Origin: Pseudaquabacterium terrae
GTDB taxonomy: Bacteria; Pseudomonadota; Gammaproteobacteria; Burkholderiales; Burkholderiaceae_C
Length of the DNA: 64,000 bases
Assembly: GCF_013266755.1 (NCBI RefSeq)
Contig: NZ_JABRWJ010000001.1
Location: forward strand, 620,001 to 684,000
Reading direction: 5' to 3'
Shown here: piece after piece, positions 1-64,000 of the stretch
Position numbering within the stretch: the stretch's first letter is position 1
Layout: every line of letters starts with the position of its first letter
Notes under the pieces: generated by a model
Databases searched by the model: none
Seen by the model: the letters and a program-made list of their open reading frames with translations, nothing else
What the model was told of the DNA's origin: nothing
Position numbers and translations under genes: made by a program

Positions 1-274
1 GGCCGGTCAGCACGACCACCGGAATCCGCGCCAGCAACGGGATCAGGTCGAGCCCGATCTCCGGGTCCATGTGCGGCGGCATCGCGAGGTCCAGCAGCAC
101 CAACTCGGGCCGCTGGCGCTCGAAGGCGGCCAAGGCCTGCTGGCCATCGCCGGCGATCGTGACCTCGTGGCCCAGGCCGCGCAGGAACGATCCGCCGAGG
201 CGCTGGAATGCGGGCTCGTCGTCGACCAGCAGCACGCGGCCGGTTTCGGCAGCTTCAGGCGCGGCGGCACTCAT
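1..274 (-). CDS. Response regulator, receiver domain (3' part outside the window)
   Basis: The gene enters from the left edge on the minus strand; only the first 91 or so residues are visible. They form a receiver domain: the acidic pair in VLLVDDEP near residue 16, the phospho-acceptor Asp in LVLLDLAMPP near residue 62, and the Thr region in IPVVVLTG near residue 90. The ATG overlaps the stop of the upstream histidine kinase by four bases (ATGA), so the two are translationally coupled and form one two-component system. The output domain (DNA-binding, sigma-54-activating or other) is not visible, so its target cannot be named. Confidence 0.85.
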   Translation of the reverse strand, partial: MSAAAPEAAETGRVLLVDDEPAFQRLGGSFLRGLGHEVTIAGDGQQALAAFERQRPELVLLDLAMPPHMDPEIGLDLIPLLARIPVVVLTG

Positions 275-2055
275 GGCGGTGTCCTCGGAAAACTCAGCGT
301 GAAGCAGGTGCGCCACGGCGGCCGCTCGGTCAGGGCGACCGCGCCGCCATGCGCGCTCATGATGCGGGCGACGATCGCCAGCCCGAGACCGGTGCCACCG
401 GGGCTGCGCGACGCGAAGGGCTCGAACAGGCGCTCGCGGATCTCGGGCGGTACGCCGGGACCGTCGTCGCAGACGTGCAGCAGCACGGCACCATCGGCCG
501 CCTCGGCATCCACCTGCACCTGGGTGCCGGCGGCCCGCGCGTTCTCGAACAGGTTGGTCAGTGCCTGGTCGATCCGGCGCGGGTCGGCGTCGACGATCAA
601 TTCGTCATCGAGCCCGGCGCCCAGACGCACCGAGGGCATCCGCAGCGCCGTGGTGCGCACCTGCGCGGCCAGGTCCAGCGGCGTGCTCGACAACTTCCAC
701 GGCTTGGCGTAGTCGAGCAGGTCGCGCGTCAGGTGCGAGATGCGCGCCACCTGATCGGCCACCTCGCGGCGCGTCTCGCCGGGTGCGCCGGCCACGGCCA
801 TCGAGATGATGTTCAGCGGATTGCGGATGTCGTGCGCGACGGTGGCGGCCAGCGATCCGAGCTCGGCCAGCCGCGCCTGCAACTGACGCTCGCGCTCGCG
901 CGCGGCGATCTGCTGCGCCTGCTCGACGCGGGCGGCGGCCTCGGCGACGACGGTGCCGAACAGCTCCGCCGCATGGCGTGGACCCGGCGGCGCGGCATCC
1001 CAGCCGTGCAGCGCGCAGTCCCAGCCATCGCTGCCGCGCGCGCAAACCAGCCGCGGCGTCTGGGTGTCAGACAGGAGCGCCGCTTCGCCGATGGACACGT
1101 CCACCCGCGTGCCGATGCGCCGGCTGATCAGATCGGCCGCCGCGTGCGCCAGCGCCTGCGGGGTCTCGCTCGATTGCAGCGCGCGGCGCCAGGCCGCGAG
1201 GTCGGCCACCGACACCTCGCCGCCCGGGTACACCAGCCGTTCGGCGAAGCGCCGCACCGGTCCGTTCAGCGCCAGGCAGCTCGCCGCGACCGCCAGCCCG
1301 CCGATCCAGCGCGATTCGATCGGCAGCAGCGGCGTCAGCGCGACGACCGCCGCGCCCACCGCCAGCAGCAGCGTCCAGACCAGCGCGCGCCGCGCCCAGG
1401 CGTTGGCGACGAAGACGCCGTAGCGCAGGATGCCGTAGACCAGGATCACCGGGTACAGCGGCAGCGCGAGCAGCGGGAACGGGTACAGCGGCAGGTCGAG
1501 CACCGCGATGCCGTAGCCGCTCAAGCACAGCAGGCCCCACAAGCACGAGGCGGTGACCGCGGCGATCTGGCTGAAGGCGGGCCGCTGCGCGCGCGCCAGC
1601 GCCCACAGCAGCACCGAGATGCCGCCGATGCCCAGGATCACCCAGGCCAGGCTGGCGATCCAGCCGATGTTGTTGGCGATCGCGATCCAGCCGACGTGCT
1701 GCTGCCAGACGATGCGCCCGGGCACGACCAGCAAGGCCAGCAGCGACGCGCCGGCGCCGAGCGTGTAGGCCGCCGCCACGCCGGCGCGGCCGATCCGAAC
1801 GCGGCAGAAGACGACGCAGAAGTGGAAGAAGAACGACGAGGTCAGCGGCGCCGTCGACAGCAGCGCCAGCGTCAGGCGCTCGGTGGCGGGCCCGAGCCAG
1901 TTCGGCAGCTCGTTGCCGGCGATCCAGATCGCGATGCCCGTCAGGAACGCGGCGAGCAGCCGCGCGCCGGCCACGCGGTCGGCCCACCACAGCAGCACGC
2001 CGGCGAGCGCCAGCGTCTCGAACAGGGCAAAGCCGAGGAAGGCGTGGATCAGCAT
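271..2055 (-). CDS. Membrane sensor histidine kinase
   Basis: The protein has 594 residues from the ATG at 2055. The N-terminal half has about seven to eight hydrophobic segments, resembling multi-helix sensory modules. A linker follows, then the dimerisation/phospho-acceptor helix with the H-box VAHDIRNPLN near residue 405, then the ATPase domain with N-box NLFENARAAG, G1 box DDGPGVP and G2 box GGTGLGLAI. It should autophosphorylate on the H-box His and pass phosphate to the coupled response regulator downstream. The ligand is unknown. Starts further upstream (to 2139) would run into the palindromes at 2071-2127, so 2055 is preferred, although no clear ribosome binding site is seen. Confidence 0.85.
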   Translation of the reverse strand: MLIHAFLGFALFETLALAGVLLWWADRVAGARLLAAFLTGIAIWIAGNELPNWLGPATERLTLALLSTAPLTSSFFFHFCVVFCRVRIGRAGVAAAYTLGAGASLLALLVVPGRIVWQQHVGWIAIANNIGWIASLAWVILGIGGISVLLWALARAQRPAFSQIAAVTASCLWGLLCLSGYGIAVLDLPLYPFPLLALPLYPVILVYGILRYGVFVANAWARRALVWTLLLAVGAAVVALTPLLPIESRWIGGLAVAASCLALNGPVRRFAERLVYPGGEVSVADLAAWRRALQSSETPQALAHAAADLISRRIGTRVDVSIGEAALLSDTQTPRLVCARGSDGWDCALHGWDAAPPGPRHAAELFGTVVAEAAARVEQAQQIAARERERQLQARLAELGSLAATVAHDIRNPLNIISMAVAGAPGETRREVADQVARISHLTRDLLDYAKPWKLSSTPLDLAAQVRTTALRMPSVRLGAGLDDELIVDADPRRIDQALTNLFENARAAGTQVQVDAEAADGAVLLHVCDDGPGVPPEIRERLFEPFASRSPGGTGLGLAIVARIMSAHGGAVALTERPPWRTCFTLSFPRTPP

Positions 2056-2070
2056 GGGCGGCGCGAGTTG

Positions 2071-2127
2071 GCACCTGTCAACGAAGTAGACGACAGGTGC
2101 TGCGAGGACTGTATACGAAGTATGCAG
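2071..2127. promoter_or_regulatory. Two adjacent palindromes in the divergent promoter region
   Basis: Positions 2071-2079 (GCACCTGTC) and 2092-2100 (GACAGGTGC) form a perfect 9-bp inverted repeat with a 12-base spacer. Just beyond, 2109-2127 is an 8-3-8 near-perfect palindrome (CTGTATAC, GAA, GTATGCAG). Both lie between the minus-strand kinase and the plus-strand DUF4166 gene, where operators are expected. Which protein binds is unknown. Confidence 0.5.
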
Positions 2128-2229
2128 GCCGCATCGCAAATTCCAATGAAATCAAGTACTTGCGAGTGAGCATCGGCTTGGCTCGTTTCTCGCGATGAGC
2201 GCTTCGTCCACCACCCGACGAGCCCTTCG

Positions 2230-2886
2230 ATGTCTGCCCTGTCGCCCCTGCTCCCTGCCCGCCGCCGCAGCGAGATCCCGCCCGTCCGCGCGCCGCTCGA
2301 CCTTGCTGCGCTGGTCGGCGCCGAGGGCTGGTCGCGGCTGCCGCCGGCGGTGCGGCGCCGCTTCGCCGCCGGCCATGGCGACGCGCTCTACACCGGCCGC
2401 ACGGACCTGCGCTGCTCGCGCATCGGCCGGGTCTTCGCGTGGCTCGCGCGCCTCGTCGGCGCCCCGCTGACCGGCCTCAATGTGAACGGCGCGCCGACGA
2501 CGGTGCAGGTGCACGACGACGGCCGTGGCGGCATGGTCTGGGAACGCCACTTCGACGGCAGTGCGCAGGTCGTGCGCTCGACCAAGGAGATCGACGCCCG
2601 CAGCGGGGAATTGTCCGAGCGCACCGACGGTGGCCTGAGCATGGCGCTCGACGTCTTCGAGGAGGACGGCGCCCTGGTCTTTCGCAGCCGCCGCTACTGG
2701 CTGGCGATCGGCCGCCTGCGGCTGCCGGTGCCCGCGCTGCTGTCGCCCGGCATCTGCCGCGTCACGCACACCAACCTCGGCTTCGGATTCTTCCGCTTCA
2801 CGCTGTCGATGGTGCATCCGCTGTGGGGCGAGACCTTCCACCAATCCGGCGTCTTCGCCGACCCCGACGAAAGGGCCGGAACATGA
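2230..2886 (+). CDS. DUF4166 domain protein
   Basis: This is a 218-residue soluble protein that fits the DUF4166 family; its central part includes GLNVNGAPTTVQVHDDGRGG and a C-terminal FFRFTLSMVHPLWGETFHQ stretch. The biochemical role of DUF4166 is not established. The domain is often found beside or fused to NAD(P)-binding epimerase-like proteins, and here its stop overlaps the ATG of such a gene (ATGA at 2883-2886), so the two products probably work together. There is no signal peptide or membrane segment. Confidence 0.7.
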   Translation: MSALSPLLPARRRSEIPPVRAPLDLAALVGAEGWSRLPPAVRRRFAAGHGDALYTGRTDLRCSRIGRVFAWLARLVGAPLTGLNVNGAPTTVQVHDDGRGGMVWERHFDGSAQVVRSTKEIDARSGELSERTDGGLSMALDVFEEDGALVFRSRRYWLAIGRLRLPVPALLSPGICRVTHTNLGFGFFRFTLSMVHPLWGETFHQSGVFADPDERAGT

Positions 2887-4331
2887 ACGCCGTCCTCACG
2901 CTGCTCTCGATCCAGGCGCTGCTCGGCGCCCTCGACAACCTCTGGCACCACGAGCTGCAGGCGAAGCTGCCGCAGCGCGTCTCGGCGCGCCGGGAGCTGG
3001 CGCTGCACGCCGCGCGCGAGCTGATCTACGGCATCGTCTTCATCGGCCTGGCGTGGTTCGAGTGGCGCGGCGCCTGCGCGCTGCTGCTCGCCGCGCTGCT
3101 GGCGGCCGAGCTGGTGATCACGCTGGCCGACTTTCTCGAGGAGGACCGCACGCGCCGGCTGCCGCCCTTCGAACGGCTGCTGCACACCGTGCTGACGATC
3201 GGCTACGGCGCATTCCTCGGGCTCTTCGCGCCGGTGTTGATGCACTGGTCGCAGCTGGCGACGGCGCTGGCGCCGACTTCGCATGGCGGCTTCTCGTGGC
3301 TGTTCACGTCGTTCGCTGTCGGCGTGCTGGCGTGGAGCCTGCGCAACGCGCTGGCGGTGGCGCGGCTGCGGCCGGCCGCGCACGACGGCGCCCCGGCAGC
3401 GCAGCCGCTGCATGCGCCGGCCGTGCTGGTCACCGGCGCGACCGGCTTCGTCGGCAGCGCGCTGGTCGCCGAGCTGCGGCGCGCCGGCCGCCGCGTGATC
3501 GTGCTGACGCGTGATGCGCGCCAGGCGCAGGCGCGCTTCGGCGCCGGCGTGTGGGTGATCGACAGCCTGGCCGCGATCCCGTGCGAGACGCGCATCGACG
3601 CGATCGTCAACCTGGCCGGCGCGCGCGTGCTCGGCCTGCCGTGGACCGCCGCGCGCCGGCGGGTGCTGCTGGCCAGCCGCACCGGTACCACCGCCGCCGT
3701 GGTGGAGCTGATGCGCCGGCTTGAGCAGGCGCCGCGGGTGCTGGTCAGCGCGTCGGCAGTGGGCTACTACGGCGCGTCGCCCGAGGCTGCGTTGTTCGAT
3801 GAGCGCGACGAGGGCAGTGCGCCGCGGCCGGGTGAGTTCCAGTCCGAGCTCTGCGCCGCGATCGAACATGAAGCGCGGCGCGCCGAGGCCCTGAAGGTGC
3901 GCGTCGTGCGGCTGCGTTTCGGCGTCGTGCTGGGGCGTGGCGATGGCGCGTACCCGATGCTGGCGCTGAGCGCGCGTTGGGGCTTCGGCGCCGTGCTCGG
4001 CTCGGGGTGCCAGGCGGCGCCGTGGATCCACCTCGACGATGCCGTCGGGCTGATCCGCTTCGGGATGGCGCAGCCGCGCATTGACGGGCCGGTCAACGCC
4101 GTCGCGCCGGACATCCCGCCGCAGGCACGCTTCGCGCACGCGCTGGCCGCCTCGTTCGGCCGCCGCGTGCGGCTGCGTCTGCCTGCCGCGCCGCTGCGCT
4201 GGCTGGCCGGCGAGATGTCGACGCTGCTGCTCGACGGGCAGAACGCCGTGCCGCGCGCGGCATTGGCCGCGGGGTATGCGTTTCGCCATCCGACGCTCGA
4301 CGGCGCGCTGGCGGCGCTGGCCAAACGCTGA
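2883..4331 (+). CDS. TIGR01777-type NAD-dependent epimerase with N-terminal membrane domain
   Basis: The 482-residue protein has two parts. Residues 1-165 hold about four hydrophobic helices (a DoxX-like or unclassified membrane domain). Residues 175-480 form an extended SDR with the Rossmann motif VLVTGATGFVGSAL and the TIGR01777 signature SASAVGYYG followed by an acidic segment and the APWIHLDDAVGLI motif. Ordinary TIGR01777 proteins (YfcH-like) are about 300 residues, so the membrane part is an extra fused module that ties the enzyme to the inner membrane. It is coupled to the preceding DUF4166 gene. The substrate is unknown. Confidence 0.75.
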   Translation: MNAVLTLLSIQALLGALDNLWHHELQAKLPQRVSARRELALHAARELIYGIVFIGLAWFEWRGACALLLAALLAAELVITLADFLEEDRTRRLPPFERLLHTVLTIGYGAFLGLFAPVLMHWSQLATALAPTSHGGFSWLFTSFAVGVLAWSLRNALAVARLRPAAHDGAPAAQPLHAPAVLVTGATGFVGSALVAELRRAGRRVIVLTRDARQAQARFGAGVWVIDSLAAIPCETRIDAIVNLAGARVLGLPWTAARRRVLLASRTGTTAAVVELMRRLEQAPRVLVSASAVGYYGASPEAALFDERDEGSAPRPGEFQSELCAAIEHEARRAEALKVRVVRLRFGVVLGRGDGAYPMLALSARWGFGAVLGSGCQAAPWIHLDDAVGLIRFGMAQPRIDGPVNAVAPDIPPQARFAHALAASFGRRVRLRLPAAPLRWLAGEMSTLLLDGQNAVPRAALAAGYAFRHPTLDGALAALAKR

Positions 4332-4374
4332 GGAGCAACGGCCGCGCCGCGCGCGCCGCCTGCGCGAAGGACCG

Positions 4375-4569
4375 TCAGGCCTTGCCGGCTTCCTTGCCGG
4401 CGTCCTTGACGATTTCCTTGGCGTCGCCGAGGGTCTTGCGCGCCTGGCCCTTGACCTGCTTCGCGACCCCCTTGGCTTCCTGCGTCGGGCTGTCGATCGC
4501 GCGGCCGAGCTTCTCCTGCGCCTGGCCGATGGCACGCTCGACGGTGCCCTTGACTTGATGCTTGTTCAT
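4375..4569 (-). CDS. CsbD-family stress protein
   Basis: A 64-residue, Lys/Ala/Gly/Gln-rich hydrophilic protein beginning MNKHQVKGTVERAIGQAQEKLG, which is the typical CsbD start, followed by the repeated pattern KGVAKQVKGQARKTLGDAKE. CsbD proteins are small and accumulate in general stress; their molecular role is unclear. The gene lies 50 bp downstream of the catalase on the same strand, so co-transcription is plausible and fits a shared oxidative or stationary-phase stress response. Confidence 0.85.
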   Translation of the reverse strand: MNKHQVKGTVERAIGQAQEKLGRAIDSPTQEAKGVAKQVKGQARKTLGDAKEIVKDAGKEAGKA

Positions 4570-4619
4570 GATGACTCCTGGGTGAAGAGCAGCAAGGATG
4601 CTGCGGTCAAGCGCGTCGG

Positions 4620-7016
4620 TCAGACGCGCGGCGGATCACGCTCGCGCTCGAAGTGCCGCGGCGCTCCAAGCGCCTCGACGAATTGCGCGACGCCCCGGTC
4701 GATGCGGCCGGCATCGACGATCACGACGCCCGCGTCGGCCTTGCCTTCGATCGGCAGATCGGCACGCTGCAGCAGCGTCGCGCCGGCGCCGATCGCCAGC
4801 AGTGGCTTGCAATGGCGCCACGCGCAGCGCAGGCCGTCGAGCGCATGGGCGTCGGCGGCGATCGCCTCGATCGCCGCCTTGCCGTCCGGCACCACGATGG
4901 CGTCGAACAGGAAGCCGGGCTCGTTCTCGAACGACGCATCGGCCTCGATGGTTCCGCCCTCGGCGGTCGCGAAGGGCCCGATGTGCGGCCCGAGCACCCG
5001 CGCGACGGCGCCCCCCTCGGCCAGCTGGCGCTGCAGCAGCGCCAGCGAGGCCTGCGCGACGCCCGCCGCAATCAGCAGCGCGACCTTGCGCCCCTTGATC
5101 GAGCCGTCGCCGGGCCGCGCCAGCAGTGACAGCGCCGGCGAGCGGCTCACCTCCGGCCGCGGCGGCTTCTCGATCGCCCGCGGCATCGGCTCGGGCAACG
5201 GCGCGAGGCCGAGCTTGTCGCCGACCTGGCGCGCCAGGTCCTCCGAGACGTTGCGCAGCGAGGCCACCATGCGGCGCCGGATCGCCGGCACCGTCACCTT
5301 GCTCAGCTCGAAGCGGAAGGCCGCGGCGATGTGCGCCTGCTCCGCGGGCGACTGGCTCTCGTAGAACAGCCGCGCCTGCGCATAGTGCTCGGCGAACTTC
5401 TCCGGCTTGGCGCGCACCTTGGCTTGCGCTTCTTCCGCCCGTTGGCGCGCCGGCACCGAGACGAAGCCCTGCGCCGCACCGGCCTGGAACGGGCAGCCAC
5501 CGCCGAGCGAATTCGGCTCGTAGGCGACGCGCCCGCGCGGGATCGCCTGCCGGTGCATGCCGTCGCGCTGGTTGTTGTGCACCTGCGCGATCGGCGCGTT
5601 GATCGGGATCTCGTGGAAGTTCGGCCCGCCCAGGCGCGTGATCTGCGTGTCGTGGTACGAGTGGATGCGGCCCGCCAGCAGCGGATCGTTCGAGAAATCG
5701 ATGCCGGGCACGACGTTGGCGGTGCAGAACGCCACCTGCTCGGTCTCGGCGAAGAAGTTGTCCGGGTTGCGGTCGAGCACCATGCGGCCGATCGGCCGCA
5801 CCGGCACCAGCTCTTCCGGCACGAGCTTCGTCGGGTCGAGGATGTCGAAGCTGAAGCGCTCGGCCTCTTCCTCGGTGAAGACCTGCAGGCCGAGCTCGTA
5901 CTCGGGAAACACGCCGTTCTCGATCGATTCCCACAGGTCGCGCCGGTGGAAGTCGGGGTCCGCGCCGGAGATCTTGACCGCTTCGTCCCAGACCATCGAA
6001 TGGGTGCCCGCCGTCGGATTCCAGTGGAACTTGCAGAACACCGACGCGCCCTCGGCGTTGACCAGCCGGAAGGTGTGCACGCCGAAGCCCTGCATGGTGC
6101 GGAAGCTGCGCGGGAGCGCGCGGTCGCTCATCACCCACATCAGCATGTGCGTCGATTCGGGCATCAGCGAGACGAAGTCCCAGAAGGTGTCGTGCGCGCT
6201 CGCCGCCTGCGGCATCGCATGGTGCGGCTCGGGCTTGACCGCGTGCACGAGGTCCGGGAACTTCATCGCGTCCTGGATGAAGAACACCGGCATGTTGTTG
6301 CCGACCAGGTCCCAGTTGCCCTCGTCGGTGTAGAACTTGACCGCGAACCCGCGCACGTCGCGCGCGGTGTCCTTCGAGCCGCGCTCGCCGGCGACGGTGG
6401 AGAAGCGCACGAACACCGGCGTCACCTTGCCGGCGGCCTGGAACGGCGCCGCCCGGGTGAGGTCGGTCAACGGTTGATAACACTCGAAATAGCCGTGGGC
6501 GGCCGAGCCGCGCGCATGCACGATGCGCTCCGGGATGCGCTCGTGGTCGAAGTGCGTGATCTTCTCGCGCAGCACGAAGTCTTCCAGCAGCACCGGTCCG
6601 CGCAAGCCGTCCTTCAGCGAGTTCTGGTTGTCGGCGATGACGACACCCTGGTTGGTCGTCAGCTGCCGGCCGGCCGAGTCGACGCGCACGCGGTCGAGTG
6701 ACTCGATCGCCGCGTTCAGCCCGTCGATCGCGATGCTGCCGCTCTTGTCACTGCCGTTGGCTTCGCTCAGCGTGCTGGCCCCGGGCAGCCGCGACGCTGC
6801 CTCGACGGTGTCACCCTCCACCGGTTTCACGCCATTGGCGAAGCCGTGTTCGCTGGGCTTGAGGCTGTTGAACGGCATCGCCGCCGCGAGCTGCTCGACC
6901 TCGCGCGCCTGTTGCGCGGCGGGCGTGTCGCCGCGCGGGTCGTCCGGCACGGGCAGATCGGCCGGGCCGCTGTCGGTCCTGGCGCTGGGGTTCGATGCGG
7001 GCGGCTTGCGGCTCAT
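4620..7016 (-). CDS. katE: Large-subunit monofunctional catalase (HPII type)
   Basis: The product dismutates hydrogen peroxide to water and oxygen with a heme in the cytoplasm. At 798 residues from the ATG at 7016 it has the size of the large-subunit catalases. The segment [22 protein letters not shown] through [21 protein letters not shown] carries the distal catalytic His (about residue 167), [15 protein letters not shown] carries the catalytic Asn, and [15 protein letters not shown] carries the proximal heme-ligand Tyr. Residues after about 600 form the C-terminal flavodoxin-like domain ([28 protein letters not shown]) typical of HPII. The N-terminal extension is longer than that of E. coli KatE. 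A further in-frame start at 7064 is possible; neither has a good Shine-Dalgarno. Confidence 0.95.
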
Positions 7017-7203
7017 GGGAGGCTTCTGACGAGGTGGGTGGTGGCAGCGGTTGGCAAGCGCCATGCCCGTCGCTTGTCACGTTCGCTTGCAAAAGCGGGT
7101 TCGCGCTCGCCACGGGCCGCCGCCGGGCGTGAATTTCGACCGCCGCGGAGCGCTCGGCACCCCGTAACCTCGGAGGTTTCGGCGCCCTTCCTTCCTTCGG
7201 CCC

Positions 7204-7491
7204 ATGAAACTCATCGGAATCTCACTGCGCAAGCCGAGCTTCGGCGAACTCACCGCGGCGGCGGTCATGGCCACCGGCCTCTGGCTGGTCGCGGTCGGCG
7301 GGCTACGCGCCTTTCAGGTCGAGATCGGCCGTGCAGATGCCGGCGCGCTGCTGCTGATCGTGCTGTGGGCCTGCGTTTCCGCGCGGCTGGGCATCCGCAT
7401 CGGGATGGGGCAGCGGCATCTGCTGGCCAACTTGCTGGGCAGTGCAGCGCTGCTGGCGCTCTACGAGCTGGTGCGCGGTTTCATCGCCTGA
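7204..7491 (+). CDS. Small membrane protein of unknown function
   Basis: A 95-residue protein with two or three hydrophobic helices (around residues 17-37, 47-60 and 74-92) separated by short charged loops. No family is recognised with confidence. It is divergent from the catalase, with which it shares a 187-bp intergenic stretch, and lies upstream of another small membrane protein. The ATG at 7204 lacks a convincing ribosome binding site, so the start is provisional. Codon composition is like that of the host genes, which supports real coding. Confidence 0.6.
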   Translation: MKLIGISLRKPSFGELTAAAVMATGLWLVAVGGLRAFQVEIGRADAGALLLIVLWACVSARLGIRIGMGQRHLLANLLGSAALLALYELVRGFIA

Positions 7492-7601
7492 GCAGGGCTT
7501 GTAGGCGCCGGATTACCTCGGCGCACGCCGCGCTCCTATTTCCTTGTCGCCCCGGAATGCATAGCGTTGCAGCATCTCAAACTTCCGTAATGGGGCGCGC
7601 A

Positions 7602-7871
7602 ATGAACATCATCATCTGGTTGGTCGTAGGTGGCCTGATCGGCTGGGTTGCGAGCATGATCATGAAGACGGATGGCCAGCAAGGCCTCATCCTCAACGTG
7701 GTCGTCGGCGTCATCGGCGCACTGCTGGGCGGCTTCCTGCTGGCGCCGATGTTCGGCACCGGCACCATCAACAGCAACGACTTCAGCGTCGCGTCACTCG
7801 GCGTCTCGCTGCTCGGGGCGATCATCCTGCTGGCGATCGTCAACCTGGTGCGCCGCGGCACTGCCCGCTGA
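7602..7871 (+). CDS. GlsB/YeaQ/YmgE family stress-response membrane protein
   Basis: The 89-residue protein consists of three hydrophobic helices with the family pattern: IIIWLVVGGLIGWVASMIM at the start, ILNVVVGVIGALLGGFLLAP in the middle with Gly-rich packing, and LLGAIILLAIVNLVRR at the end. These transglycosylase-associated inner-membrane proteins are linked to stress responses, but their mechanism is unproven. An in-frame ATG at 7590 would add four residues. A strong intrinsic terminator follows directly, so this is the end of its transcript. Confidence 0.85.
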   Translation: MNIIIWLVVGGLIGWVASMIMKTDGQQGLILNVVVGVIGALLGGFLLAPMFGTGTINSNDFSVASLGVSLLGAIILLAIVNLVRRGTAR

Positions 7872-7911
7872 GCGCCGGGAGCGGCGGCGCATAGCGCGCC
7901 ACTGAACCCTG

Positions 7912-7945
7912 AAGCCGCGCGCAGGCGACTGCGCGCGGCTTTCTT
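7912..7945 (+). terminator. Rho-independent terminator
   Basis: Positions 7913-7924 (AGCCGCGCGCAG) and 7929-7940 (CTGCGCGCGGCT) form a perfect 12-bp stem with a GCGA loop, followed by TTTCTT. It lies 40 bp behind the YeaQ-like gene and ends that transcript. Confidence 0.9.
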
Positions 7946-7988
7946 GCGTCCGCCGGATGCCTGGGGGACTCGGTAGACGAGAGGTTGC

Positions 7989-8777
7989 GTGATGCTCGGG
8001 CCGTCGCTCTTCGGGGTTGCTGCCGCAGTTGCAGCAGCTGCTGTTCCCGAAGGCGACGATGGGCACGCTGTACGTGATGGCGCAGCTCGGCGTCGGCCTC
8101 TACATGTTCCTGGTCGGCCTGGAATTCCGTGCCGATCACTTCCGGCAACGCGCGCGCCGCGCGGCGTCGGTGTCGGTAGCCGGCATCGCGGTGCCCTTCG
8201 TGCGGGCCTTCCTGCTCGCGTCGTGGCTGCAGTCGGTACCAGGCCTGTTCGCCGCCAAGACGCGGCTGTTCGAGGCCTCGCTGTTCCTCGGCGCAGCGAT
8301 CGCGATCACCGCCTTCCCGATGCTCGCACGCATCATCCACGAGCGTGGGCTGGCCGGCACCTCGCTCGGCACGCTGACGCTGACCGCGGGCGCCGTCGAC
8401 GATGCCGCGGCCTGGTGCATCCTGGCGATCGTGCCGGCGAGCTTCGGCGGCTCGTGGATGGGCGCCTATGCGGCGATCGGCGGCGACACTGTGTTCGCGG
8501 TCATCATGACCACCGTCGGCCACCGCCTGCTGCGCCGGCTGGCGCATCAGGTACGTCCGGACGCGCCGCTGCCGAGCAGCCCGCTGGCCACGGTGCTGGC
8601 GCTGTTCGCGGCTTGCGCCTTCGCGATGGACGCAATCGGCATCCACGCCGGCTGATGGCGGTGACGAGCACGCTGATGGCGACGCCGGTGTTCAACTGGA
8701 TCGTGCGGCGGCAGCCGCAGGCGAGCGAGGACCCGCTGGCCGTCGGAGGCGCCGCAGATCCCCTCTCTCCAAGTTAG
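7989..8777 (+). pseudogene. Remnant of a CPA2-type cation:proton antiporter
   Basis: Three pieces of one Kef-like antiporter can be read, but not in one frame. MLGPSLFG (from 7992) is the end of the first conserved membrane segment. The match then moves to another frame from about 8017 (LPQLQQLLFP, then AQLGVGLYMFLVGLEF and the long run to AFAMDAIGIHAG), which stops at 8655. The terminal segment LMAVTSTLMATPVFNW then appears back in the first frame to 8777. The first membrane helices, a segment after IGIHA (normally the FGAF..G motif) and the downstream C-terminal part are missing. Frameshift plus internal deletion make this a decayed gene. It abuts the low-GC block to the right. Confidence 0.8.
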
Positions 8778-9303
8778 GGGTTCGAAACGACTCTGAAGTT
8801 GACGCAGCAAGAAACCGTGGGTCCAATGCGGACGCCAACAACAAACAAATAGCGCGGCAGCCTCGGCGCACCAGACGACACTTGAAGTCTGCTGCAGCAT
8901 GCGTGAGATGCATGCTCACCGGCAAGGCGTGGGCTGCGCTAGGGAGGATTCATGCTGCTTTCGGCCGGTCTCATTGACCAACGCTGCGCATTGCGCTGCC
9001 GCTTGACTCGAGCCCACCACCACTTCTGATCCGCTGTCTCCGCTTTCGCTTGCCAGAGTCTCCGCTGGCACGAGTGGGGCGACCGCGTGACCCAGTTTGG
9101 GCGTGGCGACATCGGCCGCTGGCAATTTCCCTGAAATTGCTGTGGCCGGCTGGGCGCGTTCATCGCAGTCGAGTCCATCCAGTCGGCCCCATTCGACGCC
9201 GTCGGCCCGTGGCCGATGAGGATTGCCATGCGCGGAATCCGTTCCGCTCAGCATGTGCGACCCCATCGCGAAGCTTGCCCACAACGAACCAAATGTCTGG
9301 ACA
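8778..9303. other. Gene-poor, lower-GC stretch left of the ATP-grasp cluster
   Basis: About 525 bp with no gene that I can support. Minus-strand frames are open across 8916-9455 and 8939-9229, but the predicted proteins are compositionally odd, match nothing I know and overlap the start of the next gene. Base composition is visibly less GC-rich than the flanking host genes. A perfect inverted repeat sits at 9122-9140. The stretch probably contains the promoter of the downstream four-gene cluster and may include the junction of an acquired segment. Confidence 0.5.
9122..9140. promoter_or_regulatory. Perfect inverted repeat upstream of the four-gene cluster
   Basis: GCAATTTC (9122-9129), a CCT spacer and GAAATTGC (9133-9140) form a perfect 8-bp palindrome in otherwise GC-rich DNA, about 165 bp before the first gene of the cluster. 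It could be an operator or a weak hairpin; no T-run follows on the plus strand. Confidence 0.4.
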
Positions 9304-10335
9304 ATGAAGAAGGAAATCCTGTTCCTCAGTTTGGAGGATGTCGTCTCCGCCGGCGGCTTGGACGTCAAGACCGCCGCAGAGCATCTCGAACACGGCTTCC
9401 GACTGCTATCGCTCGGGCGAGTGCAGCAGCCGATGAAAACGACGCTCAAACCCATCTGCGAGGGCGGCGAATCAGAGATGGGTCTGGTGAACTGCTTGCC
9501 CGCCTACATCAACCTCGGCGAAGAGGAGGTGTTCAGCTGCAAGATTCTGGGGGCGATGCCCCCGAATGTCCGGCGGGGGCTGCCGAGGGCCACTGGACTG
9601 CTCACCCTCTTTGACTCCGTACACAAGAGCCCGCTGTGCGTCATGGACGCACAACTGATCAGCGCGGTACGAACGGGCGCCGTTTCGCTCCTGGCTGCGC
9701 GCCGCCTTGTGTCGCCGGAGACAGAGGAGGTCGGGCTGGTAGGCGCCGGCGTCAACATGCGCACGCAGCTGTTGGCGCTGCATCACGCCTTGCCGTCGCT
9801 CAAAAGGGCTCGCGTGGTCTCTCGCGGAGAATCCAAATATGAGTTCGCCCGCGAGATGGAAAGAATGACGGGAATCCAGATCAAGGCGGTCCAGACGCCC
9901 GAAGACGCAGTCAGCGGCTGCAAGCTGGTCGTGACCTGCCTTCCAAACGTGACCCAACCCGTCGTCAAGGCGCAATGGATCGACAAGGTCGGCGTGACAG
10001 TGTTCAACATCGGGTGCTATGAAGTGGAGGCCACGCTCCTCTCGCGAATGGATCGAATAGTCGCTGACGTCTGGGAGCAAGGCAAACACCGTGGGGTTCA
10101 GACGCACGCCCAAGCCGTGGCCCAGGGCATCATTCCGGAAACAAGAGTGGAAGATCTGGCCCCGATCCTGGTCGGCGAACGTCCGGGCCGCTCGGCCCGC
10201 GACGAGAACATCTTCTTCTGCCCCACGGGATTGGGCTTCGAGGACGGGATTGTCGGATGGAACATCTACAAGTCGGCTCTGGCACGGCGAATCGGGACGA
10301 CGCTCACACTCTGGAACTCTCCAAAATGGATCTGA
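9304..10335 (+). CDS. Ornithine cyclodeaminase / mu-crystallin family dehydrogenase (SbnB-like)
   Basis: The 343-residue protein has the family fold: an N-terminal dimerisation part with EILFLSLEDVVSAGG, the substrate-domain pattern LISAVRTGAVSLLAARRL near residue 120, and the NAD(P)-binding motif VGLVGAGVNMRTQLLAL near residue 142. Members include ornithine cyclodeaminase, alanine dehydrogenases and SbnB, which acts on an amino-acid conjugate in 2,3-diaminopropionate synthesis. The actual substrate cannot be read from sequence. ATG 9304 fits the family start; an ATG at 9253 would add 17 residues. Its end overlaps the next gene by 10 bp. It opens a four-gene unit with ATP-grasp, exporter and serine acetyltransferase genes, suggesting it builds or reduces an amino-acid-like intermediate. 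GC is lower than in the flanks. Confidence 0.85.
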   Translation: MKKEILFLSLEDVVSAGGLDVKTAAEHLEHGFRLLSLGRVQQPMKTTLKPICEGGESEMGLVNCLPAYINLGEEEVFSCKILGAMPPNVRRGLPRATGLLTLFDSVHKSPLCVMDAQLISAVRTGAVSLLAARRLVSPETEEVGLVGAGVNMRTQLLALHHALPSLKRARVVSRGESKYEFAREMERMTGIQIKAVQTPEDAVSGCKLVVTCLPNVTQPVVKAQWIDKVGVTVFNIGCYEVEATLLSRMDRIVADVWEQGKHRGVQTHAQAVAQGIIPETRVEDLAPILVGERPGRSARDENIFFCPTGLGFEDGIVGWNIYKSALARRIGTTLTLWNSPKWI

Positions 10336-11717
10336 AAAACACAGAGGCGTTGGTCGAACAGCGCCTACGCTCCATGTCGAGCGACAAGCGGGCGAAACTG
10401 TCGCTCGAATGTGATCGCCAGGCCAAACTCGAGGGACTGGAAATGGGCGGCCAACCCATCTCGTACCTGAACGTGCCCGTATTGTTCGACCGCTCGGAGT
10501 ATCAGCTGCTGTCAGCAAGACTCGCGAACCTGCTCGATTGCTTCGTCGACCTGGAAGAGTTCTCGCTGACCCTGAAGGGTGCGCCGATCCACGCGCGACT
10601 GATGGAGTCCCTCACGCCAGGGGGGCGTCACCTCGTAAACCAATGCACGCACGAGAGCCGAGCAAGCCTCGTCCGGCGCATGAGGCGAATCGACGGCTTT
10701 TGGGACCCCCAGACCAGCCAGTACAGCGTCATCGAGATCAATCAGGCCGCCCCACTGGGACTGCACAATCACGACGCTCTGCGCCGAATCACGTCGATGG
10801 TGCTCGCCGAGGTCGGGGTTGACAATCCGACACCGTCGATCGCCCCGCAGATCCTGGAGTGGTTCAGGCTCGAGTTCAGCGATCGGGGAAGGCAAGGACT
10901 GCCCCGGCACGTCGCCCTCGTCATTGAGCACGGTTATCCAGGCAAGTTTGCAGACCTCCCTCCGATTGCCCAGGCCATCGAGAAACTCGCCGCGAGCACC
11001 TGGGGCGCCGAACTCCAGATCACGGTATGTTTTCCTTACGACATCAGTCTGCAGAATGGGAACGCGGTGCTGAACGGCAAGGTCGTGGACATGATCTGGC
11101 GAAACTCGGTGTACATGACGACGTACCGAGAGCAAAATCTTCCGATCTCGGACTACGAGTCCATACTGTCCCATCATGAGGACTTCATCGTTATCAACTC
11201 GACTCGTTCGTGGTTGACTCGCACCAAGGAGACGTTGGCGCTCTTCTGGGACGATGCAGCATGTTCCGCGCTGGGTCTGGGCGAGGAGGATCGGGACGCT
11301 GTTCGCCGGCTCCTTCCGAGGACCGTGAATCTCAAGTACTCCCCCGAGGCCCGCAACGAGATCTGCCGAGACCGCGGCGCCTGGGTGTCCAAACCAACGG
11401 ACTCCGGATTCGGTCAGGGCGTGGAGTTCGGGGTCAACCATTCGACGCAGTCCTGGTCCGCCCTTGTGAGCGAGCGGTCGAAGGAGGGATTCGTCTTCCA
11501 GAAACGGGTTGAAGCTTCCCGCAGACGCGCCCTGGCCATTGAGCCGGACGGCGGGCTCTCGGAGAGATTCCTCGAGCTCGACTTCTGTCCTCAGCATGTC
11601 GCCGGGCACTTCTCAGGTACCGCGGTTGTTCGAGGCTTTCCGATGAGTGAGCACTCGGCAGCGGAGCCCATGAATCTCAGCCGGGGTGCCGTTCTCTGTC
11701 ACGCTGCATTCGTCTAG
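10326..11717 (+). CDS. Circularly permuted ATP-grasp-like amide ligase
   Basis: This 463-residue protein shows the pattern of circularly permuted ATP-grasp / glutathionylspermidine-synthase-like ligases. RRIDGFWDPQTSQYSVIEINQAAPLG (near residue 120) is the pre-ATP-grasp motif with the conserved E-x-N. HVALVIEHG opens the next sheet, and LNGKVVDMIWRNSVY follows. KPTDSGFGQGVEFG (near residue 355) is the nucleotide-binding Lys plus glycine loop, FVFQKRVE carries the ATP-contacting Glu, and LELDFCPQHV is the likely metal-site strand. Such enzymes join a carboxylate to an amine through an acyl phosphate. The ATG at 10326 overlaps the preceding gene; a longer frame from 10257 lies wholly within it and is unlikely. 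The family call rests on my reading of motifs; the substrate is unknown. Confidence 0.7.
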   Translation: MDLKNTEALVEQRLRSMSSDKRAKLSLECDRQAKLEGLEMGGQPISYLNVPVLFDRSEYQLLSARLANLLDCFVDLEEFSLTLKGAPIHARLMESLTPGGRHLVNQCTHESRASLVRRMRRIDGFWDPQTSQYSVIEINQAAPLGLHNHDALRRITSMVLAEVGVDNPTPSIAPQILEWFRLEFSDRGRQGLPRHVALVIEHGYPGKFADLPPIAQAIEKLAASTWGAELQITVCFPYDISLQNGNAVLNGKVVDMIWRNSVYMTTYREQNLPISDYESILSHHEDFIVINSTRSWLTRTKETLALFWDDAACSALGLGEEDRDAVRRLLPRTVNLKYSPEARNEICRDRGAWVSKPTDSGFGQGVEFGVNHSTQSWSALVSERSKEGFVFQKRVEASRRRALAIEPDGGLSERFLELDFCPQHVAGHFSGTAVVRGFPMSEHSAAEPMNLSRGAVLCHAAFV

Positions 11718-11727
11718 AACGGTCGGT

Positions 11728-12612
11728 ATGGAACGCGCACCCCCCTTGTCCATCTGGCTGCTGACCGGCATCTGCCTGGTTGCATCCACGCTCGAGCCGA
11801 TTCTGATCAAACTGGGCTACCTCGGCAGCGCGACGCCACCGCAGTTGCTGGTCGTACGCGGGCTGGTGGCGGGGATTTGCGCGCTTCCCTTCATCGGAAA
11901 GATCAGCCCGACATTCGCCGAGCAATTCGGGCGCATCCTACCGGTCTGTGTGATCTTCGTCGTCACGAATGTGTTCTTGATGCTCGCGTTCGCGCATCTG
12001 CCGGTTTCGATCGTCGTCGCGCTGGTCACGTCGACACCGGCGTTCGTCGCATTGGTCAATCAGTGGCGCGGCACCGTTGCGCTGGGCCAGCGGTTCTGGA
12101 TTGGCTTCATTCTCTGCTTCGTCGGGATCCCGGCGACCGTGGGATCCGGCTTCGTCGGCGCTGGAGGCACCGAGTGGAAGGGCCTCATCTACGTTGGACT
12201 CGCGATAGCGGGCTCGACACTCTACCGAACACGAATGGACATGGTCACGAGGCATGTTCGGGCGATACAAGTGTCAGGATGCCTGTTTCTCTTCTGTGGC
12301 CTGACGGCCGCGCTGTGCGCTCCATTCTTCTTGCCTCTTCCCGAAACAGCAGTGCGCTTTGGCGCCGCCGTTGGAATGACCTCGGTCGTCGCAAACGTGA
12401 CGTTCCTTGCGACGCTCGCCAGCCTGGGGTCCACCAGAGTGTCGATGATCGGTCTGCTGCAACGACCGACCGTTGTCGTGGCGTCAGCCGTGGCGCTGCA
12501 CGAGCCATTGACCCTTTCACAGATGGCGGGCATCGCTCTGGTGATGACCGGCGTGTATCTTGCCAAGCCCGAGCCCATCCCACAGCGCCAGCAACCGCAC
12601 GAGCAAGCATGA
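11728..12612 (+). CDS. EamA/DMT-family transporter
   Basis: A 294-residue, very hydrophobic protein with about ten membrane helices in two homologous halves, as in EamA exporters of the drug/metabolite superfamily (the RhtA/YdcZ-like type). The second half includes STRVSMIGLLQRPTVVVASAVALHEPLTLSQMAGIALVMTGVYL, the usual conserved C-terminal EamA region. It begins 10 bp after the ATP-grasp gene and overlaps the acetyltransferase gene by ATGA at 12609. In this context it most likely exports the cluster's product or protects the cell from it. ATG 11728 is preferred over a GTG at 11686, which would lie inside the upstream gene. Confidence 0.85.
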   Translation: MERAPPLSIWLLTGICLVASTLEPILIKLGYLGSATPPQLLVVRGLVAGICALPFIGKISPTFAEQFGRILPVCVIFVVTNVFLMLAFAHLPVSIVVALVTSTPAFVALVNQWRGTVALGQRFWIGFILCFVGIPATVGSGFVGAGGTEWKGLIYVGLAIAGSTLYRTRMDMVTRHVRAIQVSGCLFLFCGLTAALCAPFFLPLPETAVRFGAAVGMTSVVANVTFLATLASLGSTRVSMIGLLQRPTVVVASAVALHEPLTLSQMAGIALVMTGVYLAKPEPIPQRQQPHEQA

Positions 12613-13499
12613 ACGAGGCTCTCACCACCGTTGACATCAGTCGCATCCATGGGCTGTCCACTCTGCTGGAGTCGGAGCATGAAGGTCTGCCCGCCGGTGC
12701 AATGTCGTTGACGCCTTCCGATGTCGACGAGCTCATGAGGTCATTGCTGGACCTCTCGCTTCCACATCGTCGCGCGCGTTCGTTCGGCACCGGAGCCAGT
12801 CGACGCAACTCGACAGCCACCGAAGGCCTGACGCAGGCGCTGAAGCTCCTGTCAGCCGGCATCACGTCGGTGCTGTCCTTGCCCGTTGCGCGCCAATCCA
12901 ACCGCTCCTGGCGAGCTGAAGAAGTTGCAATGGAGTTCCTGGAAGCGATCCCTCGTATTCGCGGACTGCTGATCGAAGATGTGCGGGTCACCTATGAACG
13001 TGACCCTGCAGCCGGCAGCGTCTGGGAGGTGATGCTCGCCTATCCGGGTGTGATCGCCGTCGCGGCGTATCGACTGGCTCACGCACTCCTCGCGCTTGAA
13101 GTTCCTGTCATTCCGAGAATGATGTCGGCATGGGCACACCGAGCGACGGGAATTGACATTCACCCTGCAGCGAAGATCGGGGAGCGACTCGCCATTGACC
13201 ATGGCACGGGTATCGTCATAGGTCAGACAGCTGTGGTCGGAAGCAACGTCAGCATCTACCACGGTGTCACATTGGGAGCCCTGTCGCCAAGAGACGACGC
13301 GAACTCCGACTGTCCACACAGGCGAACGAAACGACACCCGACCGTGGAGGACGACGTGGTTCTCTACGCGAACGCCACCGTCCTGGGCGGTGCCACTGTC
13401 GTCGGGAAGGGCGCCGTCTTAGGCGCCTCGGTATTCGTCACGCGAAGTGTGGCGCCCGGGGCTGTCATCGTTGCCAATGCCAGAGGGCGAAGTGGATGA
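12609..13499 (+). CDS. Serine O-acetyltransferase, EpsC type
   Basis: The 296-residue protein has the EpsC/CysE layout: an N-terminal helical part of about 140 residues, then YPGVIAVAAYRLAHALL and a C-terminal left-handed beta-helix of hexapeptide repeats. IDIHPAAKIGERLAIDHGTGIVIGQTAVVG contains the catalytic His (near residue 196), and YHGVTLGAL and the long RHPTVEDDVVLYANATVLGG repeats follow. It should acetylate L-serine with acetyl-CoA to O-acetylserine. No cysteine-synthase-like PLP gene lies beside it, so here O-acetylserine may feed the cluster's own product rather than cysteine. The start overlaps the exporter gene stop by four bases. Base composition matches the other cluster genes, not the flanks. 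Confidence 0.88.
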   Translation: MNEALTTVDISRIHGLSTLLESEHEGLPAGAMSLTPSDVDELMRSLLDLSLPHRRARSFGTGASRRNSTATEGLTQALKLLSAGITSVLSLPVARQSNRSWRAEEVAMEFLEAIPRIRGLLIEDVRVTYERDPAAGSVWEVMLAYPGVIAVAAYRLAHALLALEVPVIPRMMSAWAHRATGIDIHPAAKIGERLAIDHGTGIVIGQTAVVGSNVSIYHGVTLGALSPRDDANSDCPHRRTKRHPTVEDDVVLYANATVLGGATVVGKGAVLGASVFVTRSVAPGAVIVANARGRSG

Positions 13500-13532
13500 T
13501 CAGCTGTCCGTCTTCATCGCCTTGACGGTGCC

Positions 13533-14411
13533 TCAGCGCCGCTGGTCGCGGCCGATGCCGACCGCGACCAGCGGCAGCTTCAGCGCCAGATAGGCGTCCA
13601 GGTCCACCTGACGCAACTGCCGCGGATGCCGCTCGGTGGCGTCGAAGTAGTCGCGCAGCCGCTGCTGGTACGCCTGCCGGTCCGACGCGGCCGGCGTGCG
13701 CGCCGCCGCCTCGATCGCAAAGAGATAGCGCACCAGGTTGCGCTCGATCAGCCCGCGGATGCCGCCGACCAGGGGCGAGCCACCATCGTCAGCCTCGCTC
13801 GAGAAGCCGACCTTGCCGCGGCCGAAGGTCCCGAGCCAGAGCGTCTGGCTCCAGTCGGCCAGCGGGGTCTGCCGGTAGGTGTAGCTCAGCCGCAGCGCGG
13901 TGCGGGCCGCGCCGGCCGGCGCTGCATCGAGCATCAGGCCATGGTCGTGGGTGCCGAGGAAGCCCTTGGCCGCATGCAACCGCACCGACAGCCGGTCCGT
14001 GGACGCGGTCATCGGGTGATAGGAGAAGTCGAGCTCGTCGGCCTGCTCGGGCGGCTGCGCGAGGTGACGCGCGATCCGCAGCGCGATGCGCGGCATTGCC
14101 GCGCTGCCTGGTGCCGCGGGCGCAGCCCGGCAGCCGGTGTTGCTGATGTGCAGGATCATCGCCGCGCACCACCGCGGCGGGTCGGCCAGCGCGAGCTGCA
14201 CGTCGCGGAACGGGCGATCGATCAGCGCCTCGATCTCGGCGCGCACGACACCGCCTTCGACCTCCGAGCGGATCAGCACCGGCCGCCCGAACGGCTCGAC
14301 CGGTGCCAGCCGCTGCAGCCGGGCGACGAACTCCGGCGCTTCGGCGGGCTGAGCCTGCGCACAGACAGCGGCCATGATCAGCGAAGCCGTGACGACGTGT
14401 GGAAGGCGCAC
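13533..14411 (-). CDS. Exported protein of unknown function
   Basis: A 292-residue protein from a GTG at 14411, giving the secretion signal VRLPHVVTASLIMAAVCAQA with a cleavage site after AQA. ATG 14375 would cut the signal in half, so the GTG is preferred. The mature part begins with PVLIRSEVEGGVVRAEIEALIDRPFRDVQLALADPPRWCAAMILHI, reminiscent of START/SRPBCC lipid-binding proteins, and contains two Cys residues. I do not recognise a named family. The location is probably periplasmic. It is convergent with the low-GC cluster and begins the host-like DNA again; downstream on the minus strand it follows a DUF2917 gene. Confidence 0.65.
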   Translation of the reverse strand: MRLPHVVTASLIMAAVCAQAQPAEAPEFVARLQRLAPVEPFGRPVLIRSEVEGGVVRAEIEALIDRPFRDVQLALADPPRWCAAMILHISNTGCRAAPAAPGSAAMPRIALRIARHLAQPPEQADELDFSYHPMTASTDRLSVRLHAAKGFLGTHDHGLMLDAAPAGAARTALRLSYTYRQTPLADWSQTLWLGTFGRGKVGFSSEADDGGSPLVGGIRGLIERNLVRYLFAIEAAARTPAASDRQAYQQRLRDYFDATERHPRQLRQVDLDAYLALKLPLVAVGIGRDQRR

Positions 14412-14419
14412 GGGAAATC

Positions 14420-14644
14420 TCAGGTGGCGGCCGTGCGCGGCAACAGGCGCAGTTCCGACGCCTCCAGCGCATACACGATCACGGGCCGGTGCTCGTCGGT
14501 GACGAAGCGCTGGCCCGGCTTCACGACGAAGTCGCACGAATCGCAGTCGAGCGTGATCCACAGTGAGCCGCTGAGGCATTCGATCTGCAGGCCGGTGGCG
14601 TCGGGCAGCTTGATCAGGCCGTGGTGTGCCAGGTGGTTGGACAT
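14420..14644 (-). CDS. DUF2917 family protein
   Basis: A 74-residue protein matching the small DUF2917 family: IECLSGSLWITLDCDSCDFVVKPGQRFVTDEHRPVIVYALEASELRLL, a cupin-like run of beta strands with W-I-T and a G-x-R-F turn. No function is known for the family. It sits 8 bp upstream of the exported hypothetical gene and 13 bp downstream of the Bug-protein gene, so the three may form one transcript. Confidence 0.65.
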   Translation of the reverse strand: MSNHLAHHGLIKLPDATGLQIECLSGSLWITLDCDSCDFVVKPGQRFVTDEHRPVIVYALEASELRLLPRTAAT

Positions 14645-14657
14645 CCCGGACGCGGCC

Positions 14658-15629
14658 TTATTGCGGCTCGATCTTCGCGTCGCGGATCAGCTTCTCCCAC
14701 TTGGCCGTCTCGAGCTTGTTGCGCCTGGCCAGGGCCTCGGGCGTGCCGGGCTCGAACACGAAGCCGATGGGCGCGAACTTGTCCTGGATCTCCTTGCTGG
14801 ACGCCGCGGCGTTGACGGCCTGGTTGAGCCTGGCGATCACCTCCGCTGGCGTTCCGGCCGGCGCGAAGACGGCGAAGTAGGCGATCAGCTCGTAATCCTT
14901 CAGCCCGAGCGCCTCGTTGACCGTCGGCAACTCCGGAGCGGCGGCCGAGCGCTTCGCCGACGTGACCGCCAGGCCGCGGATCTTGCCGGCCCGATGGTGC
15001 GGCGCGGTCGCGGCGACGCTGACGGTGATCATCGTCACCCGGCCGCCGAGCAGGTCGGTCATCGCCGTGCCGCCGCTCTTGTACGGAATCGGGTTCAGCT
15101 GGATGCCGGCCATGCGGGCCAGCATCTCCGCCGCCACCTGCTCGGAAGTGGCCGTGTACGCGAAGCTGAGGTCCCCAGGCCTGGCTTTCGCCAGGTCGAC
15201 GAATTCCTTCAGCGTCTTCGCCGGCACGTCGTTGCCCAGCACCACCATCAACGGCACCGAACCGATGGTGCCGATCGGGGCGAACGCCGTGTCCTGGTCG
15301 TACGGCAGCTTCTTCATCAGGTACTTCAGCGCCGCGTTGGTGCTGTTGGTGCCGAGGAGGATCGTGTAGCCATCGGGCGCTGCCTTGGCGACGATGTCGG
15401 CGCCGAGCAGGCCGTTCGCGCCCGGCTTGTTGTCGATGATGACCGGCTGGCCGAGCATGGCCGCCATCTTCTCGGCGAGCGCGCGGCCCATCTGGTCGGA
15501 CGTGCCGCCGGGCGCAAACGGCACGATGACGCGAATCGGCTTGTTCGGGTAAGGCTGGGCTTGCGCGATGCCGGCGCACAGCAGCGTGGTCGCGAGCACA
15601 GCGAGGCAACGGTTCACAAGGGGTTGCAT
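14658..15629 (-). CDS. Bug-family (TctC-like) tripartite tricarboxylate transporter substrate-binding protein
   Basis: A 323-residue periplasmic binding protein with signal peptide MQPLVNRCLAVLATTLLCAGIAQAQ and the Bug signature YPNKPIRVIVPFAPGGTSDQMGRALAEKM directly after cleavage. The rest follows the family: GANGLLGADIVAKAAPDGYT, YKSGGTAMTDLLGG and LNQAVNAA. Bug proteins bind carboxylates or aromatic compounds and are greatly expanded in Burkholderiales, often without their TctAB membrane partners, which are absent here too. The ligand cannot be read from sequence, but the neighbouring catabolic enzymes make an organic acid plausible. Confidence 0.92.
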   Translation of the reverse strand: MQPLVNRCLAVLATTLLCAGIAQAQPYPNKPIRVIVPFAPGGTSDQMGRALAEKMAAMLGQPVIIDNKPGANGLLGADIVAKAAPDGYTILLGTNSTNAALKYLMKKLPYDQDTAFAPIGTIGSVPLMVVLGNDVPAKTLKEFVDLAKARPGDLSFAYTATSEQVAAEMLARMAGIQLNPIPYKSGGTAMTDLLGGRVTMITVSVAATAPHHRAGKIRGLAVTSAKRSAAAPELPTVNEALGLKDYELIAYFAVFAPAGTPAEVIARLNQAVNAAASSKEIQDKFAPIGFVFEPGTPEALARRNKLETAKWEKLIRDAKIEPQ

Positions 15630-15672
15630 GGGGACTTCTTCTGGGGTGGATGGATGTCGCCGGGGCGCGCCT

Positions 15673-16839
15673 TTAGGCTTCCACCGTGAACGTGATGCCG
15701 GCGTTGGCTTTGAGGCGCGCCGTCAGCGGCTCGGCCATCGCCGAGGCGGTCGTCCAGCAGCCGCCGGGCGTGACCGAGCGCGGCACATCGCGGGCGAGGC
15801 AGACGGCGCTTTCGCCCAGCATTCGCGAGGTCGAGCCGTAGCCCGGGTCCCTGTCGCCCTTGACCGCCGTGCGCACCGTGCGCCCGTCGGCCGCCTCGGC
15901 GATGAACAGCAGGTCGTAGAAGCCGGCTTCACGCGCTTCCCTGCTCGGGCCCTCGCCCGGCTTCGGCGTGCTGTGCACATCGAAGCCCAGGCTGGGCGAT
16001 TCGCCGTCCTTCGGCGGCGCATCGATCATCAGCAGTTCGTCGTAGCGCAGGTCGCGCCCCCAGGGATGGCCCATCAGGTAGTTGGACCGGTGCACCGTCT
16101 TGGTATTGGTCTTGGCCATGATGAAGGGTGCCACCCAGGAGCCGGTGACCGGGTCCTCGTAGACCGCCTCTTCCGGCTGGGCCGGCCCCTCGAAGCCAGG
16201 CGTCAGCGCGAAGGGATTGGCGCGCAGCGCGGCGATCGCCGGATCCGCTTCGGCCGCGGCCCGGGTGGCCATGCCGCTGGCGAGCGTGCCGCCGGAAGGG
16301 CCACCACGCACACCGCGCACGCGACCCCGCACGCGCGGCGCCGGCGCGCCGAAGACTTCGCTGGCCCGCCGCTGCACGAAGTAGACCCCGAGGTCGAAGG
16401 GAATGGAGTCGAAGCCGCATGAAAACACCAGCCGCGCGCCTGATTGGGCGGCCGCCGCGTCATGCGCGTCCTGCATCGCCGCCACCCAGTGGGACTCGCC
16501 GGTGATGTCCACGTAGTCGGTCCCCGCCGCAGCGCAGGCCGCCACCAGTGGCGTGCCGTAGAGCTGAAAGGGGCCCACCGTGGTGAGCATCACCTTCGTG
16601 CGCTTCACCATCGACTGCAACGAGGCGGGATCGGTGGCGTCCGCGACGATCAGCGGCAGCGTGGCCGGGGCGCCGATCAGCTCGCGCACCTCCTTCAGCT
16701 TCGCCTCGCTGCGCCCGGCGATGGCCCAGGCCAGGTCACCGGCGGCACCATAGGTTTTCAGAAGATGCTCGGCGACCAGTCGCCCGGTGTAACCGGTGGC
16801 CCCGTAAACAATCACTTCGAACTCACGCGTTTCGGCCAT
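15673..16839 (-). CDS. Saccharopine dehydrogenase-like / trans-acting enoyl reductase-like protein
   Basis: The 388-residue protein starts with a Rossmann motif (FEVIVYGATGYTGRLVAEHL) followed by VADATDPASLQSMVKRTKVMLTTVGPFQLYGTPLVAACAAAGTDYVDITGE, the saccharopine_dh_NADP pattern. Members include lysine-pathway dehydrogenases and the mycobacterial trans-acting enoyl reductase; similar standalone proteins of this length are usually annotated only as oxidoreductases. It lies between the Bug gene and the double carboxymuconolactone-decarboxylase gene on the minus strand, probably in one operon, and is likely to reduce a C=C or C=N bond in a catabolic intermediate. Confidence 0.8.
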   Translation of the reverse strand: MAETREFEVIVYGATGYTGRLVAEHLLKTYGAAGDLAWAIAGRSEAKLKEVRELIGAPATLPLIVADATDPASLQSMVKRTKVMLTTVGPFQLYGTPLVAACAAAGTDYVDITGESHWVAAMQDAHDAAAAQSGARLVFSCGFDSIPFDLGVYFVQRRASEVFGAPAPRVRGRVRGVRGGPSGGTLASGMATRAAAEADPAIAALRANPFALTPGFEGPAQPEEAVYEDPVTGSWVAPFIMAKTNTKTVHRSNYLMGHPWGRDLRYDELLMIDAPPKDGESPSLGFDVHSTPKPGEGPSREAREAGFYDLLFIAEAADGRTVRTAVKGDRDPGYGSTSRMLGESAVCLARDVPRSVTPGGCWTTASAMAEPLTARLKANAGITFTVEA

Positions 16840-16857
16840 GGCCGTGTCTCCTGCAAT

Positions 16858-17916
16858 TCAATGTTGTTGGCGCTCGGCATCCACCAGGTGCCCCAAGCTG
16901 TTGGTCATGAGGCCTGCCATCGCCGTACCGCCGACCGTGGCGATGAGGGCGATCATTTGCTTCTGATCGAAAAGCGCGCGCAAGGTCTGCCACGTGCCGT
17001 TCGAAATGAATGCCTCGCGATGCAATTCATCCGCGGCCTGCAGCAGCACCGCGTGTTGATCACTCCAGCCGCTCGCCGAGGGGCCCGCGGCGACGCGTGC
17101 CAGTTCAGCTTCGGTGAAGCCTGCGGCCTGCGCGGCTTCGGCGTGGCGGGCCCACCCGATCTCATCGCGGACATTCCAGGCCGTGCGCATGATCAGCAGT
17201 GCGCGCGCCTTCGATGGCAGGCGCGATTCGTGCCTGACATAACGTACGAATTGCGCGTATGCGCTGAAGAGCTTCGGATGGTTCACCGTCGCCACCTCGA
17301 TGCGCGGCGACTTCAGCCGCGGTGACGCCGGCCGCTCCGCGACGGCCGGCAATACCAGGTCGCGCGGCAGGCGGTCCTGCAGCCCGGGGTCGAGCTGGAC
17401 GCCGAGGCTGTTCAAGGCCATCGATACGAACTGGTATTGCCCGGCGGTCAGGATCAACGCCAACATCTGCGGGTTTGCGTAGCGCGCGCGCAGCGCTCGC
17501 CAGGTGGCGTCGCTGACCATCGCGTCGCAGCGCAGCTCGTCGACCATGCGCAGCAGCGCGCGTTCGGTGTCGCGCCAGCCCGCGACGTCCGGGCCCTGCG
17601 CGATCCGGTGCAGGTCCGCATCGCTCAAGCCCGCATCGGACTTCGCGATGCGTGCATGCTGCGCCCATTCGTATTCGGACTGGCACAGCCAGCCCATGCG
17701 CAACATCACGATCTCGCGCTCGCGCGGCGGCAGGCCGGACCCGTTCAGGGTGAAGCGTCCGAGCGCGCCGAACGCGCGGGCGAAGTCGAGGTCATGGGCC
17801 AGCGTCTTGTAGATGTTGTAGTCGGGGCTGGCGGCGAGCATCGCTCGCTGGGTGTCATCGGCATCCTGCGGGCCCAGCGGCGCGAGACGCGGTGAGGTCG
17901 GGCGTGGCGTGAACAT
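16858..17916 (-). CDS. Carboxymuconolactone decarboxylase family protein with two tandem domains
   Basis: The 352-residue protein is a duplication: residues about 20-170 and 190-345 each show the AhpD/CMD helical pattern (LPPREREIVMLRMGWLCQSEYEWAQHARIA in the first, LPSKARALLIMRTAWNVRDEIGWARHAEAA in the second). In both copies the C-x-x-C-x-x-x-H redox motif is reduced: the first keeps a single Cys plus the His, the second has no Cys, so peroxidase activity is unlikely. The start at 17916 overlaps the stop of the VOC gene (TGATG). Such proteins frequently occur in oxidative degradation clusters. The precise reaction is unknown. Confidence 0.75.
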   Translation of the reverse strand: MFTPRPTSPRLAPLGPQDADDTQRAMLAASPDYNIYKTLAHDLDFARAFGALGRFTLNGSGLPPREREIVMLRMGWLCQSEYEWAQHARIAKSDAGLSDADLHRIAQGPDVAGWRDTERALLRMVDELRCDAMVSDATWRALRARYANPQMLALILTAGQYQFVSMALNSLGVQLDPGLQDRLPRDLVLPAVAERPASPRLKSPRIEVATVNHPKLFSAYAQFVRYVRHESRLPSKARALLIMRTAWNVRDEIGWARHAEAAQAAGFTEAELARVAAGPSASGWSDQHAVLLQAADELHREAFISNGTWQTLRALFDQKQMIALIATVGGTAMAGLMTNSLGHLVDAERQQH

Positions 17917-18443
17917 CAGACCATCCGGAGGGGATCGCGACCATCCCAATTCAGCGCGGCCTGCTTGAATCGCTCGAAGGTCTCGGCCTTTCCGCCCAGC
18001 GATTCCGAGATCTCGATCATCGCGCTCGGAAAGTCGAGGTGCACGAAATAGGCGAAGCGGCCGCGCATGCTGTCCATGCGTCCGGCGTGGCCTTCGACAT
18101 AGCCGAGCTCCAGCAGGCGCCGGCACCATCGGTCGTACTCATTCACGGTCCAGAAGGCCACATGCTGGGCAATCTCGCCGCTGCGCTCCAGCGAATCCCG
18201 GTACAGCGAAGGCGCATCGTTGCACTGCTGCAGCAGCTCGATCTGGATGTCACCGGATTGCGCAATGGCGCCCGAAATCACCGGCTTGTCGAGTGTCTCG
18301 CCGTAGTACCGGAATTCGACCGGCGTGACGTTCTTTCGATAGAACCACGGGCCGATGCCGAGATCGACCCAATGCCGCATCGCCTTGTCGAGGTCCTTGA
18401 CGACATACCCGACCTGCTTGACGCCGTTGAAATTCGGATGCAT
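17916..18443 (-). CDS. VOC / glyoxalase-superfamily protein
   Basis: A 175-residue protein with the paired beta-alpha-beta-beta-beta modules of the vicinal oxygen chelate fold: VKQVGYVVKDLDKAMRHWVDLGIGPWFYRK for the first and AQHVAFWTVNEYDRWCRRLLELGYVEGH for the second. The usual metal ligands (H/E at strand starts) are only partly visible: the first module has Gln-Val-Gly where methylmalonyl-CoA epimerase has His. It is the first gene of the minus-strand run and lies 254 bp from the divergent SDR gene, so that stretch should hold the promoters of both runs. The substrate is unknown. Confidence 0.75.
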   Translation of the reverse strand: MHPNFNGVKQVGYVVKDLDKAMRHWVDLGIGPWFYRKNVTPVEFRYYGETLDKPVISGAIAQSGDIQIELLQQCNDAPSLYRDSLERSGEIAQHVAFWTVNEYDRWCRRLLELGYVEGHAGRMDSMRGRFAYFVHLDFPSAMIEISESLGGKAETFERFKQAALNWDGRDPLRMV

Positions 18444-18697
18444 GACCGCTTCATTCCTTTGCTTCGAAGACAGACAAGGGCTCGCCCCAGCCACGTTGCC
18501 GCTGACGACGGATGCTAGGGAGCACCACGAGACGGCAAAAGGTGCCGATTGACCGCGCGACGGGTTGGTTTCGGCCAATTGGGGTGGGTGACGCCAATGG
18601 GACAGCGCATGGCGGGGCACGGGCTGGACATTTGGCGGCCTTGCAGCCGAGCTGCTGCCGCAGCGGCTTCGTTCCCCTTCACACCCTGGACAGATCC

Positions 18698-19486
18698 ATG
18701 ACCCGCACCGCACGACAACTCTTCGATCTGAGCGGCAAGACGGCACTCGTCACCGGCGGCTCGCGTGGCCTCGGACTGCAGATGGCGCATGCATTGGGCG
18801 AGGCCGGTGCGCGCGTCATCGTGAGCGCGCGCAAGGCCGGCGACCTCGAAGAAGCCGTGGCTGAACTGCGTGCTGCGGGGATCGACGCTCAAGCCATCGC
18901 CGCCGATTGCTCCCGGGAGGACGAGACCCGTGGCCTGGCCGATGCGGCGATCGAGCGCCTTGGTTGCGTGGACATCCTGGTCAACAACGCCGGCGCCAGC
19001 TGGGGTGCGGCGGCCGAGGAGCATCCCGTCGAAGCCTGGGACAAGGTGATGAATCTCAACATCCGCGGCTATTTCATCCTGGCGCAGCAGATCGCGCGCC
19101 ACTCGATGATTCCCCGCCGCTCCGGCCGCATCATCAACATTGCGTCGGTCGCCGCGCTGAACGGCAACGTGCCCGAGATGCGCACGCTGGCCTACAACAC
19201 CTCCAAGACGGCGGTGCTGGGATTCACGCAAACACTGGCCGCCGAATGGGGTCGCCACAACATCACCGTCAACGCCATCTGCCCCGGCTTCTTCATGACG
19301 AAGCTCACTGCGGGCCTGATCCATTCGCTGGGCGCGGAGCGTATTGCCGCGAAGTCGCCGCTGGGCCGGCTGGGCGACGACGAAGACCTCAAGGGCATCA
19401 CGCTGCTGTATGCCAGCGACGCCGGCAAGCACGTCACCGGCCAGTGGCTGGCGGTCGATGGAGGCGTGAGCGTCGTCAACGGTTGA
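18698..19486 (+). CDS. Short-chain dehydrogenase/reductase
   Basis: A 262-residue classical SDR: NAD(P)-binding TGGSRGLG near residue 20, NNAGASWG near residue 98, a Ser before LAYNTSKTAVLGF (catalytic Tyr and Lys near residues 166-170), and the C-terminal GQWLAVDGGVSVVNG typical of gluconate-5-dehydrogenase/FabG-like enzymes. It opens the plus-strand run and stands 4 bp before the P450 fusion gene, so it may oxidise the alcohol made by the P450. That pairing is an inference from gene order. Confidence 0.9.
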   Translation: MTRTARQLFDLSGKTALVTGGSRGLGLQMAHALGEAGARVIVSARKAGDLEEAVAELRAAGIDAQAIAADCSREDETRGLADAAIERLGCVDILVNNAGASWGAAAEEHPVEAWDKVMNLNIRGYFILAQQIARHSMIPRRSGRIINIASVAALNGNVPEMRTLAYNTSKTAVLGFTQTLAAEWGRHNITVNAICPGFFMTKLTAGLIHSLGAERIAAKSPLGRLGDDEDLKGITLLYASDAGKHVTGQWLAVDGGVSVVNG

Positions 19487-19490
19487 GCGC

Positions 19491-22400
19491 ATGTCGCTGA
19501 CCGTTCCCATCCCCCAGCCCAAGGGCGACCCGCTGATCGGCAACCTGCGCGCCCTGGACAGCGCGGCGCCGATCCAGGGCTTCATGCGTCTGGCGCGCAC
19601 GCTCGGTCCGATCTACCGGCTCGACGTGCTCGGCACGCCGGTGATCATCGTCAGCTCGCAGGAACTGGTGGACGAGCTGTGCGACGAGAGCCGCTTCGAC
19701 AAGCGCGTGGCCGGGGCGCTGAAGTACATCCGCGACTTCGCCGGCGACGGCCTGTTCACGGCCAAGACCGACGAGCCGAACTGGGCCGCGGCGCACCGGC
19801 TGCTGATGCCGGCCTTCGGCCCGATCGGCGTCCGCGGCATGTTCGACCGGATGCACGAGATCGCCGACCAGATGCTGCTGCGCTGGGAGCGCTTCGGTCC
19901 TGACAGCGTGATCGAGGTCAGCGAGGACATGACGCGCGTGACGCTGGACACCATCGCGTTGTGCGCGTTCGACTACCGCTTCAACAGCTTCTACCAGCGC
20001 GACATGCATCCCTTCGTCGGCGCGATGGTGAGTGCGCTGGCCGAAGCCGACGCACGCACGCGGCGCCCCGAGTTCGCCAGCAAGCTGCTGCTGCGCACGC
20101 GCCGCTCGTACGAGAGCGACCAGGCGCTGATGCGCCGCGTCGCCGACCAACTGATCGACGAACGCAAGCGCGATCCCGATGCACCGCAGAAGAATGACCT
20201 GCTAGGGCTGATGCTGCAGGGCCGCGATGCGGTGACGGGCCAGGGCCTGTCGGACGAGAACATCCGTCACCAGCTCATCACCTTCCTGATCGCCGGGCAC
20301 GAGACGACCAGCGGCATGCTGTCGTTCGCGACCTACTTCCTGCTCAAGCATCCGCAGGTGCTGGAGCAGGCCCGCGCGGAAGTGGATGCGGTGATCGGCA
20401 CCGGGCCGCCGCGCATCGAGCACCTTGCGAAGCTGCGCTACATCGAGCAGGTGCTGATGGAGGCGCTGCGCATCTGGCCGACGGCGCCGGCATTCCAGTT
20501 GCGCGCGCACCGGGACACGGTCATCGGCGGGCGCTATGCGATCGGCCGGCGCGACACGGTGGTGGTGCTCACGCCGATGCTGCACCGCGACCCGCGCGTC
20601 TGGGGCAACGACGTCGAGGCATTCCGGCCCGAACGCTTTGCGCCGGAGGCACTGGCGCAACTGCCGCCCAACGCGTGGAAGCCCTTCGGCAACGGGCAGC
20701 GGGCGTGCATCGGTCGGCCCTTCGCGATGCAGGAGGCGATCCTGCTGGTCGCGATGATGCTGCAGCGCTTCGACCTGGTCGAGGAAGATCCGTCGTACCA
20801 GCTGCAGGTGACCGAAACGCTGACGCTCAAGCCCCGCGGCTTTCGCATCCGCGCCAAGCGCCGCAGCAGTCCGTCGTTCGAGCCGCGAGGCGCGGCGCTG
20901 CCGCAAGCCCGCGCGGCGCGGCCGTCGGCCACCGGGCCGCGGACGACCGACGCACGACAGGCCACACCGCTGCTGGTGCTGTACGGCTCGAACGCCGGTT
21001 CGGCCGAAGCCTTCGCCGGACGCATCGCCAACGAAGCCCAGGCGCACGGCTACAGCGCGCAGGTGGGCACGCTCGATGAATTCGCGGGCCGGCTGCCGGC
21101 CGACGGCGCGGTGGTGATCGTCACCGCGTCGTACGAAGGGCAGCCGCCGGACAACGCGCGCCGCTTCGCCGCGTGGCTGGAGTCGCTCGGGCCTGGCGCG
21201 TTGAACGGCGTGCGCTACGCCGTGTTCGGCTGCGGCAACCGGCAATGGGCGCGCACCTTCCAGGCCGTGCCCAAGCGCTTCGATGCGGCGCTCGAAGCGG
21301 CCGGGGCGGCACGCATCGCTGCGCGCGGCGAAACCGACGCCGGCGGCGACTTCTTCGGCCCGTTCGACGCGTGGTGCGGGCAGTTGTGGCCAGCCCTCGC
21401 TGGCGTGTTCGGTCACGTGATGGGCCGTGAGGTGCCAACCGCGCCGGCCGGCCCGCGACTCGAAGTCGAGCTGCTCCCCGGTGGTCGCACGACGGTGCTG
21501 CGCCAGGTCGACCTGCAGCACGGCGAGGTGCTGGACAACCGCGAGCTGGTCGACATGAGCAACCCGCTCGCACGCTCCAAACGCCACCTTGAGCTTGCTC
21601 TGCCCGAAGGCATGCATTACCGCGCGGGCGACTACCTGGCGGTGCTGCCGCACAACCCGGTCGCGCTGGTCAAACGCGCGCTCGAGCGCTTCAGGCTCGC
21701 GCTGGACAGCCAGATCGTGATCCGCAAGCCCGAGCACAGCCTCGCCGCGCTGCCGACGGGTTACCCGGTCAACGCCAGCGAGGTGCTGTTCCACTACGTC
21801 GAGCTGGCGCAGCCGGCCACGCGCGCGCAAGTCGCCGCGCTGGCGGTGGCGACACGCTGCCCGCCGGAGAAGGTCGCGCTGGCCGCACTCGCCGAAGAGG
21901 ACGCCCACCAGCGCGAGGTCCTCGCCAGGCGCGTCAGCGTGCTCGACCTGCTCGAACGCCACGCCTCGTGCGAGATCCCGTTCGCCGCCTTCCTCGACAT
22001 GCTGCCCGCCGCCCGCGCGCGCCAATATTCGATCTCGTCCTCGCCGCTGTGGAATCCGCAGCGCTGCACGCTGACGGTGGCGGTGGTCGATGCGCCGGCG
22101 CTGTCGGGGCACGGCCGCTACCAGGGCATGGCGTCGTCGTACCTCGCCCAGTGCACACCGGGCACGCGCGTGGCGATGGCGGTGCGTCCGTCGAACGATC
22201 GGTTCCGTCCGCCGGCGTCGCTCGAGACGCCGATGATCATGGTCTGCGCCGGCACAGGCCTGGCGCCCTTTCGCGGCTTCCTGCAGGAACGCGCGGCGCT
22301 GGCCGGTGATGGACGCAGCGTCGGGCCATCGCTGCTCTTCTTCGGCTGCGACGATCCCGACGTCGACTTCCTCTACCGCGACGAGCTCGCGGCGTGGGAG

Positions 22401-22688
22401 CAGGCCGGAGTCGTCAGCGTGCGGCCGGCGTTCTTCCATCGGGCCGATGGCGACGTGCGCTTCGTGCAGCACCGCGTGTGGCAGGACCGCGCCGACGTGG
22501 CCGAGCTGTTCCGGCGCGGCGCGCATGTCTATGTCTGCGGCGACGGCCTGCGCATGGCGCCAGCGGTCCGCGAGACCTTTGCGCGCATCTACGAAGAGGC
22601 CGCCGGCGTGACGCCCGAGCGGGCCGAGGCCTGGATCGACAAGCTCGAGCGCGAGACCGGCCGCTACGTGGCGGACGTGTTCGCCTGA
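19491..22688 (+). CDS. Self-sufficient cytochrome P450 / NADPH-P450 reductase fusion (CYP102-like)
   Basis: The 1065-residue polypeptide carries a complete mono-oxygenase. Residues 1-465 form the P450: oxygen-activating helix I with AGHETTS near 268, the E-x-x-R motif in EALRIWP, and the heme loop FGNGQRACIG near 399-408 with its Cys ligand. After a short linker, residues about 490-635 form an FMN-binding flavodoxin (LLVLYGSNAGSAEAFA), and the rest an FAD/NADPH reductase (RQYSISSSP near 844, MVCAGTGLAPFRGF near 920, YVCGDG). Size and order match P450 BM3 of Bacillus (about 1050 residues), a fatty-acid hydroxylase. It sits between an SDR and an acyl-CoA ligase, so a fatty acid or similar lipophilic acid is the likely substrate. 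Confidence 0.93.
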   Translation: MSLTVPIPQPKGDPLIGNLRALDSAAPIQGFMRLARTLGPIYRLDVLGTPVIIVSSQELVDELCDESRFDKRVAGALKYIRDFAGDGLFTAKTDEPNWAAAHRLLMPAFGPIGVRGMFDRMHEIADQMLLRWERFGPDSVIEVSEDMTRVTLDTIALCAFDYRFNSFYQRDMHPFVGAMVSALAEADARTRRPEFASKLLLRTRRSYESDQALMRRVADQLIDERKRDPDAPQKNDLLGLMLQGRDAVTGQGLSDENIRHQLITFLIAGHETTSGMLSFATYFLLKHPQVLEQARAEVDAVIGTGPPRIEHLAKLRYIEQVLMEALRIWPTAPAFQLRAHRDTVIGGRYAIGRRDTVVVLTPMLHRDPRVWGNDVEAFRPERFAPEALAQLPPNAWKPFGNGQRACIGRPFAMQEAILLVAMMLQRFDLVEEDPSYQLQVTETLTLKPRGFRIRAKRRSSPSFEPRGAALPQARAARPSATGPRTTDARQATPLLVLYGSNAGSAEAFAGRIANEAQAHGYSAQVGTLDEFAGRLPADGAVVIVTASYEGQPPDNARRFAAWLESLGPGALNGVRYAVFGCGNRQWARTFQAVPKRFDAALEAAGAARIAARGETDAGGDFFGPFDAWCGQLWPALAGVFGHVMGREVPTAPAGPRLEVELLPGGRTTVLRQVDLQHGEVLDNRELVDMSNPLARSKRHLELALPEGMHYRAGDYLAVLPHNPVALVKRALERFRLALDSQIVIRKPEHSLAALPTGYPVNASEVLFHYVELAQPATRAQVAALAVATRCPPEKVALAALAEEDAHQREVLARRVSVLDLLERHASCEIPFAAFLDMLPAARARQYSISSSPLWNPQRCTLTVAVVDAPALSGHGRYQGMASSYLAQCTPGTRVAMAVRPSNDRFRPPASLETPMIMVCAGTGLAPFRGFLQERAALAGDGRSVGPSLLFFGCDDPDVDFLYRDELAAWEQAGVVSVRPAFFHRADGDVRFVQHRVWQDRADVAELFRRGAHVYVCGDGLRMAPAVRETFARIYEEAAGVTPERAEAWIDKLERETGRYVADVFA

Positions 22689-22716
22689 AACTGCAATTCA
22701 CAGGAGGAGAGAACCC

Positions 22717-24435
22717 ATGACCGACAAGCCCTGGTTGAAGTCTTACCCGCAAGGTGTGCGGTGGGACCTGGACATCGAACCGATGCCGCTGCAGCGCGTG
22801 CTCGACGCCAGCGTGGCGCGATGGCCCGAGCAGCCGGCGCTGCAATTCATGGGCCGGCGCATCAGCTACCGCGAGCTGGGCGAGCTCACCGACCGCGCGG
22901 CCAAGGGCCTGCAGCAGCTCGGGGTGAAGCCGGGGGTGCACGTGGGCCTGTTCCTGCCCAACACGCCGCACGGCGTCATCGCCTTCTTCGGCATCCTCAA
23001 GGCCGGCGGCACGGTGGTGAACTACTCGCCGCTGGACGCGGCCAAGGTGCTGGAGCACAAGATCGAGGACAGCGAGACCGACCTGCTGTTCACGCTCGAC
23101 CTGGCGGTGCTGTATCCGCAGATGGCCGGCATGCTCGGCAAGACGCGGCTGCAGCGGCTGATCGTCGGCAAGCTCGGCGAGATGACGCCGATGCCGGACG
23201 CGGTGAACGCGCAGATGAAGGCCGGCCAGCAGCTGGCCGACGTGGCCTGGGATGACCGGCACGTGCGCATGGCGCAGTTGCTGGACAACGACGGGCAGTT
23301 CACGCGTTATCCCGTCGCCGATCCGGCGCAGGCGATCGCCGTGTTGCAGTACACCGGCGGCACCACGGGCCAGCCCAAGGGCGCGATGCTCACGCATGCC
23401 AATCTGTCGGCGGCCGCCGCGCAGTACGTGGAGTCCACGCGCGACATGCATGAGGTCGGCGTCGAGCGCTTCCTCTGCGTGCTGCCGCCGTTCCACATCT
23501 ACGCGCTGACCGTGAACATGCTGTTCGGCCTGAGCATCGGCGCCGAGCTGGTGCTGCACGCGCGCTTCGATCCCAAGGCTGCGCTGGAGGACATCTCGGC
23601 CCGGAAGATCACCGTGTTCTGCGGCGTGCCGACGATGTTCACGGCGGTGATGGACCATCCGGAGGTCACGAAGCACGACCTGCGCTCGCTCAAGTTCTGC
23701 GCCTCGGGCGGTGCGCCGCTGCCGGTGGAGGTGGGCCAGCGTTATGCCGAGCTCACCGGCTGCCATCTGTCCGAGGGCTGGGGCATGACGGAGACCTCGC
23801 CCACCGGCACCTTCACGCCGCCGACCACGGCGATCAAGCCGGGCTCCTGCGGCATCCCGCTGCCGCGCATCGAGATCAAGCTGCTGTCGCTGGAAGACCC
23901 GACCCGCTATGTCCCGCTCGGCGAAAAGGGCGAGATGTGCATCAAGGGTCCGAACGTGATGAAGGGCTACTGGAAGAAGCCCGAGGCGACGGCCGAGATC
24001 ACCACCTTCGACGGCTTCCTGCGCACCGGCGACGTCGCCACCATGGACGGCGACGGCTACGTCTTCATCATCGATCGCTGCAAGGACATGCTGCTGTGCA
24101 GCGGCTACAACGTCTACCCGCGCGTGCTGGAAGAAGCGATCTACCTGCACCCTGCCGCCAGCGAGGTGTGCGTGATCGGCATCCCCGACGCCTACCGCGG
24201 GCAGTCGCCCAAGGCCTTCGTCGTGCTCAAGCCCGGTGCGCTGCCGTGCACGCTGGAACAGCTGCAGGCCTTCCTGAAGGACAAGCTGGGCAAGCACGAG
24301 ATGATCCAGGCGCTCGAGATCCGCGCCGCGCTGCCCAAGACGGCCGTGGGCAAGCTGTCCAAGAAAGACCTGGTCGAAGAGGAGGCGCGCAAACGCGAAA
24401 GCGCAGGCGCGTTGGGCGAAGGCGCGGCCGCGTGA
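22717..24435 (+). CDS. AMP-dependent long-chain acyl-CoA ligase
   Basis: The 572-residue ANL-family enzyme activates a carboxylic acid to its adenylate and then to the CoA thioester. The P-loop motif YTGGTTGQPKGAMLTH (near residue 212), the GWGMTE motif near 345, LRTGDVATMDGDGYVFIIDRCKDMLLCSGYNVYPR (the hinge) and the C-terminal catalytic Lys in PKTAVGKLSKKDL are all intact. A strong ribosome binding site (AGGAGGAG) precedes the ATG. The gene lies 28 bp behind the P450 fusion and overlaps the next gene, so it is in the same unit. The chain type it activates is inferred from family only. Confidence 0.92.
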   Translation: MTDKPWLKSYPQGVRWDLDIEPMPLQRVLDASVARWPEQPALQFMGRRISYRELGELTDRAAKGLQQLGVKPGVHVGLFLPNTPHGVIAFFGILKAGGTVVNYSPLDAAKVLEHKIEDSETDLLFTLDLAVLYPQMAGMLGKTRLQRLIVGKLGEMTPMPDAVNAQMKAGQQLADVAWDDRHVRMAQLLDNDGQFTRYPVADPAQAIAVLQYTGGTTGQPKGAMLTHANLSAAAAQYVESTRDMHEVGVERFLCVLPPFHIYALTVNMLFGLSIGAELVLHARFDPKAALEDISARKITVFCGVPTMFTAVMDHPEVTKHDLRSLKFCASGGAPLPVEVGQRYAELTGCHLSEGWGMTETSPTGTFTPPTTAIKPGSCGIPLPRIEIKLLSLEDPTRYVPLGEKGEMCIKGPNVMKGYWKKPEATAEITTFDGFLRTGDVATMDGDGYVFIIDRCKDMLLCSGYNVYPRVLEEAIYLHPAASEVCVIGIPDAYRGQSPKAFVVLKPGALPCTLEQLQAFLKDKLGKHEMIQALEIRAALPKTAVGKLSKKDLVEEEARKRESAGALGEGAAA

Positions 24436-25538
24436 GCGCGAAGGCCGCGCTCATGCGACCGCGGAAGATCTTGACCGCGCTGGCGCTCGTCGTGCTCGCA
24501 CCGGTCGCCTACCTCACGCTGTGGCCGGTGCCGGTGGCGCCGGTCGCCTGGTCGGCCGCTCCTCCACCCGGCTATGCCGGCCCGCACGCTGCGAACCAGC
24601 GATTGGCCGCGCTGCAGCACATCGATCTGAAGGGCGACAGCGGTCCCGAGCACGTGGCGATCGGCCGCGACGGCAAGCTGTACACGGCGGTGGCCAGCGG
24701 CAGGCTCCTGCGCTTGAACCCGGACGGCAGCGGCCTGGAAGTGTTCGCGCAGCCCGGCGGACGCATCCTCGGCTTCGACTTCGATGCCGCCGGTCACCTG
24801 ATCGGCGCCGACCCCACGCGTGGCCTCGTCTCGGTCGCGCCGGATGGCCAGGTGACGGTCCTGGCCGACCAGGTCGACGGCGACCCGATCCGCTTCGCCA
24901 ATGCGGTGGTGGTGGCCCGCAGCGGCCGCATCTACTTCAGCGACGCATCGACACGCTTCAGCGCCCGCGACCTGGGCGCCAGCGAAGCGGGCCTGCGCGA
25001 GATCCTCGAGGGATCGGCCTCCGGTCGCCTGCTGGAATACGACCCGACCACGAAAAGGACGCGCACCCTCGCCCGCGGCTTCTCGCTCGCCAACGGCGTC
25101 GCGCTCAGCCAGGACGAGCAGTGGCTGTTCGTGGCGGACACCGGCCGCTACCGGATCTGGAAGATCGACGTCGCGGGCACGGCGCCGCCCAAGGTGCTGC
25201 TCGACAAGCTGCCCGGCTATCCGGACAACCTGATGCGCGGGCGCGATGGCCGCATCTGGGTGGGCCTGGTCAAGCCGCGCAACGCCGGCGCCGACCGGCT
25301 GTCCGACAAGCCCTTCGTGCGCAAGCTGATCATGCGCCTGCCGCGCTCGATCTGGCCGCTGTCGAAGGACCATGCGCACGTGTTCGCATTCACCGAGGAC
25401 GGCCGCGTGGTGGCTGACCTGCAGGGCCCGTCCGGCGCCTATGGCGAGACCACGGGCGTCACCGAGACGGTGGACCGGCTCTACGTCACCAACCTGCGCG
25501 CGAAGACCCTGGGCTGGCTGCCGCGGCCGGCGCCCTAG
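24432..25538 (+). CDS. SMP-30/strictosidine-synthase-like beta-propeller protein
   Basis: The 368-residue protein has an N-terminal hydrophobic anchor (ILTALALVVLAPVAYLTLWPV) and a six-bladed propeller with recurring GPEHVAIGRDGKLYTAV, GRILGFDFDAAGHLIGAD, FSLANGVALSQDEQWLFVADTGRYRIWKI and LPGYPDNLMRGRDGRIWVGLV blades, the last two carrying the metal-binding Asn/Asp pattern. It resembles strictosidine-synthase-like lactonases and esterases. It is probably anchored in the inner membrane facing the periplasm. The GTG at 24432 overlaps the ligase stop (GTGA); the ATG at 24453 is an alternative. It ends the plus-strand run and is convergent with the XRE gene. Confidence 0.82.
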   Translation: MSAKAALMRPRKILTALALVVLAPVAYLTLWPVPVAPVAWSAAPPPGYAGPHAANQRLAALQHIDLKGDSGPEHVAIGRDGKLYTAVASGRLLRLNPDGSGLEVFAQPGGRILGFDFDAAGHLIGADPTRGLVSVAPDGQVTVLADQVDGDPIRFANAVVVARSGRIYFSDASTRFSARDLGASEAGLREILEGSASGRLLEYDPTTKRTRTLARGFSLANGVALSQDEQWLFVADTGRYRIWKIDVAGTAPPKVLLDKLPGYPDNLMRGRDGRIWVGLVKPRNAGADRLSDKPFVRKLIMRLPRSIWPLSKDHAHVFAFTEDGRVVADLQGPSGAYGETTGVTETVDRLYVTNLRAKTLGWLPRPAP

Positions 25539-25543
25539 CCAAG

Positions 25544-26368
25544 TCAGGGCGTTCCGTCGCGCAGGGCGCGGGCACGCGCTTGCGTCGAAGAGTCCGCCGG
25601 GAAGAAACACTCGATGCGCAACTCCTGCAGCGTCACATCCTGCGGTGTTCCCAAGGTCGTGACGGCGGAGAAGTAGTTGAAGACGTGATCGCCCTTGCGA
25701 AAGCAGATGGGAATCACCGGCACGGACGGCGCGGCCAGGTTCAGGCGGCGCAGGTGCTTCGGCACCCCGGGATAGGCCAGCACTTCGGCAATCAGGTCGT
25801 CGGTGGTCGCGTCCGGCACGCCGCCGACGGCCTCGCGATGAACCCGCTGCAGCAGCGTCTCGGCAACCAGGTCCCAGTTGTCCACGCAGGGCCGCAGGCC
25901 GTGCGGATCGAACATCAGGCGCACGACGTTCGCCGGCTGGGCGGCGGCGCGATCGCCGAGCAGCAGGCCGAAGAAGCGACGCGCGGCCTCGTTGACTTTC
26001 ACGAGATCCCAGTGGCGATTCATGACGACCGCGGGAAACGGCTCCTGCTGGCGAAGAATCGCGTGCAAGGCGGTCTGCACCGCGCGCAGCTCCGGGGCAT
26101 CGAGCGGGCTCTCGGCGTACAGGGGCGCGAATCCCGCGGCCAGCAGCATCGCATTGCGCTCGCGCAAGGGCACGCCGAGCACATTGGACAGCAGCACCAC
26201 CATCTCCCGGCTCGGCTTCGCACGCCCGGTCTCCAGGAAGCAGATGTGGCGCGGCGAGACATCGGCCTCGTGCGCGAGGGCGAGCTGGCTCAGGCTGCGC
26301 GTCTTGCGCCAGTACTGCAGCAGCGGCCCGACGGCGCTGGACCGGGGTGCGGAATGGGTACTGGTCAT
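25544..26368 (-). CDS. XRE-type regulator with MmyB-like ligand-binding domain
   Basis: The 274-residue protein has an N-terminal helix-turn-helix (LLQYWRKTRSLSQLALAHEADVSPRHICFLETGRAKPSREMVVLL, residues about 15-65) and a C-terminal PAS-like MmyB domain (VMNRHWDLVKVNEAARRFFGLLLGD, then YFSAVTTLGTPQDVTLQELRIECFFPAD). Proteins of this layout respond to small, often fatty-acid-like, ligands. It is divergent from an AhpD-like and hydrolase gene pair, with a perfect 26-bp palindrome between them, so it most likely represses those genes and itself. Confidence 0.88.
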   Translation of the reverse strand: MTSTHSAPRSSAVGPLLQYWRKTRSLSQLALAHEADVSPRHICFLETGRAKPSREMVVLLSNVLGVPLRERNAMLLAAGFAPLYAESPLDAPELRAVQTALHAILRQQEPFPAVVMNRHWDLVKVNEAARRFFGLLLGDRAAAQPANVVRLMFDPHGLRPCVDNWDLVAETLLQRVHREAVGGVPDATTDDLIAEVLAYPGVPKHLRRLNLAAPSVPVIPICFRKGDHVFNYFSAVTTLGTPQDVTLQELRIECFFPADSSTQARARALRDGTP

Positions 26369-26410
26369 CCGGCAAGTATGGCGAACGACCGGCCTGCGGC
26401 AATTCCCCCG

Positions 26411-26436
26411 CAGGTAAGTGCCGCGGCACTTACCTG
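26411..26436. promoter_or_regulatory. Perfect 26-bp palindrome, likely operator of the XRE regulator
   Basis: The left half CAGGTAAGTGCCG (26411-26423) is repeated in exact reverse complement at 26424-26436 with no spacer. It lies 43 bp from the start of the minus-strand XRE gene and 90 bp from the plus-strand AhpD-like gene, in the only intergenic gap between them. Size and symmetry fit a dimeric helix-turn-helix binding site. Confidence 0.75.
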
Positions 26437-26526
26437 GGTGGGAATTGAGCCGGCGCCGCGGATGCGAAGAATGCGCCAACACCGCGAGGCATGTCGCCGA
26501 CCGGTCCCCCAGCTCGGAGCAACACC

Positions 26527-27075
26527 ATGCACACCTATCGCATCCACACCGTCGAATCCGCGCCCGAAAACTCCCGGCCCGCCCTGCGGGGACTGAAGCA
26601 GGCCGTCGGCATCGTCCCGAACCTCGCGGCCACGATGGCCGAGTCACCGGTCTTGCTGAGCGGCTTCGTCGGTGCGTTCGGCAACTTTCACGGCGGGACG
26701 TTCAGCGGAGGACAGAAGCAGGTCCTTCTGCTGAGCAACGCGGTTGCCAACACCTGCCCCTGGGCCGTAGCGTTTCACTCGGCGATGGCGCTGAAGGAAG
26801 GCGTCGATCCGGAACACGTCCGGGCCATCCGAGAGAAGCGGCTGCCGACGGATGCGGGACTCGCCGCGTTGTCGAGCTTCACGCGGGCACTCATCGACAA
26901 GCGCGGGCACGTCGGCGAGCGTGATCTCGCCTCGTTCGGCGAAGCGGGGTTCGGTCCCGATCAGGTGCTCGAGGTCATCGCCGGGCTCGCCGTTTCGGTG
27001 ATGGCGAACTACGCCGGCAACATCACCAAGCCGGCTGTCGAGCAGCCGTTCCAATCGCAGGTGTGGACGGCCTGA
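26527..27075 (+). CDS. AhpD-like / carboxymuconolactone decarboxylase family protein
   Basis: A 182-residue all-helical protein of the alkylhydroperoxidase D family. The redox segment reads NAVANTCPWAVAFHSAMALKEG: the first Cys (near residue 77) and the His are present, but the second Cys of the usual C-x-x-C pair is Ala. A normal AhpD-type disulfide cannot form, so peroxidase activity would have to use a single Cys, or the protein has another function. It is 4 bp before the alpha/beta hydrolase gene and divergent from the XRE regulator. Confidence 0.82.
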   Translation: MHTYRIHTVESAPENSRPALRGLKQAVGIVPNLAATMAESPVLLSGFVGAFGNFHGGTFSGGQKQVLLLSNAVANTCPWAVAFHSAMALKEGVDPEHVRAIREKRLPTDAGLAALSSFTRALIDKRGHVGERDLASFGEAGFGPDQVLEVIAGLAVSVMANYAGNITKPAVEQPFQSQVWTA

Positions 27076-27079
27076 TGCC

Positions 27080-28015
27080 ATGACCCATCGCCGCAACATG
27101 CTGGGCATCGGCGCCGCCGCGGTGGGCGCGGCGGCGCTGCCGCTCGCCTCCCGTGCGCAACGCGCCGCCGCACACGACCGCTCGGGCACCATCCGGACCA
27201 AGGACGGCGTGGAGCTGTTCGTCAAGGATTGGGGACAAGGCCGCCCCCTCATCCTCACCCACGCGTGGCCGCTGTCGTCCGACTGCTGGGAGCAGCCGGC
27301 GTTGGCCATCGCCGAGGCCGGCTACCGCGTGATCAGCTACGACCGCCGCGGCTTCGGGCGATCGAGCCAACCCTCCACCGGGTACGACTACAACACCTTC
27401 GCCGACGACCTGGCGACCGTCATCCAGGCGACGGGCGCCAGGGACGCGACGCTGGCCGGGTTCTCGATGGGCGGCGGGGAGATCGTGCGCTACCTCTCGC
27501 GCCACGGCAGCAAGGGCATCGCCAAGGTCGCCCTGGTGGCGGCCGTCGTGCCGGGCCTGGCGAGGAACAGGAACAACCCCCAGGGCGTGGACCCGGCGTT
27601 CTTCGACGGCCTGAAGGACAGCCTGCGCAAGGACCGCGCGACCTTTCTGGCCGGTCTGCTCAGGGAGGTGTTCTACGACGTGCAGACCAGCGCCAGGAGC
27701 ACGAACCCCGTGTCGCAGGCGGTGCTGGACTGGTCCCTGCAGATGGCGATGCAGGCGAGTCTGCGCGCGCTGATCGGTTCGGTCGACGCGTTCGGCAAGG
27801 AGGACTTCGTGCCGGATCTGGCCGCCGTGACGGTGCCCACGCTCATCCTGCACGGCAGCGCCGACAAGCCGGTGCCGTTCGAGCTCACGGCGCGCCGCGC
27901 GGCCGCAGGCATCCGTCAGGCCAGGCTCGTGGAATACGGTGGTACCTCGCACGGCCTGCTCGTGACCGAGCGGGCGCGCGTGACACAGGACCTGCTGGAC
28001 TGGCTGGCCGCCTGA
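27080..28015 (+). CDS. Exported alpha/beta hydrolase (non-heme chloroperoxidase/arylesterase type)
   Basis: The 311-residue protein begins with a likely Tat signal (HRRNMLGIGAAAVGAAALPLASRAQ). The catalytic triad is recognisable: nucleophile Ser in GFSMGGGE (near residue 133), Asp in LILHGSADKPVPF and His in GGTSHGLLVTE. The oxyanion region is THAWPLSSDCWE and the YDRRGFGRSSQP motif follows, as in cofactor-free haloperoxidases and aryl esterases. It probably hydrolyses an ester or lactone in the periplasm. It is cotranscribed with the AhpD-like gene and likely controlled by the XRE regulator. Confidence 0.88.
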   Translation: MTHRRNMLGIGAAAVGAAALPLASRAQRAAAHDRSGTIRTKDGVELFVKDWGQGRPLILTHAWPLSSDCWEQPALAIAEAGYRVISYDRRGFGRSSQPSTGYDYNTFADDLATVIQATGARDATLAGFSMGGGEIVRYLSRHGSKGIAKVALVAAVVPGLARNRNNPQGVDPAFFDGLKDSLRKDRATFLAGLLREVFYDVQTSARSTNPVSQAVLDWSLQMAMQASLRALIGSVDAFGKEDFVPDLAAVTVPTLILHGSADKPVPFELTARRAAAGIRQARLVEYGGTSHGLLVTERARVTQDLLDWLAA

Positions 28016-28036
28016 GCCAACGCCGTCGGCCGCAGC

Positions 28037-29131
28037 TCAGGGCAGGCTGCGCCACCACAGCTTGTTTTCGCGGGGTCGCCCCAGCGTCAGGACTTCGCCG
28101 ATCTCGGGGGTTGCCAGCGCCAGCCCCTGCTGTTCGGCCAGTTGGGCGACACGCTCCAGCGGCTCGCGCCAGGGATGGAAGGCCAGGTCGAAGGTGCTGT
28201 TGTGGACCAGGTACAGCGTCCTGGCCTTCACGTCCTGGAAGGCGCGCACGGTTTCTTCGGGCGACATGTGCACCGCCGGCCAGTAGCTGTCGTACGCGCC
28301 GTTCTCCATCAAGGCCAGGTCGAAGGGGCCCAGCTTCTCGCCGATCGCCTTGAAGCCCGGGAAGTAGCCGCTGTCGCCGCTGTAGAAGATCGATTCGCCG
28401 CCGCTGCGGATCACCCACGACGCCCACAGCGTCTGGTTGCGGTCCCAGAGCGTGCGGCCGGAGAAGTGCTGGGCCGGGGTGGCGGTCAGGCCGACCTCGC
28501 CATGCCGGGCCGCCTGCCACCAGTCGAGCTCTTCGATGCGATCGGCCGGCACGCCCATGTCGCGCAGGCGTGCACCCACGCCCAACGGCACGAAGTAGCG
28601 CTGCACGCGATGCTTCAGCGCTTCGATGGTGGGTGCATCCAGGTGGTCGTAGTGGTCATGGGACAGGATCAGCCCCTCAATGGGCGGGACCTCGTGCAGC
28701 GGCAGCGGCGAAGGGTGGAAGCGCATCGGCCCGGCCCAGCTGACCGGGGAGGCGCGCGCCCCGAAGACGGGGTCGATCAGCCAGTACTTCCCGCGCAGCT
28801 TGAGCAAGTGGGACGAGTGACCGAGCCGCACGATGTGGTTGGCCGTGTTGTCGAGCTTGTCCAGGGCCGGACGGTCCAGCGCACGGACGGGGATCGGCTC
28901 CGCCGGGACGGTATCGACCTTCTTGTCCGTCAGGAATCGCGTCCAGATCGCCCAGCTGCCGCGGGAGGGCTTCGCGTCGGGATTGGCCAGGTTCTGGAAC
29001 TTGCAATCGGCCGCGACGTACTGCGGCGACGCGGCGTGGCGTGGATCGCAGGATTCGGCATGGGCGTCGGCGCCGCCAAGGATGCCGAGGGCCGCGAAGA
29101 ACCCGGCGACGGCAAGGTGGAGTGAATTCAT
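28037..29131 (-). CDS. Exported metallo-beta-lactamase-fold hydrolase (NAPE-PLD-like)
   Basis: The 364-residue protein has a signal peptide (MNSLHLAVAGFFAALGILGGADAHA) and the lactamase-fold metal motif GLILSHDHYDHLDAPTI, with further ligands in PAQHFSGR and FYSGDSGYF. The segment NHIVRLGHSSHLLKLRGKYWLIDPVFGARASPVSWAGPMRFHPSPL matches the bacterial N-acyl-phosphatidylethanolamine phospholipase D-like group (UlaG-type). It is likely to be periplasmic and act on a phosphodiester or lipid. It lies 59 bp behind the AraC gene and may be its target; it is convergent with the hydrolase gene. Confidence 0.85.
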   Translation of the reverse strand: MNSLHLAVAGFFAALGILGGADAHAESCDPRHAASPQYVAADCKFQNLANPDAKPSRGSWAIWTRFLTDKKVDTVPAEPIPVRALDRPALDKLDNTANHIVRLGHSSHLLKLRGKYWLIDPVFGARASPVSWAGPMRFHPSPLPLHEVPPIEGLILSHDHYDHLDAPTIEALKHRVQRYFVPLGVGARLRDMGVPADRIEELDWWQAARHGEVGLTATPAQHFSGRTLWDRNQTLWASWVIRSGGESIFYSGDSGYFPGFKAIGEKLGPFDLALMENGAYDSYWPAVHMSPEETVRAFQDVKARTLYLVHNSTFDLAFHPWREPLERVAQLAEQQGLALATPEIGEVLTLGRPRENKLWWRSLP

Positions 29132-29190
29132 GGGTGTGGATCTGCGAGCGGGTTTCAAGACAGGGTGGTGGTCATGCGGCCGGTTCGTGG

Positions 29191-30207
29191 CTACATGCGC
29201 GTACCACCGCGAACATCCGACGGGTTCCGGCCGGTCCAGCGCAGGAAGGCATGCCGGAAGTTGGCCGCGTCGCTGTAGCCCACCCGTTGTGCGATCTCCT
29301 CGTGCGTCAGTCGGGTGGTGCTGAGGTATTCGATGGCCAGGCGCTTGCGCGCTTCGGCCAGCAGATGGCGATAGGTGGTCCCTTCCGCCTCGAGCCTGCG
29401 CCGCAGCGCCCGGGGCGACATCGCCAGTTGCGCCGCGACGTCGTCGATGCTCACCGGGCCGGTTCGCCGTTCGAGCAGGATCGGCCAGACGTCGGCGGCC
29501 ACCCTGCCCGCGCGATCCACTTCGGCGAGCAGTTGATCGCAGACTTCGCGCGCCATCGCATGCGTGCGCGGGTCGGCCAAGCCCAGGGGGCCGTCGTCGA
29601 ATGCCCGCTCGTACCCGGCGCCCGCCTGGTCGAACGAAACGGGGCAACCGAACAGCGCTTCGTAGACATCGGCATGCGCCGGCGCGGGATGGTCGACGGC
29701 GATGCGCGAGAACCGGAAGGCCGGGCCCATGCCGTCCCGATGCGCGACCAGATGCGCCGCCAGCGCGAACTCCAGCGCGAAGCGGTGCACGGCGTCCGAG
29801 GCGCCCGGCCAGTGCATCGGCGCGAGCGCGACCCAGGCCTTCGCGCCCTGGTTCGAGAACGTCACGTCGCAGAACGGACCGACGATGCGCACATAGCGCG
29901 CGACGAAGCGGGCGGCGTCCGCGCGGGTCGCGCTGCTCAGCAATGCGTAGCCGTACATCCAGTAGGCCGTGACGTGCATGCGCAGGCCGGCGCGCAGTGC
30001 AGTCGCCGGGTCGCTCGACAGGCGCAGCGCGTTGCGAACCACGGTGTCGAGCTGCCGGTAGGAGGTCCTGGTCGTGGGCGCGCCGAGCTGCGACGCGGCC
30101 AGCCCGGTCCCTTCCAGCGCCGCCGCCGCATCGATGCCTTGCCCGGCGAGCTCGGCAACGATCGCGGCGATCGAGTGCGGCCAATAGATGCGCCGTTCGA
30201 AGCCCAT
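29191..30207 (-). CDS. AraC-family transcriptional regulator
   Basis: The 338-residue regulator has an N-terminal ligand-binding domain of about 200 residues of the Arabinose_bd type (long helical region, GLRMHVTAYWMYGYALLSSAT) and a C-terminal double helix-turn-helix (SIDDVAAQLAMSPRALRRRLEAEGTTYRHLLAEARKRLAIEYLSTTRLTHEEIAQRVGYSDAANFRHAFLRWTGRNPSDVR). It starts 10 bp after the molybdenum-hydroxylase large subunit gene and is probably in the same transcript, so it may regulate that enzyme, the lipase-like gene behind it, or both. Confidence 0.9.
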   Translation of the reverse strand: MGFERRIYWPHSIAAIVAELAGQGIDAAAALEGTGLAASQLGAPTTRTSYRQLDTVVRNALRLSSDPATALRAGLRMHVTAYWMYGYALLSSATRADAARFVARYVRIVGPFCDVTFSNQGAKAWVALAPMHWPGASDAVHRFALEFALAAHLVAHRDGMGPAFRFSRIAVDHPAPAHADVYEALFGCPVSFDQAGAGYERAFDDGPLGLADPRTHAMAREVCDQLLAEVDRAGRVAADVWPILLERRTGPVSIDDVAAQLAMSPRALRRRLEAEGTTYRHLLAEARKRLAIEYLSTTRLTHEEIAQRVGYSDAANFRHAFLRWTGRNPSDVRGGTRM

Positions 30208-30217
30208 GAGTCGCTCT

Positions 30218-32461
30218 CTAGACGAAGTCGACGAACTTGTTGAACGGCATCTCCCGCAGCCGCTTGCCGGTGGCCGCGAAGATGGCCGCGGCCAATGCCG
30301 GTGCGGCCGGCGGCACCGGCGGCTCGCCCGCGCCGCGGATGCGCGGCGCGTTCTCCAGGCTGCGCACCACGATGTGCGGACACTGGTCCAGCCGCATGCC
30401 CTGGAACTGCGGAAAGTTCGACTGCTGCGCCATGCCATCGGCATAGGTGATCTCGCAGTTCATCGCGTGGCCGAGTCCCCAGACCACGGCGCCCTTGACG
30501 TGGTTGTCCAGGTTCACCGGGTCGACGACGCGGCCCACGTCCAGCGCGACGAACACCTTGTCGATGCGGATGCCCTTGTCGGTCTTCGTGACCTCCACCA
30601 CCTCGGCCACCGGCACGCCGAAACTGTCGACGAAGGCGATGCCGCGGCCGCGGCCCGGTGCCAGCTTCGAGCCCCAGTTGCTCATCTCGCCCACCGCCTC
30701 GAGCACCTTGCGCGAGACGTCGTGGTTGCACAGGCGCAGGCGCTCGCGCAGCGGATCGGCGCCGGCGGCATGGATCAGTTCATCTAGGAAGGCGTTGGCG
30801 AAGAAGCCCTGGGTCGACGCCCCCACCGAGCGCCACGAGCTGGTGGGCGCGAGCTCCGGCACCTTGTACGCACGCATGCGGAAGTGCGGCACGGCGAACG
30901 GCTGGTTCCAGGCACCGGCGGCGATCTGGCCGTCCGCGCCCGGTGGCCCGGCCTGGCCCAGGCGCGATGCCTGCGAGGCGGAGGAACTGACCGTCGCCAC
31001 CTGCAGGTCGACAGCGTGCACCTGGCCGTCTTTCACCACCCCCTTGCCGCGCGCCATGCCGATCTGGCGCGGGAAATCGTGGGCGAAATCCTCCTCGCGC
31101 GAATAGGTGAGCTTCACCGGCGTGCCGGGCATCTGCCGGGCGATCTCGGCGCACAGCGTGACGTTCTCGAATTCCAGCCGGTGGCCGAAGCAGCCGCCCG
31201 CGACCTGCTGGTGATAGCGCACCTGCTCGGGCTTCACGCCGGTGACCGCCGCGACCTTCTTCTGCACGAAGCGCGGCATCTGGTGGGCGACCCACACATC
31301 GACACCATCGGAGCCCACCTTGACGATGGCGCTCAGAGGCTCCAGCGGAGCGTGGGCCAGATACGGTGCGCGGTACTCGGCCTCGATCACCGGCCCTTGT
31401 TGCAACGCCTGGTCGACGTCGCCGTCGTGCCGCCATTGTTTGTTCAGTCGCTCCGGCGTGAAGCTCGCGGCGACCGCGGCCCAGTGGTCCTTCATTTCCG
31501 CCGGATACGGCGCGGGGCCCCAATCGCACTCGATGGCCTTGACGGCCTGCAGCGCGCGCCAGGTGTTGTCGGCCACCACGGCCACGCCGTTGCTCACGGG
31601 CAGGATCTTCTTCACGCCGCGCAGGCCCTTGGCCTTGGCGTCGTCGTAACGGTTGAGCTGGCCGCCCTGGCGGGGATTGGTTTTCACCGCGGCATGCACC
31701 ATGCCTTCCATGGCCAGATCGATGCCGTAGCGCAGCGTACCGGTGGACTTGCCGACGATGTCCAGGCGCTGCATCGGCTTGCCGATGAAGCGCCAGGCCG
31801 CGGGGTCGCGCAAGGTCACGTCGCGCACCGGGTCGAGCGTGGCCGCGATGTCGGCCAGCTCGGTGTACTTGAGTTGCTTGCCGTCGGGCAACAGCACCGC
31901 GCCGCGCGCGGTCTTCAATTGCGCGACGGGCACGCCGGTCTTGCGCGATGCGGCCAGCTTCAGCGTCTCGCGGGCGACGGCGCCGGCTTCGCGCAGCTTG
32001 TCGAAGCTGTCGGGCACCGTCGACGAGCCGCCCGTCACCATGACGCCCAGCACCTTGAACAGTCCGCCCATGACATCGCGCATGGCTTCGGCCTGCCAGC
32101 GCGTGTCGTGCGCATTGAAGGCCGCGCGCTCTTCGGACACCCGGCGGTTGTAGTAGGCGGGCGACGGCGCACCGGCGTCGATACGGAACTGGCCGAACTC
32201 GATGTCCAGCTCCTCGGCGATCAGCGCGGCCTGCACCGAATAGGCGCCCTGGCCCATGTCCATGTGCGGGGTGATCAGCGTGACCGCGTCCTTGTCGATC
32301 CTCACCCAGGGCGTGAGCGCGGCCTGGCCCGGCTTCAAGCCCTCGGCCAGCGGATTGGGGTGCGACTTGCGCACCTGGTAGACACCGAATACGACGCCGC
32401 CGGCCACGGCGGCGGAGCCGATCAGGAAGCTGCGGCGGGCGATGGTCTTGAGACGGCCCAT
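30218..32461 (-). CDS. Molybdopterin-binding subunit of an IorB-type xanthine dehydrogenase-family enzyme
   Basis: This 747-residue subunit belongs to the aldehyde oxidase/xanthine dehydrogenase superfamily, the isoquinoline 1-oxidoreductase (IorB) branch. It carries a twin-arginine export signal at the N-terminus (IARRSFLIGSAAVAGGVVFG), typical for periplasmic IorB-like proteins. Molybdenum-cofactor contacts are suggested by HMDMGQGAYSVQAALIAEEL, VAGGCFGHRLE and the C-terminal GAGEPPVPPAAPALAAAIFAATGKRL, where the base Glu is in GAGEP. It hydroxylates an N-heterocycle or oxidises an aldehyde, with electrons leaving through the small subunit encoded 1 bp upstream. The substrate cannot be predicted. 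Confidence 0.9.
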   Translation of the reverse strand: MGRLKTIARRSFLIGSAAVAGGVVFGVYQVRKSHPNPLAEGLKPGQAALTPWVRIDKDAVTLITPHMDMGQGAYSVQAALIAEELDIEFGQFRIDAGAPSPAYYNRRVSEERAAFNAHDTRWQAEAMRDVMGGLFKVLGVMVTGGSSTVPDSFDKLREAGAVARETLKLAASRKTGVPVAQLKTARGAVLLPDGKQLKYTELADIAATLDPVRDVTLRDPAAWRFIGKPMQRLDIVGKSTGTLRYGIDLAMEGMVHAAVKTNPRQGGQLNRYDDAKAKGLRGVKKILPVSNGVAVVADNTWRALQAVKAIECDWGPAPYPAEMKDHWAAVAASFTPERLNKQWRHDGDVDQALQQGPVIEAEYRAPYLAHAPLEPLSAIVKVGSDGVDVWVAHQMPRFVQKKVAAVTGVKPEQVRYHQQVAGGCFGHRLEFENVTLCAEIARQMPGTPVKLTYSREEDFAHDFPRQIGMARGKGVVKDGQVHAVDLQVATVSSSASQASRLGQAGPPGADGQIAAGAWNQPFAVPHFRMRAYKVPELAPTSSWRSVGASTQGFFANAFLDELIHAAGADPLRERLRLCNHDVSRKVLEAVGEMSNWGSKLAPGRGRGIAFVDSFGVPVAEVVEVTKTDKGIRIDKVFVALDVGRVVDPVNLDNHVKGAVVWGLGHAMNCEITYADGMAQQSNFPQFQGMRLDQCPHIVVRSLENAPRIRGAGEPPVPPAAPALAAAIFAATGKRLREMPFNKFVDFV

Positions 32462-32462
32462 G

Positions 32463-32921
32463 TCAGGCTCCCTTCAGCGTCTTGGCGGCAGACTTCACCG
32501 CCTCGCGGATGCGCGGATACGTGCCGCAGCGGCACAGGTTGGCCGACATGGCCTGGTCGATCTGCTCGTCGGTGGGCGAAGGCGTCGTGGCCAGGAAGGC
32601 CGCGGCGGTCATGATCTGGCCCGATTGGCAGTAGCCGCACTGCGCGACCTGGTGCTCGATCCAGGCCTTTTGCACGGCGTGCAGCGCCGCCGGTTGGCCG
32701 AGGCCTTCGATCGTTATCACCGGCGCCACCACGGCGCTCACCGGCATCGAGCACGAGCGCACCGCCGCGCCGCCGACGTGCACCGTGCACGCGCCGCAAT
32801 AGCCGATGCCGCAGCCGTATTTCGGGCCGGTGATTCGCAATTCGTCCCGCAATACCCACAGCAGCGGCATCTCGGGTTCGACGTCGACCTGGTGGTCCTT
32901 GCCATTGACGTTCAGTTTCAT
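32463..32921 (-). CDS. [2Fe-2S] subunit of the IorAB-type molybdenum hydroxylase
   Basis: The 152-residue protein has both iron-sulfur sites of this family: a plant-type ferredoxin domain ([16 protein letters not shown] and later CSMP) and a C-terminal four-helix domain ([10 protein letters not shown], then [16 protein letters not shown]). It passes electrons from the molybdenum site to an acceptor, usually a cytochrome, in IorAB-like enzymes; no cytochrome gene is adjacent here. It is immediately followed by the large subunit and has no Tat signal of its own, consistent with hitchhiking export with IorB. Confidence 0.93.
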
Positions 32922-33009
32922 CGGTGGCTCCTGTTGGCTCGAATCGGATTCACGTTCAAACGACTAACGCCGCATCGACCCGGAGAGCAGCACCGTCCTG
33001 CCTCGGGCG

Positions 33010-33226
33010 GATGGCACGGCGGTCAGCAAGCTCGTCCGCGGAGGGCAGCGCACGCAGGGCCGCGAAGTCGACGACGTGGGCCGTCAACTTCGGATGCTGC
33101 AGCGCCGGCTCTCGGCGGCCGAGGCTGTGCACCCGCAGCCACGGTGCGGTCGGCCAGCAGGCCCGCCAGGATCTCCCGGCCCACGAGGCCCGTGGCGCCT
33201 GCAACGATGACGGTTCGGTTGCTCAT
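33010..33226 (-). pseudogene. Fragment of an NAD(P)-binding oxidoreductase
   Basis: The first 30 or so codons from 33226 read MSNRTVIVAGATGLVGREILAGLL, the start of an NmrA/HTATIP2-like NAD(P)-binding protein. The natural continuation, VHSLGRREPALQHPKLTAHVVDFAALRALPSADE, appears in a different frame, so there is a frameshift near 33125. The similarity ends near 33010 with no further domain. This is a truncated, frameshifted relic and not a functional gene. Confidence 0.75.
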
Positions 33227-33259
33227 GGGCGCTCCCATCCAGCGAGCTCAGGTCGCGGC

Positions 33260-34114
33260 TCAGGTCGCGGACTGGGCGTCCAGACCGAACGATTGCCGCA
33301 CCAGTTGGAGGTAGCCGGCGTCGTCGAGCTTGGCGCGCGTCGCCAGCAGCGATTCGGCATCGGCGCCGCAGACATAGCGCACCTGTGCCGTGTCATCCGT
33401 CGCGGCCGTGAAGATCGCTTCAGCGGTCTGCGCGGGCGTCGCATAGCCGCCGCGACGGCTGCCCCAGGCCTCCATCGCCTTGGCGACGCTCGCCGCGTAG
33501 GGATGGTTCTGGTCGGCAAAGGTCACCGACAGCGATCGCCCGGCGAAATCGGTCGACACGCCGCCCGGGGCCACGAACTTGGCACGGATGCCGAACTGCG
33601 CCAGCTCGTGGTTGAGTCCCTCGGTGAAGCCGACCACCGCGTACTTCGTCGCGTGGTAAAGCGAATTGAAGGGCAGCGTCGTCAAGCCGCCGACCGAGGC
33701 CACGTTGACGATGACACCGCCGCCCTGGCTGCGCAGGGCCGGCAGCACGGCGCGGATGACGTTGAACACGCCGAACACGTTGGTGTTGAACTGGCGCTCG
33801 ATGACGGCGTCGCTCGCCGTCTCGAAGGGTCCGAACAGGCCGAAGCCGGCGTTGTTGATCACCGCGTCGATGCGGCCGAAGCGCGCCAGCGTCGCGTCGA
33901 TCGCGGCCTTCACCGAGGCCTGGTCGGTGACGTCGAGCGCATGCACCAGGACGTTCGGCAGCTCGGCGAGATCGCCCGCATCGCCGGTGTTGCGCATCGT
34001 GGCGGCGACGCGCCAGCCCGCCTGGGCGAAACGATGGGCAGCGGCCCGGCCGATGCCGGAGGAGCAGCCGGTGATCAGCACGGTCTTCGGAGTGGTGTTG
34101 TCGATGGCGTTCAT
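33260..34114 (-). CDS. Short-chain dehydrogenase/reductase
   Basis: The 284-residue SDR has VLITGCSSGIGRAAAHRFAQAG at the N-terminus, NNAGFG near residue 93, and SVGGLTTLPFNSLYHATKYAVVGFTEGL with catalytic Ser, Tyr and Lys. The loose C-terminal part resembles the retinol-dehydrogenase-like group. A palindromic site at 34129-34144, matching the operator of the neighbouring TetR gene, lies 15 bp before its start, so TetR control is likely. Confidence 0.9.
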   Translation of the reverse strand: MNAIDNTTPKTVLITGCSSGIGRAAAHRFAQAGWRVAATMRNTGDAGDLAELPNVLVHALDVTDQASVKAAIDATLARFGRIDAVINNAGFGLFGPFETASDAVIERQFNTNVFGVFNVIRAVLPALRSQGGGVIVNVASVGGLTTLPFNSLYHATKYAVVGFTEGLNHELAQFGIRAKFVAPGGVSTDFAGRSLSVTFADQNHPYAASVAKAMEAWGSRRGGYATPAQTAEAIFTAATDDTAQVRYVCGADAESLLATRAKLDDAGYLQLVRQSFGLDAQSAT

Positions 34115-34128
34115 CTGGGCATCCTTTG

Positions 34129-34144
34129 GTGAAAATTGATTCGG
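34129..34144. promoter_or_regulatory. Second copy of the TetR operator, in front of the SDR gene
   Basis: GTGAAAATTGATTCGG agrees at 12 of 16 positions with the palindrome upstream of the TetR gene, and the match continues into TTAAA (ATTGATTCGGTTAAA at 34135-34149 against ATTCATTCGCTTAAA at 34766-34780, 13 of 15). It is 15 bp before the SDR start codon. Confidence 0.6.
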
Positions 34145-34169
34145 TTAAAGATCAAAAAAAGGGCGGGCC

Positions 34170-34757
34170 TCATGCCCGAATGGCGTCCCAGCACAGCTGG
34201 AAACCGTTGGCGCGGGTGGTCTCGTCGTCCGGCAGGTCGCCGCGGCTGACGAGCAGCGCGGTTTCCCTGGCCAGGCCCATCACGGCTGCGGCCAGCAGGG
34301 CGGGCGGTACCGTCTTGAGCTGCTCGCTGCGCTGACCGGCCACCAGCAGCTCGATGAACGGCGCCGACATGCGCTGGCCGAGCGCGCGGCTGGTCTCGCT
34401 GAGCAGCTCGGAGTGGTAGTACTGCTCGAGGAAAGCCACCTGCTGCCGGTTCTCGATCCGGTTATCGACGATGTTGTTCCAGATCCGGCGCACCCGCGCC
34501 TTCAGCGAGGCCTTCGGATCGTCGTCGCTCGCGTAGCGCGTGACGGTCGCCGTCTTCGCCTTCTGGTAGACGTCGTCGAGCAGGTCTTCGCGCGACTTGT
34601 AGTAGACGTAGAGGGTGCTGGTGGCCACGCCCGCTTCGCGCGCGATGTCGGCCAGCGTCACCGCGGCCAGGCCCTTGCCCGCCGCCAGCCGGTACACGGC
34701 GGCAGCGATGGCCTCGACCTTCTTTTCGTCCTTCGGCTTCATGATGAGATCGATCAT
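34170..34757 (-). CDS. TetR/AcrR-family repressor
   Basis: A 195-residue protein with the TetR helix-turn-helix at the N-terminus (EAIAAAVYRLAAGKGLAAVTLADIAREAGVATSTLYVYYKSREDLLDDVYQ) and a helical ligand domain behind it. Two starts are possible, 34757 and 34742; both keep the DNA-binding domain. Palindromic sites lie directly before it and before the downstream SDR gene, so it probably represses itself and the SDR until an inducer binds. Confidence 0.92.
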   Translation of the reverse strand: MIDLIMKPKDEKKVEAIAAAVYRLAAGKGLAAVTLADIAREAGVATSTLYVYYKSREDLLDDVYQKAKTATVTRYASDDDPKASLKARVRRIWNNIVDNRIENRQQVAFLEQYYHSELLSETSRALGQRMSAPFIELLVAGQRSEQLKTVPPALLAAAVMGLARETALLVSRGDLPDDETTRANGFQLCWDAIRA

Positions 34758-34759
34758 AC

Positions 34760-34775
34760 GCGAATATTCATTCGC
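34760..34775. promoter_or_regulatory. TetR autoregulatory operator
   Basis: GCGAAT-ATTC-ATTCGC is a perfect 6-bp palindrome with a 4-base spacer, 2 bp from the TetR start codon at 34757. The site overlaps the stop codon of the LysR fragment that reads in from the other side. Confidence 0.7.
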
Positions 34776-34908
34776 TTAAAAGCCGATCTGCACCGGATCT
34801 CAGCCGCTCCACCAAATAGTCCACGGCCACCCGCACCTTCGGGATCTGGTAGCGAGTGCGCAGGTACTGGCGGTTCTCGTTGCTCACATAGAGCGCGCCC
34901 GGTCTCGC
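34768..34908 (-). pseudogene. C-terminal fragment of a LysR-type regulator
   Basis: Reading the minus strand toward 34768 gives RPGALYVSNENRQYLRTRYQIPKVRVAVDYLVERLRS and a stop codon. This is the typical C-terminus of a LysR-type regulator (the ...VRVFVDYL end). Nothing recognisable of the effector or DNA-binding domains remains upstream; the frame runs instead into the 75-bp inverted repeats. The rest of the gene was lost. Confidence 0.7.
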
Positions 34909-34989
34909 CCCGCCGAGGCTTCGCGGTCTGGGGCCGTTCTCGGCCCGTTGCTGCCATTGCGATTGAAGACTCAGCGAGATCAGGCCGCC

Positions 34990-35064
34990 AGGGTGCCCTG
35001 TTGCGCTCGTGTCCCCCGGTCGCTCCGCTCCCTCCTCCTCTTACCTCGCTCCACAGGGCACCCT
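34990..35064. repeat. 75-bp intergenic repeat, copy A
   Basis: Copy A starts with AGGGTGCCCTG and ends with the near-inverted CAGGGCACCCT, so it has its own terminal inverted repeats. The core (GTCCCCCGGTCGCT, then CTCCCTCCTCCTC) is shared with copy B, which is inverted 70 bp further on; 64 of 75 positions agree, and most differences are in the terminal arms. No protein is encoded. Confidence 0.8.
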
Positions 35065-35134
35065 GCCGTCCTGATCCGGCGCGGCCCTGGAATTGATTCT
35101 TCGCACGCCACCGTGGTGCCGTTGCCAAGGACAT

Positions 35135-35209
35135 GGGGTGCCCGCTGCAGCGAGGTAAGAGGAGGAGGGAGCGCAGCGACCGGGGGACACGAGCGGCAGC
35201 GGGTACCCC
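35135..35209. repeat. 75-bp intergenic repeat, copy B (inverted)
   Basis: The reverse complement of this segment aligns with copy A over the whole 75 bp. Its arms, GGGGTGCCCGCTG and CAGCGGGTACCCC, differ from those of copy A but again pair with each other, which points to compensatory change and therefore to a folded RNA or DNA element. The 35065-35134 spacer and 35210-35353 hold no gene that I can support. Confidence 0.8.
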
Positions 35210-35353
35210 GTGGCCTTGGCTCGCTCGGTCTCCGCATGCGGCGCCGAACGTCCGCAAAAGGCCGGGAGCAGCCACAGGAGACCCGGCCAAGCCCGACGGA
35301 CTATATTTTTCCGCGACGGACTTTATTTGTTCCAGTCAGCAAGAGCGCAACCG

Positions 35354-37198
35354 TCATTCGACGGTCACGCTCTTGGCCAGATTCCTGGGCTTGTCGACAT
35401 CCGTGCCGCGCGCACACGCCGTGTGATACGCCAGCAGTTGCAGCGGCACGACGTGCAGGATCGGCGACAGCGCGCCGTAGTGCTCGGGCATGCGGATCAC
35501 ATGCACGCCAGGCCCTGACGAGATCTGCGTGTCCGAATCGGCGAACACGAACAACTCGCCGCCGCGCGCGCGCACTTCCTGCATGTTGCTCTTGAGCTTC
35601 TCCAGCAGCGCATCGTTCGGCGCCACCGTGACCACCGGCATCGCCGAAGTGACCAGCGCCAGCGGCCCATGCTTCAACTCGCCGGCCGGATAGGCCTCGG
35701 CGTGGATGTAGCTGATTTCCTTGAGCTTCAGCGCACCTTCGAGCGCCACCGGGTAGTGCAGCCCACGGCCTAGGAACAGCGCGTTTTCCTTGCGCGCAAA
35801 CTCCTCGGCCCAGGCGATGACCTGCGGCTCCAGCGCCAGCACCGCCTGCACGGCAGACGGCAAGTGGCGCAGCGCCTTCAGATGCCCCGCTTCCTCGTCC
35901 TCGGTCAGGCGGCCGCGCGTCTGCGCCAGCGCCAGCGTCATCAGGAACAGCGCGACCAGCTGCGTCGTGAAGGCCTTGGTCGACGCGACGCCGATCTCGA
36001 CGCCGGCGCGCGTGACGAAGGCATGCGCGCATTCGCGCACCATCGCGCTGGTGCCGACGTTGCAGATCGTCAGCGTGTGGGCCATGCCCAGCGCGCGCGC
36101 GTGCTTGAGCGCCGCGATGGTGTCGGCGGTCTCGCCGCTCTGGCTGATCGTGACGACCAGCGTCTTCGGATTCGGCACGCTGTCGCGGTAGCGGTATTCG
36201 CTGGCGATCTCGACCGAGGTCGGGATGCGGGCGATCGATTCGAGCCAGTACTTGGCGACGGAGCCTGAGTAGTAGCTGGTGCCGCAGGCCAGGATCAGCA
36301 CCTGCTCGGCGTCCTTGAAGGCCTTGAAGGCCTGGTCGCCGAAGAGCTCTGGCGCGACGTTCGAGACGCCGTCCAGCGTGTCGGCGATGGCCCGTGGCTG
36401 CTCGAAGATCTCCTTCTGCATGTAGTGCCGGTACGGGCCCAGCTCGGCGGCGCCGGAATGCGCGTGCACCGTGCGCACTTCGCGCTGCACTGCGCGGTGC
36501 GTGCCGTCGCTCTGGCGGCCGACGATCCAGTGCTTGCCGAGCTGCAGGTCGACGATGTCGCCTTCGTCGAGGTAGACGATCTGGTCGGTGACGCCGGCGA
36601 GCGCCATCGCGTCCGACGCCAGGAAGGTCTCACCTTGGCCGACGCCGAGCACCAGCGGTGAGCCTTCGCGCGCGCCGACGACGCGCTGCGGCTCGTCACG
36701 GCAAAACACTGCTATCGCGTACGCGCCTTTCAGGCGTTGGGTGGCGCGCTGTACGGCGTCGAACAGGTCGCCGTCGTAGAGGTGGTTCACGAGGTGTGCG
36801 ATGACCTCGGTGTCGGTCTGGCTCTCGAACACGAAGCCCTTGGCCTGCAGCTCGGCACGCAGCTCGTCGTGGTTCTCGATGATGCCGTTGTGCACCAGCG
36901 CGATCCGCGCGCTGCCGTTCGGGCCGGTAGAGAAGTGCGGGTGCGCGTTGTGCACCGCCGGCGCGCCGTGGGTCGCCCAGCGGGTATGCGCAATGCCGGT
37001 TCCCGACTGCACCGCCTCGTTGGCCACCTGCGCATCGAGCTCGGCGACGCGCGAGGTGCTGCGCGTGCGGCGCAACAGGCCGTCCTGGTGCACGGCGACG
37101 CCGCAGCTGTCGTAGCCGCGGTATTCCAGCCGCTTCAGGCCCTGGACCAGGATGGGAACGATGTTGCGCTGACTGACGGCGCCGACGATGCCACACAT
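35354..37198 (-). CDS. glmS: Glutamine-fructose-6-phosphate aminotransferase
   Basis: The 614-residue enzyme makes glucosamine-6-phosphate from fructose-6-phosphate and glutamine, the first step of UDP-GlcNAc synthesis. The N-terminal nucleophile is Cys2 in [10 protein letters not shown]. Residues 1-240 are the class-II glutaminase; two SIS sugar-binding domains follow ([37 protein letters not shown], and [39 protein letters not shown]). The length is normal. It is divergent from the Lrp gene, with 163 bp between them. Confidence 0.98.
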
Positions 37199-37361
37199 CT
37201 TGAAACACTCCGTGTCCGGTGATCGATGGGAAGGGATCCTAGGGAGTGGGATGAGAAACAGGCGTGCAAAATTCCTGCGTTGATGAAATTCTTCAACACG
37301 GCTGCTGCAGCGTGGTTGAAAATTGCATCATCGAGGCTGAAATGAAACGGATGGCCGCAAG

Positions 37362-37835
37362 ATGATCGAACTCGATGCTCTCGACATCCGCCTGCTGGAC
37401 CTGCTGCAGCAGGATGCCTCGCGCGCCAACCAGGCGTTGGCCGAGGCCGCGCATGCGTCGCCGGCGACAACGCTGCGCCGCGTGCGCCGGCTGGTCGAGT
37501 CCGGCGTGATCGAGCGCCAGCTGGCGATCGTCTCGCCGCAGCAGGTGCCGGGACTGACCGCGCTGGTCGAGGTCTCGCTCGACGCGCAGGGCGCCGAGCA
37601 CCTGGCGGCCTTCGAGCAGCGTGCCGTCGCCGAGGACCGCGTGCAGCAGTGTTACCGCGTCTCGCCCGGCCCGGACTTCATGCTGGTGATCTGGGCGCCG
37701 GACATGGCGGCCTACCACGCGCTGGTGCAGCGGCTCTTCACGCAGGACGCCAACGTGCGCAACGTGAAGGCCTTCTTCAGCGTGCATCGCGCCAAGTTCG
37801 AGCCGCGCGTGCGGCTGGCGCCGCCCGCGGCCTGA
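37362..37835 (+). CDS. Lrp/AsnC-family transcriptional regulator
   Basis: A 157-residue regulator with an N-terminal helix-turn-helix (LDALDIRLLDLLQQDASRANQALAEAAHASPATTLRRVRRLVESGVIERQLAIVS) and a C-terminal RAM effector domain (VEVSLDAQGAEHLAAFEQRAVAEDRVQQCYRVSPGPDFMLVIWAPDMAAYHALVQRLF). Such proteins respond to amino acids. It is divergent from glmS, convergent with the methyltransferase gene, and does not sit beside an obvious target operon. Confidence 0.92.
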   Translation: MIELDALDIRLLDLLQQDASRANQALAEAAHASPATTLRRVRRLVESGVIERQLAIVSPQQVPGLTALVEVSLDAQGAEHLAAFEQRAVAEDRVQQCYRVSPGPDFMLVIWAPDMAAYHALVQRLFTQDANVRNVKAFFSVHRAKFEPRVRLAPPAA

Positions 37836-37841
37836 GCGCGG

Positions 37842-39023
37842 TCAGCGGACGATGATCGCCAGCCCCTTCAGATACTCCCCTTCCGGGAAGCCGATCGTCG
37901 TCGGATGGTCCGGCGCGGCTTCCAGCCGCTGCAGCAGATAACCGTCGACACCGGCGTCGTGGCCGGCGCCGGCGACGATCTTGTGGAACAGCTCGGCGCC
38001 GATGCCGCCGGAGCAGGAGTAGGTCATCAGCAGGCCGCCGGGCTCCAGCAGCTTCAGCGCCAGCCGGTTGATGTCCTTGTAGGCGCGCGACGCGCGATCG
38101 GCATGCGCGGCACTCGGCGCGAACTTCGGCGGGTCGAGCACGATCGCGTCGAAGGATTCGCCGGCCTTGAGCTTCTCTCTCAGATAGGCGTTGACGTCGG
38201 CATCGGCGAAGCTGCAGGCCGCATCGTCGAAGCCGTTGCGGCGCACGTTGTCGCGCGCCTGTTCGAGCGCCGGGCCCGACGAATCGACGCTGGTCACGTC
38301 GCGCGCGCCGCCGGCCAGCGCCGCGACGCTGAAGCCGCCCGTGTAGCTGTAGCAGTTCAGCACACGCTGGCAACCGAGCTGGCGCACCAGTTGCGCGAAG
38401 CGGTGGCGGTTGTCGCGCTGGTCGAGGTAGTAGCCGGTCTTGTGGCCGAGCGCGACATCCAGCCCCAGTTGCCAGCCGTGCTCGGTGATCGCCAGCGCGG
38501 TGGCGCCGTCGCCGCGCAGCCAGCCGGTGCGCGCTTCCAACCCCTCGAGCCCACGCACGCCGGAATCGGAGCGCTCGTACAGCCGCGCCGCGCCGGTGAT
38601 CGCGCACAGCTGTGCGGTGATGGTGTCGCGCCAGCGCTCGACGCCGGCGCTGAGGAACTGCGCCGACAGCGTGTCGCCGTAGCGGTCGACGATCAGGCCC
38701 GGCAGGCCGTCGGCTTCGCCGTGCACCAACCGTTGGCCGTCGCTTTGAATGCCGAGCCGCGCGCGCAGCGCGACCGCCTGCCGCAGCCGGCGCTCGAAGA
38801 AGGCCTCGTCGATGCGCTCGGCTTCGTCGAAGCTCCAGGCCCGCACGCGGATCTGCGAGCTCGGGCTGAACGCACCCCAGCCGAGGAACTTGCCGTCGTC
38901 GGCCTCGATGCGCACCGTTTCGCCGGCATCGCCACCGCCCTTGGCGATGCTGCCCTGGAAGACCCACGGGTGGCGGCGCAGCAGCGAGCGCTCCTTGCCC
39001 TCGCGCAATCGAATCACTTTCAT
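37842..39023 (-). CDS. rlmI: 23S rRNA m5C1962-type methyltransferase (RlmI family)
   Basis: The 393-residue protein begins with a PUA domain (MKVIRLREGKERSLLRRHPWVFQGSI) followed by a Rossmann-fold methyltransferase: LNCYSYTGGFSVAALAGGARDVTSVDSS (SAM binding) and VLDPPKFAPS with the D-P-P-K motif, then LMTYSCSGGI with the conserved Cys. This matches the RlmI/RlmK_L-like cytosine-5 methyltransferases of 23S rRNA. The ATG at 39023 fits the PUA start; frames reading further upstream are not supported. Confidence 0.88.
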   Translation of the reverse strand: MKVIRLREGKERSLLRRHPWVFQGSIAKGGGDAGETVRIEADDGKFLGWGAFSPSSQIRVRAWSFDEAERIDEAFFERRLRQAVALRARLGIQSDGQRLVHGEADGLPGLIVDRYGDTLSAQFLSAGVERWRDTITAQLCAITGAARLYERSDSGVRGLEGLEARTGWLRGDGATALAITEHGWQLGLDVALGHKTGYYLDQRDNRHRFAQLVRQLGCQRVLNCYSYTGGFSVAALAGGARDVTSVDSSGPALEQARDNVRRNGFDDAACSFADADVNAYLREKLKAGESFDAIVLDPPKFAPSAAHADRASRAYKDINRLALKLLEPGGLLMTYSCSGGIGAELFHKIVAGAGHDAGVDGYLLQRLEAAPDHPTTIGFPEGEYLKGLAIIVR

Positions 39024-39147
39024 GCTGCGATTGTCGCCGTGCCGCCAAGCGTGACGTCTGCCCGCGGCGCGCGCGCCGTTACCTTCAGTCCGGCGCCGCA
39101 GCACGCCGAAAACGGAGGACGTTTCTTCACTCCGGGAGCTGACCTCC

Positions 39148-39933
39148 ATGCCTTCACGCCGCCTTGCCCTGTTGTCCCTGCTGCTGGCCTGCGCCGGCGT
39201 CACGCTGAACGCCCACGCGCAACAGGCGCTGGACAGCATCCAGAAAGCCAAGACCGTGCGCATCGGCGTGCCGGCCGACATGCCGCCCTTCGGCTACAAG
39301 GCCGGCGACGGTCAGCTGCGCGGGCTGGACATCGACATGGCCCAGCTGATCGGCACCAAGCTCGGCGCCAAGGTCGAGCTGGTGACGGTGACCAGCGGCG
39401 AGCGCGTGCCCGCGCTGCAGCAGCACAGGGTCGACCTGGTGATCTCGACGCTGGGCCGCAACCCGGACCGCGAGAAGCTGATCGACTTCGCCAACGACTA
39501 CTCGTCCTTCTACCTGGCGGTGTTCGGGCCGAAGGCGCAGGCCATCGCCGGCCCGGCCGACCTGCGCGGCAAGACGATCGCCGTCACCCGCGGCTCGATC
39601 GAGGACCAGGAGCTGACCAAGGTGGCGCCGGCCGACGCCACCGTGCAGCGCCACGACGACAACGCCGCCTCGCTGGCCGCTTACATCGGCGGCAAGGCGC
39701 AGCTGCTGGCCGGCGGCATCAGCGTCGCCGCCGCCGCGGTGCAGACCAACCCCGGCCTCGAAGCCGATGCCAAGTTCGTGCTGAAGGATTCGCGCAACTT
39801 CATCGGCGTCGGCAAGGGCGAGGAAGCGCTGCGCAACCGCGTCAACCAGATCGTCGACGAAGCCAAGTCTTCGGGCGAGCTGCTGGCGCTGGGCCGCAAG
39901 TGGTTCAGCCGCAACGGCCTGAACCAGAAGTAA
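39148..39933 (+). CDS. Periplasmic amino-acid-binding protein (family 3 solute-binding)
   Basis: A 261-residue exported protein with signal peptide MPSRRLALLSLLLACAGVTLNAHAQ. The family-3 pattern is clear: VRIGVPADMPPFGYKAGDGQLRGLDIDMAQLIGTKLGAKVELV, followed by VDLVISTLGRNPDREKLIDFANDY and GKTIAVTRGSIEDQEL. It should bind a polar amino acid or related compound for an ABC importer, but no permease or ATPase gene is adjacent. The binding protein therefore works with transporter parts encoded elsewhere or has a sensory role. Confidence 0.9.
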   Translation: MPSRRLALLSLLLACAGVTLNAHAQQALDSIQKAKTVRIGVPADMPPFGYKAGDGQLRGLDIDMAQLIGTKLGAKVELVTVTSGERVPALQQHRVDLVISTLGRNPDREKLIDFANDYSSFYLAVFGPKAQAIAGPADLRGKTIAVTRGSIEDQELTKVAPADATVQRHDDNAASLAAYIGGKAQLLAGGISVAAAAVQTNPGLEADAKFVLKDSRNFIGVGKGEEALRNRVNQIVDEAKSSGELLALGRKWFSRNGLNQK

Positions 39934-39962
39934 ACCGGCAGCGCGGCCGCTGCTGTCGGCCG

Positions 39963-40898
39963 TTAGCGCTTCTTCGCGCGCGGGTGCGCCGCGTCGTAGA
40001 TCTTCGCCAGGTGCTGGAAGTCGAGCTTGGTGTAGATCTGCGTCGTCGAGATGTTGGCGTGGCCGAGCAGCTCCTGCACCGCGCGCAGGTCGCCGCTGGA
40101 CTGCAGCAGGTGCGAGGCGTAACTGTGGCGCAGCATGTGCGGATGCACGTCGGTCGGCAGGCCGGCGGCGAGCGCCAGCGCCTTCAGCCGCGTGCGCAGC
40201 TGCGGCGCCGACAGCCGCGTGCCGCGCTGGCTGACGAAGAGCGCCGGCTCGCCCGCGCGCGCGAATTCGGCCCGCTGCGCGCACCAGTCGGCCAGCGCGC
40301 GCAGGGCCGGACCGCCCACCGGCACGCTGCGCCGCTTGCTGCCCTTGCCGAGCACGTGCGCGGTGGCATCGCCGGCGTCGATCCAGCCCTGCGCGGCCGG
40401 ACCGGGCGCGAGGTCCAGCGCCACCAGTTCGCCGACGCGCAGGCCGCAGCCGTACAGCAGCTCGACGATGCAGTGGTCGCGCGCACGCAGCACCGCCGAT
40501 TCGCTCGTCGACTTGGCCTCGGCCAGCGCCACCGCCTGCTCGACCGGCAGCGCCTTCGGCAAGGTCTGCGGCGGCTTCGGCGGCCGGATGCCGTCGACCG
40601 GGTTGTGCGTCACCAGCCGCTCGCGGCCCCAGTAGGCGTAGAGCCCGCGCCAGGCGGCCAGCGTGATCGCGATGCTGCGCGAGCCGAGGCCGCGTTCGCG
40701 CAGCTTCGCGGTCCAGCGGCGCAGGTGATGGGCTTGCGCATCACGCAGCGCGATGCGATCGGACAACGCGTGTTGCTGCAGCTCGCGCAGCGCCGGCTCG
40801 TACAGCGCCAGCGTGCGCGGCGCGAGGCGCCGTTCGACGCGCAGGTGCTCGACGAAGCGCGCGATCGCCGGGTCGAGCGGCGCGCTGTCGTCGTCCAC
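39963..40898 (-). CDS. xerC: Site-specific tyrosine recombinase
   Basis: The 311-residue recombinase has the SAM-like N-terminal domain (FVEHLRVERRLAPRTLALYEPALREL) and the catalytic domain with Arg in LLYGCGLRVGEL, Lys in GKGSKRR, HxxR in HPHMLRHSYASHLL, His in LLGHANI and the nucleophile Tyr in STTQIYTKL. With XerD it resolves chromosome dimers at dif. The start is taken as the GTG at 40898, 11 bp after the DUF484 stop. Place (dapF-DUF484-xerC) is the standard one and argues for XerC, not an integrase. Confidence 0.93.
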   Translation of the reverse strand: MDDDSAPLDPAIARFVEHLRVERRLAPRTLALYEPALRELQQHALSDRIALRDAQAHHLRRWTAKLRERGLGSRSIAITLAAWRGLYAYWGRERLVTHNPVDGIRPPKPPQTLPKALPVEQAVALAEAKSTSESAVLRARDHCIVELLYGCGLRVGELVALDLAPGPAAQGWIDAGDATAHVLGKGSKRRSVPVGGPALRALADWCAQRAEFARAGEPALFVSQRGTRLSAPQLRTRLKALALAAGLPTDVHPHMLRHSYASHLLQSSGDLRAVQELLGHANISTTQIYTKLDFQHLAKIYDAAHPRAKKR

Positions 40899-40909
40899 CG
40901 GCAGCGGCG

Positions 40910-41584
40910 TCAGGGCAGCAGGCGGGCCAGGCCGGCGCTCGTGATCTCGCCGATGCGCATCAGGAACTCGGTGCCCATCTCGGCGCTGTAGCGCGCCGGA
41001 TCGGGCGACGCGAGCACCAGCATGCCGAACGCGTCTTCGTCGCGGCCGGCGCGCAGCGGCACCAGCGCCAGCGACAGCACGCTGCCCGGATCGGGCAGCC
41101 AGTTCACCGCCTCGAAGCCCGAGTTCAGCCCGCAGTACGGCAGCGTCAGGCTCGAGGCGAAGCTGCGGATGTCCTCGCTCGTGCCCTGCGCGAACGCCTT
41201 CTCGGCGTGCACCGGGGCGAGGTTCCACAGCCGCACCGCGGCCTGCGGCACCAGGAACTCGTGGCGCAGCGTGGCGACGATGATGTCGGGCAGCGCGGCC
41301 GGCGTCGACGCCAGCAGGATCGCCCGCGTGAAGCGGTGCAGCCGGTCGGCGATCGCCACGTTCTCCTGGCCGTGGCGGATCATCTCCATGATCTTCTGCT
41401 CGAGGCCCTTGACCTTCTCGCGCATCATTTCCATCTGCCGCTCCTGCAGCGAGACGGCGCGATGCCCGTGCGGGCTGGTCAGCTGGATCGTCGACAGCAG
41501 CTCGGCATGGCGCTCGAAGAAGCCCGGCGTGTTCGCCAGGTAGTTGGCGATGTCGGTCTCGGTGATCGCGCCCTGGATCGTCAC
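40910..41584 (-). CDS. DUF484 family protein
   Basis: A 224-residue protein of the DUF484 family: an N-terminal helical part ([59 protein letters not shown], with a short coiled coil) and a GAF-like C-terminal domain. The function is unestablished, but the gene is conserved between dapF and xerC in many Proteobacteria. The GTG start overlaps the dapF stop (GTGA at 41581-41584). Confidence 0.9.
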
Positions 41585-42435
41585 AGTTCAATCTCCCCTT
41601 CGTAGACGGATTCGGCCGGCCCGGTCATGCGCACGGTGTCGCCATCGGATGGCCATTCGACGGTCAGCAGGCCGCCGCGCGCCTGCACGTCGACGCGGCG
41701 GTCGAGCCAGCCGAGGCGGATGCCCGCGACGACTGCCGCGCAGGCGCCGGTGCCGCAGGCCAGCGTCTCGCCGGCGTCGCGCTCGAAGACGCGGATCGCG
41801 ACGTGGTCGCGCGCCAGCACCTGCAGGAAGCCGGCGTTGACCTTGCGCGCAAAGCGCGCGTGCGATTCGACGCGCTGGCCGAGCGCGAGCACCGGGGCCT
41901 CGCGCACATCGGCCACCCGCTGCACCGCATGCGGATTGCCCATCGACAGCACCGCCACCTCGACCTTGCGGCCTTCGCCGATGTCCAGCGGCCAGAGGTC
42001 GAAGTCGCCCTCGCGGCGCGGCGTCAGGCCTTTGGCGTCGAAGGGCACACGGGCCAGGTCGAAGATCGGCTTGTTCATGTCGACGGTCACGCGGCCGTCT
42101 TCTTCGAGCTGCAGCTCCAGCAGATTGTTGACGGTCTCGACCTTGATGCGCTTGCGCTCGGTCAGCCCGCGCTGATGCACGAAGCGCACGAAGCAGCGCG
42201 CGCCGTTGCCGCAGTGCTCGACCTCGTCGCCGGTGTTGTTGAAGATGCGGTAGCGGAAGTCGACGCCCGCGGTGCGGCTCGGCTCGACGAACAGGATCTG
42301 GTCGGCCCCGACACCGAAGCGCCGGTCACCGAGGCGCCGCAGCTGCTCCGGCGTCAGCTCGATCGGCGCGCGCGTCGCATCGAGCACGACGAAGTCGTTG
42401 CCGGCGCCGTGCATCTTGGTGAAACGAAGGTTCAT
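41581..42435 (-). CDS. dapF: Diaminopimelate epimerase
   Basis: The 284-residue enzyme converts LL- to meso-diaminopimelate for lysine and peptidoglycan. The two catalytic Cys residues lie in [10 protein letters not shown] (near residue 79) and [11 protein letters not shown] (near residue 225), and the N-terminal [17 protein letters not shown] signature is intact. It follows the acyltransferase pair by 27 bp and is coupled to DUF484, so it belongs to the five-gene minus-strand operon. Confidence 0.98.
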
Positions 42436-42462
42436 CGGCGGATTATCAGCTTGCGCTGCAAG

Positions 42463-43362
42463 TCACCGGTACAGGGAGGGCTCACCCTCCGGGCGTGTCT
42501 TGAAGCGCCGATGCACCCACAGGTACTGCGCCGGATTGCGGCGGATCTGTTCCTCGATCCAGCGGTTCATGCGTGTGGCCGCGGCGATGTCGTCGTCGCC
42601 GGGAAAGTCGTCCCACGGCGGCAGGTAGCGCACGCGCCAGCCCTGCCCGCCCGGCAGGATCTCGGCCAGCACCGGCTGCACGCGCATCTTCAGCGTTCGC
42701 GCCATGCGCGCCGGGGCCAGCAAGGTCGCCGCCGGCACGCCGAAGAAGGGCACGAAGGCGGCGTCCTTGATGCCGAAGTCCATGTCCGGCAGGTTGAAGA
42801 AGGCGTGGTCGCGGCGAATCGCGCGCACCAGCGGCAGCGCAGTCTCATGGCGGGAGAAGACCTGGCCCTGGCCATAACGCAACCGGCCGCGGCGCATCGC
42901 CGCGTCGAAGACCGGATTGCTCTGCGCCTGGTAGATCGACGCGACGAGCTTCTTCTGGAACAACTGCGTCGACGCACCGGCGACATCCAGGGCCACGAAG
43001 TGCGGCACCAGCCACATCACCGGCTTGTCGCTGTGCTCGGCCAGGTGCACGTCGCCTTCGATGTGGATCAGCCGCTTCAGGCGTTGCGGGCTCGCGTACC
43101 ACAGCATGCCGCGCTCGAGCAGGCTGCGCGCCATCCAGCCGAAGTGCTCGCGCAGCAAGGCTTCGCGGGCTTCGCACGAGAGCTCGGGCAGCGTCAGCTC
43201 CAGGTTGCGCAAGCCCACGCGGCGGCGCGAACCGGCCAGGCGGTAGAGCAGCCGGCCCAGACCGCGGCCGATCGCCGCCTGCACGCCCAGCGGCAACCAG
43301 TGCAACAGCCACAGGCTGCCCAGCACGATGCGCGCGAGCACCGCCTGCAACCAGCGCTTCAC
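42463..43362 (-). CDS. LpxL/HtrB-family lipid A acyltransferase, second copy
   Basis: The 299-residue protein starts with a membrane-anchoring helix (VLARIVLGSLWLLHWLPLGVQAAIG) and has the acyltransferase pattern: VMWLVPHFVALDVAGAS (the H-x4-D/E catalytic motif), the FFNLPDMDFGIKDAAFVPFFGVPAATL region and the C-terminal RRNPAQYLWVHRRFKTRPEGE motif. It adds a secondary acyl chain to lipid A at the cytoplasmic face of the inner membrane. It is translationally coupled (GTGA at 43359-43362) to a second LpxL-like gene. Confidence 0.88.
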   Translation of the reverse strand: MKRWLQAVLARIVLGSLWLLHWLPLGVQAAIGRGLGRLLYRLAGSRRRVGLRNLELTLPELSCEAREALLREHFGWMARSLLERGMLWYASPQRLKRLIHIEGDVHLAEHSDKPVMWLVPHFVALDVAGASTQLFQKKLVASIYQAQSNPVFDAAMRRGRLRYGQGQVFSRHETALPLVRAIRRDHAFFNLPDMDFGIKDAAFVPFFGVPAATLLAPARMARTLKMRVQPVLAEILPGGQGWRVRYLPPWDDFPGDDDIAAATRMNRWIEEQIRRNPAQYLWVHRRFKTRPEGEPSLYR

Positions 43363-44249
43363 GGCTTGCCGTCCTGCGGACTCACGGCCTCGACGCGGCG
43401 CGGCTGTTTGTAGCGGTGATAGCCCCACAGATACTGCTGCGGCTTCCGGCGGATCAGCGCTTCCATCTGTTCATTGACCATCGTCGCGCAGGCGATCTGC
43501 AGCGCCTCGTCGCTGTCGGCGTGCGTCGGCACCGGCGCTTCGGGCTGCGTCACGCGCAGCAGGTAGCCGCTGCCGCGCGGCAGTCGTTCGGCCCAGATCA
43601 GCAGCAGCGCGGCGCCGGTCTGCTGCACCAGCCGGGTCGCCAGCGTCATCGTGTAGGCCGGCCGGCCGAAGAACGGCGCCCACACGCCCATGCCCTCCGG
43701 CGGCACCTGGTCGGGCAGCAGGCCGACCGCCTCGCCGCGGCGCAGCGCGCGGATCATCTGGCGCACGCCGGCCAGCGCGGCCGGCGCAGTCTCCAGCCCG
43801 GGCCGGCGGCGCGTGCCTTCTTCGAGCTCACGCAGCCAGGCCTGGCGCGCCGGGCGGTACATCGCCGTCAGGCGCGTGCGCTCGCCGAAGCGCTCGGCGA
43901 TCGCCTGCGCGCAGACCTCGAAGCAGCCCAGGTGCGGCGTCAGCAGCACCAGGCCGCTTCCGGCGTCGAGCGCCTGCTCGATCAGCTCGGCACCCTGCCA
44001 GCGCAGCAACGCACCGAGTGGCTCGTGATGCGGGCGCAGCCACAGCCACGGCAGCTCGGCCACCATGCGGCCGGTCTCGGCCACCGCGGCCCGCCGCTCG
44101 GCATCGGTCAACCCGGCGAGCGCCGCATGCGCGCGCAGCCGCCGCCGGTAGGTCGGCGACAGCGCATAGGCCAGCCAACCGATCCAGGCGCCCGAAGCGT
44201 GCAAACTGCCCAGGGATCGCCCGGCTATCCATCGCATCACAGCCTGCAT
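43359..44249 (-). CDS. LpxL/HtrB-family lipid A acyltransferase, first copy
   Basis: The 296-residue paralog of the following gene. It has LVLLTPHLGCFEVCAQ (catalytic His with an acidic residue four positions on), GEAVGLLPDQVPPEGMGVWAPFFGRPAYTMTL, and the C-terminal RRKPQQYLWGYHRYKQPRRVEA. The first of the two genes probably adds the first secondary chain (LpxL-like), the next the second (LpxM/LpxP-like); this order is an inference. The ATG at 44249 is only 9 bp from the -10 box of metK, so metK and this operon have back-to-back promoters. Confidence 0.88.
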   Translation of the reverse strand: MQAVMRWIAGRSLGSLHASGAWIGWLAYALSPTYRRRLRAHAALAGLTDAERRAAVAETGRMVAELPWLWLRPHHEPLGALLRWQGAELIEQALDAGSGLVLLTPHLGCFEVCAQAIAERFGERTRLTAMYRPARQAWLRELEEGTRRRPGLETAPAALAGVRQMIRALRRGEAVGLLPDQVPPEGMGVWAPFFGRPAYTMTLATRLVQQTGAALLLIWAERLPRGSGYLLRVTQPEAPVPTHADSDEALQIACATMVNEQMEALIRRKPQQYLWGYHRYKQPRRVEAVSPQDGKP

Positions 44250-44257
44250 GCCGTTCG

Positions 44258-44263
44258 TATAAT
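44258..44263 (+). promoter_or_regulatory. Probable metK promoter, -10 box
   Basis: TATAAT at 44258-44263 is a perfect consensus -10 hexamer in very GC-rich DNA and lies 167 bp before the metK start, with transcription expected to begin near 44270. The -35 region is weak (no clear TTGACA). Confidence 0.65.
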
Positions 44264-44362
44264 TTGGCGGTCGCCGAGTTAAAGGACAACTTGCGGGGCG
44301 ACGCGGCCGGTGCAAACCAGAGCCGCCGGGCAGTCAACGGCCCGCCAAATGCCGCTAAAGCG
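44262..44362 (+). ncRNA. Candidate structured 5' leader of metK
   Basis: The metK leader of about 160 nt contains nested symmetry. GCGGC (44303-44307) pairs with GCCGC (44322-44326) around an inner GGU-GCAA-ACC hairpin with a GNRA-type loop. CGGGC (44327-44331) pairs with GCCCG (44340-44344). A small CGC-UAAA-GCG hairpin sits at 44353-44362. ATTTGGCGG (44262-44270) is also the exact reverse complement of CCGCCAAAT (44342-44350), although its first arm overlaps the -10 box and may be outside the transcript. I recognise none of the SAM-I, SAM-II or SAM/SAH riboswitch consensus cores. It could be an unrecognised regulatory RNA or only a stable leader. Confidence 0.45.
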
Positions 44363-44429
44363 TTCGCCTTCCAAGCACCCTGACGGAACCGGCGACGCGG
44401 ATTCCCCAACTGTTCAGGAGTGTATTGAA

Positions 44430-45617
44430 GTGGCGAACGACTTTCTTTTCACCTCGGAATCGGTCTCGGAGGGGCACCCCGACAAGGTGGCCGACCAGAT
44501 CTCCGACGCGATCCTCGACGCGATCTTCGCGCAGGATCCGCGCAGCCGCGTGGCCGCGGAGACGCTGTGCAACACCGGCCTCGTGGTGCTGGCCGGCGAG
44601 ATCACCACCAACGCGCATGTCGACTACATCCAGGTCGCGCGCGACACGATCAAGCGCATCGGCTACGACAACACCGAGTACGGCATCGACTACAAGGGCT
44701 GTGCGGTCCTGGTCGCCTACGACAAGCAGAGCAACGACATCGCGCAGGGTGTCGACCAGGCCAGCGACGACCATCTGAACACCGGTGCCGGCGACCAGGG
44801 CCTGATGTTCGGCTACGCCTGCGACGAGACGCCCGAGCTGATGCCCGCGCCGATCTACTACGCGCACCGCCTGGTCGAGCGCCAGGCCCAGCTGCGCAAG
44901 GACGGCCGCCTGCCCTTCCTGCGTCCCGACGCGAAGAGCCAGGTCACGATGCGCTACGTGGATGGGAAACCCCATTCGATCGATACGGTGGTGCTGTCGA
45001 GTCAGCACAGCCCCGAGATGAGCCTGGGCGACAAGATGAAGCCCGAGTTCTACGAGGCGGTGATCGAGGAGATCATCAAGCCGGTGCTGCCGCAGGAGTG
45101 GCTGAAGGAAACGCGCTACCTCGTCAACCCGACCGGCCGCTTCGTCATCGGTGGCCCGCAGGGCGACTGCGGCCTGACCGGACGCAAGATCATCGTCGAC
45201 ACCTACGGCGGCGCCTGCCCGCACGGCGGCGGCGCCTTCAGCGGCAAGGACCCGACCAAGGTCGACCGCTCGGCCGCGTACGCCGCGCGTTATGTCGCGA
45301 AGAACGTCGTCGCCGCCGGCCTGGCGCGCCAGTGCCAGATCCAGGTCGCCTACGCGATCGGCGTCGCGCGGCCGATGAACGTCACCGTCTACACCGAAGG
45401 CACCGGCGTGATCCCCGACGACCGCATCGCCGAGATCGTCAACGAGGTCTTCGACCTGCGTCCGAAGGGCATCATCCAGATGCTCGACCTGCTGCGGCCG
45501 ATTTACCAGAAGACCGCGGCCTACGGCCACTTCGGGCGCGACGAGCCGGAATTCTCGTGGGAGCGCACCGACAAGGTCCAGGTGCTGCGCGACTTGGCGG
45601 GCCGCAAGGCCCGATAG
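44430..45617 (+). CDS. metK: S-adenosylmethionine synthetase
   Basis: The 395-residue enzyme makes SAM from methionine and ATP in the cytoplasm. The [19 protein letters not shown] signature, GEITT, the second ATP motif [12 protein letters not shown] and [19 protein letters not shown] are intact. The start is a GTG at 44430, nine bases behind the ribosome binding site AGGAG at 44416-44420. The extreme C-terminus ([15 protein letters not shown]) is encoded by DNA that is duplicated 163 bp downstream. Confidence 0.98.
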
Positions 45618-45773
45618 GTCGCGCAGCAACCGGGCCGAAGGCCCGGTCGCCGCGACAGCGGCGCCTGGGCCTTGCGGCGAAGGCTGACTTCGCGCAGCGA
45701 AGTCAAGGGGCCCCCGGGGCCCCGGCCGAAGCCACAAGGTCCAGGTGCTGCGCGACTTGGGCGGCCGTAAGGC
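45571..45773. repeat. Duplicated metK 3' end around a hairpin-rich insert
   Basis: Positions 45571-45610 and 45734-45773 agree at 37 of 40 bases. The first copy is the end of metK; the second is non-coding but still reads [15 protein letters not shown] then a stop in frame, which resembles an alternative metK end. Between them lie several hairpins: CCGGGCC-GAA-GGCCCGG at 45630-45646, GACTTCGC-GCA-GCGAAGTC at 45686-45704 and a C/G-rich palindrome at 45707-45724. Confidence 0.8.
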
Positions 45774-45852
45774 GCCGCGTTAAGCCATTCTGGGGAGGGC
45801 CGGCGCCGGCCCCGTCCGTGACAATCCTCCCCGTACCACCGGGGAGGAACCC

Positions 45853-46803
45853 ATGATGACGACGACCCTGCGCGCCTCCATCGGCGCGCTGATCCTGCTG
45901 TTGGCCACGGCCGTGCACGCCGCGGCCCCCTCGGCCGAGGACCGCGCCCGCCAGGCCGCCGAAGCGCAAGCCGACGCGCGCCAGGCCGCCAAGCCCGGCC
46001 CCACCGACATCCCGCTCGCCGACCAGGCCGTGCTGCACCTGCCGGCCGGCCACGTCTTCATCCCGCAGCCGCAGGCCGGCAAGCTGCTCAACGCGATGGG
46101 CAACCCGGGCCAGGACCCGCGCCTGCACGGGCTGATCTTCCCGAGCAGCGAGGCGCAGTGGTTCATGACCGTGCGCTACGAAGCCTCCGGCCACGTCAAG
46201 GACGACGACGCGCGCGACTGGAACGCCGACGACCTGCTGAAGAGCTACCGCGAAGGCACCGAGGCGGCCAACGAAGAGCGACAGAAGATGGGCGTCACGC
46301 CGATGGAGATCATCGGCTGGGCCGAGAAGCCGGCCTACGACGCCGGCACGCACCGCCTGGTGTGGGCGATGTCCTCGCGCGACAAGGGCGCGCCGGCCGA
46401 CGCGCCGCAGGGCGTCAACTTCAACACCTACGCACTCGGCCGCGAAGGCTACTTCAGCCTGAACCTGGTCACCGACCTGAAGGACCTGGCGGCGCACAAG
46501 CCCGCGGCGCAGGCGCTGCTCGGTGCGCTCGAATTCAATGCCGGCCGGCGTTATGCGGACTTCAACGAGAAGACCGACCATGTCGCCGAGTACGGCCTCG
46601 CCGCGCTGGTCGTCGGCGTCGCGGCCAAGAAGCTCGGCTTCTTTGCGCTGGCGCTGGCCTTCATCGCCAAGTTCGCCAAGGTCTTCCTGATCGGTGCAGC
46701 GCTGGTCGGCGGCGCGGTGTTCAAGTTCCTGAGGCGATCCGGCTCTGCCGGGCGCCTCAGTCCCCCTCGGGGGGCGGCGGCGGAGCCGCCTGGGGGCCAG
46801 TGA
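45853..46803 (+). CDS. DUF2167 membrane protein
   Basis: The 316-residue protein has a signal peptide (LRASIGALILLLATAVHAAAP), a DUF2167 domain of about 200 residues (LPAGHVFIPQPQAGKLLNAMGNPGQDPRLHGLIFPSS, then EIIGWAEKPAYD and ALGREGYFSLNLVTDLKDL), and two C-terminal membrane helices near residues 250-295. A GGGAGGAA ribosome binding site precedes the ATG. The last 20 or so residues (SGSAGRLSPPRGAAAEPPGGQ) are encoded by an intergenic-type repeat, so the natural C-terminus was probably overwritten. Family function is unknown; the gene precedes a membrane protease. Confidence 0.85.
   Translation: MMTTTLRASIGALILLLATAVHAAAPSAEDRARQAAEAQADARQAAKPGPTDIPLADQAVLHLPAGHVFIPQPQAGKLLNAMGNPGQDPRLHGLIFPSSEAQWFMTVRYEASGHVKDDDARDWNADDLLKSYREGTEAANEERQKMGVTPMEIIGWAEKPAYDAGTHRLVWAMSSRDKGAPADAPQGVNFNTYALGREGYFSLNLVTDLKDLAAHKPAAQALLGALEFNAGRRYADFNEKTDHVAEYGLAALVVGVAAKKLGFFALALAFIAKFAKVFLIGAALVGGAVFKFLRRSGSAGRLSPPRGAAAEPPGGQ
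46733..46801. repeat. GC-rich repeat with nested hairpins, read into the DUF2167 gene
   Basis: The segment has CAGTCCCCCTCGGGGGG, then CGGCGGCGGAGCCGCC and TGGGGG, which together can form a large hairpin. The layout (C-run/G-run, spacer hairpin, then TGGGG) resembles the repeat at 50395-50449. The gene's reading frame passes through it to the stop codon at 46801-46803. Confidence 0.6.
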
Positions 46804-46833
46804 AGCGCGGCAAGACGGCCTGACCTTCAGACG

Positions 46834-47571
46834 ATGCTGAAACTGCTGGCCTTGCTGCTGTCGGGCGCCAAGCTCGGCAAGCTGGCTGCTTCCGGCGGCA
46901 CGATGCTGCTGTCGGTGGTGGCCTATGCGTTCATCTTCGGCTGGCGCTACGCGGTCGGTTTCGTCGTGCTGCTGTTCGTGCACGAGATGGGCCACTACAT
47001 CGCGGCGCGCCAGCGCGGGCTGCCGGTGGGCCTGCCGACCTTCATCCCTTTCCTGGGCGCCTGGATCGAGATGAAGAAGATGCCGCACGACGCCGAGACC
47101 GAGGCCTTCGTGGGCCTCGGCGGCCCGCTGCTCGGCACGGTCGGCGCGCTGGCAGCGTGGATGCTGGCGCGCGCCTACGACGCGCCGTGGCTGATGGCGG
47201 TGGCCTATGCCGGCTTCTTCCTCAACCTGTTCAACCTGATCCCCCTGTCGCCCTTCGACGGCGGGCGCATCACCGCGGTGCTGAGCCCGCGCATCTGGCT
47301 GCTCGGCGTGCCGATCCTAGGCGCGCTGTTCTTCTGGCGGCCGAGCCCGATGCTGCTGCTGATGGCGCTGCTGGCCGCACCGCAGGTCTGGAAGGCGATC
47401 CGCTACCGCGCCGACAGCGAGGAAGCCAAGACCTACTATGCCGTGCCGACGGCGAAGAAGTGGGAGTACGCGCTGATCTACCTGGCGCTGGCGGCCTTCC
47501 TCGCCGTGATGATGAGCGAGGTGCACGACGCGCTGCAGGTCTACCGGACGATGCGCGGCAGCCCGCTCTGA
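46834..47571 (+). CDS. Site-2-protease-like membrane metalloprotease (M50)
   Basis: The 245-residue protein has five or six hydrophobic helices with zinc-site motif FVHEMGHYIAA near residue 50 and the second active-site motif NLFNLIPLSPFDGGRI near residues 133-148, both hallmarks of site-2 proteases. It is shorter than RseP and lacks a PDZ domain, as in the SpoIVFB-like group. It follows the DUF2167 gene by 30 bp and may act on or with it. The natural substrate is unknown. Confidence 0.88.
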   Translation: MLKLLALLLSGAKLGKLAASGGTMLLSVVAYAFIFGWRYAVGFVVLLFVHEMGHYIAARQRGLPVGLPTFIPFLGAWIEMKKMPHDAETEAFVGLGGPLLGTVGALAAWMLARAYDAPWLMAVAYAGFFLNLFNLIPLSPFDGGRITAVLSPRIWLLGVPILGALFFWRPSPMLLLMALLAAPQVWKAIRYRADSEEAKTYYAVPTAKKWEYALIYLALAAFLAVMMSEVHDALQVYRTMRGSPL

Positions 47572-47606
47572 ATCTCCGACGGCGCGCGGCCGCGCGCTGC
47601 GGCAGG

Positions 47607-49175
47607 TCAGGCCGCCGCCGCCCTCTCGGTCACGCGGAACACGTGCACCATGTCCGACAGCTCCTTCGCGCGGTCGCTCATCGTGCGCGCGGCGGCGCTC
47701 GATTCCTCGACCAGCGCGGCGTTCTGCTGCGTCACGTCGTCGAGCTGGTGCACGGCGTCGTTGACCTGGCCCAGGCCGTCGCGCTGGCTGGCGGTCGAGC
47801 TGGTGATGCGATCCATCGTGGCGTTGACGCGGGCGATCGACGCGACGATCTCGTTCATGCTGCTGCCGGCCGCCTCGACCAGCCGGGTGCCGGATTCGAC
47901 GGTGTCGAGCGAGGCGCCGATCAGCGCCTTGATCTCGCGCGCGGCCTTGGCGCTGTTCTGCGCCAGCGAGCGCACCTCGCCGGCGACGACCGCGAAGCCG
48001 CGGCCCTGCTCGCCGGCGCGCGCCGCTTCGACCGCCGCGTTCAGCGCCAGGATGTTGGTCTGGAACGAGATGCCGTCGATCACGCCGATGATGGTCGAGA
48101 TCTGGCGCGCGGTGGCGGCGATCTGGTTCATGTTGTTGACGACGTCGGCGACGACCTGGCCGCCGCGCTGCGCAGCGCCGGTGGCGTCGCGCGCCAGCTC
48201 GTCGGCGGCACGCGCGGCATCGGCCGACTGCTGCACCGTGCCGGTCAGTTCGGCCATCGCGCCGGCCGTGCGCTGCAGGTAGGCCGCGGCGCGTTCGGTG
48301 CGGTCCGACAGATCCTGGCTGCCGCTGGCGATCTGCAGCGACGCGGCGGCGACGCCGTCGGTGGTATCGCGCACCTGGCCGACCAGCGTCGACAGCGCCG
48401 CGGCCATCTCGCCCAGCGAGCGCTGCAGGTCGCCGAATTCGTCGCCGCGGTCGACCTCGACCGCCGCCGTCAGATCGCCGCCGGCGATGCGCCGGGCCAC
48501 CGCCACCGCCTGGTGCAGCGGCTTGTGGATCGAGCGGATCAGCTGGCGCGCGCCGAAGGCGATCACCAGCAGCACGACGCCCAGCGCGATGCCGGTGGCC
48601 TTCAAGGCGCCGTCGCGTTCGGCGGCGAAACGCGCGGACAGCTGCTGCGCCTCGGCCTGCTGCATCGCCGCGTAGGCCTGCACGGATTTCAGGTACGCCT
48701 GCGCCGCCGGGTTGAAGCGCTTGTCGAACTCGGCCTTGGCCATCTGCATGTCGCCGGACTCGGCGAAACGCATCGCCTCGGCCTGCGCCGCGGCCAGCGC
48801 CGCGCGCTCGCGGTCGAGCTGGGCGATCTGCGTCTTTTCCGCCTCGCTCTGCGGCATCGTGCCGATGGTCTCGCGGATCTTGTCGATGCGCGCGAACGAG
48901 CTGGCGATCGGGCCCTTGAAGGCTTCGATCAGCTCGGGGTTGTAGCCCAGCGTCGAGCCGGTCATGCGGGCGACATTGGTATCGGTAAGGCTGGCCCATT
49001 CGGTGGCGCCGCGCACCTTGGCGTCGGCCAGGCCGAGCTCGGCGCTGCTGCGCTGCTGCACGTCGGTGATGCGCCAGGCCGCGGCGCCGAACAGCGCGGC
49101 CAGCACCAGCATGCCGGCGCCGACGGCGCACCACAGGCGCGCACCCAGGCCGAAGGAAGAACGGGCAGCTTTCAT
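47607..49175 (-). CDS. Methyl-accepting chemotaxis protein
   Basis: The 522-residue receptor has an N-terminal membrane helix ([23 protein letters not shown]), a periplasmic four-helix sensor of about 160 residues, a second helix ([16 protein letters not shown]), a HAMP linker and the cytoplasmic signalling hairpin whose tip reads [41 protein letters not shown]. No other chemotaxis gene is adjacent, so this is an orphan receptor. The ligand is unknown. ATG 49175 with GGAG about 10 bases before it is preferred over a GTG at 49184. Confidence 0.95.
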
Positions 49176-49288
49176 CGCGGGCACACTCCGGGAGGACTCG
49201 CCGCACTATCGGCTTGACGCGCCGACGCCTTGAGCCAATCACCTGCCGTTTTCGCCGGTTGTTCGTGACAACACCACGCCCGCACCCG

Positions 49289-50377
49289 ATGCCCGCCCCC
49301 ACTCTCGATCTGCTGCGCCGCTACGCCGTCGCGCGCACGCTCTTCAAACCCACCACGCTGCCGCGCGCGATTGAACGCCTCGGCTTCGTGCAGGCCGACC
49401 CGATCCGCGCACCGGCGCGCGCCCAGGATCTGACGCTGCGCCACCGCGTCGACGGCTACCGCGCCGGCGACCTCGAGCGGCGTTATCCGAGGCTGCGCAT
49501 CGAGGAGGACTACTTCGTCAACTACGGCTTCCTGCCGCGCGAGACGCAGTCGCTGATGCACCCGCGCACGCCGCGCACGCCATGGAATGCGCAGCGCCGC
49601 GCGCAGGCCGCCGACGTGCTGGACTACGTGCGCACGCACGGCGTCGTGCACCCGCGCGATGTCGATGCGCACTTCGCGCACGGCAAGGTCAAGAACTGGT
49701 TCGGCGGCTCGAGCAACGCGACGACGCAGCTGCTCGACGCGATGCACTACCGCGGCCTGCTGCGCGTGGCCGGCCGCGAAGGCGGCGTGCGCCTGTTCGC
49801 CGCGCGCGCCGTCAGCGAAGCGGCCGTCGATCGCGACCAGGCGCTCGACGCGCTGGTCGACGTCTTCGTGCGCAAGTACGCGCCGCTGCCGGCGGCGACG
49901 CTCGGCCAGCTGGTCAGCCACCTCGGGGGTTATGGCGCGCCGCAGTGGCGCGACCAGCGCGCCGCGGTGCTCAAGCGCGCCCGCGCGCGGCTCGCGACGG
50001 CGGTGATCGATGGCATCACCTGGTACTGGCCGGGCGACGAGAACCCGGCGTCGAAGCGCCATGCGCCCGACGATGCGGTGCGGCTGCTCGCGCCCTTCGA
50101 TCCGATCGTCTGGGACCGGCGGCGCTTCGAGATGTTGTGGGACTGGGCCTACCGCTTCGAGGCCTACACGCCGGCGGCCAAGCGCGTGCGCGGCTATTAC
50201 GCGCTGCCGCTGCTGTGGCACGACCGGGTCATCGGCTGGGGCAACCTGGCGCTGCGCGAGGGCGCGCTGGTCAGCGAGCTCGGCTACGTCGCCGGCAAGG
50301 CGCCGCGGGATGCAGGCTTCCGCTCGGCGCTGGATGCGGAATTGCAGCGCATCGAAGCGTTCCTCGCGGTGGGGTGA
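49289..50377 (+). CDS. YcaQ/AlkX-like DNA glycosylase family protein
   Basis: The 362-residue protein belongs to the HTH_42 (DUF1006) family of winged-helix DNA glycosylases that remove alkylated bases and unhook interstrand crosslinks. The segment LGFVQADPIRAPARAQDLTLRHRV carries a Q-x-D motif (QAD), which corresponds to the catalytic Q-phi-Q/Q-phi-D motif of YcaQ/AlkZ-type enzymes as I recall it. Three winged-helix units and the C-terminal RLLAPFDPIVWDRRRFEMLWDWAYRFEAYTPAAKR stretch fit. The ATG at 49289 is preferred; a GTG at 49264 is possible. Confidence 0.8.
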   Translation: MPAPTLDLLRRYAVARTLFKPTTLPRAIERLGFVQADPIRAPARAQDLTLRHRVDGYRAGDLERRYPRLRIEEDYFVNYGFLPRETQSLMHPRTPRTPWNAQRRAQAADVLDYVRTHGVVHPRDVDAHFAHGKVKNWFGGSSNATTQLLDAMHYRGLLRVAGREGGVRLFAARAVSEAAVDRDQALDALVDVFVRKYAPLPAATLGQLVSHLGGYGAPQWRDQRAAVLKRARARLATAVIDGITWYWPGDENPASKRHAPDDAVRLLAPFDPIVWDRRRFEMLWDWAYRFEAYTPAAKRVRGYYALPLLWHDRVIGWGNLALREGALVSELGYVAGKAPRDAGFRSALDAELQRIEAFLAVG

Positions 50378-50382
50378 TCAGC

Positions 50383-50451
50383 CGGCGCCGGGCCGCTCCC
50401 AAGCCGGCTGAAGCCCCTTGGGGGCCGCGAACGAAGTGAGCTTGGGGCAAA
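50383..50451. repeat. GC-rich intergenic repeat behind the glycosylase gene
   Basis: GCCGGCGCCGGGCC and CCCAAGCCGGC can pair, followed by GCCCCTTGGGGGC and a GCGAACGAAGTGAGC-TTGGGGC arm. The order resembles the repeat in the DUF2167 gene tail. Such elements are frequent between convergent genes in Burkholderiales and may end transcription from both sides here. Confidence 0.55.
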
Positions 50452-50455
50452 TATT

Positions 50456-51277
50456 TCAGCCGGCGCGCGCCGCCAGCAGGGCCGCCGCCACCTCCGCAAA
50501 GCCCGCTCCGCGTTCGGCCTGCGTCACGTAGGCCGGGCGCACGTCGAGCTGCGGCAGGAAACGCGCGATGTTGGCAACGCCCACCGTCAGCGGCAGGCGC
50601 TCGAACATCAGCTGGTCGTTGGTCGAGTCGCCGACGAAGAGCCAGTCGGCCGGCTCGAACGGCCGGCCGAGCGCGGTCTCGACGGCCCAGCGCGCAGCCG
50701 TCCATTTGCTGTGGTCGCCGATCCAGCCGTTGACGTGGATCGAGCTGACCGTCGCGGTCAGCCCGTGACGCTTCATCACGTCGACGACACGGCCGATGGT
50801 GGCCTCGCCCTGCTGCACGAATTCACTGTGGTCGACGGCGATGTCGGTCAGCCGGCCGGCGCTGTCGCGCGCCAGCGTCGTGCCGGGCACCTCGGCCAGC
50901 ACCGCGGCGGCGCAGGCCGCGAGGCGCTGCGCGTGCCGTTCGCGGGTCGCCGCGTCGATGGTGAAGTCGCGCCGCAGCCGATCGCCGTCGCGGCGCAACA
51001 TCACGCCGCCGTTCTCGGCGACGATCGCCGCGACCGGCCAGGCCAGCGCGAAAGGTTCGCTCCAGCCGGCCGGCCGGCCGGTGATCGCGATCACCGGCAC
51101 GCCCGCCGCACGCAGCGCCTGCAGGGCCGCCAGCGCGGCCGGCTCGATCGCGCCATCGCGCGTCAAAGTGTCGTCGACATCGGTCAGCACGCCATGAACG
51201 GCGCGCAACGCGTCCTCGTCGACGTGCGCCAGCGGCCGCATGCCGGGTCGTGTGGGAGAAGTGCTCGGGCCGGACAT
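50456..51277 (-). CDS. HAD-superfamily phosphatase (Cof/SPP type)
   Basis: The 273-residue enzyme has the four HAD motifs: VLTDVDDTLTRDG (nucleophile Asp and acid/base Asp), ITGRPAG, the Lys in SKWTAARWAV, and FVGDSTNDQLMF. The cap between motifs II and III is of type IIB, as in sucrose-phosphate or mannosyl-3-phosphoglycerate phosphatases, and the substrate is probably a sugar phosphate. The start at 51277 has GGGAG 11 bases upstream; 51241 has no ribosome binding site. Confidence 0.82.
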   Translation of the reverse strand: MSGPSTSPTRPGMRPLAHVDEDALRAVHGVLTDVDDTLTRDGAIEPAALAALQALRAAGVPVIAITGRPAGWSEPFALAWPVAAIVAENGGVMLRRDGDRLRRDFTIDAATRERHAQRLAACAAAVLAEVPGTTLARDSAGRLTDIAVDHSEFVQQGEATIGRVVDVMKRHGLTATVSSIHVNGWIGDHSKWTAARWAVETALGRPFEPADWLFVGDSTNDQLMFERLPLTVGVANIARFLPQLDVRPAYVTQAERGAGFAEVAAALLAARAG

Positions 51278-51389
51278 CGGCGCGCAGTCTCCCATGCCGA
51301 TTGCCGTTTTCTGTGCACTGCTGGGCGCGCGATACAACATTGCTATCGATAAAACTGATAAATTCGCTCACCAGAACAAGGGAACTCTC

Positions 51390-51620
51390 GTGAGGGTCAT
51401 CGAGATGCAAGTTCCGCCGCTCACCGATGCCTGCTGGCTGCGCCTGGCCGCGAGCCGCCACGTGCGGCTGTCCATCACCCATCTGCCGACGCTGATGATG
51501 CTGGACCGCGTGCGCTCGAGCAATGACGAGGTGGCGGTGAAGGCGGCCGAGCTTTTTGCGTACTTTGTCCGCTGGTCCGATTCGCTGGCCCCCGAGCTGG
51601 CGCAGATCCGCGAGCTGTAG
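51390..51620 (+). CDS. Small protein of unknown function
   Basis: A 76-residue protein from a GTG at 51390 behind the ribosome binding site AAGGGA, or 71 residues from the ATG at 51405. The sequence MQVPPLTDACWLRLAASRHVRLSITHLPTLMMLDRVRSSNDEVAVKAAELFAYFVRWSDSLAPELAQIREL is compact, helical and without signal or membrane segment. No family is recognised. An AT-rich promoter-like stretch (about 51335-51365) precedes it. It ends 2 bp before the -10 box of ahcY. Confidence 0.6.
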   Translation: MRVIEMQVPPLTDACWLRLAASRHVRLSITHLPTLMMLDRVRSSNDEVAVKAAELFAYFVRWSDSLAPELAQIREL

Positions 51621-51621
51621 A

Positions 51622-51627
51622 TAGAAT
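51622..51627 (+). promoter_or_regulatory. Probable ahcY promoter, -10 box
   Basis: TAGAAT, 13 bp before the first conserved base of the SAH riboswitch, places the transcription start near 51634, just at the 5' end of the aptamer. The -35 region lies in the small upstream gene and is weak. Confidence 0.55.
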
Positions 51628-51639
51628 CCGCGCTCGTTT

Positions 51640-51717
51640 CGAGGAGCGTTGCAAGGCCGCGTATCTCACGCAGAGGCCCCAGGCTCGAAACCACGTCAAG
51701 TGCAACGGCGCTCACCC
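51640..51717 (+). promoter_or_regulatory. SAH (S-adenosylhomocysteine) riboswitch
   Basis: The element starts with CGAGGAGCGTTGCAA and ends with TGCAACGGCGCTCACCC. The two ends pair to form the main stem, AGGCC (51653-51657 region) pairs with GGCC (51675-51678), and CGAG at the 5' end can pair with CTCG in CAGGCTCG to form the pseudoknot. This is the arrangement of the SAH riboswitch, known upstream of ahcY in beta- and gammaproteobacteria, which turns expression on when SAH accumulates. The following 51720-51762 segment (GATGG...CCATG with a GGGTGGG/CCCCC stem) probably is the expression platform. Confidence 0.93.
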
Positions 51718-51797
51718 GCAGATGGATCGTGGGTGGGTTTGAGTGAATCCCCCGTCCATGGTCGCTGCGGCTGTCCTATTCGCCAGGAGTCACGCCC

Positions 51798-53233
<1,436 letters not shown>

Positions 53234-53234
<1 letters not shown>

Positions 53235-54085
53235 TGGCCATGGGCAAATCCAACGACTTGCCCGTCAGCATCGAGTTCTTTCCTCCGAACACCCCCGTCG
53301 GCAGCGAGAAGCTGAAGACGGTGGTGCAGGAGCTCTCGGTGCTGAAGCCGGAGTTCTTCAGCGTCACCTACGGCGCCGGCGGCTCGACGCGCGAGAAGAC
53401 GCTGTCGGCGGTGCGTGACATCGCGGCGGCCGGCTTCGAGGCCGCGCCGCACCTGTCCTGCGTCGGCTCGACGCGCGAAGGCATCGCCGAGATCCTGGCC
53501 ACCTACCGCGCGCAGGGCATCCGGCGCCTGGTGGCGCTGCGCGGCGACCTGCCCAGCGGCACGGCCGTTGCCGGCGAGTTCCGCTACGCCGCCGAGCTGA
53601 TCCGCTTCATCCGCGAGTCGCAGGGCTCGGACTGGCTGATCGAGGTCGCGGCGTACCCGGAGTACCACCCGGAGCAGCGCTACGCGCGGCGCGACCTGCA
53701 GCACTTTGCCGACAAGGTGCGCGCGGGAGCGAACTCGGCGATCACGCAGTTCTTCTTCAACCCGGACGCGTACTTCCACTTCGTCGACGAAGTGCGGGCG
53801 CTCGGTGTCACGGTGCCGATCGTTCCCGGCATCATGCCGTTCCACAACTACGCGAAGGTCGCGCAGTTCGCGGCGCGTGACGGCATCGAGATCCCGCGTT
53901 GGGTGGCTCTGAAGATGGAAGGCTTCATGGACGACGCCGCATCGATCCGCGCCTTCGGGCTCGACGTCGTGACGCGGCTGTGCGAGCGGCTGATCGCGGG
54001 CGGCGCGCCGGGCATCCACTTCTATGCGCTGAACCAGTCGGGGCTGACGCTGGAGATCGGCAAGCGGCTGGGCTGCGGCGGCTGA
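53234..54085 (+). CDS. metF: Methylenetetrahydrofolate reductase
   Basis: A 283-residue flavoenzyme that makes 5-methyl-THF, the methyl donor for homocysteine remethylation. SIEFFPPNTPVGSEKL (the active-site Glu), FFSVTYGAGGST, RGDLPSG, and AYPEYHPE and ITQFFFN, which bind FAD and folate, are intact. The ATG shares one base with the ahcY stop; an internal ATG at 53240 is possible. It sits in the same riboswitch-controlled transcript as ahcY, so SAH both removes inhibition and restores homocysteine methylation. Confidence 0.98.
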
Positions 54086-54152
54086 CGCCGGCCGTTAACC
54101 CCGCCGGGCCGGTTCGGCCGTGCAAGGTGTCATCCCCATCCAGGAGACACCG

Positions 54153-57100
54153 ATGTCCGACCACCGACCTGTCGCGCGCCGCCTGCACGGCTTCATCGGC
54201 AGCGCCGCGCTCGCGGCGCTGCTGAACGCCTGGGCGCCGCTGTGCGCGGCCCTCACGCCCGCGCCGGCCGCCCCGTCGATCGCGCCGCTGATCGCGCCCC
54301 CGATCGCCCCGCCGCCCGCACTGCCGCGCCTGCTCGCGCCGCAGGCCGGGCAGCCGATCGAGCTGCGCCACTACCGGCAGGAAGTCGATGTGGTCGGCCG
54401 CAGCGTGCTGACGCGGCTGACGCTGCAGTTCCACAACCCGAATCCGCGCGTGCTCGAAGGCGAGCTGCAGTTCCCGCTGCCCGAGGGCACGATGATCAGC
54501 GGCTTCGCGCTCGACATCGACGGCCAGTTGCGCCGCGCGGTGCCGGTCGAGAAGGCCAAGGGGCTGCAGGTGTTCGAGGACACGATCCGCGGGCGCGTCG
54601 ATCCGGCGCTGCTCGAGGCCACCGCCGGCAACCAGTACAAGCTGCGGATCTACCCGCTGCCGCCGAACGGCGCGCGCACCGTCGTGCTCGACCTGGTGCA
54701 GGCCCTGCCGGCCGCGGCCGCCGGTGCGGCGCGCGAGCTGCGGCTGCCATTCGGCTTCGACGGCAGCGCGACGCGGGCCGAGCTGTCGCTGCGGCTGGCG
54801 GGCGTGGCGCGCGCCACGTTCAAGGGCAGCGCGCGCGGGCTGCCGGCCGATGCGCTGCAGACCATCGGCCATGCCGGCGGCACCGATCTGCGCATCGCAC
54901 CGCGCCGGCTGCAGCAGCCGGCCGAGCTCGTGCTGCGCTTCGGCGCGCCGGCCACGGCGCCGGCGCAGGCTGCAGCCTTCGACGGCCAGCAGTTCGTCTA
55001 TGCCGAGCTGCCGGTGCCGGCTTTGAGCACGCCGCGCGCGGCGCCGCAGCGCGTGGCATTGGTCTGGGACGCCTCGGGCTCCGGGGCCCAGCGCCGGCGT
55101 GCTGCCGAGTGGGCACTGCTGGACGCGCTGTTTGCGCGTTGGCAGAACGTGCAGGTGCGTCTCTACGTGCTGCGCGACCGGCTCGAAGCGCCGCGCGAGG
55201 TCACGGTGCGCGGCGGCGACTGGCAGGCGCTGCGGGCGCAGCTCGAAGCCGAGCCCTTCGACGGCGCGACGCAGCTGGGCGCGCTGAACCTGCCGGCGGA
55301 CGCCGCCGACCTGGCGCTGGTCTTCAGCGACGGGCAATCGACCTTCGGCGCGCGCCAGGCACCGGTCTTCGGCATGCCGGCCTTCGTGCTGCAGTCGTCG
55401 ATCGGCAGCCAGTCGGCGAGCCTGAAGCCGGCCGTCGAGGCGCAGGGCGGCGCGGTGGTGGACCTGCTGACGCTGTCGGCCGCGCAAGCCGCGCAGCGCA
55501 TCAACACCGAACGGCCGCGATTGATCGAGCTGCGCAGCGCCGACGGTGAGCAGTGGGTCGCCGCGTCGCGCTTTGCCGAGCACGGCCACATCGCCGTCGC
55601 CGGCATCGCTCGCGCGCCGCAAGGCGTGCTCGAAGCGCAGTTCCAGCTGCCCGGCGGCCGCCGCAGCGTGCAGCGCCTGCGCTGGCAGGCCGCCGCGTCC
55701 GAAGCAGGCGGCAACGACGACGCGCCGCCGCTGGCCGCGCTGCGCTGGGCCACGCTGAAGCTCGCCACGCTGGCCGCGCAGCCGGATGTGCACCGGCGCG
55801 AGATCCAGCGCCTCGGCCAGCGTTTCGGCCTGGCGACTGCCGAGACCTCACTGATCGTGCTCGACACGCTGGCCGACTATGTGCGCCACGCCATCGAGCC
55901 GCCGGCCGGCCCGCTGCGCGTGGCCTACCACGCGCAGCGCGCCCCCGTGATCGCCGCCGAACAACGCCAGCAGCGCGACCAGATCGAGCAGCTGGTGCGC
56001 CGCTACCGTGAACGCCAGGCCTGGTGGGCGACCGACTTCCCGAAGGACGCGCCGGCCATCGCCCGCAAGCGCGAAGAGCCGGCCACCGGTGCGATCGCGC
56101 TGCAGGAACGTGCCGAAACGCGGCGCGACCTGGCCACCACCGGGCCGACGAACGCGGCCAAGAGCGCGGAAGCACCGCGGCCGAGCGTCGCGCCGCCGCC
56201 GATGATGGCCGCGGCGCCGGCGGCACCGCAGCGCCGGGCGCCGGCAGAAGCCGAGGCAGCCGCCAGCGACGACAAGCGCCAGCCGGGCAGCCCGGCGGAA
56301 GTGTCGGCCGCGATCGCGCTGACCAAGTGGCAGCCCGACACGCCGACCGCCCGCCGCTTGCGCGCGGCCGCGCCCAAAGCACGCTATGCGATCTACCTCG
56401 ACGAGCGCCCCCAACACCTGAAGAGCACGGCCTTCTTCCTCGACGCCGCGGACCTGTTCTTCGCTCAAGGCGATGCGGTGCTGGGCCTGCGCGTGCTGTC
56501 GAACCTGGCCGAGATGGAGCTCGAGAACCGCGCGCTGCTGCGCATCCTGGGCTACCGGCTGCTGCAGGCGCAGCGCGCCGACCTGGCCGTGCCGGTGTTC
56601 GAGCGCGTGCTGGCGATCGCGCCCCACGAGCCGCAGTCCAGTCGCGACCTCGGCCTGGCGCACGCCGACGCGCAGCAATGGCAGGCCGCGGCCGACCAGC
56701 TCTGGCATGCCGCGACGCAGCGCGGCAACACCGCCGGCCGCTTCCCGGACATCGACCTGACGTCGCTGGCCGAGCTCAACGCGCTGCTGGCCAAGGCGAA
56801 GCGCCTCGGCCAGCCGGTCGACACCGGCGCGATGGACGCGCGGCTGCTGGTCAACCTGCCGCTCGGCCTGCGCGTCGTGCTCGGCTGGGATGCCGACAAC
56901 ACCGACATCGATCTGCACGTCATCGACCCGAACGGTGAGGAAGCCTTCTACGGCCGCCCGCGCACGCGCCAGGGTGGCCGCATGTCGGCCGACTTCACGG
57001 GCGGCTACGGGCCGGAGGAGTTCGCGCTGCGCGCACCGAAGCCGGGGATGTACACCGTGCGCGCCCGCTTCTACGGCCACCGCCAGCAGGTGCTGTCCCC

Positions 57101-57239
57101 GGCAACGACGCTGATGCTGCGCCTGGTCACCGGCTTCGGCACGGCCGCCGAGCACGAGCAGCGGGTGATGCTGCGGCTGTCGGGCAGCGGCGAGGATGTG
57201 CGGGTCGGTGAATTTCGGGTCGGGGCGCTGCCGGAGTGA
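54153..57239 (+). CDS. VIT/von-Willebrand-like domain protein with C-terminal DUF2135
   Basis: A 1028-residue exported protein with an AGGAG site seven bases before the ATG. After a signal-like N-terminus (GFIGSAALAALLNAWAPLCAALTPAP) and a proline-rich stretch comes a VIT domain (about residues 65-190: HYRQEVDVVGRSVLTRLTLQFHNPNPRVLEGELQFPLPEG), then a vWA-like part with DASGS near residue 305 (only a partial MIDAS site), an Ala/Pro-rich linker (about 660-720), TPR-like helices (about 740-870) and a DUF2135 domain with the DNTDIDLHVIDPNGEEAFYG motif near residue 917. The layout resembles inter-alpha-trypsin-inhibitor-like surface proteins of bacteria. Function is unknown. Confidence 0.85.
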   Translation: MSDHRPVARRLHGFIGSAALAALLNAWAPLCAALTPAPAAPSIAPLIAPPIAPPPALPRLLAPQAGQPIELRHYRQEVDVVGRSVLTRLTLQFHNPNPRVLEGELQFPLPEGTMISGFALDIDGQLRRAVPVEKAKGLQVFEDTIRGRVDPALLEATAGNQYKLRIYPLPPNGARTVVLDLVQALPAAAAGAARELRLPFGFDGSATRAELSLRLAGVARATFKGSARGLPADALQTIGHAGGTDLRIAPRRLQQPAELVLRFGAPATAPAQAAAFDGQQFVYAELPVPALSTPRAAPQRVALVWDASGSGAQRRRAAEWALLDALFARWQNVQVRLYVLRDRLEAPREVTVRGGDWQALRAQLEAEPFDGATQLGALNLPADAADLALVFSDGQSTFGARQAPVFGMPAFVLQSSIGSQSASLKPAVEAQGGAVVDLLTLSAAQAAQRINTERPRLIELRSADGEQWVAASRFAEHGHIAVAGIARAPQGVLEAQFQLPGGRRSVQRLRWQAAASEAGGNDDAPPLAALRWATLKLATLAAQPDVHRREIQRLGQRFGLATAETSLIVLDTLADYVRHAIEPPAGPLRVAYHAQRAPVIAAEQRQQRDQIEQLVRRYRERQAWWATDFPKDAPAIARKREEPATGAIALQERAETRRDLATTGPTNAAKSAEAPRPSVAPPPMMAAAPAAPQRRAPAEAEAAASDDKRQPGSPAEVSAAIALTKWQPDTPTARRLRAAAPKARYAIYLDERPQHLKSTAFFLDAADLFFAQGDAVLGLRVLSNLAEMELENRALLRILGYRLLQAQRADLAVPVFERVLAIAPHEPQSSRDLGLAHADAQQWQAAADQLWHAATQRGNTAGRFPDIDLTSLAELNALLAKAKRLGQPVDTGAMDARLLVNLPLGLRVVLGWDADNTDIDLHVIDPNGEEAFYGRPRTRQGGRMSADFTGGYGPEEFALRAPKPGMYTVRARFYGHRQQVLSPATTLMLRLVTGFGTAAEHEQRVMLRLSGSGEDVRVGEFRVGALPE

Positions 57240-57248
57240 TGATGCGGC

Positions 57249-58478
57249 ATGGCTTCTCCGCACATCGGCGACACGCTGGACCTCTGGTGGCTGGTTGATC
57301 CGGCTCGGCCACGCCGGGTCGGATCGCTGCGCCAGCAGCGCCGCCCGGGTCAGCCCGGCGGCGTGGCGCTCGAGTACGCCGCCAGCTGGCTCGCCGACGG
57401 CCTGGCCCTCAGCGACGACCTGCCGCTGCGGCCGGGCGAGTTCCTGCCCACCGATGCCGATGGCGCCGCCGGCGCGGTCGACGATGCGCGGCCCGAGCGC
57501 TGGGGCGAGCGGATCATCCGGCTGATCGACCGGCCAGCGCGGCTGTCGACCTTGGACACGCTGTACTTCGCCGGCGACGCACGCTTCGGCGCGCTCGGCG
57601 TCTCGGTCTCATCCAGCGCGTACCGGCCGCGCCTGCACGGGCCGATGCCGGGGCTGGCGGACCTGCCGGCGATGCTGGCAATGGTGCGCCGGATCGAGGA
57701 CGGCGAGCCGGTGGACGCGCCGCTGCACCGCCTGCTGACGCCGGGCGCCGGGCTCGGCGGCACGCGGCCGAAAGCGCTGCTCCACATCGACGGCGCCAGT
57801 TGGATCGTGAAATTCGCCGAGGCCGGCGATCCGCTCGACAGTCCGCTGATCGAGCACGCGACGATGACGCTCGCCAGTCGCGCGGGGATCGAGGCTTGCG
57901 AAACTCGTGCCCTCCGCGTGGCCGATGGCCATGCGCTGGCCATCCGGCGCTTCGATCGCGACGGCCCGCGGCGGCGGCATGCCTTGTCGGCCCACGTCGC
58001 GCTGCGCGCGGCCGGCGAACCCTGCGGCTATCCCGAGCTGGCGCTGCTGCTGCGCCGCCGCGGCGATGCCGACGCCGTCGAGGCGCAAGGTGAGCAGCTC
58101 TTCCGGCGCATGATCTTCAACATCCTGGTCGACAACACGGACGACCACGAGAAGAACCATGTGCTGCTGGCAGGCGAACAACAGCACTATCGGCTTGCCC
58201 CGGCCTTCGACGTGCTGCCGGCCGCACAGGGCCTGGGTTACCAGCAGCTGCGCGTCGGCCGCGACGGCGCCGAATCGACGCTGGACAACGCGCTCAGCGA
58301 ACACCGCGCGTTCATGCTGACCGCCGCGCGCGCCAAGGCGGTCTGCGCCGAAGTCGCCGAGGTCGTCGGCGGCTGGCGCACGCACTTCTTGGCCGCCGGC
58401 GTCTCACCGGGCGACATCGGCTGGCTCGAACAGACGATCGACCGGCCGTTCCTGCGGACTCAGCGCCTCAAGCGCTGA
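57249..58478 (+). CDS. HipA-like protein kinase
   Basis: The 409-residue protein has the kinase core of HipA toxins: the ATP-loop region GGTRPKALLHIDGASWIVKF near residue 173, FDRDGPRRRHALSAH, and the catalytic/metal motif NILVDNTDDHEKNHVLL near residue 296, then LAPAFDVLPA. HipA phosphorylates an aminoacyl-tRNA synthetase and is normally opposed by the helix-turn-helix protein HipB. No HipB-like gene is adjacent: upstream is the VIT protein, 9 bp away, and downstream is convergent ggt. It is therefore an orphan kinase, probably co-expressed with the VIT protein; the target is unknown. Confidence 0.88.
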   Translation: MASPHIGDTLDLWWLVDPARPRRVGSLRQQRRPGQPGGVALEYAASWLADGLALSDDLPLRPGEFLPTDADGAAGAVDDARPERWGERIIRLIDRPARLSTLDTLYFAGDARFGALGVSVSSSAYRPRLHGPMPGLADLPAMLAMVRRIEDGEPVDAPLHRLLTPGAGLGGTRPKALLHIDGASWIVKFAEAGDPLDSPLIEHATMTLASRAGIEACETRALRVADGHALAIRRFDRDGPRRRHALSAHVALRAAGEPCGYPELALLLRRRGDADAVEAQGEQLFRRMIFNILVDNTDDHEKNHVLLAGEQQHYRLAPAFDVLPAAQGLGYQQLRVGRDGAESTLDNALSEHRAFMLTAARAKAVCAEVAEVVGGWRTHFLAAGVSPGDIGWLEQTIDRPFLRTQRLKR

Positions 58479-58480
58479 CC

Positions 58481-60298
58481 TCACTCGCCCGCGACGATCC
58501 CCTCGCGCCGCGGATCGGCGCCACCGAACAAGCCCGCCGGCACGCGCTGGATCGCCTGCAGCCCGCTGGTCATCGCGGTCTCGCGCACCTCGTGGCCGCG
58601 GGCCTTCAGCGCCTCGACCGTCGCCGCGGGGAAGCGTTTTTCTTCCAGCAGCGTCGGCCCGTTGGTCGAGCCGAAGTTCGGCAGGCTGATCGCCTGCTGC
58701 GCGTTCAGGCCCCAGGCCAGCGTGCCGAGCAGCGTCTTCGCGGTGTAGTGGATGATCAGTGCGCCGCCGGGCGAGCCCGCGCTCATCAGCAGCTGGCCGC
58801 TCGCCTTGTCGAAGACCAGCGTCGGGCTCATGCTCGAGCGCGGCCGCTTGCCGGGCTGCACGCGATTGGCGATCGGCTTTCCTTGCGCATCCGCCGGCGC
58901 AAAGGAGAAATCGGTCAGCTCGTTGTTCAGCAGGAAGCCGCGCACCATCTGGCGCGAACCGAACTGGTCCTCGATGGTCGTCGTCATCGCGACCGCCCGG
59001 CCATCGCCGTCGACGATCGAGATGTGCGAGGTGCCATATTCGACCTGCTCGGGCATCGCGGCGTGGGCCATCCGCGCGCCGCCCGGCGTGCCCGGCTGCG
59101 CAACCTTCATCGACTGCCCGCCGATCAGCGCGGCGCGCTGCTTCAGGTACTCCGGCGCGATCAGGCTGCGCCAGTCGCCAGCCGGCGCGGCGACGAAGTC
59201 GGGGTCGCCCAGGTACATCGCGCGGTCGGCGAAGGCCAGGCGCGCGGCCTCGGTGTAGCGGTGCAGCAGGTCGGCGCTCGGCAGGCCGCCTTCGAGCGGC
59301 GCGCCCTGTGCCGGCGCATGCTCGAGCATGCCGAGCATCTGCGCGATCGCGATGTGGCCGGACGACGGCGGCGGGAAGCCGCACAGGCGCCAGCGCTGCC
59401 AATCGCTGCACAGCGCCTCGCGCTTCTTCGGCTGGTAACCCTGCAGGTCGGCTTCGCTGAGCGTGCCGGGGTTGGTTACGTGGCCACGTACTTTGGCGAC
59501 CATGTCGCGGGCGACGTCGCCGCGGTAGAACGCATCCGGACCCTGAGACGCGACGGCGCGCAGCACCGCGGCGAGCGGCGGGTTCTTCAGCAGCGTGCCG
59601 ACCGGATGCGGCTCGCCGTCGGCCTGGTAGAAGTAGGCGGCGGCGGTCGGATCGAGCTTCAGGAACTTCTCGCCCTTGAGCAGCGTGTGCAGCCGCGGGC
59701 TGACCTTGAAGCCCTGCTCGGCAAGCGTGATCGCCGGCTGGAACAGCTCGCCCCAAGGCAGCTTGCCATGCTGCTGATGCGCCATCTGCAGCACGCGCAA
59801 GGTGCCCGGCGTGCCGACCGAGCGGCCGCCGACGACGCCTTCGTGGAAGCTCATCGGCTTGCCGTCGGCCTTCAGGAACAGATTCTCGTCAGCCGCTGCG
59901 GGCGCGGTCTCGCGGCCATCGAAGGCCTCGACGGCCTGGCCGTTCCAGTGCAGCACGAAGGCACCGCCGCCGATGCCGCTGGACTGCGGCTCGACCAGGG
60001 TCAGCACCAGTTGCACGGCGATCGCCGCGTCGATCGCCGAGCCGCCGGCCTTCAGCACCTGGACGCCGGCATCGGTGGCCAGCGGATTGGCCGCGGCGAC
60101 CGCGAAGCGCTTCGTCGACCAGCCCGGCTTCTCGGCATAGCCGCTGGCCGCTTCCGGCGCGATGTACTTCTCGACGCGCGCGGTCTCGTCGGCGGGCGGC
60201 TGGTAGCGGAAGCCGGCCGGCGCGCTGGCGCAGGCGGCGAGCAGTGCGGCGAGCGCGGTGGGCAGCAGGCGCACGATCAGGCGGGTGTCGGTGGGCAT
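58481..60298 (-). CDS. ggt: Gamma-glutamyltransferase
   Basis: The 605-residue precursor is a lipoprotein (LAALLAACASAP is the lipobox) that cuts itself into two subunits at the catalytic Thr in VEYGTSHISIVD (near residue 420). Large-subunit features are SGIGGGAFVLHW and FDGRETAPAAADE, and small-subunit features are RPRSSMSPTLVF and SAGSPGGALII. It cleaves gamma-glutamyl bonds, such as in glutathione, in the periplasm. It is divergent from a LysR gene 89 bp away, which may control it. Confidence 0.95.
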   Translation of the reverse strand: MPTDTRLIVRLLPTALAALLAACASAPAGFRYQPPADETARVEKYIAPEAASGYAEKPGWSTKRFAVAAANPLATDAGVQVLKAGGSAIDAAIAVQLVLTLVEPQSSGIGGGAFVLHWNGQAVEAFDGRETAPAAADENLFLKADGKPMSFHEGVVGGRSVGTPGTLRVLQMAHQQHGKLPWGELFQPAITLAEQGFKVSPRLHTLLKGEKFLKLDPTAAAYFYQADGEPHPVGTLLKNPPLAAVLRAVASQGPDAFYRGDVARDMVAKVRGHVTNPGTLSEADLQGYQPKKREALCSDWQRWRLCGFPPPSSGHIAIAQMLGMLEHAPAQGAPLEGGLPSADLLHRYTEAARLAFADRAMYLGDPDFVAAPAGDWRSLIAPEYLKQRAALIGGQSMKVAQPGTPGGARMAHAAMPEQVEYGTSHISIVDGDGRAVAMTTTIEDQFGSRQMVRGFLLNNELTDFSFAPADAQGKPIANRVQPGKRPRSSMSPTLVFDKASGQLLMSAGSPGGALIIHYTAKTLLGTLAWGLNAQQAISLPNFGSTNGPTLLEEKRFPAATVEALKARGHEVRETAMTSGLQAIQRVPAGLFGGADPRREGIVAGE

Positions 60299-60387
60299 CG
60301 GCAGGTGAGTGCGGTGGAGGGCTTGGCGGCGCACTCTAGGGGCGCCGGCCGCCGATCACAATCGCGTGACCGCCAAAAGACTCTTCG

Positions 60388-61293
60388 ATGGAATTTGACA
60401 ATCTCGACGACCTGCGCGTGCTGCTGGCCACGGCCGACACCGGCAGCCTGACGGCCGCGGGCCGGCGCTGCGGGCTCAGCACCGCGGCGGTCTCGGCGGC
60501 GATGAAGCGGCTGGAGACTGCTCTCGGCGCCCGCCTCTTCGACCGCACGACCCGCTCGATCAGGCCGACCGCCGAGGGCGAGGTGATGGTCGACCACGCA
60601 CGGCGCGCGCTCGACCTGATCGCCGAAGGCCAGGCCAAGCTGCGTGGCGAGCGCGGCGAGCTGGCCGGCACGATCCACGTCACCGCGTCGAGCGCGATGG
60701 CGCAGCGCCTGCTCGCCGGCTGGCTCGGTGAATTCGCCGCGCTGCACCCGCGGCTGGAGATCGACCTGCAGGTCAGCGATTCGTGGCTCGACCTGGTGAA
60801 GGACGGCGTCGACCTGGCGCTGCGCAACGGCCCGCTGCCCGATTCGAGCTTCGCCGCGCGGCTGCTGGCGCCGGCGCATCGCCAGGCCTTCGCGAGCCCG
60901 GAGTTCCTCGAGCGGCACGGCACGCCGGCGCAGCCGGCCGACCTCAGCGCGCTGGACTGCATCATCGGCCGGCTGCGCGGGCGGCGCCTCGATCGCTGGC
61001 GCTTCACGCCCCGAGACGGTGACCACGAGGCCTTCGACGTGCCGGTGCACGGCCGCCTGGCCTGCGACAACGCGGCGGTGGCGCTGCAGTGGGCGCGCCA
61101 GGGCCGCGGCGTCGTCTACCTGTCGGAGGTCGACCTGCACGAGCCGGTGCAGCGCGGCGAGATGCAGCGGCTGTTCGCCGACTTCGACGGCGAGCCGGCG
61201 CCCTTGTATGCCGTGCTGCCGAGCCATCGCTTCACGCCGCATCGGGTGAAGGTGCTGGTCGATGCGCTGGCGGCCTGGTTCGCTTCACGATGA
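60388..61293 (+). CDS. LysR-family transcriptional regulator
   Basis: A 301-residue LysR regulator: helix-turn-helix FDNLDDLRVLLATADTGSLTAAGRRCGLSTAAVSAAMKRLETALGARLFDRTTRSIRPTAEGE and a ligand domain with ADLSALDCIIGRLRGRRLDRWRF and QWARQGRGVVYLSEVDL. It is divergent from ggt and overlaps a second LysR gene (ATGA at 61290). The target is probably ggt or a neighbouring gene. Confidence 0.92.
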   Translation: MEFDNLDDLRVLLATADTGSLTAAGRRCGLSTAAVSAAMKRLETALGARLFDRTTRSIRPTAEGEVMVDHARRALDLIAEGQAKLRGERGELAGTIHVTASSAMAQRLLAGWLGEFAALHPRLEIDLQVSDSWLDLVKDGVDLALRNGPLPDSSFAARLLAPAHRQAFASPEFLERHGTPAQPADLSALDCIIGRLRGRRLDRWRFTPRDGDHEAFDVPVHGRLACDNAAVALQWARQGRGVVYLSEVDLHEPVQRGEMQRLFADFDGEPAPLYAVLPSHRFTPHRVKVLVDALAAWFASR

Positions 61294-62210
61294 ATCAGCG
61301 CCACGTCACGCTGCGGCAGTTCCGCTACTTCGTCGCGGTGGCCGAGACGGGATCGGTCGCCGCGGCATCGCGCATGCTGGCGATCGCGCAGAGCGCGCTG
61401 ACCAAGAGCCTGGGCGAGCTGGAGAGCGAGCTCGGCAGCGCGCTCTTCGTTCGCAGTTCGAGAGGCATGACGCTGACGCCGCAGGGCCACCGCTTCCTGG
61501 GCAGTGCGCGCAAGGTGATCGGCGCCGTCGCCGACGCGGTGCGGCTGCATGCCGAGGAAACCAGCGCCGGCGTGACCGGGACGCTCTCGATCGGCGTTAC
61601 CAGCCTGGTCGCCGGCTATTACCTGAGTGAGCTGCTGAGCCGCTTCCGGCGCCTGTGCCCCGGCGTGCAGGTGCTGGTCACCGAGGAGACGCCGCCCTTC
61701 CTCGAGCACCTGCTGATCAACGGCGAGGTCGACGTCGCGATCATGGTCTGCAGCGCGCTCGGCGAACCGCAGGCGCTGCTGGTCGAGGTGCTGACGCGCA
61801 GCGCGAACCGCGTCTGGCTGCCGTCGAACCACGTGCTGGCCGAGCAGGAGGAGCTGACACTGGCCGACTGCGCGACGCAGGACCAGGTGGTGCTCGAAGC
61901 CGATCGCATCGATGAGCTGATGGCCCGCGTCTGGGCGCGCCACTATCTGAAGCCGCACGTGCTGCTGCGCACCAGCTCGCTCGAGGCGGTGCGTTCGCTG
62001 GTCGGCGCCGGCGCCGGCATCGCCGTGCTGCCGGACTTCCTGTACCGGCCGTGGACGCTGGACGCCGAGCATGTCGAGGCACGCGCGCTGCGCGACGAGG
62101 TGCCGACCGTCGATGTCGGCCTGGTCTGGCGCCGCGGCTCGGGGCTGAAGCCCGCGGCGCAGGAATTCATCGACCTGGCCCGCGAGCAGTCGCGCAGCCG
62201 GCGGGCGTGA
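61290..62210 (+). CDS. LysR-family transcriptional regulator (second of a pair)
   Basis: A 306-residue LysR regulator with RQFRYFVAVAETGSVAAASRMLAIAQSALTKSLGELESELGSALFVRSSRGMTLTPQGH and a ligand domain (SIGVTSLVAGYYLSELLSRFRRLCPGVQVLVTEE). It is coupled to the preceding LysR gene. The last 19 codons (AAQEFIDLAREQSRSRRA) are duplicated 1.2 kb downstream, so its 3' end is one arm of a 57-bp direct repeat. The neighbouring reading frames of the opposite strand pass through that repeat. Confidence 0.92.
   Translation: MNQRHVTLRQFRYFVAVAETGSVAAASRMLAIAQSALTKSLGELESELGSALFVRSSRGMTLTPQGHRFLGSARKVIGAVADAVRLHAEETSAGVTGTLSIGVTSLVAGYYLSELLSRFRRLCPGVQVLVTEETPPFLEHLLINGEVDVAIMVCSALGEPQALLVEVLTRSANRVWLPSNHVLAEQEELTLADCATQDQVVLEADRIDELMARVWARHYLKPHVLLRTSSLEAVRSLVGAGAGIAVLPDFLYRPWTLDAEHVEARALRDEVPTVDVGLVWRRGSGLKPAAQEFIDLAREQSRSRRA
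62154..62210. repeat. 57-bp direct repeat, left copy
   Basis: The end of the second LysR gene, 51 of 57 bases identical to the right copy at 63376-63432, in the same orientation. The first 22 bases are identical. Confidence 0.9.
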
Positions 62211-62406
62211 GCGTGGACTCCGCCGGCAGCCGCGGCGCGGCCGAGCCGTTCGTCAGCAGCCACAGCACGGCATCGCGGTTCAGGGGCACGCCCCGCCGCC
62301 ACGACGATTCGGTCAGCGTCGTCGCGGCCTCGTCGATCGAGATCACGCTCTCGTCGCACGGCAGGGGGTCGGCAGCATTCAGCAGATCGGCGATTCGGTG
62401 GTTCAT
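62167..62406 (-). CDS. Possible small protein of unknown function
   Basis: A 79-residue open frame (MNHRIADLLNAADPLPCDESVISIDEAATTLTESSWRRGVPLNRDAVLWLLTNGSAAPRLP...) with a plausible protein-like start, no signal, no ribosome binding site and no family. Its end overlaps the second LysR gene and reads through the direct repeat, giving the same last residues (ATARGPGR) as the DUF885 protein at the right edge. It could be a gene of the inserted segment or just an open frame. Confidence 0.3.
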   Translation of the reverse strand: MNHRIADLLNAADPLPCDESVISIDEAATTLTESSWRRGVPLNRDAVLWLLTNGSAAPRLPAESTLTPAGCATARGPGR

Positions 62407-62523
62407 GGCGAGCGGCGGATGGTGTTGGTCAGGCGAGCCATGGTCGCGCGCGGCGCGGCCCGGGTCATCCTAGAAACGCACTACGGCCCAGTGCGCAATT
62501 CACTCTGCAAGCGCGGCGCCCGC

Positions 62524-63216
62524 TCAGGCCGGCGTTGCGCCCACCGGCAGCACGCTGACCAGCGGCGGCAGCGCCGCGATGCAACGCACCAGGTCGCGCA
62601 GGCTGGCCACGCCGGTCTTCGCGCGCACGCTCGACAGCTGCGTGCGCACCGTCGACAGCGCGACACCCTGGATCTGCGCGATCTGCTGCGGTGAGCGCCC
62701 TTCGCAGACCAGCGCCAGCACGCGCGATTCGGTCAAGGTCAGGTCGTGCGCACGGCCGAAGCACTGGATCGACAGCTGCGAACAGACGGCGCGGCGCTCC
62801 AGCACCAGCAGTGCGGCGTCGCGCCGCGCGAGCCGCACCGGCACGACTGCGACCGTCATGCGCTGGCGCGCGCTGCCGACCGCGAGCAGGCGCCGAATCT
62901 GGCGCGTCACGGCCGCCTCCACCGCCTGCGCGAGCGCTGCGGCATCAGCGGGCGCGCGCGCCGCCAGGCAGTTGCCGAGCAGTTGCAACGCATGGCTGCC
63001 GTGGCGCAACTCGCCATGCGCCGAGGCATTGATATGCAGCACCCGCATCGACGCGCCGAGCACCACCAGCCCGTAGTCGATCTGGTCCAGCACTGGCGCC
63101 AGCCACTCCTGGATCACGGGTGCCTGGGTCCCCGCAGCGGCATCGCTGTCGAAGACGGCCGGTATCGACGGGTGCCCGGGCATGGACGCTGCCGGCACTG
63201 CACATAAGGTAGACAT
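62524..63216 (-). CDS. LuxR-type transcriptional regulator
   Basis: A 230-residue protein with a C-terminal LuxR helix-turn-helix (HDLTLTESRVLALVCEGRSPQQIAQIQGVALSTVRTQLSSVRAKTGVASLRDLVRCIAAL) behind a PAS-like N-terminal domain (LDQIDYGLVVLGASMRVLHINASAHGELRHGSHALQLLGN). No receiver or autoinducer-binding domain is visible. The ATG at 63216 is preceded by GGGAG at proper spacing. It lies inside the segment bracketed by 57-bp direct repeats and stands alone. Confidence 0.85.
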   Translation of the reverse strand: MSTLCAVPAASMPGHPSIPAVFDSDAAAGTQAPVIQEWLAPVLDQIDYGLVVLGASMRVLHINASAHGELRHGSHALQLLGNCLAARAPADAAALAQAVEAAVTRQIRRLLAVGSARQRMTVAVVPVRLARRDAALLVLERRAVCSQLSIQCFGRAHDLTLTESRVLALVCEGRSPQQIAQIQGVALSTVRTQLSSVRAKTGVASLRDLVRCIAALPPLVSVLPVGATPA

Positions 63217-63375
63217 GTTCACTCCCTGTCGTTGATGGCGTGGCGCGACGCGACAGCGCTCGGTGGGCCGCGGGCCCTCAGGCGTTGACGGATCAGGCCT
63301 GCATCGTGCAGTTCTTCACGCTCGGGGTCAGGCCAGCAACGCACCGTGCTGGAGTGAACAATTCACTGGCGCGCG

Positions 63376-63432
63376 GCGGCGCAGGAATTCATCGACCGGG
63401 CCCGCGCGCAGTCGCGGAGCCGCCGCGCCTGA
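63376..63432. repeat. 57-bp direct repeat, right copy
   Basis: It still encodes AAQEFIDRARAQSRSRRA and a stop codon in the plus strand, that is, a LysR C-terminus without the rest of the gene. On the minus strand it supplies the stop codon and last residues of the DUF885 gene. Confidence 0.9.
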
Positions 63433-64000
63433 CCGTCTGGCCGGCGAGTGCGGTGCGCCCTGCGGCGCGCTGTTCACCGGCAATCCACTCCTCGATGCGG
63501 CTTTGCAGCAGCGTCAGCGGCAGCGCGCCGTCGTCCAGCAGCGCGTTGTGGAAGCGGCGCAGATCGAAGCGCGCGCCCAGCGCGGCCTCGGCCTGCGCGC
63601 GCAGCGCCTTGATCTTCAGCTCGCCGAGCTTGTAGCCCAGCGCCTGGCCCGGCTGCAGCAGGTAGCGGTCGACCTCGCTGGCCACGTAATCCACGTGATA
63701 GCCGGTATGGTCGACGAGGTAGCGGATCGCCTGCGCACGCGTCCAGCCGAAGGCATGCAGCCCGGTGTCGACCACCAGCCGGCAGGCGCGCAGCATCTCC
63801 GAGGCATAGGCGCCCAGCCGTGAATGCGGATCCTGGTAGAGGCCCAGCGCCGGGCCGAGGCTCTCGGCGTACAGCGCCCAGCCTTCGCCATAGGCCACGT
63901 ACCAGCCGTTGCGCCGGAACGCCGGCAGGCCGCGGATCTCCTGCGCCCGCGCGATCTGCAGGTGGTGGCCTGGCACGGCCTCGTGCAGCAGCGTGTTCTC
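63389..64000 (-). CDS. DUF885-family peptidase (5' part outside the window)
   Basis: The C-terminal 200 or so residues of a DUF885 protein; the start lies beyond the right edge. The zinc-site motif TLLHEAVPGHHLQ is visible right at the edge, followed by YGEGWALYAESLGPALGLYQDPHSRLGAYASEMLRACRLVVDTGLHAFGWTRAQAIRYLVDHT, the conserved DUF885 region with the third ligand Glu in E-G-W-A-L-Y-A-E. These are thought to be metallocarboxypeptidases. The last 15 residues (RRGGSATARGPGR) come from the antisense strand of the duplicated LysR tail, so the natural C-terminus was replaced. Confidence 0.88.
   Translation of the reverse strand, partial: ENTLLHEAVPGHHLQIARAQEIRGLPAFRRNGWYVAYGEGWALYAESLGPALGLYQDPHSRLGAYASEMLRACRLVVDTGLHAFGWTRAQAIRYLVDHTGYHVDYVASEVDRYLLQPGQALGYKLGELKIKALRAQAEAALGARFDLRRFHNALLDDGALPLTLLQSRIEEWIAGEQRAAGRTALAGQTVRRGGSATARGPGR

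Follow-up and report, generated by a model that had tools for sequence, protein, structure and literature searches.

Compact bioactive molecules come from small ATP-grasp pathways, which are easily overlooked when the ligase fits no family model. The D-cycloserine (dcs) cluster combines a serine acetyltransferase (SAT), a PLP-dependent O-ureidoserine synthase, an ATP-grasp ligase and a transporter. In the window, meaning the whole 64-kb stretch of DNA that was analysed, a four-gene block at 9304-13499 lies entirely on the + strand, with internal stops absent in every frame, and likewise groups an SAT, a candidate ATP-grasp ligase and a membrane transporter. It differs from dcs in that its four genes include no PLP O-ureidoserine synthase, arginase-like or racemase gene, in that an OCD-fold enzyme is added, and in that its ATP-grasp protein appears permuted and matches no family model. 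The features are as follows:

8780..9303, no strand: low-GC leader from the GC profile, no convincing gene
9304..10335, + strand: OCD-like frame, P0001, 343 aa
10326..11717, + strand: ligase frame, P0002, 463 aa, sharing 10 bases with the OCD-like frame
11728..12612, + strand: EamA frame, P0003, 294 aa, after a 10-base gap from the ligase frame
12609..13499, + strand: SAT frame, P0004, 296 aa, with an ATGA overlap with the EamA frame

A TTG at 9223 offers an alternative upstream start for the OCD-like frame. That the block is a horizontally acquired four-gene operon making and moving a small metabolite derived from serine, either an amide or a dipeptide-like compound, is a reading to which we give roughly even chances.

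The four genes are tightly linked: the 10-base overlap, the 10-base gap and the ATGA overlap described in an earlier note on this DNA were all recovered, and such overlaps are compatible with a single transcript. The same note described a lower-GC cluster, and both its sample-line counts (34 of 60 at 11041-11100 and 44 of 60 at 21061-21120) and the contrast itself hold. The block has 61.3% G+C, against a mean of 69.7% (sd 1.7, minimum 66.3%) in equal-length stretches of the window that do not overlap it; values as low occur in 6 of 1197 block-length stretches, all six of which overlap the block. G+C is similar across the four genes (60.6-62.0%). At third codon positions, GC runs from 67 to 77% across the four genes and from 78 to 93% across six frames of the flanks, ranges that almost meet (0.770 in the OCD-like gene and 0.776 in the flanking CMD gene); one of the six, 2694-4535, is without a Pfam match and is perhaps not a true gene. 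The base composition of the block is foreign, from which we infer horizontal transfer.

The low-GC stretch spans ~8780, about 500 bases 5' of the first gene, to ~13500, and the leader at 8780..9303 is probably an upstream control region together with the left edge of the foreign stretch; it has no plasmid match, and a consensus scan found no sigma-70-like site in it. No tRNA gene was found across the window, and the repeats in 8500-13800 are short and imperfect, none convincingly framing the block. The block DNA has no match among phages and a single 84-base match among plasmids, within the SAT gene, and nothing was returned by a defence library search with all four proteins or a phage library search with P0002. 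Two relatives from the same genus have a matching flank, but none of P0001-P0004 has a match within the 19.9 kb surrounding it, which favours the acquired-operon reading. The DNA search across the genus scored 14 of up to 705 candidates per genome. The neighbouring frame 8017-8655 is a Na+/H+ exchanger fragment (PF00999 positions 42-231 of 375), which, together with the lack of a second example of the four-gene set, favours passive cargo, that is, four foreign genes brought by chance beside a decayed antiporter gene and not forming one pathway. This explanation is fairly unlikely, however, because the shared strand, the overlapping starts and stops and the narrow GC range of the four genes exceed the usual chance linkage, and the frames have remained free of internal stops.

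At the level of family and fold, P0001 is firmly an OCD/mu-crystallin-family protein, with the predicted function of an NAD(P)-dependent imine reductase or amino-acid dehydrogenase. The earlier call of an OCD-like dehydrogenase is borne out by three agreeing lines of evidence: a whole-length match to PF02423 (OCD/mu-crystallin; E 7.2e-43, 147.2 bits vs cut-off 24), an AF2 model (pLDDT 91.4) with TM (query) values of 0.88 and 0.90 against the two top OCD/mu-crystallin family entries, and PDB matches, the best being P2C reductase 6t3e, SbnB 4mp6 and alanine dehydrogenase 1omo. K80, R123, D255 and D314 are invariant in a 16-row alignment of P0001 (A7). P0001 is no nearer SbnB than pyrroline-carboxylate reductase or alanine dehydrogenase.

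The resemblance to SbnB raises a route of the SbnA/SbnB or CmnK type, in which a borrowed PLP enzyme would turn O-acetylserine into an amine conjugate, P0001 would release L-2,3-diaminopropionate (Dap), and P0002 would acylate or couple it. SbnB is among the top structural matches of P0001, CmnK (the capreomycin Dap enzyme) is a lower-ranked one, and TIGR03944 (SbnB) matches with E 2.2e-41, but at 142 bits, under the curated cut-off of 326.9, and in the tree P0001 does not group with the two SbnB rows, at a fork that the tree does not resolve. None of the four proteins has a PLP-enzyme family match in Pfam or NCBIfam, confirming the earlier remark that such an enzyme is missing from the block. 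Three CysK/CysM-like genes of the host genome reach 190-231 bits against the SbnA model and could supply the borrowed step; yet, in contrast to the SbnA/SbnB route to staphyloferrin B, no SbnA-type enzyme exceeds the cut-off in this genome (99.6% complete; best 230.6 bits vs 349.95). IucA/IucC, present in two annotated SbnB plasmid loci, is also lacking among the four genes. The substrate of SbnA is O-phosphoserine, not O-acetylserine, which further counts against a Dap-type route, and we regard it as improbable. The analogies with D-cycloserine and SbnA/SbnB drawn at the outset are thus loose ones, with no SbnA-type gene above the cut-off in the genome and no closer kinship of P0001 to SbnB than to the other two enzymes.

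Taken alone, P0002 has no significant Pfam or NCBIfam match, its PDB matches are at chance level, and its single-sequence structure model has a mean pLDDT of 34.5 and a pTM of 0.25. The call of a circularly permuted ATP-grasp protein, which the family libraries leave without a match, is instead carried by remote profile homology: hhalign aligned P0002 with the 12-sequence family A6 (proteobacterial, circularly permuted ATP-grasp) with a probability of 98.5% and E 1.7e-15, the alignment ending at residue 399, whereas the controls P0001 and P0004 reached 0.1 and 0.2%. The link from A6 to ATP-grasp is itself weak, because the Pfam matches of its members were counted at E up to 0.1 (PF14397 in 5/12, PF02655 in 4/12 and PF14403, circularly permuted type 2, in 4/12); the best E values of their ATP-grasp matches are 0.0002-0.002. 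P0002 shares with A6 its motif order and nine key residues (E137, N139, K301, K356, P357, G361, G363, Q392 and D419), which are identical in all eight rows of alignment A2. E137 and N139 presumably bind Mg, and K301 and K356 are taken to be the ATP lysines; the E-x-N element (I136-E137-I-N139) precedes K301 and K356-P357, an order that we take to mark the permutation. P0002 differs from the family in being 18-23% identical to its seven members in A2 and in lacking both KxDxR and the conserved GQTTNFRTPGGGF-like tail of A6. In the KxDxR region, where the alignment is uncertain, D419 is kept and the K and R, retained in 7/7 aligned A2 relatives and 12/12 A6 rows, are replaced by E417 and C421. 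Activity or chemistry may therefore differ, a point against the operon reading. We treat this loss as divergence inside the fold, not exclusion from ATP-grasp. P0002 is probably a divergent circularly permuted ATP-grasp ligase, predicted to be of carboxylate-amine type.

No close relative of P0002 was found in the family, order, class or phylum samples, which partly share genomes. With its own genome counted, matches occur in 3/200 family genomes at 0.001, 18/399 order genomes at 0.01, and 2/369 class and 21/398 phylum genomes at 0.001, the best non-self match reaching 28% over residues 176-384 (E 3e-8). Plasmids and phages gave no match, and the at least 80 candidates listed from genome contigs include no relative, which is weak evidence of absence. 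Among the order-level loci, we dropped as relatives L005, L007-L009, L011-L013, L016 and L017 (short matches within long frames); L015, whose match contains two stops, and L020, a 978-aa frame of which 59 residues match, were also set aside. L005, the one read among the nine short-match loci, by eye resembles a molybdenum hydroxylase. The A6 profile was built from 12 of the remaining relatives, leaving out L006, L010, L031, L053, L056, L058, L060-L062, L064-L069 and two G1036 matches without a locus.

P0004 is firmly assigned, by sequence, as a serine O-acetyltransferase, with an SAT core of hexapeptide repeats and a long N-terminal part: all 22 PDB rows at E<=1e-10 are named serine (O-)acetyltransferase (best 9u39, 6lcn and 3f1x). 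TIGR01172 (cysE) matches with E 2e-49 at 167.7 bits, under its cut-off of 210.65, and the EpsC label once given to this enzyme narrowly fails (147.1 bits with the NCBIfam EpsC model vs cut-off 150). Its plasmid matches (267 records) are all below 60% identity. A second SAT elsewhere in the genome is 48% identical to P0004 over residues 120-288, which suggests that the extra enzyme serves something beyond cysteine supply. P0003 is an EamA-family (drug/metabolite transporter) membrane protein, with two stretches matching PF00892 as two EamA repeats (E 6.1e-13, 49.7 bits vs cut-off 28.2). The family in the proposed "EamA exporter" is thereby supported, and export is the probable direction. P0003 has no plasmid match at 1e-5 and no PDB sequence match at 0.1.

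These two adjacent and overlapping genes would also fit a sulfur/cysteine overflow module, which is an unlikely alternative. In it, the second SAT would push up the supply of O-acetylserine, and P0003 would carry O-acetylserine or cysteine out of the cell. P0001 and P0002 would turn cysteine into an adduct for storage or detoxification, a thiol of the gamma-glutamyl or glutathione kind. Glutathione is made by ATP-grasp enzymes, and E. coli EamA acts on O-acetylserine as well as cysteine. One account gives the E. coli protein as a cysteine export system (PMC11050555), which counts for such a module. Against it, the NCBIfam matches of P0003 are confined to general transporter models (TIGR00950, E 3.4e-8, 33.2 bits vs cut-off 230.2), and the dehydrogenase P0001 is left unexplained.

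For the biosynthetic operon, we infer the following order of steps, substrates and transport direction. P0004 would activate serine to O-acetylserine, which a CysK/CysM-type enzyme encoded elsewhere in the host, or some other host reaction, could convert to a beta-substituted alanine; P0001 would use NAD(P)(H) to form or break a C-N bond; P0002, spending ATP, would couple the product to a carboxylate or an amine; and P0003 would export the resulting metabolite. A more specific version, which we hold only tentatively and consider doubtful, is an NRPS-free pathway in which P0001, a highly diverged altered-site P0002 forming its own family, and a dedicated SAT yield an amino-acid amide for export, which might serve as an antimetabolite, metallophore or osmolyte. 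P0002 is a case of the overlooked ligases mentioned above, profile-supported, unmatched in Pfam and NCBIfam, and next to an activated-serine supplier and a transporter. If it works in the proposed way, a 4.2-kb DNA piece would suffice to move a new metabolite pathway from one bacterium to another. Among the four genes there is no regulator, NRPS or resistance gene, an observation that runs against the operon reading. Of the biosynthetic system put forward in the earlier note, the gene identities stand, and the pathway is a proposal.

The genomes searched yielded no second copy of the four-gene set. The association therefore depends on one locus, which counts against the operon reading, and with a single known example the block is a lead, not yet a system. 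Close relatives of P0001 at E<=1e-30 occur in 1/250 order genomes, its own, which is in keeping with an acquired operon, as is the lack of close kin of P0002. Protein scans of viral contigs found no relative; 725 plasmid records match, all below 60% identity (best 32.8%). A DNA pattern for its C-terminal motif (YKxA...G..LxLWxxPxW), which would miss OCD relatives without that motif, retrieved 18 loci in genome contigs, each with an OCD relative (partial in L076, L083, L085 and L092; best identity to P0001 38.4%). These loci (4.4-8 kb each, several with one flank unseen) contain no relative of P0002, P0003 or P0004 (0/18), leaving the cluster claim unsupported by gene-neighbourhood comparison. 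Seven plasmid places with P0001 or P0004 relatives, three of them scarcely annotated or belonging to other pathways, likewise showed no four-gene set. In the accessible literature, which includes few subscription journals, we did not find an OCD + ATP-grasp + SAT biosynthetic gene cluster, an OCD + ATP-grasp + EamA combination or an SbnB + diaminopropion + ATP-grasp combination; OCD and ATP-grasp genes are mentioned in a range of peptide-ligase neighbourhoods in PMC2922099, which differ from the four-gene set.

Some OCD relatives sit in catabolic-looking settings, which speaks against the operon reading: an opine dehydrogenase lies beside L087 and L088, and a proline dehydrogenase beside L091 and L021. 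The pairing of OCD and ATP-grasp genes recurs in an Acidobacteria MAG (L082/L103), which speaks for it. There, an OCD frame with the same C-terminal motif (4874-5929) overlaps an ATP-grasp frame (5869-7239). This locus differs from the block in that its ATP-grasp protein matches CPSase_L_D2 (PF02786) and not the permuted family, in that none of the 21 hexapeptide (SAT-type) matches in the genome is on its contig, C17, and in that no EamA gene was seen by eye in 16 kb; the gene that follows the pair encodes a methyltransferase.

The four genes of the block (9304-13499) follow one another on the forward strand:

9304-10335, +, P0001: open frame of 343 aa, dehydrogenase with the ornithine cyclodeaminase (OCD)/mu-crystallin fold
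10326-11717, +, P0002: open frame of 463 aa, divergent putative circularly permuted ATP-grasp ligase
11728-12612, +, P0003: open frame of 294 aa, EamA-family transporter
12609-13499, +, P0004: open frame of 296 aa, serine O-acetyltransferase (SAT)

The frames as read agree with the spacing claimed in the earlier note, with a 10-base overlap between P0001 and P0002, a 10-base gap between P0002 and P0003, and an ATGA overlap between P0003 and P0004. The lower G+C claimed relative to the flanks is likewise borne out by the G+C profile of the window, in which the block reaches 61.3% against a mean of 69.7% (sd 1.7, minimum 66.3) for 4,196-base stretches clear of it. Stretches with a G+C at or below the block value are rare (6 of 1197 in the window), all six overlap the block, and the low-GC region as a whole spans approximately 8780 to 13500.

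No close relative of P0002 was found in 200 genomes of the family, 399 of the order, 369 of the class or 398 of the phylum (overlapping samples that include the source genome), nor among the matches listed (at least 80 candidates) in genome_contigs, a collection of genome contigs. At E<=1e-30, P0001 had no match besides itself in 250 genomes of the order. When the block and its flanks were searched as DNA within the genus, scoring 14 candidates per genome out of up to 705, 14 of 21 genomes, the source genome included, gave a match; these were mostly pieces of less than 100 bases, a few of them in the block, and the longest were flank sequence. In two relatives with matching flank, 19.9-kb neighbourhoods contained none of the four proteins. 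Tight linkage in this genome favours the four-gene cluster proposed in the earlier note, but the genomes searched held no second set. Because foreign composition and overlapping frames coincide with absence from the sampled kin, the evidence points to a horizontally acquired operon.

Every one of the four genes is a member of a known superfamily; what is unusual is their combination and the divergence of the ligase. Our literature search found no paper joining OCD, ATP-grasp, SAT and biosynthetic gene cluster. Searches of P0002 against Pfam, NCBIfam, PHROGs and PADLOC found nothing, and its matches among PDB sequences were at chance level (E 0.67 and 0.91). Genomes from its own phylum gave partial matches with 23-38% identity, and these led to a family without a name, A6, aligned here as 12 distant relatives. 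Comparison of P0002 with these 12 members by hhalign gave 98.5% (E 1.7e-15) over residues 133-399, and 0.1-0.2% for the controls P0001 and P0004; the A6 rows were picked for their resemblance to P0002, which favours a match, and this bias remains despite the controls, which are unrelated proteins from P0002's own locus. Past residue 399, P0002 aligns poorly to A6. The A6 members themselves match ATP-grasp models weakly, the circularly permuted type 2 in 4 of 12 (best E 0.002), and the A6 profile found no match in the PDB (one row, E 1.2). The reading of P0002 as a permuted ATP-grasp enzyme is favoured by the A6 profile link, by an E-x-N motif (137, 139) that precedes lysines 301 and 356, which is the permuted order, and by nine key residues identical in all eight aligned rows. 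Against the assignment stand the poor alignment past residue 399 and the KxDxR motif, whose K and R are present in all seven aligned relatives but are replaced by E and C in P0002. As a family, A6 (L002, L003, L004, L018, L052 and other loci) comprises proteobacterial permuted ATP-grasp proteins with GQTTNFRTPGGGF-like tails, with weak matches only in Pfam and no convincing name in NCBIfam.

The occurrence of SAT, ligase and transporter together suggests that the product is a small amide derived from serine and destined for export, and the block would then be kin of small ATP-grasp pathways, with one example in the genomes searched. In the steps that we infer, the OCD-fold enzyme P0001 would form or cleave a C-N bond, and a PLP step would be borrowed from elsewhere in the genome, as the block carries none. 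The absence of a PLP-step gene among the four, already remarked on in the earlier note, was confirmed. A profile search of the source genome found no SbnA (of the diaminopropionate pair SbnA/SbnB) over the cut-off; against the SbnA model, three genes reached 190-231 bits, scores from which we label them CysK/CysM-like. The chief rival to an amide pathway is a module for cysteine or O-acetylserine overflow, in keeping with the entry for E. coli EamA in PMC11050555, which gives a cysteine exporter.

The C-terminal motif of P0001's subfamily occurs at 18 loci in genome_contigs, all 18 encoding an at least partial OCD relative and none, within stretches of 4.4-8 kb, a relative of P0002, P0003 or P0004. 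Among the five motif loci for which neighbours were listed (four of them, all but L089, were also scanned for domains), the neighbours of the OCD genes vary. In two Bacillota genomes (L087, 1399-3556; L088, 4292-6554), the OCD-fold gene lies directly 3' of an octopine/opine dehydrogenase gene (PF02317), a pair possibly serving opine use, and in L087 a TRAP-transporter DctM gene adjoins the pair. At L091, the OCD relative is adjoined by a proline dehydrogenase. In an Acidobacteria MAG (L082, 4874-7996, extended as L103), the OCD-fold gene overlaps a PF02786 ATP-grasp gene followed by a methyltransferase, a possible further small amide pathway.

We found no mobile element or donor for the block, and frame reading gave no convincing gene in the approximately 500 bases upstream of the P0001 start. 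A Na+/H+ exchanger fragment (8017-8655, +; PF00999 positions 42-231 of 375) stops near the onset of the G+C drop and has the look of a decayed gene bordering the foreign stretch on its left. Just 3' of the SAT gene, a 17-base inverted repeat (13538-13575; 94% pairing, 4-base loop) sits within the 3' end of a converging frame (13533-14579) and may be a terminator. A second, smaller G+C dip is seen at 17900-18700, around a CMD-domain gene and its neighbour.
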